A program made the translations under genes and the position numbers. A DNA stretch of 64,000 bases, taken from assembly GCA_012932865.1 (NCBI GenBank), contig SAXG01000079.1, positions 62,001 to 126,000 on the forward strand, read 5' to 3'. Shown in pieces: positions 1 to 64,000 of this stretch. Positions within the stretch are counted from its first letter, which is position 1; the number at the start of each line of letters is the position of its first letter. Under the pieces are notes generated by a model that was given only the letters and a program-made list of their open reading frames with translations, made no database searches and had not been told where the DNA came from. The stretch comes from Amylostereum areolatum. Lineage: Eukaryota > Basidiomycota > Agaricomycetes > Russulales > Stereaceae.

Positions 1-3000
1 TCTGCCGCTCGTCCTGCCGCTCGTCGGAGGGCCCTTCGTGCGTCCGCGTACTTTGGGCATTTTGTGAGGTAGTGCTGGACGTCTTCTTGTCCCGTCCCGC
101 ATAGGGGGCATCCTGGAGAGTCAGCGCGTTTTATGCTGTATAGATACTGCTGCAGAGGTACATGCCCGGATCGCAGTTGCACCAGGACCGATGCCTGCCA
201 TCTCGTGAGCGGTTCAATGAGCTTCATGAACTTGGGGGATGGTGCGGAGGGGTCTATTGCCCGTATACGTCGGCACCTCTTCGAGGTTTCGCCTGATACG
301 GGGTCGCGCTGTTCGAAGGCTTCGCTGGCTTGTTTCGTTAGCGTTGCTCGGTATGCTTGTCGGTTCGCTGATCTGCTGATGGGGAGTTTCCGAAGTATCA
401 CTTCCGGGAAATACAGGTGGGGGTTTTCACCTCTGTCCTCTTTCCGTTGGGCAGCTTTCTTCGCCTCTTTGTCGACCGCTTCATTTCCTGCTACTCCTTC
501 ATGTCCCGGGACCCATCGTATAGTCAGTCGCACTTCGCCCATGGTCTCGTCTTGCCACTCCTTGAACGCCTCGTGTACCGCATCGAGTAAGTATGATCCT
601 GATTTTGACTTGTCGTCTTGGGTCGCATTGATAGCTGCCGTGTTGTCTAGGGCGACGGTGACTTTCCCTGACGCACGCTTGTGTCGCAATACAGCGATGG
701 CAAGGATGATGCCGACGACCTCGGCTTCGTAGACGGTGTGCTTGGAGGCGGGGCCTAGATATAGTCGTCTTGTACTTACTCGTGCGCCATTCTTGTATAG
801 GATGGCCGTGGCTCCCACTCCTTCCTTGTACCTCGAGCCGTCCGAGTACGCTATCCATGTTGCGTCATCTCTCTTGTTGTCCGCTTTGGCTGCTTCGGTC
901 GTGGGTGCTATCTGGGTGGTGAAGCCCGGCTTCCATCCTACCTGTTGGTGGTACGCGGGGATCCTTTCAAAGGCGTTGACGTGGAGGTCGTACGCCTGGA
1001 TGATGTGCTGAATGTGCGGGGCTCGGTGTTTCTGATGGTGCTGTCCTTCTCCCGCTGGTTCTCTGACGAGGGCGTGGGTGGGGTTGGTAGGTGGAGCCGT
1101 GGCGTATCGCGTGGCCGCGTCATGGCATACTTTGTTGATCAAGGTTTCGAAGGGCAGGAGGTTTGCGTGTGCATCTAGTACTGTCGTTGCCGTGGTCCTG
1201 AGGGCACCTAGAATGTGAATAGCTGCACCACGTTGTATTCTGCTGAGTTTACGAATGACTCCCTTTGAGTGCCCATTCCCTGCCGCCGCCGGCGAAATGA
1301 ATACGTCGGCCGCGTACAACATCTTCGGGGCTGCGACTGCGAGGTAGTATTGTCGTCTGTACTTGTTCGATATTCCTTGAGACGGTCGTGATAGCCTCTT
1401 GAAGCCGTCGAGCCACGTTTGTCCCTTTTCCAATGCGTGTGTGACCTGCTGCTTGAACCGTAGCTCTTGGTCGAGGTATACTCCGAGTACCTAGTGGGCC
1501 GGGGTCGCTGGTATCAGCTCCCCTCGCAGGTTAATGTCCGGGCATGTGGCTTTCCTGTACTTGACCGTGCCCTTCTTGCATCGTTTGCCTCCGCTGGGGA
1601 TGCTTCTGCCTGTCCTGACGTTGTACCGTTCCTTTTTCCTCGTGAAGAGGACTAGGCCGAACTTGTCGATTCCGAACTCGCACTTGTGGTCATCTGCCCA
1701 TTCGAAAGTGCCCCCTTCCCTTGTCATGAGGTCCTGTGCCTTCTCCGCGGCTTCGTCCGGAGTGTCGCCAGTCGTGAGGAATGTGGTGTTGTCTATGAAC
1801 GCAATGCCGTCCTCGCCGTCAATTTTCTTCGGTATGTCCAGTAGATCCGCGTCGTAGAACTGGAAGAGGGGGCTCGACACTGGGCATCCCTGATCCGCTC
1901 CGCTGTTTAGTACGTACTCTCGTGACTGAAATCCGTCGAAGTTGAGCGTTGTGCGTCGGTTCGTGAGTTTGCGTTGGAACCATTCGGTGAGTTCTTCCGG
2001 AATGCCTCGTTTCCTCATGTCGTGGACGAGCCGGCCCACGTTCATGCTTGGGAATGCCCCCTTGATGTCCAGGAATAGGCCGCATGTGTACTTCCCATTT
2101 GCCATGTTGTTCGCTGCGTACGTCGTGATGTAGTGAAGTGCGTCCTGTGCGCTTTGTCCCGCTCTGCATCCGAAGTGGTTGTCCGGGAGTAGACTTAGGT
2201 GTTCCGCTTGTGCCATCATGTTCGTTGATACCGTTGACGAGAGGATTTTTGCGATAGTGTTGATGAGTGCGATTGGTCTCCATGCTCCGGTCTTGATGTA
2301 GTCCGGTTTTTTCGGTTTTCTGAGCACAACCGTGGTGGAGTTCTTCCAAGCCTGTGGATAGTACTTTAGCGTGAAGGTGCCTCGGTAGAACCTACTTAGC
2401 CATGGGGTGATGATGTCTCGATTTTGCATCCATACGGTGTTCAGTATGCCATCCTCGCCGGGTGCCTTGAACGGATGTAAGCGTTTTATTGCCTTGTCGA
2501 CTTGGGTGTCGGTGATGGGGTCCAGCGTGTACGCGGCGGGGGGATACTGGTAGCCTTCGAAAGTTTGCGGGACGTCGTTGTCTTCCGGAAAGAAGCTGTG
2601 GAACAGCGCGTCAGCTTTACTGTCATTTTCCGTTATGTGTTGGTCTGCTCCGTTGACTTTGCACTTGAGCATAGGCATTTGCACTTTCCCTGCGTCGCTC
2701 GGTGCAGACGCAATGATCTTGTGTGGAGCCCATATATTGGATGGGTTGTCCGCGAGCGTTTCGAGGAATGTTGTCCAGCATATCTTCTTTGCTTGGTCTA
2801 TGCTTTGTGAGTACGCCGCCTTGGCCTCTTCGAATTCCTTGTGCGCGTGATGTTCGCTGTCCCGCCGGTGTCTTTCCGATTTCCGTCCTATTCGCCTGAC
2901 TTCCTTCCTTTCCGCCGTGAGCTCCGGGGTCCACCATCGCTTTGAGTACGGTGTGATCTTCGCGATTGGTACGTGGTTTCGTATTGCGTTGTCGATGGTC

Positions 3001-3968
3001 TGCATGAATAGTGTCAGGTCGCTGTCGAATCGTTCTTTCTCACCTTCTTTGTATTCCGCCGGAGCGTCTTCTTGGTCCAAGTTATCCTTGAGTTCTTCTC
3101 GCATGGCTTCCCAGTCTGCTTTTCTAAAGTTGTGTCGTTCCTGTATGATCGTTGCTTGAACTTCTACGTCAATCTCGGTGAGTATCGGTACATGGTCCGT
3201 CTTCGGCGGTGTCTGGTCCGGTTTCGTATCGCACTCGATGATGTAGTTTCGCAGCGTGGCGCTTGTCCAGATGTTGTCTACTCGGGTCCAGTTCTTTGTG
3301 TTGTGCGCTCGGAGGGTCGGGATGTGCTTGGGTAGCGTCATTGTCATATCGTGCTGGGCCGCAAGGTTGAGCAGAACTTCGGCTTCCTTGAGGTTATTGT
3401 TCGTGAATAGATGGTTGTTTCTCGGTTCGTCCCATACGGGGGAGTGTCGGTTGAAAGCTCCTAGCCATACGAATCTCGGTGCTTGGCCTGTTGCGTGTGA
3501 TTGCTTCCTTTTCCATTTCATGTACTTCGCCAGTTCCTTGAGGGAGCGGTTGTGGTTGCAGTCGTTGTAGATGTTGATAATGACGATCTCTCCTTGTTCA
3601 TGTTTCAGCTGGACCGCGACGATGTCTGGCGACGGGATTGGAATAATCTCCCACGCGTCTGTGGATATGTGTGAGTGTATCATTGTGAGTGCTCTTGGAA
3701 CGATATGCTTAGCAGGTTTGTTCGATGCTGGGGGGTATACCGTGAACCATTGGGAATTTGCCCTTGATTGTTGTCTAAAGTCGATGTACGGTTCTTGGAT
3801 GCATATGATGTCGATGTTTTCGTCGGCGACGGTTTCGAGCATGGCTTGCTGGGCGTTATTACTGCGGTTTAGGTTTTGCTGCCAGATACGGAGGGACTTT
3901 GCATCGTGTTGTGTTTGTTCGTTCCTATTCATATTTAGTACGCACGGTTGTTTGCGGTCTTCGACCAC
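1..3968 (-). pseudogene. LINE ORF2: endonuclease-RT-RNase H polyprotein with one nonsense codon
   Basis: ORF2 drives target-primed reverse transcription. The N-terminal endonuclease is recognisable (QNLNRS near residue 31, ICIQEPYID, then WLGAFNRHSPVWDE). The family has GDFN at that last motif, so the catalytic Asp is Ala here. The RT domain shows WRPIALINTIAKI, FGCRAGQSAQDA, DIKGAFPSM and DQGCPVSSPLF, but the active-site box reads FIDNTT instead of FxDD. The frame is stopped by TAG at 1491-1493, after PATPAH. The same frame is then open to position 1 and encodes VLGVYLDQELRF, an RNase H domain (AYSDGS, YEAE, ALDNTAA, WVPGHEGVAGNEAVD) and a CPLCGTGQEDVQHYLTKC zinc-binding tail. So the break is one nonsense mutation, not truncation. 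Start: ATG 3968, or the second Met at 3932, which sits just after the ORF1 stop. Confidence 0.92.
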
Positions 3969-5911
3969 ATCTGGTTCTTGCTAACGAAAGGCGACGGTGA
4001 TCCGCCGTTGTTTTCTGGGGTGTTTGGGACTAGGATTCTAGGCGTTGGTGCTGACGAGTTCTGCGACGTCGCTGGCTCGGTGCTGGGTGTCGATGTTTGG
4101 GAGAAGAACTGGGGGATGGTCGTTTGCTGAATGTGCGGTGGCGCGACCCTTTGAGTCGGTTTCTGTGGCTGGTACATGTTGTCGACTGGCTGGCTCATTT
4201 TCTTCGTGCGCTGGCTTGGACGCGGAGTAACTATGGTTGCTCCCTCTCCGAACGTCATGGCTGGAAAGTGTGATCCTGGTGTCGTGGAGGTTGGGAGTTG
4301 CAAGAGTACTTGGTTTGGGGATGGCAGTTGTCGCAACGATGCTGCTGGCGATGCGTACGTTGTGCTTGCTCTCGAGTCTGGTCTAGAGCTTGGGGCTCGC
4401 GACGACTGTCTGGATGTCACCTGTCTTGATCTGGATCTCCCCTGCTGTCTTCCTCTGGGCTCCTGTGCTCGTTGGAGTCTCGCTTCCCGTTTGGCTGGAC
4501 ACGCGTGGTCCCATGTGGCGTGCCCCGCGTTTCCACAGTTTACACAGAAGTATTCCTCGGGGTTTTGCACTGTACATACCCTGTGGTCGTGTTCTTGGCT
4601 TCCGCACCGTCCGCACACCGTCGCGTTAGGGCACGATGCGGCAAAATGGCCGTCGTGTCTTTGGCAATTGTAGCATACCGTGATGTCGTCCTGTCTTGGG
4701 TCGAAGGTCTTGTGCTGTCCGCCGAGTAGGATTAATCCTCTCTTCCTGAGGAGCGTGGCTGCGTCCTCGGTGCTGGTGATGATTCGTATGTTCGCGACGC
4801 GTTGCGTGGGACTGCGCCTTGCCGGATCCTTGACCCAGTTGATCGCTAGGATTTCCCCTTGCTGCAGCTTGTTCGCCCTTTCCACCGTGCCCGGGAGTAG
4901 TGGGTCCTTGATGTTGTACGTGATCGGAATATACTTTGCGTGCGTCTTGTATGTCCTTGGCTTCACTGTGCATTGGTTTCCTCCATCGAATTGCGTGTTG
5001 AATGATGCTCTATGGTCTATAATCTGAAGGTGCCTGACAACTCCGGTGTCGTCGGCTTCTAAAACGAGTCCTCCGTTAGCGAGGATGAGCGCCGATATGA
5101 ACTGACCTTTGTCTTCGCCGTGGTACGGCGGGTTCATGTGTTCTAGTGCGAGGTTTGCTCTCAGAACGAGTATCACGGGCGTAGTATCTGCATTCTTGAA
5201 GAAGTTGGGTCTGTCGGGTGGAGGGTTGACCATAACTTGATGTTTCTTCTTGTCGTACCTCTCGCGTTTCTTCTTAGGTTCCGGGGCTGGTTTCTTTGCC
5301 ACATCTGCGTACGAGGCTTGGTGTTGCTGAGCTGGGCTTCCTTCTCCTTCGTAGGTTGCGGTGAGCGGCGCGATGTTGTCATGGATGAGTTGGGCAGCGT
5401 TTTGTAGTTCGTCTCGTATCTGTTCTACGTGGCGATACGTTACCTCTCGCTCTTTGGCCATTGTCTCTTTCATGGTTTCTTCCGTTCGTTCCCTCTGCTT
5501 GTCTATGTGGCTTGTTATGTGGGCTTCGATTAGTGTTTCCATATACGGCACCATGTCGTGGACTGCCTTTTCCGCGACATCTTGTGTCCGTTGTGCTATG
5601 GCTCCGTCTTCGACCTCGTCTAGTATTGCTATGATGTGTATTATGGCCGCTTTTATGTCTGCAAGCGTAGATTGTTTAGTAAGAGATAATAATGCGCGAC
5701 ATACTTTGTCTATGGTTCCCTCTCCTATATCTCTGACGTTCCCGTGTCCTTTCTCCTCCATCCATTTCATCGCCTCTTCTAGCTTCTTCTCCTGGCTCTC
5801 GTAGTCCTTCTTTGGTGTACTTTGTGGGGTTGCGACTGATTTCTGTCTATTGGGCTCTTTGTCTTTCGTGGATGTGCCACGTGACATCCCTGATGATGTG
5901 CTGGCGCTCAT
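3935..5911 (-). CDS. LINE ORF1: gag-like RNA-binding protein with three CCHC knuckles
   Basis: The 658-residue product has a basic/Ser-rich start, a coiled-coil-prone charged segment (about residues 100-190), a central globular part and three consecutive zinc knuckles at about residues 425-485: CYNCQRHDGHFAASC, CGRCGSQEHDHRVC and CVNCGNAGHATWDHAC. A basic Arg/Ser-rich stretch and a Pro/Ser/Thr/Gln-rich tail follow. This is the standard design of LINE ORF1 proteins that coat element RNA in a ribonucleoprotein particle. The frame is intact. The stop (TAA 3937-3935) overlaps the start region of ORF2. The sequence upstream of the ATG is open in the same frame for about 45 codons and is hydrophobic, but has no ATG. 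Confidence 0.9.
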   Translation of the reverse strand: MSASTSSGMSRGTSTKDKEPNRQKSVATPQSTPKKDYESQEKKLEEAMKWMEEKGHGNVRDIGEGTIDKVCRALLSLTKQSTLADIKAAIIHIIAILDEVEDGAIAQRTQDVAEKAVHDMVPYMETLIEAHITSHIDKQRERTEETMKETMAKEREVTYRHVEQIRDELQNAAQLIHDNIAPLTATYEGEGSPAQQHQASYADVAKKPAPEPKKKRERYDKKKHQVMVNPPPDRPNFFKNADTTPVILVLRANLALEHMNPPYHGEDKGQFISALILANGGLVLEADDTGVVRHLQIIDHRASFNTQFDGGNQCTVKPRTYKTHAKYIPITYNIKDPLLPGTVERANKLQQGEILAINWVKDPARRSPTQRVANIRIITSTEDAATLLRKRGLILLGGQHKTFDPRQDDITVCYNCQRHDGHFAASCPNATVCGRCGSQEHDHRVCTVQNPEEYFCVNCGNAGHATWDHACPAKREARLQRAQEPRGRQQGRSRSRQVTSRQSSRAPSSRPDSRASTTYASPAASLRQLPSPNQVLLQLPTSTTPGSHFPAMTFGEGATIVTPRPSQRTKKMSQPVDNMYQPQKPTQRVAPPHIQQTTIPQFFSQTSTPSTEPATSQNSSAPTPRILVPNTPENNGGSPSPFVSKNQMWSKTANNRAY

Positions 5912-6159
5912 CTCTATGGTTTTCGCTTTGTTTCTCTTGTACTCGTAGTACGCGAACAGCGTGGTGATGGAAGCAGAGATTATTAGGATATAGTCTATCT
6001 TGTCTGAGTAGCTAGCGGCCGTCCAGCGAGGTTGAAGTGCCGGTGTCGCCTAGTGCTGGTGGTGGTCGCCAAGAAAGAAGTCCCACGCAATGTCGTTGAC
6101 GAGGTATAAAGTGGCATGCTCAAACAGACCTCCAGATTCAGTCTGCGCGCCAGAACTGT

Positions 6160-7600
6160 ATGGATCCCGAGAAGGGATTCCAGTACTTGGTCCTTTGCTT
6201 CGGGCTCTTCCATGCAAAGATGGCTGGATGCCGCCTGGTCATCAACGAGCATTGGGGCAAACCGAACTCAGAGTGGCCAGGAGGTCTCTGCTGGGAGAAC
6301 ACTTTCCTTCGTCGCAAGGCCGTGTCAGCTGGATGGAAAAACAAGAAGTCTACACCATGGGCTCCAGCGCATGATCTCATCCGAGTCTTGCTACTGGCGC
6401 ATGTTCGCGATGGGTTCCGAATCCACAGCGGCGAAGAAGATATTCAACAGTGGGCACAAACGGCGAGCTTGGACGACTTCGAGCAGGTTTCTAGTGCGGT
6501 GCTGCAGGAGCTCTTCTCGACGCAGGCGGCGGACCATTTACGGGATATGCCTGATGCGGATCGGGACTATACATGCGAGAACAATGTTCTCTATAATCGT
6601 GATGCACTTCACTACCTAGTCTTCGTAACCGCGATCAAGCGTGGCGATATTGGTTGTGTCGTCAATGTCCTCCGAGTTTGGGGTGTCATGATGCGCGGGG
6701 TCATGCCACGCTACGCAGACGCTATCTTTGAGACGCTGGCGTGGCTAGAAAAGTGCGATCCTAAACTTCGGTTGGTCACTCAATCTATAGGCTATCATGG
6801 GTACCAACTGTCTTGTCCTCTCAGGTCCCTCTTTTTGCACAACTGGCTTGTCAACCTCACTGGACACGAGGACAGATTTAAGGAAGTTGATCTGCTCCAA
6901 GAGCACCAGAATTTTTGGGCCAAGGTATGTCCGATCGTCATCCCAGATTATATGCTAGCAATCAAGCTCACGCAATTCTTGACAGGTCATGTACACGGCA
7001 AAAGGTGTAAACAAAAGCTGGAAATGGTTGTCTATGATAACGGTCTGTATCTTCACACTGCGCGACGCGATGCGGACTGTTCACAAGGCCTTCAAAATAC
7101 CGGATTATGGTATTCACCACTCAACACCCGCCAGTCAGAATGAGGTTCGCGAATTGGCCGACGAGCTCAAGCGCGGAAGGCTCCAGGAATATGTGCGCAA
7201 CCGACCTGCACAAACCTTCATTTCTCCCGTGCGCGATATGTTCCACCATGGTGCCGACTATGCAAATCAACCCAAGGCCTTTCATGCGTTTTGTCAGGAC
7301 CCGCGCCGTGCACGGTACGCGAAACCGACGACCGTGTTGCCCACGAATCAGGCAGGCCCCAACGAGAGCATATTCTCTGAACAGCGTGTACCTCCTACCT
7401 CACCGCCTTTGGGGGCGGTGGAACTGGAAGGAGTCCATGACAAAAATGTGCAGGAGGATGACAGCCTTGATGACTGGCCAACGGAAGCTGACCTTGCGGT
7501 GGATGACGAAGAGTTCTATGATCTTGGAAGCAACATCCTTGCGAGGGCCATTGAGATGATGGAGGACTTGGACATTCTCGGAGATGATATGTATGACTGA
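6160..7600 (+). CDS. DUF6589 domain protein, 5'-truncated, two exons
   Basis: Joining 6160-6924 and 6986-7600 removes a 61-bp GTATGT...ACAG intron with a CTCAC branch-like site and gives 459 residues. The spliced product reads FQYLVLCFGLFHAKMAGCR near the start, then LYNRDALHYLVFVTAIKRGD, LLEHQNFWAK-VMYTAKG across the splice, and an acidic tail ending LGDDMYD. These blocks match the DUF6589 family, which is common and often multicopy in Agaricomycetes and has no known biochemical role. Family members are usually much longer at the N-terminus. Here the frame extends only about 20 codons upstream of 6160 before a stop, next to the LINE 5' end, so the gene is probably a remnant. It converges on the helicase gene with a 303-bp gap. 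Confidence 0.75.
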
Positions 7601-7903
7601 GCTCTGTACCTTATATGGCTTGAAACTTGGTGGGGACGGACTGGAACAAGGTTGAGAATCATATGGATTATATATAAAGGTCATACTGGTCTAGTTAAGC
7701 ATGGCTGTATTTTAGTTTAAGGTGTCTTTTGCTGTGGAACCCGTATACATCTCGCAGAGGGTCCCCACGCACGGTCATGTGACCATCCGGAAGTCGTGTC
7801 CTTGGTGCAATGTCAATCGCATGTTCAGGTTGCACCCGTTACCGGGTGAGAGTCACCTAGTTTCGCAACATGGGTGATATAAACATGTCCATGGGATGCA
7901 ATA
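7601..7903. other. convergent intergenic spacer
   Basis: This 303-bp stretch lies between the stops of the DUF6589 gene (+) and the helicase-bromodomain gene (-). It is AT-richer than its surroundings and includes GATTATATATAAAGG near 7666-7680. I see no open frame with coding character and no inverted repeats. It probably holds both 3' UTRs. Confidence 0.6.
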
Positions 7904-10545
7904 CTACGTACTGTTATGCATAACCAGCGAGGTTGCACCAGGTAACTCCGGGTTTTGACGAGCATGAGTGAGCAGGTACTCCGTGACCACCTGCTGGAGT
8001 TCAAGCAAATCGTACCAGATCTGAGAGCCTTCCTCATGAAGCTCGCGTGCATTGTCAAACATGGTTATCCAGTCCGCAAGGAATGTACCTAGGGAGTAGT
8101 ATCCATCGTGAACTAGAGCGATACGGGCACGGATTCCTGATATCGCGATCGGCTTTTCGATAGTTGCATAGTAGTCGGGATGGTGCTTTGATTTCCATGC
8201 TTGTTACGATTGGTTTTACATGGAAAGATAGACGGACGTACATTCTTGGGTGGGAGACGTTCAAAGTGAGAGGCGCGCTTGTGTCCATCGGACGCGGTCG
8301 ACACACGAACACATTCAATGCAGCCCAAATAAACCTTTTTGAGCTCTTCACGCATCTTCCTTCCCTCACGATGGGTAGCCTGTCCTGCACGCGGGCCTAA
8401 TCCGATGTTGTCTTCGGGTGGAGCTAGCATTGCAGGGAACGAATCGCGCATCATCACTTGCAGTGCAGCAAGCACTTCCTGTCCGTACCTCGGCACCCAG
8501 TGCCAGCGAACGCGAGACTCAACATCGCCCATCGTGTTCAAAAAGCTTGCGCCTGACGCAAGCCCAGCCACCACTGTATCACTCATAATCGAGCGGCCGG
8601 TCACTAAGCTTTGATCGAGCCAATCCCGTATGACAATGGCTGCGCGCAGATCCTTGAGCACATTCAACGCAGCCGCCTGAACATCGGGAGGGCTCTGCGC
8701 TCGGCGTCCGGCTGTGCGCTTGAATGGGTCATCCAACTCAATGACATCGCCAACGAACTCGCGTGGGCAACAATTGTCACAACCCTGCGAATGGGATGTT
8801 GCATCGATGTTGGCGAGAGACTCTAATCCGAACCCATGAGTGCAAGGAGAATGCACATTCAAGAAGTTACGCACCTTTGCTACCATTCTCAAAAAACTCG
8901 TCCCAAGGAATACGTCGACAATGCTCCGTAGCAATGTAGCGCGCAAGATACAGCTGGTCACGTGTTACGAGCTGTCCTTCATATGCTGCTACCCTTGCAC
9001 TCCGGCCATGCACTGCACTCGTCGACTCTTCAGCCATTGTCTCTGCACGGATCCCATCAACATCCCTCTCGTTTGTCGGTGCAGGCTGATGACCTTGTGC
9101 GGGCAGAGCATCCACTGCCGCTGGCCCCATGGCTGTACCTTCAGAGTTGGTCCCTGCGAGCGAGGTGACAGACTTGCGATAGTAGGCGGCCGATACATAT
9201 AGTATGCCCTCTCTGGATTGTGTTGGGTCGCGCGCACAGCGACCGAGCTTCTGGACCAGGGAGCAAAACGTCTTCGGCGCCTTCCACAGGATGACACGAG
9301 TGATATTCCGTAGATCCATTCCCTACACGCTCGTCAGATGGTATTCAACAAGGAGAAGGCTATATACTACATACCCAGCCCAACGCGTCCGTGGCAGGAA
9401 CAATGCGGATGCGCGATTCAGACAGGCTTTGCAGAATGCGAGCTTTGTCGTCATCATCAATGAAGCGATGGTAGAACTCCACCACTTCGTCTGGGATCGA
9501 TTCAGGCAGATGTCGCCGAACGAAGTCTTGAATTGCTTCTGCATCCACGCGGTTGTTGACGTAGACAAGGGTTACCGGGATGTCTTCCGGTGCAGTTGTG
9601 TTGACTGGGACGAGCACGAGAAGGTCGGCAAGGCTGTCTTCGGGATGTTGCATCGTCCGCACCGATAACGTGATGTTGGGCTTCCTGTTTGACACCTGAA
9701 CGCGCACGGAGTCGGACTCCAGCCTCAGCCTCTGTTGGATGTCCGCTATTATTGCGGCGGGAAGTGTGGCAGAGCATGCTAGCACCGGAGTCCCCGGTTT
9801 GAGACTCGAACGGAGTGCGCCGAGCTCTCTAAACTCTGGGCGAAAATCATCCATTCCCCACTCGGAAACAGCATGTGCTTCGTCGATGATGAGGCATACA
9901 CACACGTCCCGAAAGTCCTCCGACCTCAAGACTATGCTGCCGAACAAGTTGCCCAACGTGGTCTCTGGTCCAACAAAAGCGACGCGGTACCTGTTCTGGG
10001 CAAGATTCTGTGACCAGATGATGTGAACACGTGCAAAAGCGATCACAACGGTCAAGGTGGACACATATAGTCATAAGCATGTCGATATTTTGGCATTTTG
10101 AATGTATAGCGATGGCGGGGATTCCGTGAGCGTTGAGCAGGGCCGCCTGGAAATGTCTTAGAGATGTAGCCCCTAAATGTACAACGTAAACACACCTGCT
10201 CTTCCATGAGAGCCACCAGGGGACTGATGGTCAACAAACTCTTCTGTGCTTGAGGATCATTGTTGCCGGGCCACCAGTGATAGAACAAAGGAAATAGAAA
10301 AGCGAAGGTCTTCCCAGCCCCTGTAGGAACGTCGAGGATGACACTTTGACCTTGAAGAACATGCTGCCCCGCTTGCTGTTGGAAGCGGCGAAGTCCAGGT
10401 ATGTTGAATGCTTCGCAAAGTCGCCGCTCGGCCTCTGCGAGTCGAGCTTCGTCCAAGGGAACGACTTCTCAAGGCATGATAAGCAGAGAAAGTGGGAGAG
10501 AGTCGGATACTCCCTCCTTTTGCTAGCACGGAAACCCCTAGACAT
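7904..10545 (-). CDS. RecQ-family DNA helicase with a C-terminal bromodomain, seven exons
   Basis: Proposed exons are 10545-10530, 10467-10196, 10146-10063, 10007-9375, 9322-8875, 8822-8242 and 8185-7904, totalling 2316 nt (771 residues) in one frame. Helicase motifs in order: DVPTGAGKT (Walker A), TISPLVALMEEQ, IIDEAHAVSEWG (DEAH), LACSATLP, VTLVYVNNRVDAEA, ATDALGWG-MDLRNITRVI across a splice, and QKLGRCARD (motif VI). A Cys cluster (CDNCC) and a helical region typical of fungal RecQ copies follow. The last about 110 residues read as a bromodomain: ASDGHKRASHFERLPPKN joined to HHPDYYATIEKPIAI, IRARI, then FLADWITMFDNARELHEEGS. The family's acetyl-lysine-binding Asn in the YN pair is replaced (LH here). 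Introns are 49-62 bp. The least certain points are the first 16-nt exon and the donor at 10062 (GTCCAC). Confidence 0.85.
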
Positions 10546-10655
10546 GGCGGAGCCGACACTGAGACAGGGAGGGGGCCGGGGTAAAAAGTATTTCTGCCGG
10601 GGTCTCTGAAAGCTGTCAGTGATGGGGAAACAGGGAGGAGGGTCACCATGGGTTC

Positions 10656-10670
10656 ATATATATTAAATAA
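10656..10670 (-). promoter_or_regulatory. TATA-like element of the helicase gene
   Basis: On the minus strand the sequence reads TTATTTAATATATATG, about 110-125 bp upstream of the proposed helicase ATG at 10545. It is the only AT-rich block in an otherwise GC-rich leader. Assignment is by position only. Confidence 0.4.
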
Positions 10671-10867
10671 TGTCGAGCGGTACAGAAGGCAAGTACAGAC
10701 GGCGAGGGAATGAACCAGAAGGACGCGAGAGGAGGATGCAGCTACAAGTGGCCGCACGCGCACGAAGTGAATTTCGCTAAGTCTCAACTTATCATGGGAA
10801 GAAACTTCCACTCTACTCACTCACGCGTCAAGGACTCCAGTCCCTGCATCGACGTGCTGTTACCGCC

Positions 10868-13719
10868 GGCTCAATTCAGGTACTGGTTTGAGTCTAGACC
10901 TAGCAGGACCCATGCGTATAAAATTGATCCAAGGAAACACCTATATGGCTACGTTCCTCGACGATAGTTTGTCTTTCAGTGCTATCTACTATCTGAAGGC
11001 TAAAAGCGAGTTCGTGAAAGCGTTCGAGCACTTCAGAGCGTGGGCCGAAAATCAGATGGGCAAAAAGATAGGAATCTTCCACTCCGATCATGGAGGGGAG
11101 TTCACTAGTCGGGAACTCGAGGATCGGTTCAAAGAACTGGGAATAGAACATCACATGTCTGTGCCGTACACGCCACAACTTAATGGACGAGCGGAATGAT
11201 TCAATCGTACGATCCTTGAAAAGGCGATGGCTATGCTTCACCACACTGGCCTTAGCTTAGGATTCTGGCAGCATGCAGTTGAAGCTGCTGTCCACATCTA
11301 CAATTGTACACCGACTTGGATCCAACAGTGGCACACTCCGCTTGAGCGCTGGACAAAGGGAAAGGATATTCCCAATGTCACGTACCTTAGGGTATTTGGT
11401 TGCGCTGCTAAGGCATTCATAGTCAAGGACAAACGTCACAAGCTACAAGGAAAGACATTCCCTGCGACGTTCATTGGCTATGAACCCGGTGCCAGTGGGT
11501 ATCGGTTGTAGGTAAAGGAAAAGAGAACTATGGTCATTGCTGCCTACGGCGAGGTAGACTTTGACGAAACCTCTTTCCCGGAGAAACCGAGTTTGCCAGC
11601 TCCGGTTCAGCCGCCACCTGTTGTGCGTCTGGAAGACTTAGTTCCAGATGTCGAAATTCCTGAGAAGCATTGTCACGCTCGACCATCGGCACCTACTCAA
11701 GCCGATCCTGGTCCTGCAGCAGACAAAGAAAAGAAAGACGGCGGCAAGGAAGAAGTTGAAACCCCACTGTCCGAGCATGAAGAGGAAGAGGTCAAGGAGA
11801 CGGAGTCTGTCATCTCTGATCTCACCACCCTTTCTCTGTCCCCTTCACCACCACAAACTCCACCGCGTACTCCTGCAGTGGGAGTTACACCGCTCCCACA
11901 AACTCCTCAAACTAGTCGGTACCACGACGCTCTGGCAAACCCCCCACATGCAGACTACTCCCCACCTTCGCATGAGCCTGTCACGCCTGAACAAAGGCCA
12001 TGGCGGAATTGTGCAGGTTTGAACCCGCGCTACAATAATCCAGATAATGCGCACGGTGCAGGGAGGTCTAGCCAGGTCGATGCGACTATAGGCAGACGAG
12101 GAGGTCGTCGTTACGTAATGGGAGGAATGCTTTCGCTTTTGGCTTTGCTAGATACAGCAGCATCGCCTGACCCACAGTCTTTTGGGGAAGCAATGGCATC
12201 GCGCGAAGCGGCGCAGTGGAGGGAAGCGTGTCAATATGAGAAAAATGCGCTAGACAAAATGGGAACTTGGAGATTGGTGGACAGACCCAAGGATGCGAAC
12301 GTTATCACTTGCAAATGGGTCTTCAAGCGTAAATCAGACACGCTATTTTGTGTTCGCATGGTCGCTAGAGGCTTCAAACAGGAGTATGGCAAGGATTACA
12401 CGGAAACCTTCAGCCCCATTGCCCGGTTTGAAACAATTCGTTTCTGCCTTGCGTTGGCTGCGCAAGAAGATTGGGAAATACATGGCATGGATGTCAAGTC
12501 GGCGTTCCTGCATGGGCAACTGGAGGAAGAAATCTATATAGAGCAACCAGAAGGTTTCGTAGATCCTGCACATCCGGAGAAAGTCGTCTTACTGCTTAAG
12601 GCTATCTATGGTCTTAAACAAGCTGCTAGGCAGTGGAACGCAGTAATTGATGCACTCCTAAAGGAGTTGGGCTTTGTCCGTACTTATTCGAACACGGGAT
12701 TATACGTCTATCGTCGACAGGAGGGGAACACAGTCATCATTTTGATACTGTATGTTGACGACATGGCGTTAATGGGGAACTCGCTTAGTGAAATCAAGCG
12801 TATCAAAAGTGCCATCGCTAGTCGGTTTGAGATGACGGACCTAGGGGAATTGTCTTCTTTCCTTGGGATTCGAATCATTCGCGACAGAAATCAGAAGACA
12901 ATCGAGATAGATCAAAAGCGGAACATAGCAGAAATGCTTGCCCGTTTCGAGATGTCTGAAGCGAACCCCACTTGCACTCCCCTGCCATCCGGTATTGTCC
13001 TTGAAAAGGCAACCGAAGACGCAGACCCGCACACTAGGACGTACTACCAGTCTCTCATTGGCAATCTCATGTACATCGCCATTGGTTCTCGTCCGGACAT
13101 TGCGTATGCGGTCACACGGCTGGCACAGTTCAGCTCGAACCCCACTTTGGCCCATCTGAAAGCGGCGAAGTACGTTCTGCGGTACATTGTTGGTACACAG
13201 GACTATCACATTCGCTACAATGGCAAAGTGAAGGACAAGCTATTTGGCTTCTCTGATGCGGATTGGGCAGAGAATAGGGATAATCATCACTCAACATCTG
13301 CATACGTCTTCATCTACTCCGGCGGCGCCATCGCCTGGATGTCAAAGAAGCAGAAGTCGATATCTCATTCTACCCATGAAGCGGAGTACGTCGCAATGGC
13401 AGAAGCGGCAAAACAGATGGCTTGGTACAGGAACCTCTATCAAGAGATCGGCTACCCGAGTCAAGTGCTTTTTACCTTGTATGGTGACAACCGGGGCACA
13501 CTTATAAGTGCACAAAACCCTGTCACTTGTAAAAGTCTAAAGCATATTGATATTCGTTGGCATTACATTCGGGAATGTGTCGATGATGGATTGGTTTCCT
13601 TGGTTCATGCCCCTTCAGCGGATATAGTGGCAGATGCTCTGACCAAGCCTGTTCCTTATGACACACACGTCCGTTTGAGTGGGAGGATGGGTTTAGTAGA
13701 AGCAAAGGAGAGTCGCTAG
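10868..13719 (+). pseudogene. copia pol (integrase-RT-RNase H) with two in-frame stops
   Basis: The frame opens with SLDLAGPMRIKLIQG, giving the first integrase Asp. HSDHGGEF supplies the second, and GRAE followed by TGA then FNRT supplies the Glu. TGA at 11197-11199 sits where relatives have Arg. A second stop, TAG at 11509-11511, follows GYRL. From 11530 a clean 729-codon frame encodes a Pro/acidic linker, RT (WVFKRK, FSPIARFETIR, MDVKSAFLHG, YGLKQAARQW, YVDDM) and RNase H (GFSDADWAENRDN, SHSTHEAEY, DALTKP). RT and RNase H motifs look intact, so decay is recent or limited to the 5' part. Confidence 0.92.
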
Positions 13720-13745
13720 CTTTCGATCATCCCGTTAAGTGGGAG

Positions 13746-14207
13746 TGTTGAAGATAGTAATGCGGACGATCTCTAGCTTCAACTATATTATGTAATATGT
13801 GACGGAAAGGAATGGAAGGTTCTGGGAAGAACCGGAACAATATGGAATCGGCTGTGCGGAGCATGTGATTCTTACTGTACGCTTTCACATGAAAGCTGTG
13901 GTGGATGACTGAGCGCACTCTTGGCGCTGATTAATTATGCTACACTATGGCACCACTTTCTTACGGCTTTTATGATTGGCTCTTATGGCACAGCGGTTTG
14001 GGTATATAAGGCTCTCGTATTTCGTCCTGCCTCCTCACTCGAAGTATCCCTTCGACTGAGGTGAGCAATCCTTTATACCTTCTACCTATTTCTCTTTGAC
14101 TTACATACCTTACTATAGCGTCTCACTGACTTGGATAAGGTATAATATATAACTCGAAGTATCCCTTCGACTGAGCGTCTCACTGACTTGGATAAGTCTG
14201 TTCAACA
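13746..14207 (+). repeat. copia 3' LTR (462 bp)
   Basis: It is bounded by the perfect 7-bp inverted termini TGTTGAA and TTCAACA and directly follows the purine tract. A promoter-like GGTATATAAGG lies at 14001-14011, followed by a start-proximal region. The distal part holds a duplicated 45-nt block, one copy interrupted by an intron-like segment (separate entry). No matching 5' LTR is present in the window. Confidence 0.88.
14037..14196 (+). repeat. intron-containing block and its intronless duplicate inside the copia LTR
   Basis: Block 1 is ACTCGAAGTATCCCTTCGAC TGAG (14037-14060), a 58-bp segment 14061-14118 beginning GTGAGC and ending ACTATAG, then 21 nt ending TTGGATAAG at 14139. After 12 nt (GTATAATATATA) block 2 (14152-14196) repeats the same 24 + 21 nt without the 58-bp segment. 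The missing segment has GT-AG ends, a CTTAC branch-like site and a pyrimidine-rich 3' part. It looks like a spliced copy next to its unspliced source. Confidence 0.9.
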
Positions 14208-14519
14208 GCTCATAGGGAATCTGTATCAAGTTCCTTTTCTGGGGGCTAATCTGAGTGTAAAATCATATAAATTTGATTGATAAATGGTCTCTACGGATAT
14301 TTATGGGATCAGAAAGGTACACGAAGCCAAAACATGTGACTCAAACAATGCATTTTCAATCTGTATTCGATGGCAGAATATACATTCAAAGCCACACATT
14401 TCTAGTTGCTTCATTCTAGCTTACTGCTCATGTGAAACCCATGCTTTCACTGTGTGTAGTCAGCTAGATAACATTGTATCAAAATTTGTCCCTTTCACTC
14501 CAGGCTCCTTCCCACCATC
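14208..14519. other. spacer between copia LTR and gypsy 5' LTR
   Basis: This 312-bp, AT-richer stretch (for example AATCATATAAATTTGATTG near 14262) has no coding character. It does not contain the 14-bp palindromic repeat found beyond the other end of the gypsy element. Confidence 0.6.
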
Positions 14520-14939
14520 TGTCACAGATCACTCCATTTCTCTCTTCATTTGCAGACCTTGTACATGCGACACATCACGGCACATGACTTTCCCTTGCAT
14601 CACATGCCCCAATGACGTCATTGCCTGGACTTCTGAATGGGGTTCCGCATCCTTATCTATGACATCATTGCTCCGGACTTCCGTCCTCCGCCCCATGACT
14701 CCTTTCTTATTGTTCCCCCGCTCATACCACTATTGCATTACATTGCATCATCATTCTCACTTGTATATAAGGACGGTATCTCTTTTCCCTTTTCCTTAGA
14801 CTGTCCATCTCGTCATACGGTACTGTAGCGCACATTGCACTACCCTAGACCCCGGCACTCTCGAATCTATTTTCTTCTCGCTCCTCCCATTGTCGCGACT
14901 TAGGCAGCTCCTTCAGTCTCATAAACTGTGTTTCTGACA
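14520..14939 (+). repeat. gypsy 5' LTR
   Basis: The 420-bp sequence aligns over its whole length with 21160-21575, with scattered substitutions and small indels (roughly one difference in ten bases by eye). It has a TATATAA box at 14764-14770 and the shared downstream block with CGTCATACGGTACTGTAGCG. The divergence between the two LTRs indicates an old insertion. Confidence 0.93.
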
Positions 14940-15121
14940 CCTGGACAGTCTACCCCTATGCCTACCTCACACCTCTCTCCCCATTTACCCCTGCCATCTC
15001 TACAACATTAAAACCCCTACACCACGGATCTCCCAAATGCACCGGTCTTCCTCCCGTTCAACGGTAAACCAATTACTCCCCGAGATGACGCACCTCTACC
15101 CTACCCCTAGTCCGACACTGT

Positions 15122-17119
15122 CACTGTCAACTGCCTCGTCCCTGTCCAAAACCTCTGTAAGAAGGACCCGTGGACTGCACACGGTCTCAACTTCCACATC
15201 TTCAAGTGTAGGTGGCATAAGGATCACGGTACGGTCGTCCTCGCCCTTTACACCCGGATCACTACATGCATCAACGTAGATCTCGAACACCTCGAGTTTA
15301 CCCTCCACGCCCCCACCTACCACACATACCTCACGCAGAGCGCTCCAAACCTGATCCTCCAGACAAGTTTCACCTCCGTCTCCCAGTTCAACCGCTGGAC
15401 CCCTGAATCTACCCCACCCCCAGTTCTCCATCCCACCATCAAGGGTAAGACCCTTTGTCGCCGCCACCACAAACACAAGATCCGCCAGGCAGTAAAAGCC
15501 AGCTACCTCACCCAGAAACTCCTCAGTTGTCGCCCCGTCGTGGACGACTTCTTCTAGAACCATCGCTTCCCAAACCTTCACCCTGGGTATCTTCCGCAAC
15601 TATTGTCCGTACGAGTACTCCGTCCTCACCTCCCTAGACACCAAGAGACCGGTACATTGGGCCCACAACCCTCCCGAAGAAAGCAGACAAGACTGGTACT
15701 TTAAAAGAGGCGACTATCTCACAGACGAAGACTTTCATCTTGCAACCGATGTTCTTACCGCCTTCCTCGACCCACCTGCATCCTCTTCCCCACCACCCTG
15801 CCGATCCACTGTCCTCTCCCCCCCCCAGAAGATTCAAGTTCGACAGCATCACCAAGAAGTGGTACGCGTATTGATGAAACCGGCAAGGAACACCAGGGTG
15901 CACAGTAGTTGAGTGGCAGCCCTCTAGTACAAACCCTGTTCAGGATCTCTGGTTTTGGAGACACAACCAGGAACTCGTCACACCCCTCGACTTCCAAGTT
16001 GTGCGTAAAGTCCAAATCAAGCTTGATGAAGCTGAAGAACATTGTAAGGAACTCCGACGCCAACAAGAAGCAGCCTTCACCCGATCCCTCGACATCGCCC
16101 TCCCTGCTGACAAAATGCCCAACAAAGAAACCAAACCCTCGACCGCCTCCAAGCGCGAGCTCGGCCCCAAGCCGAAGCCCTTCAAGGGCAACAGACGCGA
16201 CACCCTCTGATTCGCCCTAGAGCTCTGCATGTTCCTTTGTGTTAACAAAGATGTTTACACTACAGATGATGCCAAGATGATGCTCCTCCTCAGCCTGATG
16301 GATGGAGACATGGAAAACTCCTGGGCCACACACTGCCGCATGGAGCTCTTTGCCGACGAGGACAAGAAGGAAGAAGCCGAGGACTCCGGCGAAACACCCC
16401 CAAAGCTCCACTACAGCACCTACAAGGAGCTTTCGGATAGGTTTGGTAGGGACTTTGTACCCATTGAACCGAAGATGGAGGCCCAGCGTAAGATCAACGA
16501 GCTCACAATGACTACCCAGGACGTCACTGACTTCATCACCAAGTTTGAACTGCTGGCAACTATGACGGAATACGACAAGGAAGCGCTGATCCACTTCTTC
16601 AAGAAAGGACTGCAGCGAGAACTCGGCAAGCAGGTGGCCCGATCATACCCATTCCCCACCGACCTTGCAGAGTGGAAGGAGTGCGCCCGCCGCATCAACA
16701 ACCAATGGCTCGAAGAGAACCCGGAGAGGAAGAGCAGTCAGTCCAAGGGGGCTGTCGCGCTCACCTCGAACGGTTCGGCCAATGACTCCTCGTTGTGCCG
16801 AGTCGGTGCCTTCACCAACACCTCGACCCACCCTGCAAAGCTGACAGATGACGAGCGTGCAAAGATGATGCATGAGGGCAGGTGCTTCATGTGTCGACAG
16901 GCCGGTCACATCTCCCACGACTGCCCCAACCGCGACTTGGGTGCACGATGGGTGGGCGCAGTGGAGACTGGATCTAAGGCTCCACCCACCGCGAAAGCAG
17001 CTCCCGACCTGTCCAAAACCATTGTGGCGATCACTCGCCAGCTGAATGATCTGGACGCAGAAGGCAAGGAGCAGGCAGTAGCACTGTTGAAGGACATCCT
17101 GGAATCGCAGGATTTTTGA
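15122..17119 (+). pseudogene. gypsy gag, broken by frameshifts and one stop
   Basis: The 3' half is clear: ELSDRFGRDFVPIEP, a capsid-like segment (LLATMTEYDKEALIHFF, LARSYPFP-like region) and one zinc knuckle CFMCRQAGHISHDC, ending at 17119. In the same frame upstream, FKGNRRDTL is followed by TGA (16208-16210) and then FALELCMFL; relatives have Arg there. Further 5', 15122-15558 is open for about 145 codons, with DPWTAHGLNFHIFKCRWH and TYHTYLTQSAP. Another open stretch in a shifted frame contains FRNYCPYEYSVLTSLD and WYFKRGDYLTDEDFH. These segments read as protein interrupted by at least three small indels. I do not recognise the N-terminal part. Confidence 0.8.
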
Positions 17120-20100
17120 AACGCCCCCCAGTCGCGTCGTCTGGTGGAGGCAAAGGACTTTTGGTATCATCGTCGAATCGTTTCGCTGTATTATCATCCA
17201 TGCATACCTGTGAGCAATCATATCCCCCATGTTTGTATCTGTCTACTGTCACCAAAAACAGGCAAACACCATCGATCACGCTCAAAGTCAAGCTGATCGG
17301 ACGAGTTACCAAAAGAGAAATCGACGCAGACGCGCTGCTTGATAGCGGCACAGAAGGAATTATCCTGAATAGAAGCTTCGTCGAACGCAAGAAGCTCACC
17401 ACAAGAAAACTAGAAAACCTGTTCCCCGTGCGTAATGTGGACGGCACCGAGAGCATCATGGGCTGGGTACGCGACACAACGACCCAGAGGATCCGGATAT
17501 ACTCGCAAGATTCAAAGGCGTACCATGAGGAAGAAGCTGAGTTCTTCATCACCGACATCGGCGATCATGACATGATCCTTGGAACAGACTGGCTCGACGA
17601 GCACAATCCCACCATAGACTGGCAACGAGACTGTGTTGACATGCTCCGCTGCCCCCCCTCATGCACTCTGTCCAAACCTCCCGTGACAAACCTCGCAACC
17701 AAGCCACGGAGACCATCATCGGTCCAATCACAGCGTAAGGTTGAAGCAGGTAAAACCCCGAGGACACCTCTCGTTCTGGACGATCCCTTCCCAGAGCCGA
17801 CATATGTGTCCTGGACCCCAGTCCCCACTTATGTTATTCCTGCACGCAGAGTCAAAGGTGTTCGCATCCGTACGGTCCATCGCTCCCCTCTACCCGTACG
17901 ACTCTTCACTGAAGACGACGACGAGCGGCCCATGGTATTCCGAGACTGGGAGATCAATGGACTACGCCGCCCCGGAATCCTCCCTGAAACCGATGGTCCT
18001 AATCCAGATGCAATACCCATCCGCGCGGGCTTTACAAAAGCGCAGGAGCTTGCAGAGCATTCAAAAGAGAACGCACGCCCGCAAACCTTTGAAGACTTAG
18101 TCCCCCCGCCGTACCGTGACTTTGCGCCTGTGTTCGACAAAAAAACCTCCGAGCGACTTCCTGACCGACGACCATGGGACCATGCTATCGACATGAAAGA
18201 CGGCTTTGAACCCAAACCATGCAAAATCTACCCCCTCTCACCTTCCGAGCAGATCGAACTCGACACCTTCCTCGACGACCACCTGAAGAAGGGCTATATC
18301 CGCCCATCGAAGTCACCTCAGGCGAGTCCGTTCTTCTTTGTGAAGAAAAGGATGGAAAGCTGCGTCCCGTACAGGACTATCGAGAATTAAACAAGGGCAC
18401 TGTCAAGAATGAATACCCCCTGCCACTGATCTCGGAAATTGTCGACCGTCTCAAAGGTGCAAAGACCTTCTCCAAGATGGATGTTCGCTGGGGCTACAAC
18501 AATGTCCGCATCAAGGAAGGCGACGAGTGGAAGGCTGCGTTCAAGACGAATCGCGGTCTCTTCGAACCTACGGTGATGTTTTTTGGGCTTATGAACTCCC
18601 CCGCGACGTTTCAGGCAATGATGAATGAACTGTTCAAGGATCTCATCGACTCGGGCAAGGTCATCATCTATATGGACGACATCTTGGTGTTCACTCGCAC
18701 CATGAACGAACACCGTGCCATAGTGCGGCAGGTTCTGCAGCGTTTGCAAGACAACGACCTCTTCCTCAAACCAGAGAAATGTGTCTTTGAGCAAGACTCT
18801 GTCGAATACCTCGGACTCATCATCTCGCACGACAAGATCGCTATGGACCCCGTCAAGGTAGCAGGTATTCAGGACTGGCCGATACCACGAACGGTCAAAG
18901 ATGTGCAATCCTTCCTCGGCTTTGGCAACTTCTACCGACGTTTCATCAAGGACTTCTCCAAGGTTGCACGACCTCTATTTGACCTGACAAAGAAGGACTG
19001 CACATGGGACTGGTCGACGGACTGCCAAACTGCGTTTGACGCACTGAAAGCTGTGTTTACTTCCTCCCCCGTCTTGGTCATGCCTGACCCAAAGAAGCCT
19101 TACCTCGTTGAAGTCGATGCCTCGGACTTTGCTACTGGAGGTATACTCTCGCAGAAAGGCGACGATGGTCACTGGCATCCAGTGGCGTATCTGTCCAAGG
19201 CCCTATCGGAACCGGAGCAGAACTACGACATCTACGACAAGGAGCTACTTGCGATCATCCGTGCGCTTGAAGCCTGGCGCCACTACCTCGAAGGCGCCCC
19301 TGACACCGTCGAAATCTGGACAGATCACAAGAACCTGGAGCACTTCAAGACGGCACAGAAGCTGAGCCGCCGACAGGCACGTTGGGCTCTATTCCTCACT
19401 CGATTTGACTTCTCGCTCGTTCATAAACCAGGAATTTCCCACCGCCCGGATCCAATGTCTCGACGACCCGATCACAAGGATGGTGTTGAAAACGACAACA
19501 AGGAGCGCGTCTTGCTTGACCCCAAGTACTTCCAAGTACGCGCAACAAGGCCAGGAGCAGTAACCTCCCTCGGTGATGTCGAACTCCGACGACGTATCCG
19601 CGACTGCAAAACCAAGGACATCGAGGTCGTTCAAGCCCTGGACGCCATCTTACGAAACGGACCACGTACACTCGTCAAGAACCTTCAAGAGTGGAACTAC
19701 GAAGAAGGCCTGGTCCTGTTCAGAGGAAAGGTATATGTCCCTGCAGATGACGAGTTGCAACGCGACATTGTCAAAATGTACCATGAATCGCCCCTGGCTG
19801 GACACCCCGGTCGCTTCAAGACTTACGAGCTTGTGAGTCGTGAATATTGGTGGCCTGGCATGTCTGTCTTTGTCCGCAACTTTGTAGCAGGATGCGCAAC
19901 CTGCCAGTCGACAAAGACACAGAGCAGCCGACCCCCACGTCGACATGATCCCAAACGAAGTACCCGATCGACCATTTGGCGTCATCTCCACCGATTTCAT
20001 CATCGAACTCCCTGACTGCGAAGGCTATAACGCCATCAATGTCGTGGTCGATCGCCTCACCAAGATGGTGGTTACCACCCCATGTACAACGAAGATCACC

Positions 20101-21027
20101 AGTGATGGCACGGCCGACATTCTCTTTGACAAGGTATACCGACACTACGGCTTAGCAGACAAGATCATCTCGGATCGTGGACCCCAATTTGCTGGACAGG
20201 TGATGCGTACACTCAACGAGAAGCTCGGGATCAAGTCCGCCCTCAGCACAGCGTATCACCCACAGACAGACGGCCAAACTGAACGCGAGAACCAGAACCT
20301 CGAGCAGTTCCTGCGAGTATTCTGCAACTACCGTCAAGACGACTGGGTGAAGTGGTTGCCCTTCTTCGAGTTTTCTCACAACTCTCGCACCCATGCAGCT
20401 ACTGGAAAGGCTCCCTTTGAAGTCCTCTACGGCTCCTCCTGAAAATGTACCCATCCGTAAACCCGTCCTCAAAGGTCCCCGCAGTTGAAGAACGCCTCCG
20501 TCAACTTGAAGAAGTCCGACAGGAGATCAAGGCCAAGCCTTGCCCTCGCATCAGACTTGATGAAGCACTACAATGGCGACACGGNNNNNNNNNNNNNNNN
20601 NNNNNNNNNTAGGTCAGCGAACAACGCAGTTTTGCCGTCGGAGACAAAGTATGGCTAGAAGGCAAAAAATCTGAAGACGACGAGACCGAAAGCTAAGCTT
20701 GCTGCCAAACGATTTGGACCCTTCGAAATCATTGACGTCATCAGCCCAGTCAACTACCCGCTTGAAGCTGCCGAAGACGTGGCGAATCCATCCGACTTCC
20801 ATGCCTCGCTGCTCACCGCGTACAAGGAGACAGCCGCTCACGGGCCAAATTATGAAACGCCGCCACCACCTCATTGACGATGAAGAAGAATACAATGTTG
20901 AAGACATTGTCGACTCTAAACCACTCATAACAAGAAAGGCATTCAGTACCTCGTCAAGTGGGCCAGCTATCCCGACTCCGAAACACTGGCTCCCGCGTTC
21001 GTCGCTCTCAGGTTACCGACATGATTG
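17116..21027 (+). pseudogene. gypsy pol: protease, RT, RNase H, integrase, chromodomain (frameshifted, with gap)
   Basis: 17116-18390 carries the aspartic protease (ALLDSGTEGIIL, ILGTDWLDEHNP) and the start of RT. Near 18341-18350 the frame shifts by one base in an A-run (FVKK then KDGKLRPVQDYRELN in the next frame). 18219-20015 carries RT (RWGYNNVRIKEGDEWKAAF, IYMDDILVF), RNase H (VEVDASDFATGGILSQ, YDKELLAI) and the integrase zinc region (HESPLAGHPGRFKT, CATCQSTK). A second shift at about 19905-19945 leads to the integrase core (STDFI, SDRGPQF, YHPQTDGQTERENQNLEQF). The assembly gap interrupts the C-terminus. FAVGDKVWLEGK, LAAKRFGPFEI and a chromodomain-like EYNVEDIVDS / IQYLVKWASYPDSE follow in different frames. 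The element would need all three domains to integrate at heterochromatin, so it cannot move on its own. Confidence 0.93.
20585..20609. other. assembly gap of 25 N
   Basis: A run of 25 N lies in the integrase C-terminal region of the gypsy element. The true size is unknown; the reading frame differs before and after it. Confidence 0.99.
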
Positions 21028-21159
21028 ACACTTTCCACAAGCGCCATCCAAATGCGCCCCGCCTGTGCGTTCCCTCGCATCTCCTTTGACGATTTCCTCG
21101 CATCCACCCTTGCAGATGACATCGCGCTCCAGGCGAAAGCGCATCTTAAAGGGGGGTAA

Positions 21160-21575
21160 TGTCATGGATCGTCCATTTCTTTCTTGTTTGCAGACCTTGT
21201 ACACGCGACGTGTCACGGCACATGACTTTCCTTCGCATCACATGCTCAACGACGTCATTGCCCGGACTTCCGAACGGCGTTCCGCACCCTTATCTATGAC
21301 ATCACTGCTCCGGACTTCCGTCCTCCTCCCCATGACTCCTTTCTTATTGTTCCCCCCCGCTCGCACCACTATCGCATCGCATCGCACCATCGTTCCCACT
21401 GTATATAAGGACAGTATCCCTTTTCCCGTTCCTCAACTGTCCATCTCGTCATACGGTACTGTAGCGCACGTTGCACTACCCTAGACCCCGGCACTCTCGA
21501 ATCTATTTTCTTTCTCGCTCCTCCCATTGTCGCGACTTAGGCGGTTCATCGGTCTCATAAACTGCGTTTCTGACA
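21160..21575 (+). repeat. gypsy 3' LTR
   Basis: This 416-bp sequence starts TGTCATGG after the purine tract and ends GTTTCTGACA, matching the 5' LTR. TATATAA lies at 21402-21408. The base after it begins CCCGTGGAG, which is also the first unit of the 14-bp palindromic repeat. Confidence 0.94.
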
Positions 21576-21576
21576 C

Positions 21577-22005
21577 CCGTGGAGAATTGAGTCGGAGATT
21601 CCCTGCAGGATTCCCCTTGGTGCATGTAAAATGACGACTCGCCCTTTGCACTGCCCAGCACGAGCGACGTGTACGTATGTTTTCGTGAGACATGTGCCAC
21701 AACACCTACGGAAGGGGCCACAGCGCCGAAAATGGGCTGCGAAATCAAGCCTGGGATCTAATTTACCACGAACATTGTCCCGCGAGAAATTTGCCGTGGG
21801 AAATTACCCATGGCAGGATCCCCATGGAAACGTCCCCGCGGCATCTTCCCCGCGGAGAATTCTCCGCGGCGGAATTCCCTGCAGAGACGTCCCCGGGGAC
21901 ATTCTCCCCGGCATATTCCCGTGGAACACTTTCCGCGGCGAATTCCCTGTGGAGAATTTCCAGCGGCGCATTCCGATGACGCAATGTCCGTGGTAATCCC
22001 CGGGG
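21577..22005. repeat. 14-bp-period array of alternating palindromes
   Basis: From 21780 to about 22000 the sequence falls into about 16 units of 14 bp (three of 13). Core starts are at 21780, 21794, 21808, 21822, 21836, 21850, 21864, 21878, 21892, 21906, 21919, 21933, 21947, 21961, 21974 and 21988. A typical unit is CCGCGGAGAATTCT: a 6-bp palindrome plus an 8-bp palindrome. Individual units differ, but many stay palindromic with a different centre: CCATGG (two), CCGCGG (four), CCCGGG, CTGCAG; spacers GAATTC (three), GGATCC, GACGTC, AAATTT. About three more units lie at 21577-21628, touching the gypsy LTR. There is no coding potential. Confidence 0.9.
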
Positions 22006-22410
22006 GCTCGACTTTGCGGGCTGTTTTAGCGCCGTGTTGTAGTAAGGCCAGGCCTTTTCACCTGTTCAGTGAAAACACTGGGTCAGTCTGGTATCAGGCA
22101 TGCAATCGATTGATTCAACAAGGAGCAAACGCAGTAAACGAGTAGATGAAAGAATACATTGAACAACAGGAGACTACGCTGTGTGAGAGACAAGGAAGCT
22201 CCGCAAACTCCCCGTTCAAAGAGGCACTCATTGACACTTGGATGGCACCTTTGTTGGGGACCGCCTACCATCGATGATGTTGTCGGCACTCCGCCGCCGG
22301 GCGACCCACTGGTCTTCGCGCAAAGTGTCATACCGGCCGGTTGGCCACCCGCAGCTACTGTGGCCACATGATCCCTACCGCCACTGCAGCATTGAGGCCG
22401 GCTCCGCGTA
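22006..22410. other. unique spacer before the tandem duplication
   Basis: About 400 bp without recognisable gene, repeat or RNA. It ends where similarity to 26745 onward begins (TGGAGAAACAAGG). Confidence 0.55.
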
Positions 22411-24295
22411 TGGAGAAACAAGGGGCGCAAGGAAAGAAGCGGCCCTTCGTTTCGTCCTCTAGACGTGGCCGTCGACCTCGACGCTGTTCATAGCAGCGTC
22501 GTCGACGAACGCGAGCGGAAATCCTGGGGAACGGACCCCCTGGCCTCCCAAAAGTCGGCGTCCGAGAAGAGTGGAGAACTTACCGTCTTCGTCGATGAAG
22601 GATGTTCTCATTGCCTCGCAACCGACGGTCTCGTCGCCTCGTCCTAGTCTCCTCCTCTTAGCCTGGGCTGAACATAGTGGGCGGAGCGCGTCTGGGGGCG
22701 GCACGCACGTTGTCGTCGCTGTCGACCGAGATGGCATTTCATCGTGTCGTCAAGCCATTTAGTTGTCTGAGTCGGCGCTCATCGTGGTAGATGGCGAACC
22801 AACCCGTCGTCGTCACACGGTTGGCGACCGGTGACATCGTACGGTGGAGACGCTGATCGCGTCGTCGTACTCGTCGTCGTATTCATCTTGCCATGAAGCT
22901 GGGCGTCGACCTCCGCCTCGTCCATGGCTCTCCTCATCGCGAAACTGTAGTCCTCATCCATGTTGACCATCCTCATCCTGGGGCCGAACGAGGCCGTAAT
23001 CTTGCGCATCGAACGACGCTTGACTCGCTCCAGAGTCCCTACGTCCCCCGCATTCCCCTCCAGCGAGTGGCGAAGGCACCGCACCCTCCGGCCGCTCGAT
23101 CCTCTCAATGCACCAAAGCGTGTTTTGTGGCCCCACGCATCCGTTCAGGGCCAATATACGTGCGGAAGAAAAGGACTGGGGAAGGGGATCGAGGGCTGAG
23201 GGCGAGAGGGGAAAATGGACAGAGAGGGTTGGAAAGGAACGAAATCGGGGAGACAGGCGAGGGCGTCGTGGGGGTGTCGAGGAGAGCCGGAGGCGCGCGA
23301 GCAAGGAAGAGGAATAGGTAGAAGTCGAAGAACGAGGAGGCGGAGAGGCCCACGAGGGGGTGGCAGGGAACAGTCGGAGGCACGCTAGAATACGACGTGA
23401 TACAGAGAGGGATGTGGGGGGGGTGGAGGGGAGAAGGGGGCGGGGCGGGCCGGGGAGAAGGCGGGAGAATGGCGGCTGGGAGAAACCGGGGGGGGGAGGG
23501 GGGGGGAGGAGAGGGGGCGGGGAGAGAGAGGGCGGGAGAAGGGGGCGGGGAGAGGGGGCGGGGAGAGGGGGGGCGTAGGGGGGCGGGTGAGAGGGGGGGG
23601 GGGGGGCGAGCCGGGCGGGGAGAGGGGGCAGGGGAGGGGGGGGGGGGGCGGGTGGGGCGGACGGGGAGAATTGGCGGGGCGGGGGGCGGGAGAGGGCGGG
23701 GGAGAAGCGGGGGAGCGGGGGGGAGGTGGGCACAGCCGGCGGGGAGAGGTGTTGTGGAGGGCGGGATAGAGGGGGGGGGGCGGGGGAGACGGGGGTTGGG
23801 GGGGGGCGGAGGGGCGGGGGGGAGAGGATGGAGGGGGGGGGCGGGGAGAGGGGCGGGGCGGGGAGAAAGGGGGGGGGCGGGGGGATGGCGGGGGGGGGGG
23901 GCGGGTGAGAGGGGGGGGTGGGGGGGGGCGGGGAGAGAGAAATGATGGGAACGAGGGACAGAGAGTTAGTTGCTGTAGAGGGGCTGCGCTGGAGAGAAGG
24001 GGCGGTCGGGGTCGGGGTATCGATATGGCCAGACGAATCTTGAGAATGAAGGCCACGCGGAGACAGCGAGGGGGGCCAGGATCACTGCAGCTTCGGCTAG
24101 CGTGGAGCGAGGAGAGCTGCCTGGCTTCTCTAAACGCCATCGCAACACGTCAGTCTAAGCCCCAAACCCCAAAAAAGACGACGAGCGACAGGCGACTTAC
24201 CCGTTCGAGCTCTTCATAGGCTGTGAATCATTGTATCCTTCGAGGCGTATCGATTGTTAGGAACGCGAGTCAAGTCTGTAGGGCCGGCCCGACAT
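22411..24295 (-). pseudogene. copy A of the acidic Pro/Ser-rich orphan gene (degraded)
   Basis: The start codon (24295) and the exon 1/intron layout of copy B are recognisable, but an extra G in GGGCCGGCCC shifts the frame after four codons. The exon 2 start keeps EARQLS and LAEAAVILAPLAV. Downstream, pieces of the DEDGKFSTLLG block and the acidic stretch can be found in changing frames. The 3' quarter of the gene is missing at the left boundary. It cannot be translated as assembled. Confidence 0.8.
23402..23942 (+). repeat. G-rich minisatellite expansion (GGGGGCGGGGAGAG type)
   Basis: About 540 bp of almost pure purine plus strand, made of short G-runs separated by CGGG, AGA and GAGA. At the matching point of copy B (about 27730-27752) there is only a single GATGGGGGCGGGGAGAATG unit. 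The complementary strand gives spurious proline-rich open frames. Many G-runs of three or more could form quadruplexes. Confidence 0.9.
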
Positions 24296-25995
24296 TGTGT
24301 GGGTCGATGGGGGATGGAAAATGTACTGTGTGATGTGGTGGGAGGAAGAGAATGGGGGGGAGGGAATGCGTTTGGAACGACGCACGTGCCCCCCCGCCCC
24401 GGGTTGAACAGAGGGAAGACAATGCCAGAGACATCCAGGGACGGACGGACACGTCTGTTAACTCCGCCTTGGTGGTTGTCCAAGGGAAAGAAGAAAAAGT
24501 GGCGGGTCCCTCCGCTGAACAAAAGGGAGGAGGGGAGAAAAGAAAAGAGTAGATTGGGTTCGAAAAATTCGTTTGGGGGATGTCACTGAGGTTGTTCCGC
24601 TCTCACTTTTAGTCACAAGTGTCCCGTCCGCGCACCGTATTTGTGCTCAGAATGGGGCGAGTTGCGCGGGCAGGACGTACCATCTACGAGAGGGACTCGC
24701 GGCAGGGGGGACGTCCTCTCCTCCTCTGTGCCTGGAAGTTTCAAATGCGACGAGGACCTACCAGCTACGCCGAACGCCTCGAGGGAGACCCGCGCCCGAA
24801 ATCTAAAATTCGTCGTCCGCCGTCCCCGCTTCCTTAACACAGGATCGCCTCCACACGTTCGTGCACGCGTCCACGAGGATGGAGGACCATGCACCCTCCA
24901 TCGCAAGAGTCTCGGACGCTGGGACGTCTGACATCCGTCCGCAAAGCCGACACAGAAAGCAGGGCCTGACCAGTTTCCCCATATTCCCAAAAGCGAGAGT
25001 GCGCATCCCAACGCTATCTCGCATTGGCAAGGCCGGCACGGTCGATGTCTCGAAGCTGCGTTCGTGAGAGAAAACGGATGCCTATGGACCTGCTCTGCCT
25101 CCAATCGTCGCCTCGTCCATAGTCCCGGATCGCCTCGCGTCGAGCCGCCCCGGTCTTTATCTCCCACGCCCGACCTCTGACTTTTCCATCCATCAGTTAC
25201 CGCGCGCCCATTGCCTTGCGACGACGAGCTGCGACATCCGTCCACACCCCCCAAACGAACGGCGACGACATCGCCTGCGGCTGCCGGCACGCGCATGGCA
25301 TGTCCCAGCATGACGGTAGGCCGCGGCTCTTTCTATGCTGGGTCCATTCTGACCCTTGCCCGATAACGAGCACATGCGCATCCTCGGTCGTTCTTTCTAC
25401 CCAGTGCCCGTCACCCAACTGATCGCAGATACACACACACCTCTGTCGCCCACCTCGTCCAAGCGATCGCATATACCGGATCCGACGCTCCCTTGACGAC
25501 ACCACGCCACCGATAACAAGCGTGTTCGCACTTCCGGGGATATCTTGACCTGCCCTCGTGTATAGGAAGTTCCATCCCCTACGGTAACGGGCGGTGGGTC
25601 CCTCCAACACTACACAACCGGACTGGCATTACTGGATTAGGACTTATCTCAAGCAAGTTGCGACCACAGAACAGCAGAGACCAAGTTCCCGTCCATCCCG
25701 TCGGGTCCGAAATCGAGATTCCCGGAGACCATGAGCAGGAAGGGGGTGTATCACCGCTCCTGCTCCCGATTTTACCGCGACACCATATGCGACGCGCCTT
25801 CCGACCCAAACGTAGAAGATTCGACTTAGAACAAGGATTAGGGTCGGATCCGGGTCGTCGAGAAAGAAGAAAATATGGGTGAGCCGCGAGGGACAGGGGA
25901 GGGCGTGGATCGTCGGACGGGCTCGGGACCGGGTGGGCGCGGGGGGTACGGAGGGACTTAGCGGTGTTGGAGGAGGAGAGGAGAGTTCAGGAGGT

Positions 25996-28100
25996 TTAAA
26001 TGTCGAACGGGTCGGGTGTGCGCGGACGAGCGGCGCGGCGCGTGCGGGGCGCAGGAGCGAACGCGAAGCGCTCGATCTCGTCATCTTGGCCGCGGGCGAC
26101 GGGCGGGAGACCGCGGCGAGGCGCGACGTTGCGTCTGAGGGTGTGCACGCGCCACTCGTCGGCGGGGGGAGTCGCCCACCTGTCGGCCTCCGCAGACAGC
26201 GCAAGGTCGCGCTGGAGCGTTGCGTGGTCACGGCGCGGTCCGAGAGGGGTGCGGGGCGCGGGCTGGGAGAAGGAAGGAGGCTCGAGGTCGAAGTCTGAGT
26301 CTGAATCGGAGACTTCGATGAGGGGTGAGTGGGATGGGCGGGGAGGATGGGCGGACGGAGTCTGGGGAAGACGCGGGGCGATGGGGAGGGAGTAATGGCG
26401 GCGGAGACCGGGGGAGGCCTGAGGGGGAGAGCGGCCTTTGTACGAGGGTGGGCGACTGCTGCCCGTGGATGCGTCAGATTCGGAGTCAGAGACGTTGGCC
26501 ATGAATGCGTCGCCTCGCTCGTACATAAACGGCGTTCTGGGCAGGCGACGGTTCAAAGAGATGGCCTCGCGGCGCTGGAAGGGGACGCTGGAGGTAAGGG
26601 GTCCCACTCGAACCGGAATGCGGCCAGCCATCGGCATATCCTCGTCCTCGTCCTCATCTTCGTCTGCCGAGTCGATCTCGATAACGTCCGACTCCACGTC
26701 GTTGTATTCCGCCAGCACCCCGAGCGGGATCCTTGGGAACGGCCTGGAGAAACAAGGGGCGCCAAGGGGAGAAGCGGCCCCTTCGTTTTCGTCCTCGTAG
26801 ACGTTGGCGTCGACCTCGAACGCATGTTCATCCGCATCGTCGTCCGACAGAACCGCGAGAGGAATCCTGGGGAACGACCTGGCCTCCCAAAAGTCGGGCG
26901 TCCCGAGAAGAGTGGAGAACTTCCCGTCTTCGTCGATGAAGATTGTTCTCATTGCCCTCGAACGCGTTCTCGTCGCCCTCGTCCTCGTCTTCCTCTTCGT
27001 CCTGGGCTTGAACATAGCTGGGCGAGCGCGTCTGTGGCGGCACGTTGTCGTCGCTGTCGACCGAGATGGCATCCTCGTAGTCGTCAGCATAGTTGTCCTG
27101 AAGTCGGCGCTCATCGTGGTAGATGGCGAACCCAACCCCGTCGTCGTCACCGGTGGCTGACCCGGTGACCTCGCTACCGGTGGAGACGCTGATCGCGTCG
27201 TCGTACTCGTCGTCGTATTCATCTTGCCACTGAAGCTGGGCGTCGACCTCCGCCTCGTCCATGGCCTCCTCATCCGCGTAACTGTAGTCCTCATCCATGT
27301 TGACATCCTCATCCTGGCCGAACGAGCCGTAATCTTGCGCATCGAACGACGCTTGACTCGCTCCAGAGTCCCCTACCGTCCCCGCATCCCCTCCAGCGAG
27401 TGGCTGAGGCACCGCACCCTCCGGCCGCTCGATCCTCTTCAATGCCCCAAAGCGGCCCCACGCATCCGATTCAGGGCCACTATACGTGGGAAAGAAGGAC
27501 TGGGGAGGGGTGCGAGGGCGAGAGGGGGAAAATGGGAAAGAGAAGGGGTTGGAAAGGACGAAATCGGGACAGGCGATGGGGCGTCGTGGGGGGTGTCGAG
27601 GAAGGAGCCGGAGGCGCGCGAGCCCAGCGAAGATGAATAGGTAGAAGTCGAAGAACGAGGAGGCGGAGAGGCCCACGAGGGGGTGGCAGGGACGTCGGAG
27701 GCAACGCTAGAATACGACGTAGATACAGAGAGGGATGGGGGCGGGGAGAATGATGGGAACGAGGACAGAGAGTTAGTTGCTGTAGAGGGGCTTGCGCTTG
27801 GAGAGGAGGGGCGGGTCGGGGTCGGGGTAGTCGATATGGCCAGACGATCTTGAGAATGAAGGCCACCGCGGCGACGAGCGAGGGGGGCCAGGATCACTGC
27901 AGCTTCGGCTAGCGTGGAGCGAGAGAGCTGCCTGGCATTCTAAACGCCATCGCAACCCGTCAGTCTGAAGCCCAACCCCCAAAGACGACGAGCGACAGGC
28001 GACTTACCCGTTCGAGCTCTTCATAGGCGTGCATCATTGTATCCTTCGAGGCGTATCGATTGTTAGGAACGCGAGTCAAGTCTGTAGGGCGGCCCGACAT
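25996..28100 (-). pseudogene. copy B of the acidic Pro/Ser-rich orphan gene (frame interrupted at least twice)
   Basis: Exon 1 is 28100-28008 (31 codons, MSGRPTDLTRVPNNRYASKD...). A 68-bp GTAAGT...TTTAG intron (28007-27940) follows, and exon 2 continues in frame with NARQLSRSTLAEAAVILAPL, then a Ser/Thr/Pro-rich region (FSPPPSLSVSTSYSSVASD). One frame change near 27570-27590 leads to FFPTYSGPESDAWGRFGALK and a strongly acidic stretch. A second at about 26945 leads to IFIDEDGKFSTLLGTPDF and the C-terminus, with WATPPADEWRVHTLRRNVAP and DEIERFAFAP, stop at 25996. No domain is recognised, but the conserved blocks recur in the 56-58 kb gene. The breaks may be sequencing errors in homopolymers rather than true mutations, because copies A and B disagree at several of them. 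Confidence 0.75.
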
Positions 28101-29710
28101 TGTGTGGGTCGATGGGGGATGGAAAATAGATACTGTGTGATGTGGTGGGAGGAAGAGAATGGGGGGAGGGAATGAGTTGGAACGCCGCACGTGCCCGGTT
28201 GAACAGAGGGAAGACAATGCCAGAGACCTCCGGGACGGACGGACGTCTGTTCAACTCCGCCCTTTGTGGTGTCCCAAGGGAAAGAAAGAAAAGTGGCGGG
28301 TCCCTCCGACTGAAAAACGGGAGGAGGGAGAAAAGAAAGAGTAAGATTGGGTTCGAAAATTCGTTTGGGGGATGTCCTGCCGGTGTTCCGGCTCTCACTT
28401 TTAGTCACAAGTGTCCCGTCCGCGCCCGTATGTCTCAGAATGGGGCGAGTTGAAGCGGGCAGACGTCCATCTACGAGAGACTCGCCGGCAGAGGGGGACG
28501 TCCTCTCTCCTCTTGTGCCTGGAAGTTCAACTGCGACGAGACCTCCCAGCCCGAACGCCTCGAGGGAGACCCGCGCCCGAAAATCTAAAATTTCGTCGTC
28601 AGCCGTCCGCTTCCTTAACACAGGATCGCCTCCACGTTCGTTGCACGGTCCACGAGAGACCATGCACCCGTCCATCGCAAGATCTCGACGCGGACGTCTG
28701 CACGTCCGCAACGCCGACACAGAAGCAGGGCCTGACCACGTTTCCCCATATTCCCAAAGCGAGCGTGCGCATCCAAAGCTATCTCCGCATATGGCAAGGC
28801 CGGCACGAGTCGATGTCTCGCAAGCTGCGTTCGTAGAAACGGATCGCTATGGACCTGCTCTGCTCCAAATCGTCGCCTCAGTCCATCGTCCCGGATCGCC
28901 TCCGTCTAGCCGCCGTCTTTATCTCCCCACGCCCGACCTGACTTTCCATCCATCAGTTACCGCGCGCCCATGCCTTGCGACGACGCTGCCGACATCCGTC
29001 CACACCCCCAACGGAACGGCGACGACATCGCCTGCGGCTTCCGGCACCGCGCATGGCATGTCCCGCATGACGGTAGGCCGCGCTCTTCTCTGCTGGGTCC
29101 ATCTCGACCCTTGCCTCGATGAACGAGCACACTGCGCATCCTCGGTCGTCTTTCTACCCAGTGCCCGTCAACCCAAACTGATCGCAGATACACACCCACC
29201 TCTGTCGCCCACCTCGTCCAATCGATCGCATATACCGGATCCGACGCTCCCTCTGACGCACCACGCCAAGATAACAGCGTGTTCGCACTTCCGGGGATAT
29301 CTTGACCTGCGCCTCGTGGTATTCGAAGTTCCTCCCCTCCGAACGGGCGGGGTCCCTCCACACTACACAACCGACTGGCATCCTGGATTCGGATATCTCA
29401 GAGCAAGTGCGACACAGCACAGCAGAGACCAAGTCCCGTCCATCCCGTCGGGTCCGAAATCGAGATTCCGAGACCATGAGCAGCAGGGGGTGTATCACGC
29501 TCCTGCTCCCGATTTTCCCGCGACACATATGCGACGCGCCTTCCGACCCAAACGTAGATTCGACTTCGAAACACAGGATTGAGGGTCGGATCCGGGTCGT
29601 CCGAGAAAATATGGGGAGCAGGAGGGACGGGGAGCGGATCGTCGGACGGGCTCGGGACCGGGTGGCGCGGGGGTACGGAGGGACTTAGCGGTGTGGAGGA
29701 GAGTTTAAAT
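26745..29710 (-). repeat. right copy (B) of the 3-kb tandem duplication
   Basis: Partner of 22411-25990. It includes most of the orphan gene and about 1.6 kb upstream of its start (28101-29710). That upstream part has no feature I can support; a 411-codon open frame on the plus strand is destroyed in copy A and looks like chance. Confidence 0.9.
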
Positions 29711-29715
29711 GAACG

Positions 29716-30026
29716 CGCCATAGACGGACCGCTCTCTTGTACCGAGAGCAACGCTGTTGAACCAGAACGAGCCTGCGTACGCCCGCGTTTCCTTTGAAGT
29801 TCGAATTGTGAAAATTTCAGAAGCGCAGGATGCGACCACAGACGTACGTGCGGGTGTTTCTTAGACTCCGCGGTCTGCAGGTCGTGGCGAGCGGTTCTAG
29901 AATTATTTTGATTCGGGCGACGTGGCTTTGAGCATTGTGGCTTTTCGTATTTTTTTCGGTAAGTTGGGGGATGGAGATACAACGACGTGGCGTGAGCCGC
30001 CGCACCGTGAACGAGCGCCAAGGAAA
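29716..30026. other. unique sequence right of the duplication
   Basis: Similarity between the copies stops at TTTAAATG (about 29710). This stretch has no clear coding or repeat content. Confidence 0.5.
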
Positions 30027-30397
30027 ATGCCTAGCGTGGGATTCCTACTACTTCCTCTTCACGACCGTCGACCACCATCGATCATTGTTCGTCCTTGCAC
30101 CCAGCTCATTCTATTCAGCCATGTATACGCACTCCCCCCTTGCCTCTACACCCAAGGGCCCTTTCCCTACTGGTCTGCTCTGCTTAAGCAACAGAAGACG
30201 GCGTTGATGCGGTACCGTTCCATGCAAATGAGTGACGACGAAGGGGGTTTCGAGACTGGCTTGCATGGCTTAGGGGACATCAGGGACGAGGGTGTTTCCG
30301 TTGTGGAAGGTGCGTATCCTTCTGTATCCTTAGACTTACGAATCGACACCCTTTCTGACCACACGCACCTCTAGAGGCTGTCATGAACCTCCATTGA
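30027..30397 (+). CDS. possible small two-exon gene, unknown
   Basis: Joining 30027-30309 and 30375-30397 removes a 65-bp GTGCGT...CTCTAG intron and gives about 101 residues. It includes QQKTALMRYRSMQMSDDEGG and ends VVEEAVMNLH. The splice is plausible and the C-terminal part looks protein-like, but no family is recognised and the start is arbitrary. The overlapping minus-strand frames are not better. Treat as a candidate only. Confidence 0.3.
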
Positions 30398-30830
30398 CGA
30401 CTATGCACCCATGTCGAATACTCAGGCCAAGTCCGTGGTATGTTTCGAGGAGTCGATCCCAAGATCCTCGTCATCGATAGAGTCGGTACCTGCCGCCAGC
30501 CAGTCGACACTTGGATATCCTCTGCGCACAAAAATGCACAAGCACAAGCACGAACCCTTGATCCCCCGAGTTCGTCCAGCCCGGTTACTCCCTTCTTCTG
30601 GTGGTCTCCTATATTCGTTGCGCACATAGTTTGGCTAGCTCTGGTGGCACAGTTCAGTATCGGTTGCAGACTCACGGCCGCAAGTTCGAAAAAGCCTGGA
30701 TGTATATTTGTGATACAAATGACAATTGCTTCTGTCCCCACGCGTAACTTGCACCCTCCGCCTACACTCAACCTCGTATTCCTAACAGACGCTCTCATGA
30801 AGCCCTATGAGCGATAATTACCACCGTCAG

Positions 30831-32737
30831 TCAGCCGAAGACATCGAACGGAAGAATCGACCGCACCGTATTATAAACGATACGTAAACAACCTTCACGC
30901 GAACCGACTCGGGAGACCGCGACGCTCCACTGCAACATGGCCTGCGAGCTCGTCGATGACCTCCGGCTTGTATGTGCAATCCGAGACGTAACCTTCTCCA
31001 GCGGGGTATACTGCCTCTGCCTTTTAGCTACGATTTCCACAGGAAGCAAGTCGTTTGCGTCCAGGGGTTTCGTTGAAGGCATCGCTATCCGCATGTTGCA
31101 GAATGTCAACGTTTTGAGGTGAGGAAGGGCAGGAGTTCCATCGATGGGCGCGACCAAGGCTCGGGAGATGTGCGGATCCAGCCAACCCTGCAAGACCAAG
31201 TGCGGGAGTGTAGAGGGTATGTATGACGCGAAGTTCGCGGCTGTTGGTGGGGTCCAGATAGGATGAGCGCAGAGGATGAGTGCGTCTGCTTTGTCTAAGG
31301 GAAGAGCCCGTATCGCCTGAGTGAGTACCGTGTAGAAACGCTCCGTGCTCTCCTCTGTACTGGCACAGAAAAATCCTCCAATGCGAGGAAAATGCGTTGT
31401 AGAGGAATCCGTGAGATCGCGCATGTTCTTGACAAGCACCGGCCAAGCCTGAACGCGGACGTCGAACCTGCGATTCAAGCTGCCGCCGCCGCCGCCACTG
31501 CTGATGAAGCGGAGGACGTGGACGTGCGACGGTGTGTCGTCTATGACTCGGATTCGCATGTGGCGGGATAGTGAATCTATGGAGTAGATGATGTCTTGGT
31601 CCGTTGCCTCCGACACGACGAAGTGGGGCGTTCATCTCCTCGAGGGTTGGGGCTTCGATACGATGGACCAGGGCAGCGCAATCTCTTGCCAGACCTTGCA
31701 GCTCCACGGTTTTTAGGTTCGGAAACTTGACCCGCCGGTCGGCCGCTGGATAAAGGCGGTAGGAAGGGAGACATGCGACGAGGCAAAGATGATTCAAGCC
31801 TGGCATGCTCTCTAAGAAGTCGTAGAATGAGTGATAATCCGGCTGCAGGGAGGACAGGGGGGCGGTGATGAGCTCCTGGGGAATTCCAATACATAAGCGA
31901 TCCAAGTTTCTGAACGCGAGCGAATTCCAAGGCGGGACGACGCAGTCCAAGTTCAAACTGCGAAGGCGGGGAGCATGTCCAGCAAACATGTTCGGAGGAA
32001 GGCTGACCACGTCGGCGTTGGAAGAGTCCATTTCCCAATCGAACGATTCTAGGAGAGGAGCTGGGGAGGTACATGCGGTGACGATCTTCTCTGTGGCATG
32101 GCGATCTTCGATGCCCGATATTTCCTTGAGGTGTGACAGGTGCTGGGAGAGGATGGCCCTGTGGTGTTCCACTGAGTCGCCTTCATCGATTACGTAGGTA
32201 GCGGGGGAATTTCGAGCGCGAGTGAACATTTCTGTGGCCCAACTCTCGCTGAGTCGGCAATTGATATTGGACCAGAGAATCGCGGTAGAGAGTGCAACCT
32301 GTCTCCACCGCCGACATACATGTGTTACGACGATCCATCCTAGGTTGTTGGGGGACGCATCGGCAGGTTCCGGTTCTTGATTAGTAGAGCTCTGCTCTTC
32401 TCCAGGACACCAATCGACGCACAGGAGGCCAAAGATATGGGACAAAAGCTCCGCAGGAATGCGGCACGCCGGCCTGAGCGCGTTTTCTGCGGTGCAACAG
32501 GGCCTTGCGGACAATGTCGACGGACTGTAGTTCGCGTTCAAGTATGACGCTCTCCGTATCATCGTGACCTTGACCTGTCCTAGCCGCGAGCGCGTCCTGA
32601 AGCTTTTGATGAGCGAACGACAGCCATAGTTCATCGCCAGCCTGAGAGGTGGTACTAGAATTGTTTTGGATAATGAGCCTACCGAGTGTGAGATCTTCAG
32701 AAGGAGTGCAATAGGAGGATAAGTCATACCTCGACAT
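30831..32737 (-). CDS. F-box/LRR-like protein, two frameshifts
   Basis: F-box proteins recruit substrates to SCF ubiquitin ligases. The N-terminal helix ILERELQSVDIVRKALLHR is followed by the F-box (CRIPAELLSHIFGLLCVDW, then GWIVVTHVCRRWRQVALSTA) and a long leucine-rich C-terminal half (FAGHAPRLRSLNLD, MPGLNHLCL, VKFPNLKTVELQGLA, ALPHLKTLTF). Relative to the paralogue at 60.4-62.15 kb the frame changes twice by one base: near 32490 (AAAA run between LLHR and ENALRP) and near 31620 (before VSEATDQDI). Start chosen at MSRYDLSS (32737); 34 codons further upstream are also open. The breaks may be sequencing errors or early decay. The C-terminal 50 residues differ from the paralogue and may reflect another shift. 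Confidence 0.85.
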
Positions 32738-32839
32738 CGATGGCCCGTCTTTCCCGTCGGAAGTTGGGGGGCTCGTCACTTGGTCGCATGGTGGAGTACT
32801 TATACATAGGACTTTTCTTCTTCTTGCCACCGCGTCCAA

Positions 32840-33197
32840 CTGGGGCTGGCCAGTGCCACAGGTGAGCCCGGTGCCGCCTTCATGCGACGCGGTGGCGATC
32901 CAGGTCGCGCGCAGTGACTAAACAGTAAACGGGCGTGGCGGCGTACTTGGAGCTCACGCGCTCACGTGGGCCCAACGCGAGTCTACGCAGCGACGTCGCC
33001 GGGCGGTGATGGACAATGATGTATGTATAAGTAAAAAATGCGCGGTATAATGATGCAGGAGAGGTACAAAAGTTGTGGTACATGATAATGGATGATACAG
33101 TGGCGAACCGTCCGAAGTACTTAAGTGAGAACCAAAGGGTAAAATGCTAGAGAGAATACTATCAACATGAAACGCGATCAATCAAGCGCAAAACCTC
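32840..33197. other. intergenic region between two minus-strand genes
   Basis: It contains the 3' end of the 33.2-34.4 kb gene's transcription unit and the upstream region of the F-box gene. AT-rich TATGTATAAGTAAAAAATGC lies near 33020. No gene is seen. Confidence 0.5.
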
Positions 33198-34379
33198 CTA
33201 AAGCCTAAAGGGATGATCTTTGTAATCGCCGTCCTCGTCACTCTCCTCCCCAACTTCGTCCTCGCAGTCTCCTTGGTACGCGGAGTTCTCGAGGTCGTCC
33301 GCCTCACCGTCCTCGCTGCTCTCCTCAGCGTCGCCGTCGTCTCCTCCTACAGAACCTCTGCCATTGTCACTCCGCTGCGCTTCTTCCGCGACGCCCGCGC
33401 CAGGAGGGCGCGAGAAGCACAGGCCAACGCGCGCCGGCGCGGGGGGGCGCGGGGCGGGCGATCCCTCCCGACGGAAGATGGGGTGCGGGAGGGGAGTTAA
33501 CCGGGGGGGCGTCGCAATGAACGGGTCGGGGCTTGTCCGTTCATTTGCGAGGGGAGTGCGAGGATGACGACCGACGGGGGCGTATCGAAATGGGGAAATG
33601 TACCCACTTGCGTCCTCGTCGTCCGTGACCAGCAGCGTCCGAGGAAAAGCGATGCTGAGACTACTATCCTCCTCCGTGTACCCGCCCGCGCGAGAGCAGA
33701 AGGCGCACGGGCCGCCGTGGCTGTCAGCGTCGTCGTCGCTCTCGCCGTCCAATGCGCGGACGGCGGGCTCGTCGTGCTCGGACACGAGGTTGCGTCCGAA
33801 CTCGATGAACGAGTTGATCATTTTGCAACAGCTCCTGTCGCACGGGATTGGCTTCTCAACCAGGGGGGGCGCCTCGCGATCGGCGGCGTTGGCGTGTTGC
33901 TGTTCTACCCAGAGACGATGCTGGGCGGCCCATGTGCACCTCGCGCGATGCTCCTCGGAAGAGTCGTAGTTGAAGCCGTCCACGGAGTCGCAGTCGGAGT
34001 CGTAGGCGTCGTAGGCGTCGTAGGAGTCCGAGCTGTAATCCTCGGAGCTGTCGTCGTCGTCGTCGACGACGTCGGACTCCTCGAGAACGTACACCTGGTC
34101 GACGTAACGGCGATAGATCTTGAACTTGAAGTAATCCTCGTCGTCGGAGGTTGAGATAGGGGAGTGAGAAGAAGGCATGGTGGAGGGGGGATGAGGTGCG
34201 CCGAAGGACACAAGAGAGGAGGTCGAGGCGGAAGCTGCCGACGTGGTGCGACCATGGAGATTGGTCGCGTCGACTTTCAAGTTGAGGCTGGAGATGCGCG
34301 CGCGAGCTTCGCTAGCGCGAGCGGCCCGTACTTCGTCGTCGCCCCACGTAGCGGCGTGCAAGGTGTATGGGTTACTCAT
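33198..34379 (-). CDS. acidic orphan protein, 393 residues
   Basis: A single intact frame from ATG 34379. The N-terminal 65 residues are mixed charged and Ser/Thr-rich. A Tyr/Asp/Ser-rich acidic segment (DDDDDSSEDYSSDSYDAYDAY) follows at about 105-130. The central part has four Cys in two pairs (CDRSCCKMIN about 175, CAFCSRAGG about 225). The C-terminal third is Pro-rich, then again acidic (GEESDEDGDYKD). No domain is recognised. The composition resembles the other acidic orphans in the window, but I find no aligned block with them. A TATA element lies about 190 bp upstream. Confidence 0.7.
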   Translation of the reverse strand: MSNPYTLHAATWGDDEVRAARASEARARISSLNLKVDATNLHGRTTSAASASTSSLVSFGAPHPPSTMPSSHSPISTSDDEDYFKFKIYRRYVDQVYVLEESDVVDDDDDSSEDYSSDSYDAYDAYDSDCDSVDGFNYDSSEEHRARCTWAAQHRLWVEQQHANAADREAPPLVEKPIPCDRSCCKMINSFIEFGRNLVSEHDEPAVRALDGESDDDADSHGGPCAFCSRAGGYTEEDSSLSIAFPRTLLVTDDEDASGYISPFRYAPVGRHPRTPLANERTSPDPFIATPPRLTPLPHPIFRREGSPAPRPPAPARVGLCFSRPPGAGVAEEAQRSDNGRGSVGGDDGDAEESSEDGEADDLENSAYQGDCEDEVGEESDEDGDYKDHPFRL

Positions 34380-34568
34380 CTGTATGCGGGTGTTCAGCGA
34401 CGACGCGACTCAGAAGAGAAAACGGTGCTCACGGTTGCAGAGAGTCTCTAAACTTCGGGCTTGGGGCGGTGGCAGGTGCGGGTGCAGGTGTAGTTGCGGA
34501 AAGGTGTCGGGGCGGGGTTGAGGGGGCAGTTGACGAAAGTTGAAAAAGCAGGACCGGGCGGTGCCCAG

Positions 34569-34576
34569 TTATATAA
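34569..34576 (-). promoter_or_regulatory. TATA box upstream of the 33.2-34.4 kb gene
   Basis: The palindromic TTATATAA sits in GC-rich surroundings about 190 bp upstream of ATG 34379. Position supports a core promoter for the minus-strand gene. Confidence 0.5.
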
Positions 34577-34649
34577 CGTGGGCCGGTCAGGCCGAAGAGC
34601 ACAATGGAGGATTTCCGGCCGCCCATTGGCTGTTGAGACCATGCACAAC

Positions 34650-36060
34650 CGTCTATTGTACCCTCACAAAGGAGATATAAGCTGCTTACCCCTGTTTATA
34701 CGTCCGTACGCGGAGATCTCGGTAAACGATCCACGCTGGAATTCAACATGGCCTGATCATGCTGCCCTTCTCGATCCCGTCCCACTGGCTATCAACCACG
34801 AGCATCACCTTACTATTCCTCTTAGTAGACGTCGAGAGAGCTTTGCGACCGAAAACATGGGCTTTTCCTGTCCCGTTTGTTAGAATCGCAGACGCAAAAG
34901 AAATCAGGGTCTTAAAATTCTTATCAGCGTCCACAGGCATGAGGTAAGTAGCCGTGTGGGGGTGAAATGGAACGAGCCGGTCGTGTACCTGGATACTTCA
35001 TAATCCTAGAGATAATGGTGCAGGGAGAACAGCCCCGCTTCCGTCCCACTACCGCCTCGCCGCGCGGGAAACAACGATGCTTTGGCCCTTCGGACCGCGG
35101 ATGGCGAATCTGAAAGGGCACCCGACAATCAATGTCCCGCCCAGACGCATTCCAAGCGATCCACTCCTCTCGCTGCGAACGAGTCGATGGGTCAGGCGGT
35201 CTGGAAGCTGGATGAACATGAGGCTCGCGCCGAACAGCGCTCGCCCTGAGACACCGTCGGAGATTCTGCACGGACCTTCGCATCTCCAGGGGCGCCAAAT
35301 TCACGCCGTGAGTCTGGCCGTGCGGTGGTTTGGGGCTGCTCGACTTTTTCAGGAAGACACGTCAGAGAGTGAGGAAAGCCGTCAGGGTGGGGGGAAGGAA
35401 CGACCGTGGGAACTTCGGGTTCGAACTTTCAACTTGGACTTCCTGCCGCAGCAAGCCCACGACGCGGTCCCGCCCAAGTCCCGCCCTGCACTCAAGCATC
35501 GCACCCTCCCTTCCTCTCCACTCTCTCCAGAAAAATTTCAGGTGCTGGATACGTTGGGGCTCCGAGCTCACGATGAAATGCAAATATGATCTCGCACTCC
35601 GGTTCAAGGTGACCTCCACGAGTCCATGATACTATTGCTGCTACGGTGCCGACTGACAAAGATGCATCTACCACCTCACACAAATTTCTCTCTCCCGAAG
35701 CTTCTGTTTCGCCGGAATCGAACCCGTCATCCCGGAACGCGGGACACGAGGCAAGTTTCGACGATAGACCCTCGTAAAAACGTCTCGTCTTACGTCCCCA
35801 CCGCGCGACCGGGCCCGTCCACGTCCCCACCCCAAGGGCGGACTCGAATTTCTCCCCCCCCCAAATCGCTCCAGTTCTTTTCGTTGCATAACTCGCGTAC
35901 CGAGACCCGGGACCGGTCCACCATCTGATCAGCCGATTTTCACCTCGCGCTCCCGTCCGAGCCTACGCCCCGCCGCCGCGTACGAGGGCTTCCTCATTCT
36001 CCCCCCCTTCTCCAAGCGCAAACACACACAAAGCGGTTGTCATCGCTCCCGCCTCGTGGC
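34650..36060. other. intergenic region without supported gene
   Basis: About 1.4 kb. Open frames occur on both strands (longest about 170 codons, +, 35077-35589) but show no family motif, no splice support and equal strength in opposite frames. I see no RNA gene. Confidence 0.5.
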
Positions 36061-36069
36061 CTCTCCCAT

Positions 36070-36076
36070 TATAAAG
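36070..36076 (+). promoter_or_regulatory. TATA box of the 36.27 kb gene
   Basis: TATAAAG in CCATTATAAAGCC, 200 bp upstream of the start codon and about 125 bp before a 5'-leader intron (36196-36261, GTAAGC...AACAG). Consistent with transcription starting near 36100. Confidence 0.6.
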
Positions 36077-36269
36077 CCGACGCCTCGTCGCCCGTTGCCC
36101 CCATTTGCGGCCTCCAACCCCCCCACCAACCTCCACCGCCTCCTCCAACATCCCATCTCCTTTCCCCCCTCTCCCCCGTGCCACCAGCTCACAAGGTAAG
36201 CTCCAACGTCGCGTCGCCTCCCTGGAACACAATGGACTGACGTTTCGGGCCGGTCAAACAGCGTCCACC

Positions 36270-37769
36270 ATGGGTCTTCCCGCACCGCCATCGTCTGCAC
36301 CCCCCAACTCCCTTCGACGTCGACGGGCCCCGTCCCCGTCTCCCGAACCCTCCCAACTCGACCAATCCCCGCCCCACGTCCCCTCCGACCTCCCCGCCCC
36401 GCACCCCTCCGACCTCCCGGACCTCATCGCGATGCGCGACCAAATCCAGCGCCTGCTCGCGACCCCGCAGGGCCTCGCCGAGGCGGAGAGGCAGGAGCTC
36501 CTCGCCATGCTCCGCCAAGTCGAGTGCATCATCGGCGACGCCCCCGCCCCGAGCCCCGCGCCCCCCCGCGCCGCGCCCCCCGCTTCCCCCCCCGCCTCCT
36601 CGGAGCGCGCCCCCATCGAAGCCGCCCTCGCGGCCCGCGACGCGGAGATCGCGGCCTGGTTCGCAAGGCATGGCCCCGCGCCGCGCGACGCCGTCTGCTC
36701 GCAGAAGGAGGAGGCGGAGGCGGAGGCGGAGGCGGAGGCGGAGGACGCCCGCGTCGCAAACGCGAAGATGCTCCTCGCGCGCTACGTCGAGATCGCGGCC
36801 TGGTTCGAGGTGTACGGTGTCCGCGACGACGACTACGCCTATGCCTACGACTACGACGCGCCGGCGTCCCCCGCTCCCCGCTCCCCCCCTCTCTCCACCG
36901 ACGACGAGGCCACCAGCGGCGACAAGGCCACCAGCGACGACGAGCTGAACGGCTGCCTCTCCTTCCCCGACACCGTCGACGCGCTCCTCTCCCGACCCAC
37001 CACCCCCGCCCGGCCCTGCACCCCCCCTCCCCTCATACCACTGCCCGGGACCTACACCCTCCCCTCCCCGCCCTCTCCCCCCTCCCACCTCGTCCCGCGC
37101 GCCCAAAGCACCCCCCTCCGCCCGCGCCTGGCCCCCTCCCGCCCCCGCCGCCCGCGCGGTCCCCGCCCTCTCCCCCGGCCCGAACCCCTCACGAGCGCTC
37201 CCCCCCGCCCGCTCGCGTGCTACACCCTCGCCGCGGACGCGATCGCGCGCTGGATGTGCGGGCCGCTTGCGGACGACGCGACGCGCGCGGCGATCGAGCG
37301 CGCGCTGATCGCGGTGGACATCACCGTGCACGCGAGCGCGTCCACCTCTACCTCAACCTCTACCCCTACCTCAGCCTCTACCTCAGCCTCTACCTCGGGA
37401 GAACACGCTCTCACGGCGGCCGAGGGCGAAGACGAGGACCGCTGGAGGGAGGGGTTCGACCCGTACCTCAACCCAGGCGTTTTCGACGAGGAGCAAGAGG
37501 AGGAGGAGGAGGCGTTCGACCCGTACCACGTGCCCCGCCCGTCCCCGCCCGCGAGCCCCTCGCCGCCCCCCACCCCGCCCCGCCCGTCCGCGCCCGCGCC
37601 CGCGTCCGAGTCCGCCTGGTCGTGGTCGTGGGCGTGGGCGTGCACCCCGGCGCTCCCGCCCGTCCTCGGCGCGTTCAACGAGGACATCTGGGACGCGGAC
37701 GTCCAGCGGTGGGACGACGCGGACCCGGACGCGCCCATCCCCGGTCTGACGCTCCCATCCCCGGTCTGA
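36270..37769 (+). CDS. disordered Pro/Ser-rich orphan protein, 499 residues
   Basis: Start chosen at 36270 because CCACCATGG is a strong context and directly follows a 66-bp intron with good GTAAGC and AACAG ends; the frame is also open upstream. The N-terminal 55 residues are Pro/Ser-rich. A helical segment (MRDQIQRLLATPQGLAEAER) at about 55-90 is followed by two related motifs, ARDAEIAAWFARHG and ARYVEIAAWFEVYG, flanking an Ala-Glu repeat (EAEAEAEAEAED). A Pro-rich middle, another helical block (LAADAIARWMCGPLADDATR), a Thr-Ser repeat and an acidic tail follow. No known domain; the doubled EIAAWF motif suggests an internal duplication. GC content is very high and other frames are also open, but this frame alone has a promoter, intron and start context. 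Confidence 0.65.
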   Translation: MGLPAPPSSAPPNSLRRRRAPSPSPEPSQLDQSPPHVPSDLPAPHPSDLPDLIAMRDQIQRLLATPQGLAEAERQELLAMLRQVECIIGDAPAPSPAPPRAAPPASPPASSERAPIEAALAARDAEIAAWFARHGPAPRDAVCSQKEEAEAEAEAEAEDARVANAKMLLARYVEIAAWFEVYGVRDDDYAYAYDYDAPASPAPRSPPLSTDDEATSGDKATSDDELNGCLSFPDTVDALLSRPTTPARPCTPPPLIPLPGTYTLPSPPSPPSHLVPRAQSTPLRPRLAPSRPRRPRGPRPLPRPEPLTSAPPRPLACYTLAADAIARWMCGPLADDATRAAIERALIAVDITVHASASTSTSTSTPTSASTSASTSGEHALTAAEGEDEDRWREGFDPYLNPGVFDEEQEEEEEAFDPYHVPRPSPPASPSPPPTPPRPSAPAPASESAWSWSWAWACTPALPPVLGAFNEDIWDADVQRWDDADPDAPIPGLTLPSPV

Positions 37770-38036
37770 CGCGCCCCCGGGCCGGTGTATGGGAAGCCGC
37801 GGGGCGCGCCGGGTGGTCGTGATTCGTGAATGGTGGGGTGATTGCGCTCCCCGCGTCGGCGGCGAGCGTATGCGCGTGCGTGCCGATCGTGGGCGCGGAC
37901 GGACGGGTGTCCGAGGACGACTGCTATACCAGGGTGTGTGCTTGGGGAGAGTCGCCGAGAGGCGGGAGTCGGCGCGCGAACGCGAACTTGTTCCTCTACT
38001 TATGATACTTATGCCGGCGGTCTCTTTCTTGCCTTG
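37770..38036. other. 3' flank of the 36.27 kb gene
   Basis: It begins with a short direct duplication of the stop region (CCCCGGTCTGACGC twice, 37738-37775). No gene. Confidence 0.5.
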
Positions 38037-38395
38037 TTCTGTACTACCATATGGGTTTGGAGTTGGTGCTCGTCTCGTTTATGTTGTGTTCTATCCCGTT
38101 TTTTTTCTCCCCGATCCGTGGACGATGTACGATACGCTTCGGTGCTCGTGGCAGTGGGATTCGATGCCGGTCGCCAACCGCGGTGGGCAATCCTGTGCTC
38201 TCCCCTCATGAGCCTCCAGTGTGGACTCTTTTCTTTATCGTGTACTACAGCTATAGCATGGGGTTTGGCGCATGTCGTTTATGTTATGTTTTATCCTGTC
38301 GTTTTTTGCTTCGCCGTGGACGATGTAAGTACGATCGATGCCGCTTCGCTGTTCACCTTACGCTCGTAGGATCCGACGCCGGTCGGTGACGATAA
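38037..38395 (+). repeat. imperfect tandem duplication of about 180 bp
   Basis: 38037-38183 and 38237-38395 share TGTACTAC, GGGTTTGG, TCGTTTATGTT, TATCC-GT-GTTTTTT, CCGTGGACGATGTA, GATGCCG and GCCGGTCG in the same order, with substitutions and indels between. It lies downstream of the 36.27 kb gene and outside any supported coding frame. Confidence 0.7.
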
Positions 38396-38706
38396 TGGAC
38401 AATGTACAACAACTCCTGTGCGCGCTCTCCCCTCCTCCACCGTTCGCACCGCGCGGATCTGTCCAGATCCCTCGATCCCGAGCGCCCGTCGTCTCTCTTC
38501 GACCCAACCCTCCGACTCCCGAGGCGCCTCTCTTCGATCAAACCGCGCCCACAAACATACACACACAGCGCCACGGAACACAGCGTACAATTCTTTTCGA
38601 TGCACAAAAAAAAAAACCCCCACAACGACGCAGCCTGCGCCACACGAACGCGCCCCCGAGTTCTACACCTTCGTCTCAGTTCCCTCGCCTTCCCACTGCT
38701 TCCCCG

Positions 38707-40909
38707 TCATGCGGCGGCGAGGCGCGCCTGGGCGTAGCTCACGAAGTCGTCGATCGTCGAGGGCCATGCGGCTGCAGGGGGGGAGTAGGGGAAAGGGGGG
38801 GGGGGAGAAAGAGGGGGAGAGAAAGAGGGGGAAGAGGGAGAGGGAGAGGGGAGGGCAGAGACGAATTGAGTGTGCTGCCGCTGCTGAAGGGGCCTGAAAC
38901 ACGCACCTTCCGGATCGTACTTCTCGAACCTGGCGTCGATCGTGCGGACGAACTCTATGAACTGCGCGGGCGCGTGAGTGTCCAGAGTGAAAGTGAAAGG
39001 AAGAGGACAAGGGGGGAAGACGACGAAGGCGAGGAAGAAGTGGTGAGGACAGGACAGGACAGGACAGGGAGGCGCAGGAGAGAGAGGAGGAAGAGGGGAG
39101 GGAGGAGGGTGGGTGGGATGGAGAGATGAGGAGGAAAAGAGGGAGGAGGAGAAGAGGGAGGAGGAAAAGAGGGAAACGGAAAAGAGGGAGGAGGAAAAGA
39201 GAGGAGAGGAAGAGAGAGAAGGAAACGCACCATCGCCCACGTATCCTTGCTCACGCCCTTCCCGCCCCTCTGCGCCAAAAAATCGAACCACCACCCGTCG
39301 TACTCGGGCGTCCACCCCTCGCCCTCGCCCACGTGCGCGAGCGCGCCGCCTTGCAGCCCGTGCGGGAGGAGCAGGTTCCAGAACGCTTGGGCGGTTTCGA
39401 GGGCTGGGGCGGGTGGGCGGTGAGGCGAAGACGAGGACGACGACGACGACGAACGCCGTCAACGGAGGGACGGGACGGGCGTGAACGGAGGGGCGCGGGC
39501 GCGCAACAAAGGGGGGGCCGTCCGTGAGCGACACACAGGGGGGAGAGAGAGGGAGCAAGAAAGAAAGCGCACCGAGGCTGCGCTGGCCCTGCGCGCGCGC
39601 AAAGTCGAACGTGAATGTGTACACCTTGTGGAAGTAGGGCGGGTCGGACCCGAGGCGGTCGCGCAGCCGCAGTAGCGCCGTCTTCATGTTCGCGATCGAG
39701 TCGCATCTGCGCGCGAGAAGGAGGGGAGGGGAGGGGGAGGGGGGGGGAGGTCACTGTCAGCCCGTTCGTTCGTGCGTGCGTGCGCGCGCGCGCGATCCCC
39801 TCTCGCAACTCGTTCGGCCCGTCGAGCACGAAAAAGGGCGTCGACCCGTCGAGCACTCGAGCACGACCAGCATCGACCACGAAAACGGGAAGCGACGCCT
39901 AGAAACCGCGCGCGCGCGAGCCTCAAAGACTGATCGGACGCACCCGAGCGCCTTCCAGCCCTCCACCCAGCCCTTGCGCGTCCACTCCGCCGGCGCGGGG
40001 CTCTTGAGCTCGTACGCGAGCGCGAGCAGGACCACGTCCTCGGGGTCGATGCCCAGGTCCGCGCAGAGCGCGATCGTGCCGTCGACCGCGATCGCGTCCG
40101 CCTCCGGATCTGCGCGCCACGGTCCATCATCCGTCAGCGTTTCGGCGTTTCTCGCCAGCGTTCGAAGGCGGAGAACCCGACCCACCCCCCATCGTCCGAC
40201 CGATTCGTCGCATGGGGTGCGGACGACCCCGTCGTCGCATGGGGCGGGGAGTGGGGCACGGGGGCACGGGGGCACGGGGGGGGCAGAGGGGGGCAGAGGG
40301 CGACGCACCTTTGTACCGATCGAACAGCTGCGCGAGCTTGCTCCCCGACGGCGCCGCGCCCCGCGCGCCGGGGGACGGCGCGGCGGCCTCGTTGTAGAAC
40401 GCGTCGACGGCGACGTCCGCGCGCTTGTACTTCTCGAGGTACTTCCGCGCGTCTTTCACCCTGTGCCGGTGCCCCGTCCGATCAGCCCGGAGTAGGAAGT
40501 GGGGGGGAGGGTGGAGGGAGCGGGGGTGAGGGAGGGGGAAGAGAGGGAGGGGGGGAGAGAGGGAGGGGGGAGGGAGAGAGGGAGGCAGAGAGGGGGGTAC
40601 GCACGATGCGCCTGTGATGCTGCAGAACTGCGCGAGCGCCTCCTCGTCGACCGCGCCGTTCTTCTTCGCTGTGTTTCGGGACTGCACGGTGGCGAGGACG
40701 AGGACGGGGACGAGGGCGAGGGCGAGGAGGGGCGGGAAGTGGCGATGATCAGTAGTCGGGATGAGCGCCGATAAGGAGATCGGGGTTGTGGGGGGGGTGC
40801 GTACCATGGGAGGGTTGTGGGGCTGGGAGCGGCGGGGGCGGAGGTAGAGGATGGGGAGGAGGAGGAGGCAGAGCGCGAGGCAGACGGCGTCGGGGACGCT
40901 CAACGGCAT
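38707..40909 (-). CDS. dcn1: Dcn1, cullin neddylation E3 (DCUN1-type), eight exons
   Basis: Dcn1 promotes transfer of NEDD8/Rub1 to cullins with Ubc12. Exons: 40807-40805 (start codon only), 40681-40605, 40460-40309, 40109-39944, 39706-39573, 39403-39231, 38961-38907, 38771-38707; 825 nt, 274 residues, close to the usual fungal length. The UBA-like N-terminus reads AQFCSITGAS-VKDARKYLEKYK and VAVDAFYNEA. The PONY domain contains DGTIALCADLGIDPEDV, LALAYELKSP, TRKGWVEGWKALG-CDSI, FHKVYTFTFDFARAQGQRSL, WWFDFLAQRGGKGVSKDTW and FIEFVRTID, ending WPSTIDDFVSYAQARLAAA. Introns are 123-269 bp, pyrimidine-rich on the coding strand, with donors GTGCGT (five), GTGCGC and GTACGC. Upstream of the ATG, the exon is open in frame to another ATG at 40909 and would add a hydrophobic 35-residue start (LALCLLLLPILYL); which start is used is unclear. 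Confidence 0.93.
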
Positions 40910-43900
40910 GCGGCTGCGCGGCTTGCGTCCTCCAGCCGCCAGCCGCCCGTCCACACTCACCGGCTCCGTCTCCGTCCGTCCAGCTCCGCCCGTCCGTCCA
41001 GGTCCGGGCACGTGACCCCCCCCACCCGCGCGCGCGCGCCACGTCGAAATTCAAACAAAATGAAACCGCAATAGAGTGTATCTGCCACCGCTTATGGAAC
41101 ATCCGTTGAGCTCAACGCAATTTGTGTTGACGTTGAGCCCCACCGCCCCACAATGTGACGGAAGGTGACAGACCTGTGACTAAGCTGTGTTTGACCCGCG
41201 AAATCGCTGCATGAGCGTGACGGCGGATGGCAGGGCCGGGTCACTCGGCAAAGCCCGCGTCACTTCGCATTTCTCGTTGAGACGCTCCATCTTTTCGTTA
41301 TATGGGCTAAGCGCCCGCCAGCAAATACACTCTAATCTGCAAGGTGGGTTCTCGTTTCCCGTCCTCGGCTCTCCGCGCGTCGCCGCGCACGGACGACTGT
41401 CTCTCCCTTCTCCCCGTCTCGCGCCCCATCCAGCCTGGAATATGTACCACCAAGCCCTCGAGCCGCACGCCGCTCCCGGCCCTCGCCCCCGTCCCAATCC
41501 CTTCCATCCAAGTCGAGGCAGAGCACAGAACACGGAACACGGGAAGGACCCCGACGCTCGCGCCAAGCGTGCCCGCCACGCCCTCCCTGCCCTCGACCCT
41601 ATCTACACCGCTTCCAACCCCCCCCCCCCCCCCCCCCCATGACCGCCCGAGCCTCGCGTCCACCCCGATCGCCCCTCCCCCCAAACCTTAAACCCAAACC
41701 CAAACCTAACCTCCCTCCCGCATGAGTCGCCCTCCCGCGCCCACTCCTTTCTGCATACATACATGGGATCGTCACGACCGCATGCCATGTCGGCTCTCGA
41801 GCCCTCACGGCGATCTTTCCTATCATAATCCCTCACTGCGTAGCACACCCGCCATTGCCAAGCGCTCCCCATCGAACGCCCGCCGTCACCCTCCGTCACA
41901 AACCGCGCCGGCCTCTCGCTCACCGCCCCCCCCCCTCCCCCCTCCGGTCAGCGCGCTCAGACTCGGACTCGGAAGTCGCAAGGCTGCTATGCATGTAAAG
42001 GAAGGAACGTGCGTGCGTGCGTGCGTGCGTGCGTGTGCGCGGCGCACGTCGCGTCCAGATCGGATTCTCTCCCTCTCCTTCAAGTTGCGAGCGCGTCTCC
42101 GAGTCGCGTCGCGTCACGGGTCGGGGTGCCGCGAGCGGTCGACCTCAGCGGCTCTTCCGAGTGCGGTCGGGCCCACCGGACAAAGGGGGACGGGAGGGGG
42201 GAGGGCGATCGAAGCGCCGGGTCGAGTCGACGAGAGGGGCCGACCGTGGTTCGCTTACTTCGTATGCGAACGCACGACAGGACCGCCGGACACAGTACTT
42301 ACCACTGTATCCAAGTCTGAGTCGCCCCCCCCCCCTCCTCGCGGGCGTACTGTACTTGTTAGCAAGCGTACGATTCGCGTCGGCCAATCTGCGGCGCCGT
42401 CGCGCGCAGGATGTCGTGAAATCGGACGTGCGTCGTTCGCCCCTGCCCCCCCCATGGATCCGCTCTCCTCTCCTTGATTTCTGTCCTCTCCTCTCCTCTC
42501 TCCTTCTCTCCTTCTCTCCTTCTCTCCTCCGTCTTTCGGACCGAACGCCCGCCGTCCTCGTCTCCAAAGTTCGACGCCCCCTGCCCATCTTCCCCCCCTC
42601 CAAATCAAAAAAAGAAACCCCTATCAGCACCCAATCCCACCGTCGCGGCGAGCACGCGTTCGAAATGAGATCCAGGATGGCCCTCGACGCGTCCCCCCCC
42701 TCCGTCCCCCTCGATCCGACGCACACCGGTGTGGGCCCGGGGATCCGATCCGATCCGATCCTGTCCGATCCAAGTCTGTCTGTCTACACCACCAGGCGAT
42801 CCCTCAGCTTCATTCCGATATCACGCCCCTGAGTTTGAAGTTGGTGTGCCGATGGATGGAATCCAAAAATGTCAAGCGGATATCACGCTCAACGAATTCC
42901 CTTGGGCCCGAAGCTGAGGTTCTTTGGATTCAATCCAATAATCTTACTAAGCTCATCAAGAATCGCTCGGCGGGTTGCTGGCTTAAATCGTGCTTATTGC
43001 GATCTTATCCTGATGTAGAAGGAAGAAAATCATGATATTTTCATTTGATAACTACAGAGTATATGGGGGCTGCTACGGGATATATGGAGAGGGATGACAG
43101 GTGAGAGAGGGTTACCTGGGATGCCAACAAAGCAGGTGGACCAGACGGAGACCGAGATAAGACCAGGGAACCCAGTGAGCCAGGGGACAGAGAGCCAGGA
43201 CCAGAGAGGAGCGCGAGCGGGACCAAGATCGCGAGCGAGGACCAAGACCGCAAGCAAAAATCGAGAGACCGAGAGTAAAGTTCAAGACCACGAGCAAAGT
43301 TCAAGACCAGGAGTAAAGTTCAAGGCCGCGAGCGAAGGTGAGGACGACTGCCAGCGACAACAAGAGGGGCGCCGGAGCATGTGCAAATCCTGAATGCTGT
43401 CGCGAGGGCAGGTGGGCGGTAAGTGAATAGAACACGCACCATGGTCCAGACTCTGGATGATGCCCACATGAGAGTGTCGAAGGGAGAGTCCATACCCAAC
43501 CCTTCGTACATCCACGGAAACCCTGACGCGCCGTCCAAATCTCGGTACGTCGGAGTCGCCCATTACAGATGAGGGGTTATGGCCAGGTGAAGGACGGGGA
43601 GAAGAGAAGGACGTGGTGAGAGGAAACAAGGAGTCGAGGATGACTTGGCGCGACGACGAAAATGAATACTGCTTACATAACCCGCGCTCGTCGCCGTCCA
43701 TCGAGGACTCTGTGGGGATTGAAACTGAGAGGACAACCTGTACTCACGCTGACTTGGGCGCGAAGCCGACTTTCTCGCAACGGATAATCGGAATGGCGCC
43801 GAGATTGAGGGGGTTGGATTGAAGCTGACACGATGCTAGCGTGAACCCTTGGTCACGCCATCAGACTCATCCGAATGGCCCCGCATAGAGTCATGCTGAG

Positions 43901-46608
43901 GCAACTGCTGGTGGTGTAGGTCTGTCTCAGGTCTGTATGTAAGCGAGACAGTATGTGTGTGTGCGTGTGTGTGCGTGTATGCGTATGGGATATCTGTTCC
44001 TCGGGCCACGCGCGGCGGGACGGCTTGCGTGGAGTGCGCGTGCGCACGACGGTGGACGGTGGACGGCGAGGACGGACGAACGCGCGCGCGCGCAAGTACA
44101 GTGGTAGGGTTCGCCCCCTTCGGCCACCGTCGACATCCATCGAACAATGCACTGATCGTGCACGTAGGACGGGAGATCGCGTGCGTCGGACGGGACGCCC
44201 ACCGCCGCCGCGGATCTCTACCCAAGCTCAAGCGCTCAAGCTCAAGCGCCGCCCTCTCCCCCGCAACGACTCGATCCGCGACATACATGCTTATGCTTAT
44301 GCTTATAAGATCGACGTCGGGAGCACGCAGTGGCACGGCGCTGGGTACTGGCCCATCGCCGGGACGGGAGGCCCGATCGGACGCCGCTCGCCACCGCCCG
44401 CGCCACCGCCCACGCCCAGCGCGGATCTGCGGCGAGCTCAGCCGTGTCGTCGCCCGGGCGAACAGGGGCGAACGGTGTAAGCAAGTAAGTACGCACGCGC
44501 GCAGGCTGCAGACATACGACAAGCATGATCGATGTTCTATCGCGGATCGACCGCCCCCGGGCCCCTCGGCCCCCCTGAACAAAGGACCGTCCTCGCCTTC
44601 GGACGCAGGAGATGGCATGCCCGATCCTACGTGCGCCATGACTCCTGGCACTGCACGCCTCCGCCTCCGCCGCCGCCCACGCATCGAAGCCCACGCCCGA
44701 GCGCGGACGAGGGAACAGGAGGGAACCCTCCGAGCCGCGGCCCCGGTCCCCGCCCCCGCCGCCGCCCCCGCACCCCAACCCTGCCTGCCTGCCTGTCCTC
44801 CCTCCCTCTCCTGCGATCGGGCCTCGACCGGAAAACCTTATCTCACCCCCCGCCCCAACGGCAAGCGCCCCCTCTCCGACCCCCCCGCGTCCTCGTGGGG
44901 CCCCGTCTGTCATCGTCCGCCGGCGCCGGCCGTGCGCGCCTTCACGCAGTACACCGCGAGCGAGGGTGCTCCCCCTGCGCCTCCGCGTCCGCGTCTCCCA
45001 GCGCGGATACGTACATACGTACATACATACACACGGACCCGCGTCTGCCTCTGCACCCCTTCTGCCCTCGCCCCGTCGTCCGCCACCGCCGTATCTCATC
45101 CGGCCTCGCGCGGACAGTGGACATGGGGGAGGGGGGGGAGGGGGGCGCAAGACGCTTTCCCCGCGCGGCGTACCGTCGACGGACCACACCGGAGAATGCC
45201 GTCTCGCATCTCGCACATGATTGTGGATATCGAGCACGAGTACGTACACGGTCGACCATCGCCCAGGGGCTGCTTCGCGCCGGATGCACCTGGCGGGCGG
45301 GACAGGCGTTCCTCGCTCGTGGCTCCGTACGGTAATGCGCGCGCCACCGCGCACCATCGCTCGAGCTCGCCGTCGCGTGCGCGCGCTCCCGCCTCCCTTC
45401 GCCTTTCCGATTCCGAATCATCCATGCGCCCTCCCGCCTCGCCTCGCCCTCGCGTGTTCCCCATCTGAGCAAGCGCGCAGACGCACCCGCCCCCCCCCCC
45501 CCCCGCCCCGGCTCCGAGGAAACGCCCGCCGGATGCCCAGAAACCGTCGCTCAGCGCCGATCGCCCACAATGCACGTCCCCGTCCGCGTCCAACCCCACG
45601 CTCTCCTCCGGGACCCCCGGGCCCATTAAGTTCATCCCCACACCCGTCCACGATCGGCTCCAGACCCGTGCCCGCTCCCGCGCGCCCCCGACCACGAACG
45701 ACGAACGACGAACGATGAACCCGAACCGACATGCGCACCCTCGCTCGATCGGCCGGTCGCAGCGTCCCGGACCGCGCGCCTGACCCGCCCAACTCGAACC
45801 TAATATCCTCCTCCCTCCAGCTTCGACCCTCGACCCCGCGCCCGCCCGTCCCCTAAGCAAAAAGCCCCTTCCCACCCTCGGCCTCGACCCCCCCCCCCCC
45901 CCCATTCACTGCGTTCAGGCCGTTTCTGCGCAGAGTCTGAGTAGCGGACCTAATCAGAGCTACTCGGAATCCCCGAAAAGGTGGTTTTCCCGGACGCGAG
46001 GTGGTCTGAGAAGGGACTTGTTCCGTAGTGTATTAGATAGCTAGTTAGATTCTGAATAGACGAATGCACAGATGTATTCAGTTCCGGAGTAGCGTGAGAC
46101 CCGCCACTTGATCAACAAGATTTTTTGCTCAAGTCAGTTACTCTTTCGTGTCTCACCCCCATCGCGTCTCCCCCCTCCGCCCCCTCCGCTAGCTCATTTC
46201 TCCCTTGGGTTCTTGCCGTCTATCATACCTGCAGCAAACAAGAAAGCGTCGTTGAGCGCGCGCGGTGGCCGAGAAGTTCTTCTGGTGTGCACTTGCTTGA
46301 CATGCGTCAAAACGAACCCCGGCGGGTGTACGATACCTCGGTGGAAGGCGGAGAATCACGCTGCAAGAGATGCTGAGCGCGCACGCCAGCCTGGAGCCAA
46401 CATTCAAGCAGGCCATTCATCCAGCGGGATTCGAGTTCGGAGGAGACGGCTGAGTGACGACGCGTCGGTACCACAACAAAAAAGGGGGCGTTCAGGCGGA
46501 GAGGGTGGCTCGGAGGTGCGTAGTTTTTCTTTTCTTTTTATCACTCATGTGCTGAAGCACTTACAGGAATTTTCACCATCTGAGCTCCCAGTGGACATGG
46601 TTGACCGT
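40910..46608. other. 5.7-kb GC-rich, gene-poor region with simple repeats
   Basis: I cannot support a gene here. Open frames of 150-500 codons occur on both strands in several frames at once, with no conserved motif, which is expected at this GC content. Contents include a C20 run (41619-41638), CCTT and CTCCTT pyrimidine tracts (42480-42540), GATCC repeats (42739-42770), an AT-richer island (42830-43090), a 19-bp minisatellite (43209-43340), a GT-rich microsatellite (43951-43985), and C-runs at 45490-45505 and 45889-45903. Confidence 0.6.
43209..43340 (+). repeat. 19-bp minisatellite
   Basis: Clear units start at 43277, 43296 and 43315 (AAAGTTCAAGACCACGAGC type). More diverged units (GACCAAGATCGCGAGCGAG) precede them. 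Period 19-20 bp. Confidence 0.8.
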
Positions 46609-47519
46609 TCACCGTACCCCATGCGCAACCCCCAAGAACTCATGATGCCTCCGGCCATCAGAAGGAGGGTGGGGGGGATCCATTATATGGAGAGGTACGT
46701 CATCGTAGGTGTTCGTATCGTAAGTGTCTATGTCGTCGTCCGTGTCTTCCGAGTCTGGCGCAAGCGGCGGTGGGGCGTCTCGCTCAACGAAGAGGCTTTG
46801 TGCTTCCCGCAAATTGTCGGGGTCTTTGCAGAGGCCTGCCTGTAGGGCCAGCGTGGAGTCGTCGCGCGTTGACGACCAGACTTGGTACGACGAAGGCTAC
46901 CTGTGTCATGTGCAGGTGAGCCATCCCGACGCACGGTTCGTCCCCTCTGATGATCTTGTTCTGCAGGTACATCTTGATTGGAGCGTGACGGGCGAGCAGG
47001 ATGGCCAAGCAGCAGAGGATCAAGGTCGCGCTCGAACGAGGCAGATGTATGCGATGCTCGGTGGGTGTTTGAGGGATGGGGGCCGGATGGCACCGGTCTA
47101 CGAGCTAATGTTGGTCGGCCACGTGAACGGGAACCGGCACGGCGGCGGGAACGGGAGCGGGAACGAGAACGAGAACGAGAACGAGAACGGGAGGGTGTGC
47201 GGGAATAGGGAGCGCGAGACGGCGAGTACGAGCGAGACCGAGAACCAGGTGAGCGAGAACATCTCATTCGTCGTTTCTTCGGATAGTCTTCCAATCTGCT
47301 CCTTCCAGCCTTTCAGTGTTGCCCCCGACCATCTTCTGCTTCCCTATCGTGTCATCGTAGCTGCGGATACGGGTCCTCGGGAGGTGCGTCCGATCCATAC
47401 CTCACTATATGCGCCTTTTCTGTCGCTGACTTACGCAAGCTCTCGCTTAGCAGTGGCCACAAAGCCTGCAGGATTGGGTCCGCATCTTGGGGAGGGTCGG
47501 GATAGCTGGTTGGCACCAT
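46609..47519 (-). CDS. multi-exon orphan gene, unknown function
   Basis: Exon 1 (47519-47401) encodes MVPTSYPDPPQDADPILQAL... and AEKAHIV-like residues. A 65-bp GTATGG...AGCAG intron joins it to exon 2 from 47335 (RRWSGATLKGWKEQIGRLS, EETTNEMFSLTW). The last exon (46839-46609) follows a 61-bp intron (46900-46840) and encodes AGLCKDPDNLREAQSLFVE, an acidic segment and a PPHPPSDGRR tail. A middle exon ending at 46901 contains NKIIRGDEPCVGMAHLHM. The exact ends of exon 2 and the middle exon are unresolved because a CGTTCT hexamer repeat fills the interval 47140-47240. That repeat gives an Arg-Ser open frame that I consider intronic. No family is recognised. Confidence 0.5.
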
Positions 47520-48318
47520 GGTAGCTAGTGCAAAGTATAGATACAATAAAATAGATTCAATTGATTGTGATTTACGCCTATCAACGGCCACACAAACCCG
47601 GACGGCGGACATCCATATTCGATTAGAAGCGGGGGGCCTAGCCACACCTACACCGAGCTGTTCTGGGCTACCCCGCGCTACTCTGAGCTGCTCCGCTATT
47701 GAACATCTGGCTACACGCCGCCACTCCGGTTCCGTACATCCCACCATTCAGTACCAAACCAAGTCCACCGGTCGGAGCCACGTTGACCCTCACGGATGTC
47801 GGAGTAGGTGGGTGTCCAACACCCGATCTCCCGCCGGCCCCGACCTAACCAGAATCAGAGTCGCGGGTCCTTGAACGCAGTGATTCGCACCCACCCAGAT
47901 CCCAGATCCCAAATCCCCCTCACTCCTTGGCACCCCCCACCCCCCCCCTTTGCCTTCTTTTCCGTGGGCGCGGTCCCAGGCCGGCCGGCCCTATCCGCCA
48001 ACAGGCGCGCTCGGATTCGCAGCTCGCGCCGTTCGTCGGTCGGCCCTTCTCCCCTCCCTCCCTCCCTCCCCCTCGAACTCTGGCTCTCCGGCCTCTGTCT
48101 GTAGGCATGTGAAACCCGACCCCGCAACCTACTCCTTACTTATCTAGAGTTCGACGTGTGTTGAACGTTCGTCCTTGGTCATCCGCCCGCGCGCGACCGC
48201 CCGCCGCCCTCCCCCCCCCCCTCTCCGGCCGGCTTCCTTCTCGAACGGGGCCCAAGCTGAATGGATCTCGACCGTCGTCGGCGTCGTTGTCGATGGGCGG
48301 AGCGGAGGACGGGCCGTG

Positions 48319-48440
48319 GGGGGGGGGGGGGGGGGGGGGGGGGGGTGGACAATGGGGGGGGGTGGACAATGGGGGGGGTGGACAATGGGGGGGGTGGACA
48401 ATGGGGGGGGGGGTGGACAATGGGGGGGGGGGGGTGGACG
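48319..48440 (+). repeat. poly-G run and GTGGACAATGGGGGGG minisatellite
   Basis: A G-run of about 26 is followed by GTGGACAATGGGGGGG units (14-18 bp, varying only in G number), about six copies. The homopolymer lengths are unlikely to be exact. Confidence 0.9.
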
Positions 48441-49142
48441 TGCGTGCGTCAGCGCCAACGTGCATGCGTCGAGGTTGGACGTGCGTGCGTCGAGGTTGGA
48501 TGTGCGATCGCGCGCCAGGGAGGGCTGCGTCCCGGGATCCCCCCTTCGCTCGGCCCAGGGTCCTGTTCGGAGCGCAGAGGACGGGGGGCTCGTCTGGGAT
48601 AGGGGGACAGACGGCGAGCGGGACGGCAAGTCAGCTGGGGGTTGCGCTTGCGCGGCGCGCCCGAAGACGACACAGTGCAGTCGCCTCGGACGCGGTCGTC
48701 GGTCCCACCTCCGACTGCATCGTGCATCGTGGATCCTATCGTGCCATCCCCATCCCATCCCATCCATCATCCATAGACAAGCGAACCCCCCCCCCCCTTC
48801 CTTCCTTCCTTCCTTCCTCCCGATCCCCGCGTTTCGATCCCGAGGAAGGAGAGAGGGCGCTCCGAGGATCCCCCCCTCCCCTCTCACACACAACCGGACG
48901 CAGATCGGGAGGCCGCCCCCGCGCTTCCTCGATAACGATCGGACCCCCCCCCCCTCCCTCCCCTCGCGCTCGACGACGCGAATGGTGCAGCAGCATACGC
49001 ATGCGCGTACGCGAATCGCGTCGACCGCGCCGGCGCCGCTCAGGTACCGCGCGACGCGGACCGTCGTCGGTGTCGACGAGCGCGTCCGCAGGCCAAGCAA
49101 GCAGGCAACGTGGGCAGGGGGCGCTGGGCACCGCTCACACAA

Positions 49143-49194
49143 GCCAACACCAACACCAACACCAACACCAACACCAACACCAACACCAACACCT
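49143..49194 (+). repeat. ACACCA hexanucleotide repeat
   Basis: About eight perfect copies of the 6-bp unit CAACAC. Confidence 0.95.
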
Positions 49195-52014
49195 GGTCGC
49201 CCGCGCGGCTCGCACCGCCCGCCTCTGACAGACAGACACACCCCGTCCCCACTGGCAGCGACGACGTTACCGTCCGCGCGCGATCTTCCCCCCGGCCCCG
49301 AATTCAGCATATATATACATACGCTCAGCCCACTTAAGTTGGAGCTCGCGCACACACGTTCCCCATCCCCATTCCCAGGACCGCCCAACCGCGCCGGACG
49401 CCCGGCCAAACGCACCGTCCGCCTCACGACGGGGACGGGGACGGGGACGAGGACGGGCCACGGCCATCACCATTCGACTGGACCACAAGGGGAGTAGCGG
49501 TCCCTCGGTTATCGAGGTGTGGCGTACCGCCACGCCATCGACTTTCGAAGCCGATCTTTCCTCCCCCCTCCCGCCCGCCCCCGCAGCTTCGAGCGCGCGG
49601 GGGAGGCGTGGACGTCACGCGCGCGGACTGAGCGCCGAGCGCCGAGCCGCTGAGGACGTGGACGTGCGCTGTACCCCATGCATATGGCCTCCGACACCCC
49701 ACCCCTTCCTCTTTCCTCCCTCCTCGCCCCGCCTTCTTCTTCTCTTCGCCCCGTCTTCTCTTCCCTTCTCGTCTCCCTTCAACGCTCCCCCTTCTCGTCC
49801 CCCCTCAACGCTTCCCCTTCCCCCCCTTCTCTCCTCCCTTCTCTCCCCCCCCCCCCCCTTCCCTTCCCTTCTCTTCTCGCCAACCCCCCCTCCCCTCCGT
49901 ATGACGCCCTCGGATGCGCCGGAGGCCGTCACGAGGATGGGATGGGATGGGATGGGATGGGACAGCTTCGCCTTGATGCGCGCGTCCCGCTCCATGCCAG
50001 TGGAACCCCCACAATCAGCCATCGAACGGAACGGCCCCCCTCCCCACGTCCGTCCGGCCCGCGCACCCTCCTCCACCACCACCACCACCACCTCCAACGC
50101 CCCCCAGCCCCCCCCCCCCCCGCGATGCGATCGAACGCACATCCCGCTCCCGCTCCCGCACGCACGCACGCCGTGATCCCTATCCCTGTCCATCTGCACC
50201 GCAACACGAATCCCCGCACCCCGACCCCGCACCCCCCCCAACGGCACCAGCAACAGGCAACAGGCAACGCGTCCGTCGCACGCGCGCCTCCCCCCCTCCG
50301 TACCCGACTTACCCGCGCCCTCTTCCCACGTTAAGCGTTAACTTCAAGTTCACCGTTAAGTACCCCCGCGCTCTCTTCCCGCGTCCGCGCGCGCGCGCGC
50401 CACCGGCGTCTATCGCATCACAAGCTCACAGCGAATGCGAACGACGGGGCGCGAGCGCTCGCCGTGGATTGGCCAGCCTGTGTGCCCAGAAGCGTCGGGC
50501 GGGGCAGTGGGCGGTGGGCGTTGATCGCGCCGGCTCGCGCGCGCCACAAGGATCGCGTCGCGCCGGCTCGCACCGCGACACTTCCTCGCGTACGGCCCAC
50601 ACGAACGATGGCGGTTGCAGTATGTCTGGAGCGGTTGTCGGGCCTCGAGAGCGTCCGAGCGAGGTGAGGGCGAGGGCGAGGGCGAGGGCGAGGGCGAGGG
50701 TGAGGGTGAGGGCGACGTCGGACCGGTTTCGACTTTCGACTTGGCCGACCGTGGCGCGACGAGGGATGGACTCGGAGGTAGGAGGCAGGAGGCAGGAGGC
50801 AGGAGGCAGGAGGCAGGAGGTAGGAGGACGACGGGGTCCGGCCTGAGTGCGCTCGCTTTTCCTCGCCTCCTCTACGCCTTTCCTCGCCTTCTTTCCTCCT
50901 TTCCTCACCTCCTGCTCGGGTCCCCCCCCCGCCATGACCGGGAGGAGCCTCGAGGGCCGCTTCGATGGCGTACTGCATGTCCGTCGTCGCTCCGCGTTCG
51001 CTCTACTCCAGCTTGCTCCATCCCATCCCACTTTGCACTACAGCCTGCTCCGTTCCGCTTCAGTGCCCTACCTTAGTACCTCCTGGGTGCCCCACCCCAC
51101 TTTGCTCTACGCCCACGCCCACGCCCACGCCCACGCCCACACCCACGCCCACGCCCACGCCCCGCCCTGCCTTGCCCGCGCGCACGACTCTGACCGCGCG
51201 GTGCCGCGCCCCATCGCCCGACCCGACCCGTTATAACTTCATGTCAGCATGTACGCGCTCCCGACTCGTACCGCACCGCTGCCACCGCATCGGCCCTCGT
51301 TCCCTCGGCGCCTGCCTGGCACGTCCACTGAAGCCGACGGGGATCGTCGAGTGCACTGTGCAGCGGCGACTCGGGCCCGAAGCGCAAGCAAGCGAACCCG
51401 TTCCCCGCTCCCCGCTCCCCGCTCCTCGTTCCCCCTTCCCCCTTCCCTTCCCGCCTCCCACCTCCCACCTCCCGCCTCCCGCCGCCCGCCGCCCGCCGCC
51501 CGCCGCCCGCCGCCCGCTCATTGACAGACGGTGTGTGCGTGTGCGTGCGTGCGAGCGAGCGTGTGCGCGGACTGAAGTGCCGAGTCCTCGAAGCGTCCAC
51601 GCACTGCGCACGTACGAGTAGTCCGGGTCCGCCATCATGACGGATGCCGGTGCGTTGAACGGCAGCGCGCGTACGGGCAGGCCACGGTCAGAGCGCGGAC
51701 GGGTCGGACGGGTCGGACGGGGCGCATTGTGTGTATGTAAGTTTGTAAGCTTGTAAGTAAAGATGGATGGATACCTGCATACTTACATACGACCGTCCCG
51801 CGGAGTCGCGCGTCGAACCGCGCGCGATCCACGTTCCACACCTTTGAGCTTGAGCGTCGACCGGTCCCGCGACGCTTTTGCTTCTCAATCCATCCATCCA
51901 TTTCATCTGTGTGTGTGTGTGTGTGTGTGTGGGTCTGTCTGTCTGTCTATCGACGCTGGCGGCTTTTCGGATGCGTTCACGCGATGCAGGCCAAAAGTGC
52001 GGTTATGCGGACGC

Positions 52015-52145
52015 GGACAGGGGGACGGATATGGACAGGGAGACGGATACGGATATGGACAGGGAGACGGACACGGACACGGACACGGACACGGACAGGG
52101 AGACGGATATGGACAGGGAGGCGGACACGGACACGGACAGGGAGA
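52015..52145 (+). repeat. hexanucleotide array (GGACAC / GGATAT / GGGAGAC)
   Basis: About 20 six-base units of the type GGACAC or GGATAT, broken at intervals by AGGGAGAC. The higher-order unit GGACAGGGAGACGGATATGG recurs. Confidence 0.9.
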
Positions 52146-53050
52146 CGAGGGGGAACGCGGCTGTGTACTATATACTGTAAGGGCGGAGCACGATACGATA
52201 CGAAACGAAACGAAAAGGGACGCGGGCGGGGACGGGGGCGAGGAACGAAAGCGCGAGGAACTTCTGGGGAGCATGGCATGCATGGGAGCGTGGACGAGGG
52301 ACGGGCGCGCGTGCGCGTTTGGATGAGCACGGGATGGGGGTGGGGGTGGGGCAGCGAAGGGACGGTGGTAGCGAAGAGACGGGACGAGGGACGAGGAAAG
52401 CAGGTGGGGATGTGCGAGGTGCGGGGAGAAGGGAATGAGAAGAGAGAGAGAGAGAGAGAGAGACGGATGCGTTATTGCGTATGCGTATGCGTATGCGCGG
52501 CGGAAGGGAGGGGCTTGCGTGGCAGGGAGGAGATCGTGATCGTGAAAGGGCCGGGGGAGCGCCCGGCGCGAGCAGCAGGAACGGGAAGAGAAAACAAGGA
52601 GAAAAAGAGGACAGCGATGGGTGGTGGGAGACGGGGCGGCGGGTCGGCGGCGGGGAGATGCGGGGATAGCGGATGGGAAAGCGCGGGGGGGGGGGGGGGG
52701 GGGGGGGGGGGGAGTGGGGTGAACAGCTACGTTTTGACGACGACCCGCCGGGTGTGTTTCCCCGCCCGCCGGCGCTCGTGGTACGGTATCGGCCTCCTCC
52801 ACGCCTCGTCCTCCTCCGGCCCCATCCCCATCCCCACCCCGACCCCCATCTCTCCCTCGCGTTCCCTCTCCCTCTCCCCCATCCCACGCTCTCGCTCTCG
52901 CTCTCTATACTCCTCCTACCCAGGCCCATTCCATTCCCGATCCGATCCAACGACGAAGCCGCGTTTTTTTTTTGATCGTGCAGAGGTGTGTTGTGTGCGT
53001 GTGTGTGTGAGGGGGGGAAGGGGAGGGCGGATGAGGGAAGGGCGGACGGA

Positions 53051-53957
53051 CTAGGCGTGACGGAGGGGACGCACCTGAGGCGGCGGTGCGGACGCGGACG
53101 ACGACGACGAGGAGGACAAAGGGAGGCCAGCGCCCGCGGTCCCGGCGGGGGACGGATATCCCGCGTACGCGGGCGGCGGGGGCGGCGCGGCGTGCGCCCA
53201 CGGCGGCGGCTGCCCCATTCCCATCCCATTCCCGCTCCCACTCCCACCCCCGGCCCCGCTCGCGCTGCCGTTGACGAGCACGGGGGGCGGGGGCGCGGCG
53301 GCCTTGGGGGCGAAGTCGGACTCGACGCGGACGCGGATGATCTCCTTGCCGGCCTGGGCGAAGAAGGCGCGTTCCTGGCGGTGGAAGTAGACGCTCGTGG
53401 GCCCGCCCTTGAGGACGGAGAACTGGGAGGGCGGGGGCGGGGGGAAGAGGCGCATGAGGTCGTGGCCGGTGGGCGGGGGCGGGTAGATGCGGGCGTTGGG
53501 GGCGCCGGGGGGGGGAGCGAGGTCGACGTCTGGAGGGGGACGGGCGTAAGGATGGTGTGGGTGGGCGTGGTGGGAGCGGGAGCGGGAGTGGGAGCGAGAG
53601 CGGGAGCGGGACGGGGTGGGGGGGGAGGGGGGGGGAGGGGGGGGAGGTGGAGGTGGACATACGTGGGAGATGGTTGGGGGAGAGCGGGCGGCGGGGAGCG
53701 GCGGAAGTGGAGGAGGAGGAGGGGGGAGGGGGCTGAGAGTGCGAGGGGTGGTGGGAGAGATGCGGTGGGGGCTGTGGGGGCTGCTGTTGTTGTCGCTGCT
53801 GCTGCTGCTGTTGTTGGGATGGCGGTTGGGAGTGATGGGGGTGGTGGGTGTGCATGGGGGGAAGCGGGCCGGAGGAGGGCGTGGGCGGGGGCGGCGACAG
53901 CGAGGGGTCGTGCTGCACCGGCCGCAAGCTGAACTGGTGGATGTGCGCGGTGGCCAT
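53051..53957 (-). CDS. polyglutamine protein with a conserved C-terminal core, two exons
   Basis: Exon 1 is 53957-53663, exon 2 is 53529-53051; the 133-bp intron starts GTATGT and ends CTCCAG. The product has 257 residues. Exon 1 encodes MATAHIHQFSLRPVQHD, Pro-rich sequence, a Gln tract (7 Gln, Arg, 4 Gln) and His-rich sequence. Exon 2 encodes HDLMRLFPPPPPSQFSVLK followed by RQERAFFAQAGKEIIRVRV, a compact, non-repetitive segment unlike the rest and the best sign of a folded or binding region, then a Gly/Ser/Pro-rich tail ending PLRHA. I recognise this as protein-like but cannot name the family. A TATA box precedes the gene. Alternative frames in the same DNA are longer but purely low complexity. 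Confidence 0.7.
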
Positions 53958-54063
53958 GGGGACGGGAACGACGGCGAGAGGGTCGAGAGGGAGCGGAGAA
54001 CGACGGGGGAGGGAAGGAAGGAAGGGGGGGGAAGAATTGAACGCGATAAGGCCCACGGTGGGA

Positions 54064-54071
54064 TTTATATA
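54064..54071 (-). promoter_or_regulatory. TATA box of the polyglutamine gene
   Basis: Minus-strand TATATAAA (GGTATATAAATCCC), 107 bp upstream of ATG 53957. Confidence 0.7.
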
Positions 54072-55935
54072 CCGACCGCGTTGCCGAAGCACGTCAAAGG
54101 CGCGCCAGGCAACCCCCCCTCCCCCCCCCCCTCGGCCATCCCCGCCCCCCGATGGCGATCTAGACGCTGATCTGCGCCAAGCGACGGGGGACGGGCGACG
54201 GGGGCGTGCCTGGTCGCCCGCAACCGGACTGTCAGGGGGGAGGCGTCAGATCTTGGGGACGCGATCTGGCGGACGACCCCGGCTTCTTTTTGCGCGATGA
54301 ATGGGGGGCCCGTCGGCGTCTTTCCCTCGCGTTTTTCTTCCGTCTCGCCGGGGTTTCGCGCCGTGGGTCCGGGGGGTGCCGCGAAGGAAGGAGGGAGGGA
54401 GGGGGAGAGAGAGCGAAGGATCGATCCGGAGGTGCGTTGGAGGGACAGAGAGTCAGAGAGGGACGTGCGATGAGGAATTATAATGAACTTCCGCCGATCT
54501 GGAATCTGATCGTCGCCGTCCCTCCGCGTCCGTTCGCTTCCTTTCTCGCCTCGCCTCGCCTCGCTTCCTCTCCATTCCCATTTTCCATTTACTTACACCG
54601 GTTGGCGCCATCAAATCGGCCTCTTCGCCGTCGCTCCCGGCTCCAGCAACTCCCAGCTCCCAACTCCAAACTCCCACCCTTGCCCTTCCATTTGTACACC
54701 GGCGTCGTGCGCTCTGCTCCTCAACGCCGCCTGGGCCTCGACCACCTCCCCCTTCACGCTCCCCGCCTCGAGCTCCCTCCACTCGCCTTTTCCCACGTCC
54801 CCCCGCCTTCCCTTGCACGCATCGGTATCGAAGGATGTCACGCCCCCTCTCGACCGCCCCGCCCGAGTCACCCCCTCCCCCGCTCTCCAATCAAGAACGA
54901 ACCTCTGGGGGACCGGGCGGAGGCTCAAACTCAAGCGCTTCAGCGCTCATGGCGTCGGTGCCGGCGCCGCGTGCGACGGTGACCATGATTCGTGACCATG
55001 CACCTGCACCTGCACATGCTATGTACATGCACACCCCGGGCCCGATCGAACCCCTGCCATCCTAACGTTCGACGTTCGACGTCCCGTCCGTTCAGCCCCC
55101 CCGACGGCCACGGAGGCCACGCATCGGACATCCAGCAACCGACGGCCTCCTCCCCGCGCGCGCGAAAACGGGAAACTCGGAGGCGCGTGCGGAGAGAGGG
55201 GGGAGGTGGAGGTGGAGGTGGGTGCTCGTGCATGCGTGCGTGTACCGTACGTACGTACATGGTATCGTAGAGTGGTATACTTACGAGCGGGGCGGGATCT
55301 TGGGGGGGGGGGGGGGGGGGACACGGGATGGGCCGACGCGTATATGTATGTATGTACGACATGCATGGTCCAGCTCTCGCGTCTGACGCGCATGGCGGTC
55401 GGGAAGAGTGTGTCGGGCGACGTGTTGGGCGTTTTCTATCGGGGCTCGGAGTAGGGTGCGCGTGGGACCCGCGTCTCCTCTCGACTGCAGGCGAGCTTGA
55501 TCAGGCTTCAGCTTCAGCTCTCTCCTCGACTCGGTGCTTCGCAAGACGGAACGCTCGCCGTCCGCCCAAACGTCCGCCCCACCCGCACCCGTCGTCCCGC
55601 TTCTCGAGCCGCGTCTGCGTCTACGTCTAATAGTACGAGCGCGATGCGGGGCGGTCGAACATCCACTATGGAGATGCACACACACACGCCCCCTCCCCCC
55701 CCCCCCCCCCCCCAACCGAACCGAAATACCCCCCGTCGTCGCACCAGGGTCCAGCACGGCTGGCTTGCTGGCATCCGTAAGTCCGTTATTGCCTGTGCGG
55801 GCGCACAAAAGGCCGTCCGATAATCGATCTCGTATCCGAAAATTCGGCGCGCGCGAATCGAGGCTCGAGGTCGCGCTGCGCATCCGCCATTGTCCCTCCG
55901 CGGGCGTGGTTGGTTGGTTGGTTGGTCTTGCGAGC
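54072..55935. other. intergenic region, GC-rich
   Basis: No supported gene. It holds a G-run (55303-55321), a C-run (55692-55712), short GTAC repeats (55248-55262) and GGTT repeats (55909-55924). Confidence 0.55.
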
Positions 55936-55940
55936 GATGG

Positions 55941-55947
55941 ATAAAAG
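55941..55947 (+). promoter_or_regulatory. weak TATA-like element before the 56 kb gene
   Basis: GGATAAAAGTGAGC, about 90 bp before the first ATG (56033) of the region. Confidence 0.4.
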
Positions 55948-56151
55948 TGAGCCGCGCCTCTTTTCTCACTCTCCTCCCATTCTCTCTTCCGCCCACACCA
56001 CACCACATCGCCCGCCCACCCCTTCCGCTCCGATGCCCATCGACCGACCGCGCACGCCTCGCAAGACGGCCAGCACCCGCGCCCCGACGAAACGCGAGAG
56101 CACGGCGCACGCCCACGGCAAGGCAGAGCCCGAGCGCGCGAGTCCCCGCCC

Positions 56152-57641
56152 GTGCGGGAAAAAAACGAACAGGATCCCGACGACCGGCGCCGTTCAGCGC
56201 GCACGCGCGCCCGCGGTCCGCGCGCCCCTTGCGCGCCGCCGACGGGACCACGATCGTGGCGAGTCCCCGGCGGCCACCCTGTCCGCGCCGCGGCCGAGCT
56301 CGTCGGCAACAGCGAGCTCCCCCGCACCATCGAGCTCCCCCGCACCATCGAGCTCCCCCGCACCATCGAGCTCTCCCCTTCCCCGTCCCGCTCATCCTGC
56401 CCCTTCTCCCCACCCTCAAGCCCCCCCTTCTCCTCATCCTCCCCCTTCTCCCCACCCTTCTTCTCCCCGCCCCCGCCCCTCTCCCTCTCCACATCCTTCT
56501 CCAGCACCGCCCCAGATTCCCCCCTCACCCCGCCCCCGCTCTCCACCACCTCCACCTCCACCTCCACCTCCACCTCCACCTCCACCTCCACCTCCACCTC
56601 CACCTCCACCTCCTCCACCTCCACCTCCATCACCTCCTCCACCACCACCTCCGCCACCTCCTCGACATCCTCCTCGTTCCTCCTCACCCCCACCTCGCCC
56701 CGCCCCGCCTTCGTCCTCGCCGACCCGTTCGCCCCCGGCGCTTACGAACGCTTCTTCTCCCCCGCGTACGGGGGCGGGGCGTGGGCCCGGTTCGGGGCCG
56801 CGGCGGGGCTCGGGCGGGGGGGTGGGGATGGTGGGTTCGGGGGCGGGTGTTGTGTGCACGACGACGACGCCGACGACGCCGAGGAGGAGGAGGAGGACGA
56901 GGACGAGGAGGAGGAGGAGGAGGAGGAGGAGGAGGATGGAGAGGCGCGGGTGATTCGGTGGCGAGAGCCTGAGGATCGCGGGGCCTCGGACGACCACGCG
57001 CGCGCGCGCGCAGAGCACCGCCGCCACCGCCGCCGCGATCATCATCATCATCATCATCATAGACCGCAGGACGTCGAAAGCGCGGACGCGATCCCGACCG
57101 AGGCCGACGGCCCCGATCCAGCCCAGGACGAGGACGGGGATGGGGACGGGGACGGGGACGGGGACGGGGACGGGGACGGGGACGGGGACGGGGACGGGGA
57201 CGGGGACGGGGACGGCCGGCAGGTGCGCGGGAAGATCCCCGCGCTCGTATGTGGAACGCCCGGATCTGGGTGGGGGCCGGTTGGCCCTGGGGTGCCGCTC
57301 GCGCAGGACGAGGACGAGGACGAGGAAGAAAAAGAAGAAGAGGAGGAGGAGGAGGAGGAGGAGGAGGAGGAAGACGTGTTCGGGGGCGGCGGCGCGAGGC
57401 CGTCCGCCCTTTTCGGCGGGACGCGCACGCGGACGTCCGATGGCGAGCGGAGCACCGGCAAGCTGCTCCCTGGGGCCTCGCGCGCGGTGCTGGCCCACGA
57501 CGACGACGACGCGTGGGGCGAGGACGAGGACGATGCATGGGACGAGGACGAGGACGAGGACCACGCAACCCCGGTGCGCACGCCGCGATCCCGCCGCCGC
57601 CGCCGCCCTGGGAATCGGATGCTCTTCGCGATCGTGCACGA

Positions 57642-57676
<35 letters not shown>

Positions 57677-58272
57677 CCGCGACCCCCGCGCCCCCATCCC
57701 CACTGGCACTTCCCCGCCGCCGCTTCTCCCGCACGACGACGCTGCGCCCGCCACGGACCCCGCCCGCGCACCCTCGGCCTCCCGTCGACCCGGACCCGGA
57801 CGTGCACCCCCCTTTCCCCTTCCCCTTCTCCTCCCACGTCGAGCTCGCGCCTCCCTCCCACGCCCATTCGCACTCGCACGCCCACTCGCACTCGCACGCC
57901 CACGCCCACGCCGAGCCCGAGCCCGAGCCCGCGCCCCTCTTCGCACCGCGCACCCCGCGCCGCGCCGGCCTCGCGCGGGACGCGGAGACCTACGGCTGGA
58001 TGACGGGCACGCCCGACGACGAGTGGCGCGGGTACGCCCTCTGGCGCGAGCTCGCGCCCCGCCGTCGTCGTGCTCGTCGTTCTGCTGGCGTCGGAGACGA
58101 GGGGCAGGAGGCGGACGGGGACGGGGACGGGGAGGACGTGTTCGAGCGCTTCGCGGCGGTCGCTCCGCCCCCGCGTGCGCCGCCGCCACCTACCCCCGAA
58201 GCGGGAGGCGCGCGCGCGCGCGTTTTTCGACGTTGCGAACGGGGCGGCCGGGGGCGGCCGTTGTTTGGTTGA
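56152..58272 (+). CDS. acidic low-complexity orphan protein, paralogue of the 26-28 kb gene
   Basis: The 706-codon frame is supported by alignment with the duplicated gene: FSPPPPLSLSTSFSSTA matches FSPPPSLSVSTSYSS, FVLADPF matches FVLSNPF, SPAYGGGAWARFG matches PTYSGPESDAWGRFG, PLFAPRTPRRAGLARD matches SQPAPRTPLGPRRD, WMTGTPDDEWRGYALWRELAP matches WATPPADEWRVHTLRRNVAP, and DVFERFAAV matches EIERFAFAP. Between these lie simple repeats: (Ser-Thr) x about 10, poly-Glu, His7, Asp-Gly x about 15, Asp-Glu runs and Ala-His/Ser-His. No catalytic domain is seen. 56152 is a GTG, not a start; the true start is unresolved. An ATG at 56033 lies in another frame and could be joined by splicing. A polyadenylation signal lies 170 bp after the stop. 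Confidence 0.72.
57131..57214 (+). repeat. GGGGAC hexanucleotide repeat coding for (Asp-Gly)n
   Basis: About 14 near-perfect copies of GGGGAC within the 56-58 kb gene. The frame is kept because the unit is a multiple of three. Confidence 0.95.
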
Positions 58273-58443
58273 GGATCTGGAGGAGAGCGAGGTCCCCCCT
58301 TTCCTTGGTCTTTGCGAGTAGCTAGTATGCGACGACTCATGATGCATGATGCGTGACGGACGATCTGCGACGGACTGCACGCCCTCGCCCTGTTACTGTA
58401 CCACTTATCATGCTTTTTATGCTGTGCGTTTGCTATCGATGTC

Positions 58444-58449
58444 AATAAA
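58444..58449 (+). terminator. polyadenylation signal AATAAA
   Basis: TCAATAAACTGTG, 172 bp downstream of the 56-58 kb stop codon, in the first AT-richer stretch after the gene. Confidence 0.6.
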
Positions 58450-59250
58450 CTGTGTATACCGTACCTCGAGGTTCGTCTCGCTGGACGCCTTCGACGGCGA
58501 CGTCGTTCAACGTTCGCGCGCGAGGATTCATGTGGGCCAGATTCCCACGGCGTGATCCTCAAGGACGCGGCTGAGTCGTGGCCACGGGCAGAGTCGTTGG
58601 TCACTGGAACTCCAGGCGTACGCATCTGCGTCCAGGCCACAACCTGATACTATACAGATATCTCTTTCCCTCGCCTTCTGTCACGTTCCTTGCTCACATT
58701 GCCACTCCTGAAAGATACGTTCAGACCTGGACTCACCTCCCCATGACAAGAACAAGAGGTTGCAGCCGACCTCAACGGACGACCGTGCACAAATATCTCG
58801 AATTCATCGGGGGGTCCGGCCTGGACCATTGACGCGAACTTGGCGACGGAAATCCTCCAGGGTACGTTAAGTGCTTTCTGCCACGTCGATTGATGAATCT
58901 ACCTCGCCCGTATCCCTAGGACATGGCATCGCGCTGGCCCAAACGTGTTGGGTGTGGCATCGGAGTGGCCAAGTGCACCTCTGGGCCGCATCTTCAACCT
59001 TTAAGGGAACTTGAATGTTGAATGTGAGTGGTGAGCCTGCGCTATTGTTCGTCTGCTATTAAGCTGCACCGTCTTATTGTGCCTCCTGGTTTCTCCCAGA
59101 TTTGGGGGTTCCTTGGGCCAAGCTTCCCATAACACGGACGTCTTTCAGTTCGCGTCGTCAGCCCACCGACTTCCGCCCCATCCCCCCTCTCCTCTACTCA
59201 CCCCTCTCCATCGACGCTTCGCCCTCTTCTCTCTTTCATCCATCGACGGA
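58450..59250. other. intergenic region
   Basis: GC content drops here. An 84-codon plus-strand frame (58578-58832) has no support. No repeat is seen. Confidence 0.5.
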
Positions 59251-60039
59251 ATGCACGCCCTCCGTTTTCCTTCCAGGGCTCCCTATTTCCTCCACTCTCC
59301 TCCGAAAAACGCCGACCTCGCTCTCACCCACGAACTCGTCAACCACGCCGCGCAAGGACTCCTCTTCGGAAAAGCCCGCCCCCACGATCCAACCGAAGTC
59401 GTTGCCGGGCCTTGCGATCGCATTCCGGCCAGGGGATGCCACATCAAGCGCGCCTTCGACGAGGTTCGCAGGCTCTATCGCGCCTTGGCCGGCACCGAAG
59501 ACGCGAAAAGGAGGGACCAGCACATCATGCGTATTCTCTCCATAACCGTCCCCGTCATCGCGATGCTCGAAAACGTTCCCCTCCCTCGCCCTCCCCTCGC
59601 GGACGCCCGCCGGCTCGCACGGTTCCAGCGAGACCACGCGCCGCATGTGTTGGACGTCTTCCGGGCCAGGCCTGTCGAGCGTATTCCGGCCTCGTTGCGG
59701 CTTCCGCCGTTCAGCGCCATGCCCCTGGACAGCGAGCGCTCTTGTCGTCTCAATCCCATGGTTGGAAATACGCTGGTGCCGCCGGACCTACACCCCATCG
59801 AGGACGACACGCTTCCGCTCGCCCTCCGCCCGCACGTTATCTCTCCGTGGGCGTGGTTCGTCGAGAAGTTGTCGGATGAAGATACAGGGTTGGACGGAAG
59901 TGCCTGGGGAGATGATGGCGAAGTGGATCTGGTGGACTGGGAGGACGGCACGGAGCGGTCGGTGGAATATCCCGACTCAGAGGACGGCGGGGAGAGCTGC
60001 TATAATGACGAGGCCGTCGCCTATGTTTTCCTCTCCTGA
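59251..60039 (+). CDS. orphan protein, 262 residues
   Basis: Start chosen at ATG 59251 (MHALRFPSRAPYFL); the frame is open 58 codons upstream but without an ATG. The middle (about residues 60-130) is helical and non-repetitive (AFDEVRRLYRALAGTEDAK, IMRILSITVPVIAMLENVP, ARRLARFQRDHAPHVLDVF) and looks like a folded core. The C-terminus is acidic (DLVDWEDGTERSVEYPDSED). No family is recognised. The base composition is typical of the F-box genes nearby, not of the low-complexity block to the left. The frame is intact and no introns are needed. Confidence 0.65.
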   Translation: MHALRFPSRAPYFLHSPPKNADLALTHELVNHAAQGLLFGKARPHDPTEVVAGPCDRIPARGCHIKRAFDEVRRLYRALAGTEDAKRRDQHIMRILSITVPVIAMLENVPLPRPPLADARRLARFQRDHAPHVLDVFRARPVERIPASLRLPPFSAMPLDSERSCRLNPMVGNTLVPPDLHPIEDDTLPLALRPHVISPWAWFVEKLSDEDTGLDGSAWGDDGEVDLVDWEDGTERSVEYPDSEDGGESCYNDEAVAYVFLS

Positions 60040-60385
60040 GACCATGAAAAATCCTTGCATACGAAACTATTTGGCGAATTTTTCTGTTCGGTTTCCCCGT
60101 CCCGACGTCAAGCTATGAAGCAACTGCATAACATCATAAGTATCATGCAGAAGACAACGCGCCTACGCGCCAGTCACGTGTACCGCGTCAGTAAATAAAC
60201 CGCGGTGCACGCTGCGCAGACGCAGCGCCGCGCTGGCAAAAGCAATCCTATTGCCATACCCACGGCTCCTCTGGACTGCAGCTGGCATCGGTCAGGCGAT
60301 CGATACGAGTAGATGGCGAGGTAGCATGGCATGTCCCGAGTACGCTCTCACCTGCATGGCTGACAACCCCTTCTGCTGCTCTTAG
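60040..60385. other. intergenic region / leader of the F-box gene
   Basis: It contains AGTAAATAAACC near 60190 and pyrimidine-rich TTCTGCTGCTCTTAG (60371-60385), a plausible intron 3' end for the following gene. No other gene. Confidence 0.5.
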
Positions 60386-62150
60386 TGCCCCGCCCGGCAG
60401 CTTCGGCAAGGCTGAGCCCAACACATTCTGGCTGTCCATTGCGAGCCGACGGTATCAGGAAGTGTGCATCGCGAGTGGCGTCAATCCAATCGAACCTCAA
60501 GGACGCGCGGACGTAGAGACCATCATCCAACGGGAGCTGCGTTCCATCGACAGAGTGCGCCGTGCCCTGCTGGGTCAGCAAAACGCACTCAGGCCGCTGT
60601 GTCGCTTCCCTCCGGAGATCCTCTCCTACATTTTCAGCCTCGCGGACTGGCATCCGGGACACCATTCCATCTTTTATCATGGTTCCTCCATCTCACCCAT
60701 TTGCTCTCCCATTCGACTAGGATGGATCGTCGTGACACACGTATGCCGGCGATGGAGACAGGTGGCTCTTGCCAGTGCAACATTGTGGTCCACGATTGAC
60801 TTCAAGCTCGGCGCGAAGTGGGCCATGGAAACCCTCACTCGCTCTAGAAAATGCCCCATCTTCTACCATGTCGATGAAGGTGATCCGCTACAATACCATA
60901 AGGCCATTCTTCCCCGACATCTCTCGCACATCAAGAGCCTGACAATGCGCGAACAGTCAAATGCCGTAGACGTTATAGCTTCCGAATGTGTCGCGCCGGC
61001 TCCCATCCTGGAATCGTTTCGTTGCCATCGATACTGTGAAGACCCCGACGCACCAGTGGCAGGCTGTCTTCCAGTGAACCTATTTGCAGGACACGCGCCC
61101 CGCCTCCGGATAATGAAGCTCGACAATGTCGTCCCGTCCTGGGCGTGCACCGCGTTCAGCAACCTGGAACATCTATCGATCTCCTCTCCCATGCCAGAGC
61201 TTCCCTCAAACGCCGCACCCATCGTGCATCCGGAGTACGAATTATTCTACGACTTTCTGGAGCGCATGCCAGGCCTGCGGCAGTTGTCTCTCCAGTGGTG
61301 CTTCCCTTCCAGACACGACCATCCAACGGTCGACAGGCGGGTGAAATTCCCCAATCTTACGCATATCGAGGTGAATGGACTTGCGGGCGATTGCGGCGCT
61401 ATGCTTCGTCGGATCGAACTTGCGCCCGACGCCACATTTCTCGTTCACTTCGTGGTAGCAGGCGCAACCGATCTCGACATAGTCGAGTCCATGGAAGGAT
61501 TGGCCTGCCACATGCGGAGCGTGGATGACGCCAGGCCACCCATCCACACGTTGCGTGTCGCGAATTGTTCCAGCGGGGAATATGACGTCGAGGTCGAGTT
61601 TGAAGCGTGGCGGGAGTCTACCAGGAACATTCACGAGCACCTGTCTCTCATGAAGGTGCATCCTCCCATTCGAGCAATCTTTTGCGCGGATAATGAGGCC
61701 CCGGAACGTTTCCAGACGGTTTTCACGCAGGCGATGCGGGTGCTGCCGCTCGACAAAACAGAGACACTCTCATTCTCCCCTTATCCTTTCTGGACGCCTC
61801 AAACGGCAGCACAAGTCGGGTCATACATGCCTTCCGCTCTCCAACACCTCTTATTCGATGTGGAGTTAGACCCGCACCTCTCCCGCGTTCTAATTGCACC
61901 GGTGGATGGAACTCCGGCTCTCCCCCGTCTGAAAACGTTGTCGTTCGTCTCTATCACGATGGCAATCACGGCGACGGCAGCGAAGGAGGAAAAATACCTA
62001 CTTCCCCTGGAGATTGTGACGAGGAGGCAAAGACAATATACACCGCTAGAGAAGGTTTGCCTCTCCCGATGCCCATACACACCTGAAGTCATCCGCGAGC
62101 TCGAAGCTTGCGTTCCCGTCGAACATTACCCCGAGCACGTTCCTACGTGA
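60386..62150 (+). CDS. F-box/LRR-like protein, intact frame
   Basis: Substrate adaptor of SCF type by family. The coding frame is open from 60387 and matches the 30.8 kb gene from its N-terminal part (FWLSIASRRYQEV versus LWLSFAHQKLQDA) to the end. It has helix IIQRELRSIDRVRRALL, F-box CRFPPEILSYIFSLADWHPG and GWIVVTHVCRRWRQVALAS, then leucine-rich segments (FAGHAPRLRIMKLDNVV, MPGLRQLSL, VKFPNLTHIEVNGLAGDC, ALPRLKTLSFVS) and RRQRQYTPLEKVCLSRC near the C-terminus. No frameshift is seen in 588 codons, unlike its paralogue. The start codon is probably in an upstream exon, since an acceptor-like TTAG ends at 60385 and no ATG precedes in frame. Confidence 0.87.
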
Positions 62151-62650
62151 GGTGTTTCTGGACAACTGTTTCAGGCCTTTTTCAACTTCGATTGGTCGCA
62201 GTTCAACGTTCAAGTCTCAAGTCGAGTATCAAGAGTGTCGTGTAGGAGTGGGATGATCGGGGGTGGGATATCGCCCCTCGATTCCGCAACATCTGATAAA
62301 TGTTTGTATTAGGTTACTTCGATGTTCACGGCCTTCCCGCTCTGAAGACCTCAGTTTTCTATCGTAATAACCATTTTAATCGTGCATGTTTTGAGAGCAT
62401 ACGCACGGCCGCAATGCCCGAATTGAACCGAGCTACATAGGGAAGTACGACGAAAGTCGAGCTCAGGTCGATATCAACCTCACGCTGGGCGACGATGGGG
62501 TACTGCGTGATGATCCACGACCACGGCCTTCCTGAAGCTCATAGACGGCGCTAACCATGTACATAAAACAATTGTCATTGACATTACAACCATACATTGA
62601 ACCGGCGACCGACACGGAACCAGACGTTCGCTACCTAGAATACGCCCAAA
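62151..62650. other. intergenic, convergent gene ends
   Basis: It lies between the stops of the F-box gene (+) and the 63-kb gene (-). AT-richer, no coding character, no RNA gene. Confidence 0.55.
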
Positions 62651-63735
62651 TCACCACGATAAAGATGGGATGCCGCCGTCGAAACGAAGAGAATCGCCTT
62701 GGACCTGTGTTTCGAATCGAGGCAGGTTCTTGTGTCTGTACTTGCTGTACACGGTGCACAGGGTGTCCAAGACTTCCATGGCGTCGACGAGCTCGCGCAA
62801 AGCATCGAACCCGTTGACGACAGGGACCGGCTCCTGGCGATCCATGACGGGTCTTTGAGCGGGCACGAGGGGCCCTCTGAACGTCGCCCCGCGTAGAGCC
62901 TTCTCGTCGTCCTCGTCCTCGTCCTCGTAGTCTTTGTCCCAGTCGGACTCATCGCTGTCGACAGCGCGCCCGCGTTCGAGTTTGGCCTTCACGGCGCAGG
63001 CTGGGCACCCGGAGCTGCAGTCGGACCTAGTATCGTCTTCGGTGTCGTCGTCTACATCCGATGTATAGGCGGTCAAGTCGAGGTAGACCTCGAGGACCTC
63101 TTCCGCGAAGCGCTCCACGGACAAAGTGTCGGTGGCCTTCAGACGATCGGCTTGCATCTTCCACGCGATAGCCTTGAGTTTGTCGCTTGCGATGCCATGG
63201 AGGTGTCCGTATTCCTCCAGGATAGAAACCCAAAGGGGAGTCTGATCTAAGATACGCGCATCGTCAAAAAAGGTGTGGCAGTATGGATTGGAAAGAGCGC
63301 ACCTTCGTCGGCGGATTCATTCTCGTCCTCTTCGTCGTCGGCCTGTTCTAACGAGTCGATCCAAGCCTCAAACGACCGTTCATCGTCACTCGTCTCTTGT
63401 TGGGTATGAAACGGCACCGGGCCTGCGTCGTCGCCATCGTCCGCGTGACCAGGAGAGAAAATATCGGTGGGTGGATCGACCAGTTCCTCTGGGGCGCGCT
63501 GGTCGAGGGTGAGTTCGACGGACGTCGTGGGTTGTTCGGTAGTGACAGGCTCCATCGCCGTGTCGAAATGTCTGTCCAAACCATGGGTCAGTGGCCACGA
63601 AGCTTCAAAATAAGTGAAGGAAACCCACCAGAGAAACCGAACCTGTCGTCGAGGGGGGAAAGCCACTGGATCCAAGGGTCCCTCAGAGGCTTGAACCGAT
63701 GATGAGGGAATGAGAGAGCGCCGATGGCGGCACAT
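62651..63735 (-). CDS. acidic orphan protein, two exons, 342 residues
   Basis: Exons 63735-63303 and 63246-62651 (1029 nt) are joined across a 56-bp intron (GTGCGC...CTTAG). The splice restores DEG-DQTPLWVSILEEYGHLH. The N-terminal part is Ser/Pro-rich, then acidic (EQADDEEDENESADE).
The second exon contains a folded-looking block (LKAIAWKMQADRLKATDTL, ERFAEEVLEVYLDLTAYTS), a Cys motif CSSGCPACAVK, a second acidic run and a helical C-terminus (FDALRELVDAMEVLDTLC). No family is recognised. A 57-bp GT-AG-like segment inside exon 1 (near 63590-63645) would create a stop if removed, so I keep it as coding. Confidence 0.7.
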
Positions 63736-64000
63736 TTATTGAGGGATTGAACAATGGCACACGTGCGGCCGACCGAGTCGCTGAGACCTCCCCTTCATCC
63801 ATTGTCTCGTGCGTAAAGAGTCCTGAGGAATCAGGATTGGTGAGGTGCGGGTCTTGCCAGTGTTCAGAAAGCGGTACATCCTCGTATTCGAACGTTCTTG
63901 AAGAAAAATTTCCCAGAAGACGGAAGAATTTTTACGGAATGCCGTTTTGAGAGAGGATGGGAGAAGGGAATGCGGTCGTCGCTGTCACCGTCGACATCGA
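63736..64000. other. right edge, upstream of the 63-kb gene
   Basis: No supported gene or repeat in the last 265 bases. Confidence 0.5.

Follow-up and report, generated by a model that had tools for sequence, protein, structure and literature searches.

A CpG-decayed CCGCGG array in Amylostereum areolatum and the six-cysteine gene family beside its intact relatives

In the basidiomycete Amylostereum areolatum a short tandem array is made of units that look palindromic while their bases differ from one unit to the next, which raises the question of what keeps, or seems to keep, the symmetry. The array lies in a stretch of 64,000 nucleotides, here called the window (C160:62001-126000), of a 57-Mb genome in 182 contigs. 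A preliminary description reported some 16 units repeating every 14 bp, each composed of two palindromes whose halves changed together, and proposed hairpin- or cruciform-templated repair, a folded RNA, or an array of sites to which a symmetric DNA-binding protein attaches. The periodicity is borne out at 21780-22008 (Table 1). The autocorrelation at 14 bp is 0.54, compared to a mean of 0.26 and a maximum of 0.37 in 1000 dinucleotide shuffles, and 226 bp contain 15 exact 6-bp palindromes, where shuffles average 5.2 and reach 13 at most. The double palindrome of each unit proved less regular: in a fixed register exact palindromes are present in only 7/15 cores and 4/15 inner spacer hexamers, and the spacer palindrome GGATCC falls one base out of register when the units are read.

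A closely related array is found on three further contigs, so the window array is no local assembly artefact, a possibility that the preliminary description had allowed for. The longer repeat common to C164, C111 and C129 extends over some 8 kb; these copies are mutually ~99.6% alike and may for that reason be duplicates or alleles. A second subfamily of the repeat (B) is present on C134, C158 and C72. The window array is a fragment of such a repeat, severed at the 3' LTR of a Ty3/gypsy element, and the side that carries a gene in other copies has been lost. The array was considered as a part of the LTR itself, but the match between the two LTRs stops at 21577 and 14941 and no array follows the 5' LTR. 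No matching target duplication was found at the flanks of the gypsy element, so its junction with the repeat fragment may be a rearrangement.

Table 1. Features of the array and its surroundings (window coordinates)
Feature	Position	Strand	Remarks
5' LTR of the same Ty3/gypsy element as the 3' LTR	14520-14941		BLAST
3' LTR of Ty3/gypsy element	21160..21577	+	BLAST; TG...CA ends give 21160-21575
Fragment of longer dispersed repeat, carries the array	21576..22398	+	~90% identical to C164:138277-139130, C111:449492-450346 and C129:10371-11224; adjoins gypsy LTR on left
Last-unit remnant of second array (array 1)	21576..21588	+	array 1 precedes the main array in related copies
CCGCGG-type array	21780..22008	.	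~16 units, 14-bp period, length off by one base in a few units
Core CCATGG, both CpGs decayed	21808..21813	.	CCGCGG in C164, C111 and C129 copies
Core CCATGG	21822..21827	.	CCGCGG in 3/3 related copies
Three intact CCGCGG cores, at 21836, 21850 and 21864	21836..21869	.	
Core CTGCAG	21879..21884	.	CCGCGG in 3/3 related copies
CCCGGG	21892..21897	.	one base longer in related copies
Intact CCGCGG core	21933..21938	.	
Core CTGTGG, double hit, non-palindromic product	21947..21952	.	CCGCGG in 3/3 related copies

Other repeats surround the fragment. Immediately to its right, 22411-25975 and 26745-29701 form a direct duplication of ~3-4 kb with 87-89% identity, and ~530 bp at 23416-23949 are G-rich repeats of the GGGGGGA type with many overlapping periods. 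Further transposon-type frames cluster at 1491-13719: a LINE-like endonuclease/reverse transcriptase (- strand), DUF6589 (+) and a Ty1/copia-type reverse transcriptase (+). Downstream of a subfamily B array on C134, nested direct and inverted repeats have been inserted (L047:2704-4535); they measure 209 bp (100% alike), 264 bp (97%) and 192 bp (99%).

The source of the palindromic look becomes apparent when the window copy is set beside its relatives. The cores of the C164 copy are exactly CCGCGG in 10/16, and where the window has its four double-hit cores, each of the copies on C164, C111 and C129 reads CCGCGG (Table 1). CCGCGG contains two CpGs, each of which can become TpG or CpA, and two of the four double-hit products, CCATGG and CTGCAG, are palindromic. 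Palindromic products account for 3/4 double hits in the window; chance expectation is half, and three or more are expected 5 times in 16. Since the non-palindromic double hit CTGTGG and the non-palindromic single hit CCGTGG occur as well, templated repair is not needed, and the single-hit cores reveal that paired positions also change independently, an outcome that the preliminary description had named as counting against its own reading. The related copies are one base longer at CCCGGG, which is therefore the outcome of a one-base deletion or insertion rather than a paired substitution. CpG transitions in either direction make up 14/27 substitutions between the window and C164 arrays. CpGs of the C164 array that are now TpG or CpA in the window number 10/33, compared to 6/20 and 7/28 in the two flanks; array CpGs thus decay at a flank-like rate in the window copy. 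The spacer palindromes GAATTC, GACGTC, GGATCC and AAATTT are also found in related copies and are accordingly older than the changes in the window copy. The palindromic look stems from a palindromic core, CCGCGG, with decaying CpG steps.

Column shuffling (5000 shuffles) was used to examine paired positions in the window, in A2, in A1 with B, and in the pooled 31 units. The window cores have three both-side changes compared to a mean of 1.05 (4.5% of shuffles as high) and 35/45 paired core cells compared to 32.0 (7.1%). For the window spacers the corresponding values are five both-side changes compared to 2.6 (4.5%) and 30/54 pairs compared to 25.1 (2.7%). Compensatory change in the window is at best marginal against these controls. 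Both-side core changes elsewhere are nil in A2 and one in A1 with B (42% of shuffles); both-side spacer changes are 4 vs. 1.65 in A2 (3.1%), 2 vs. 2.1 in A1 with B (73%) and 6 vs. 3.6 in the pooled units (9.7%). Outside the window a marginal pairing signal is thus seen in the A2 spacers and none in the A2 cores or in the cores and spacers of A1 with B, so that the related copies do not bear out compensatory constraint. The claim that palindromy is kept while the bases change, both halves together, does not survive these tests, which are marginal in the window and lack the core signal in related copies.

The marginal pair statistics of the window are one of three observations in favor of palindromes maintained by a folded RNA or by hairpin- or cruciform-templated repair. 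The second is that folding energies are low compared to dinucleotide shuffles (z of -5.6 for the window, -6.4 for C164 and -4.7 for C95), and the third is the C95 array, which folds better than nearly all shuffles of unit order and orientation (1/200) and contains 39-nt arms that are 82% complementary. Against these stand shuffles of whole units. When only unit order was changed, the fold was at least as good in 62 (W), 27 (A2), 98 (B), 95 (L057) and 75 (C1) of 200 trials, and in 6 (A1), 17 (C95a) and 22 (L067). The order of units thus has little effect on folding, save a mild one in A1, A2, C95a and L067. When orientation was shuffled as well, C95a retained an unusually good fold (1/200), whereas the other seven arrays folded worse than most shuffles (144 to 199 of 200). 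An RNA hairpin is therefore no common feature of the arrays. In window positions 21000-23000 Rfam gave 0 matches at the gathering score. The folded RNA of the preliminary description thus receives little support and, with CpG decay accounting for the symmetric changes, maintenance by RNA folding or templated repair is highly improbable.

The gene side that is missing from the window can be studied beside intact arrays. In the C129 copy a 548-residue open frame ends ~360 bp before the first array; the C111 copy has 284 open residues only, and the subfamily B copies contain a stop. Differences between A and B fall mostly on third codon positions in 4/5 windows of the conserved part, which indicates that the open frame is or was a gene. 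Its product has a six-cysteine cluster, CX2CX6CX12CX2CX6C, followed by a variable linker and then a long coiled coil; residues 166-221 of a modelled 260-residue region (mean pLDDT 55) are confidently predicted as helix. A genome search with three family members as queries gave nine loci with a gene body: C111, C129, C164, C134, C72, C95:2243601, C95:2318203, C95:2167204 and C1:2382851. The gene at C164 is interrupted by gypsy elements, and the C1 copy is spread over several frames. Between groups the proteins share 26-53% identity, with 68% over one short piece. No homologues of the family were found in the protein collection when one member or a six-row alignment served as query, each search scoring 7997 candidates. 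Fragments from the 5' end of the gene, cut by a gypsy LTR, are present on C150, C133 and C164. To each side of them 1.5 kb were read and contained no array; they are left out of the nine loci because their 3' parts were unread. These fragments (L058, L059, L060) are 99% alike, and in each the same LTR truncates the gene near residue 36, a pattern suggestive of contigs that are duplicated or allelic.

A CCGCGG array is present on the 3' side in 9/9 gene loci in which that side was read. In the three loci measured (C129, C95:2243601 and C95:2167204) the distance from stop codon to array is 173-469 bp. Exact cores number 3-6 per 150 bp at the six gene loci scored and at most 2 in 46/46 background tiles, which overlap one another and of which 33/46 were taken from the window. 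When CpG-decayed cores are counted too, the tiles reach 4 (2/46), as does C95:2167204, and the other five gene loci have 7-10. On contigs up to C95:2300484, a triple array lies within 1.5 kb of 3/4 family loci compared to 0/17 matches to the zinc-cluster profile PF00172, 12 of them over the cut-off and 5 under (p = 0.003); the family locus missed by the triple-array pattern is that on C1, with a 15-bp array and partly decayed cores. The C95 loci are not independent draws, since 2.16-2.37 Mb of that contig is rich in arrays.

The arrays themselves are more widespread than the gene. Genome-wide, CCGCGG-N8-CCGCGG occurs 53 times vs. 4 for the reversed pattern, the N9 spacing 65 vs. 6 times, and triples 119 vs. 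6 times. Among the first 50 of the 119 triple matches, a family gene is present at only 3 of ~20 array loci. Loci without a family gene beside them are on C2, C5, C31, C34, at C72:1679 and C72:5576, and elsewhere in C95:2.16-2.30 Mb, with C2:1161091, C72:5576 and C95:2289756 among the examples. Nearly perfect 15-bp arrays are seen at C2:1161091-1161216 and C72:5576-5717, CCGCGGCAATTGTCC and CCGCGGCGATTGTCC, and protein searches gave no family gene near either. Linkage to telomeres was considered and rejected: the TTAGGG tracts on array contigs C1, C2, C34 and C95 are all hundreds of kilobases from the arrays, and among the matches listed, up to C113, there are none on C72 or C111. About 200 kb of C95 (2158940-2365959) contain many CCGCGG arrays and duplicated segments, as well as an RPB1 fragment (L066:207-1058) and a Kei1 match (L065:647-1672). 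On the same contig a perfect 27-bp inverted repeat with arms 29 bp apart (L067:1300-1382) lies 175 bp from a CCGCGG array.

This distribution, with many arrays away from genes and clustered in few regions, favors a strong rival to a binding array: a hitchhiking minisatellite, whose partly self-complementary 14/15-bp unit is carried in duplicated, rearranged, transposon-rich segments, linkage to the gene being ancient co-duplication and no protein reading the sites. Homogeneous units at C1, C2 and C72, a prevailing orientation of the units (7/8 arrays fold better when orientations are randomized), and the match of decay in the window copy to that of its flanks point the same way. The minisatellite is harder to reconcile with arrays that persist on one constant side of the genes across three DNA clades of loci (A with B; the C95 pair; C95:2167204 with C1), between which the surrounding DNA is unalignable. 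Three clades are counted and not more because the C95:2167204 and C1 genes align as DNA (66% over ~1.9 kb). Between clades there is no DNA alignment save for 149 and 107 bp upstream in A that match the C95 gene; in blastn searches no array aligns between clades, nor does the C95:2167204 array with that of C1.

What is common across the groups is CCGCGG and the 14-15-bp step, while the spacers differ. Between units of the C95 array identity is 0.88 in the core and 0.31 in the spacer (chance 0.27), and the difference of 0.57 is above 60/60 shuffles. CpGs occupy four of the six positions in the core, so neutral decay should erode the core first. The retention of a hypermutable core beside spacers near chance identity argues against a minisatellite, and this survival in C95 is the best hint of selection. 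The excess of core over spacer is within the shuffled range in W, B, L067, L057 and C1 and at the shuffled maximum in A2, and conservation of the array between A and B is no better than that of its surroundings. On balance the hitchhiking minisatellite is a distinct possibility, if not one that we would expect to prevail.

Multiple and broken copies might instead belong to a DNA transposon, with the arrays as its subterminal repeats and the zinc-cluster-like product as its DNA-binding protein. Around the C164 array the flanks are partly inverted (26/34 bases alike, E 3e-4), and arms of 122 nt that include the array are 70% complementary. A foldback element was rejected on this account, the signal being weak, present in C164 and absent in the window, where no inverted flanks were detected. 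No transposase domain was found in the frames scanned, which are part of all frames, no element ends or target duplications were seen, and copies continue for kilobases past the array. The transposon is improbable.

The kind of protein encoded beside the arrays bears on the remaining proposal. Zn2Cys6 domains (PF00172) have the cysteine motif CX2CX6CX5-12CX2CX6-8C, and in ordinary zinc clusters the basic CXXCRXRKXXC half comes first. The cysteine spacing of the family, CX2CX6CX12CX2CX6C in 4/5 aligned members, agrees with the motif; the fifth, L047, has one residue fewer between the last two cysteines. Compared to the profile, 4/5 pieces of 61 residues give matches with E up to 10, and the best, from one member, reaches 23.0 bits (cut-off 21); four 42-residue pieces score 11.8-20.7 bits, all under the cut-off, and whole proteins at most 11.5 bits. 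When the genome was searched with PF00172, none of the 44 matches was a family locus. The pieces align to the profile as two separate stretches whose order is swapped. The basic residues are in the second cysteine half, as CXXCRXRKXXC, and not in the first. Exchanging the halves gives one continuous PF00172 match in 4/4. The gain over a loop-shortened natural order is +1.1, +3.5, +0.2 and +1.2 bits; since the loop-shortened order scores nearly as high, most of the gain from exchange comes from loop length. Among solved structures the matches were either weak or of coiled-coil type. When the domain was used by itself, GAL4, LAC9 and LEU3 pair with it in swapped halves (E 4.8-9.3, weak), and in AlcR (E 1.2) residues 40-59 pair with the second half of the domain, without exchange. 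A fold search with the domain model, which is poor (mean pLDDT 64), gave no significant match and no Zn2Cys6 entries, an outcome compatible with the fold. The order of the matched stretches suggests a circular permutation of the Zn2Cys6 domain.

Of the three proposals in the preliminary description, the strongest support, through the linkage to this Zn2Cys6-like gene family, goes to an array bound by a symmetric DNA-binding protein. With somewhat less than even confidence, we read the window array as what is left, truncated and decaying, of a CCGCGG array that would serve the linked protein as binding sites. Intact arrays are found a few hundred bases 3' of the six-cysteine gene. Their common core, CCGCGG, amounts to two everted CGG triplets and recurs every 14-15 bp, while the spacer drifts; coiled-coil dimers of the linked protein would bind the CGG pairs, and the dense array may serve self-regulation or the regulation of neighboring genes. 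The array, its mode of decay, the linkage and the cysteine spacing are observed, whereas for the six-cysteine protein we infer zinc binding, dimerization, DNA binding and regulation. The window copy has been separated from its gene, and its CpGs are passing to TpG or CpA as in the flanks; lacking the gene and decaying as the flanks do, it is probably dead. Location on the 3' side is unusual for a fungal promoter site and counts against the binding array. The broader proposition, a lineage-specific family of circularly permuted Zn2Cys6 proteins in which each copy has a tandem CCGCGG array behind its stop codon, persisting while the surrounding DNA becomes unalignable between clades, is rather doubtful. 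If the linkage is functional, the members of this family would be DNA-binding proteins with sites reserved for themselves in an array that follows the gene, and their zinc cluster would be one with exchanged halves.

These features can be compared to known systems. CpG-directed decay of repeats has been described in basidiomycetes (PMC4352252), and the bias from CpG to TpG or CpA in the window copy resembles it. The difference is that in the window the target is a palindromic, CpG-rich unit, so that paired change seems to appear. The array is thus a worked case in which CpG decay of a palindromic unit imitates compensatory change, and an exotic reading, templated palindrome repair, gives way to a testable one.

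The protein family shares with fungal Zn2Cys6 (Gal4-type) factors the six cysteines with permitted spacing, a basic CXXCRXRKXXC half and a coiled coil further on. It differs in that the basic half is second and the PF00172 stretches are swapped and, save in one 61-residue piece, sub-threshold. Among the papers listed in literature searches, none deals with a permuted Zn2Cys6 domain or with zinc-cluster genes that have CCGCGG arrays beside them. By means of the zinc module and the coiled coil, dimers of Zn2Cys6 proteins bind CGG pairs in inverted, direct or everted arrangement (PMC5559640). The closest parallel is Pdr1/Pdr3 of Saccharomyces cerevisiae. PDR elements, TCCGCGGA/TCCGTGGA, have the core CCGCGG, and the everted CGG pair of the arrays, as CCGCGG and as CCGTGG, is identical to theirs (PMC5539612). 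PDR3 has sites at its own gene and is autoregulated through two PDR-type sites (PMC3997011). The Pdr1/Pdr3 sites are few, dispersed and in promoters (four in PDR5, two in PDR3), whereas in A. areolatum they form dense arrays with a 14-15 bp step on the 3' side, beside the gene for a protein whose zinc-cluster halves, unlike those of Pdr1/Pdr3, are apparently swapped.
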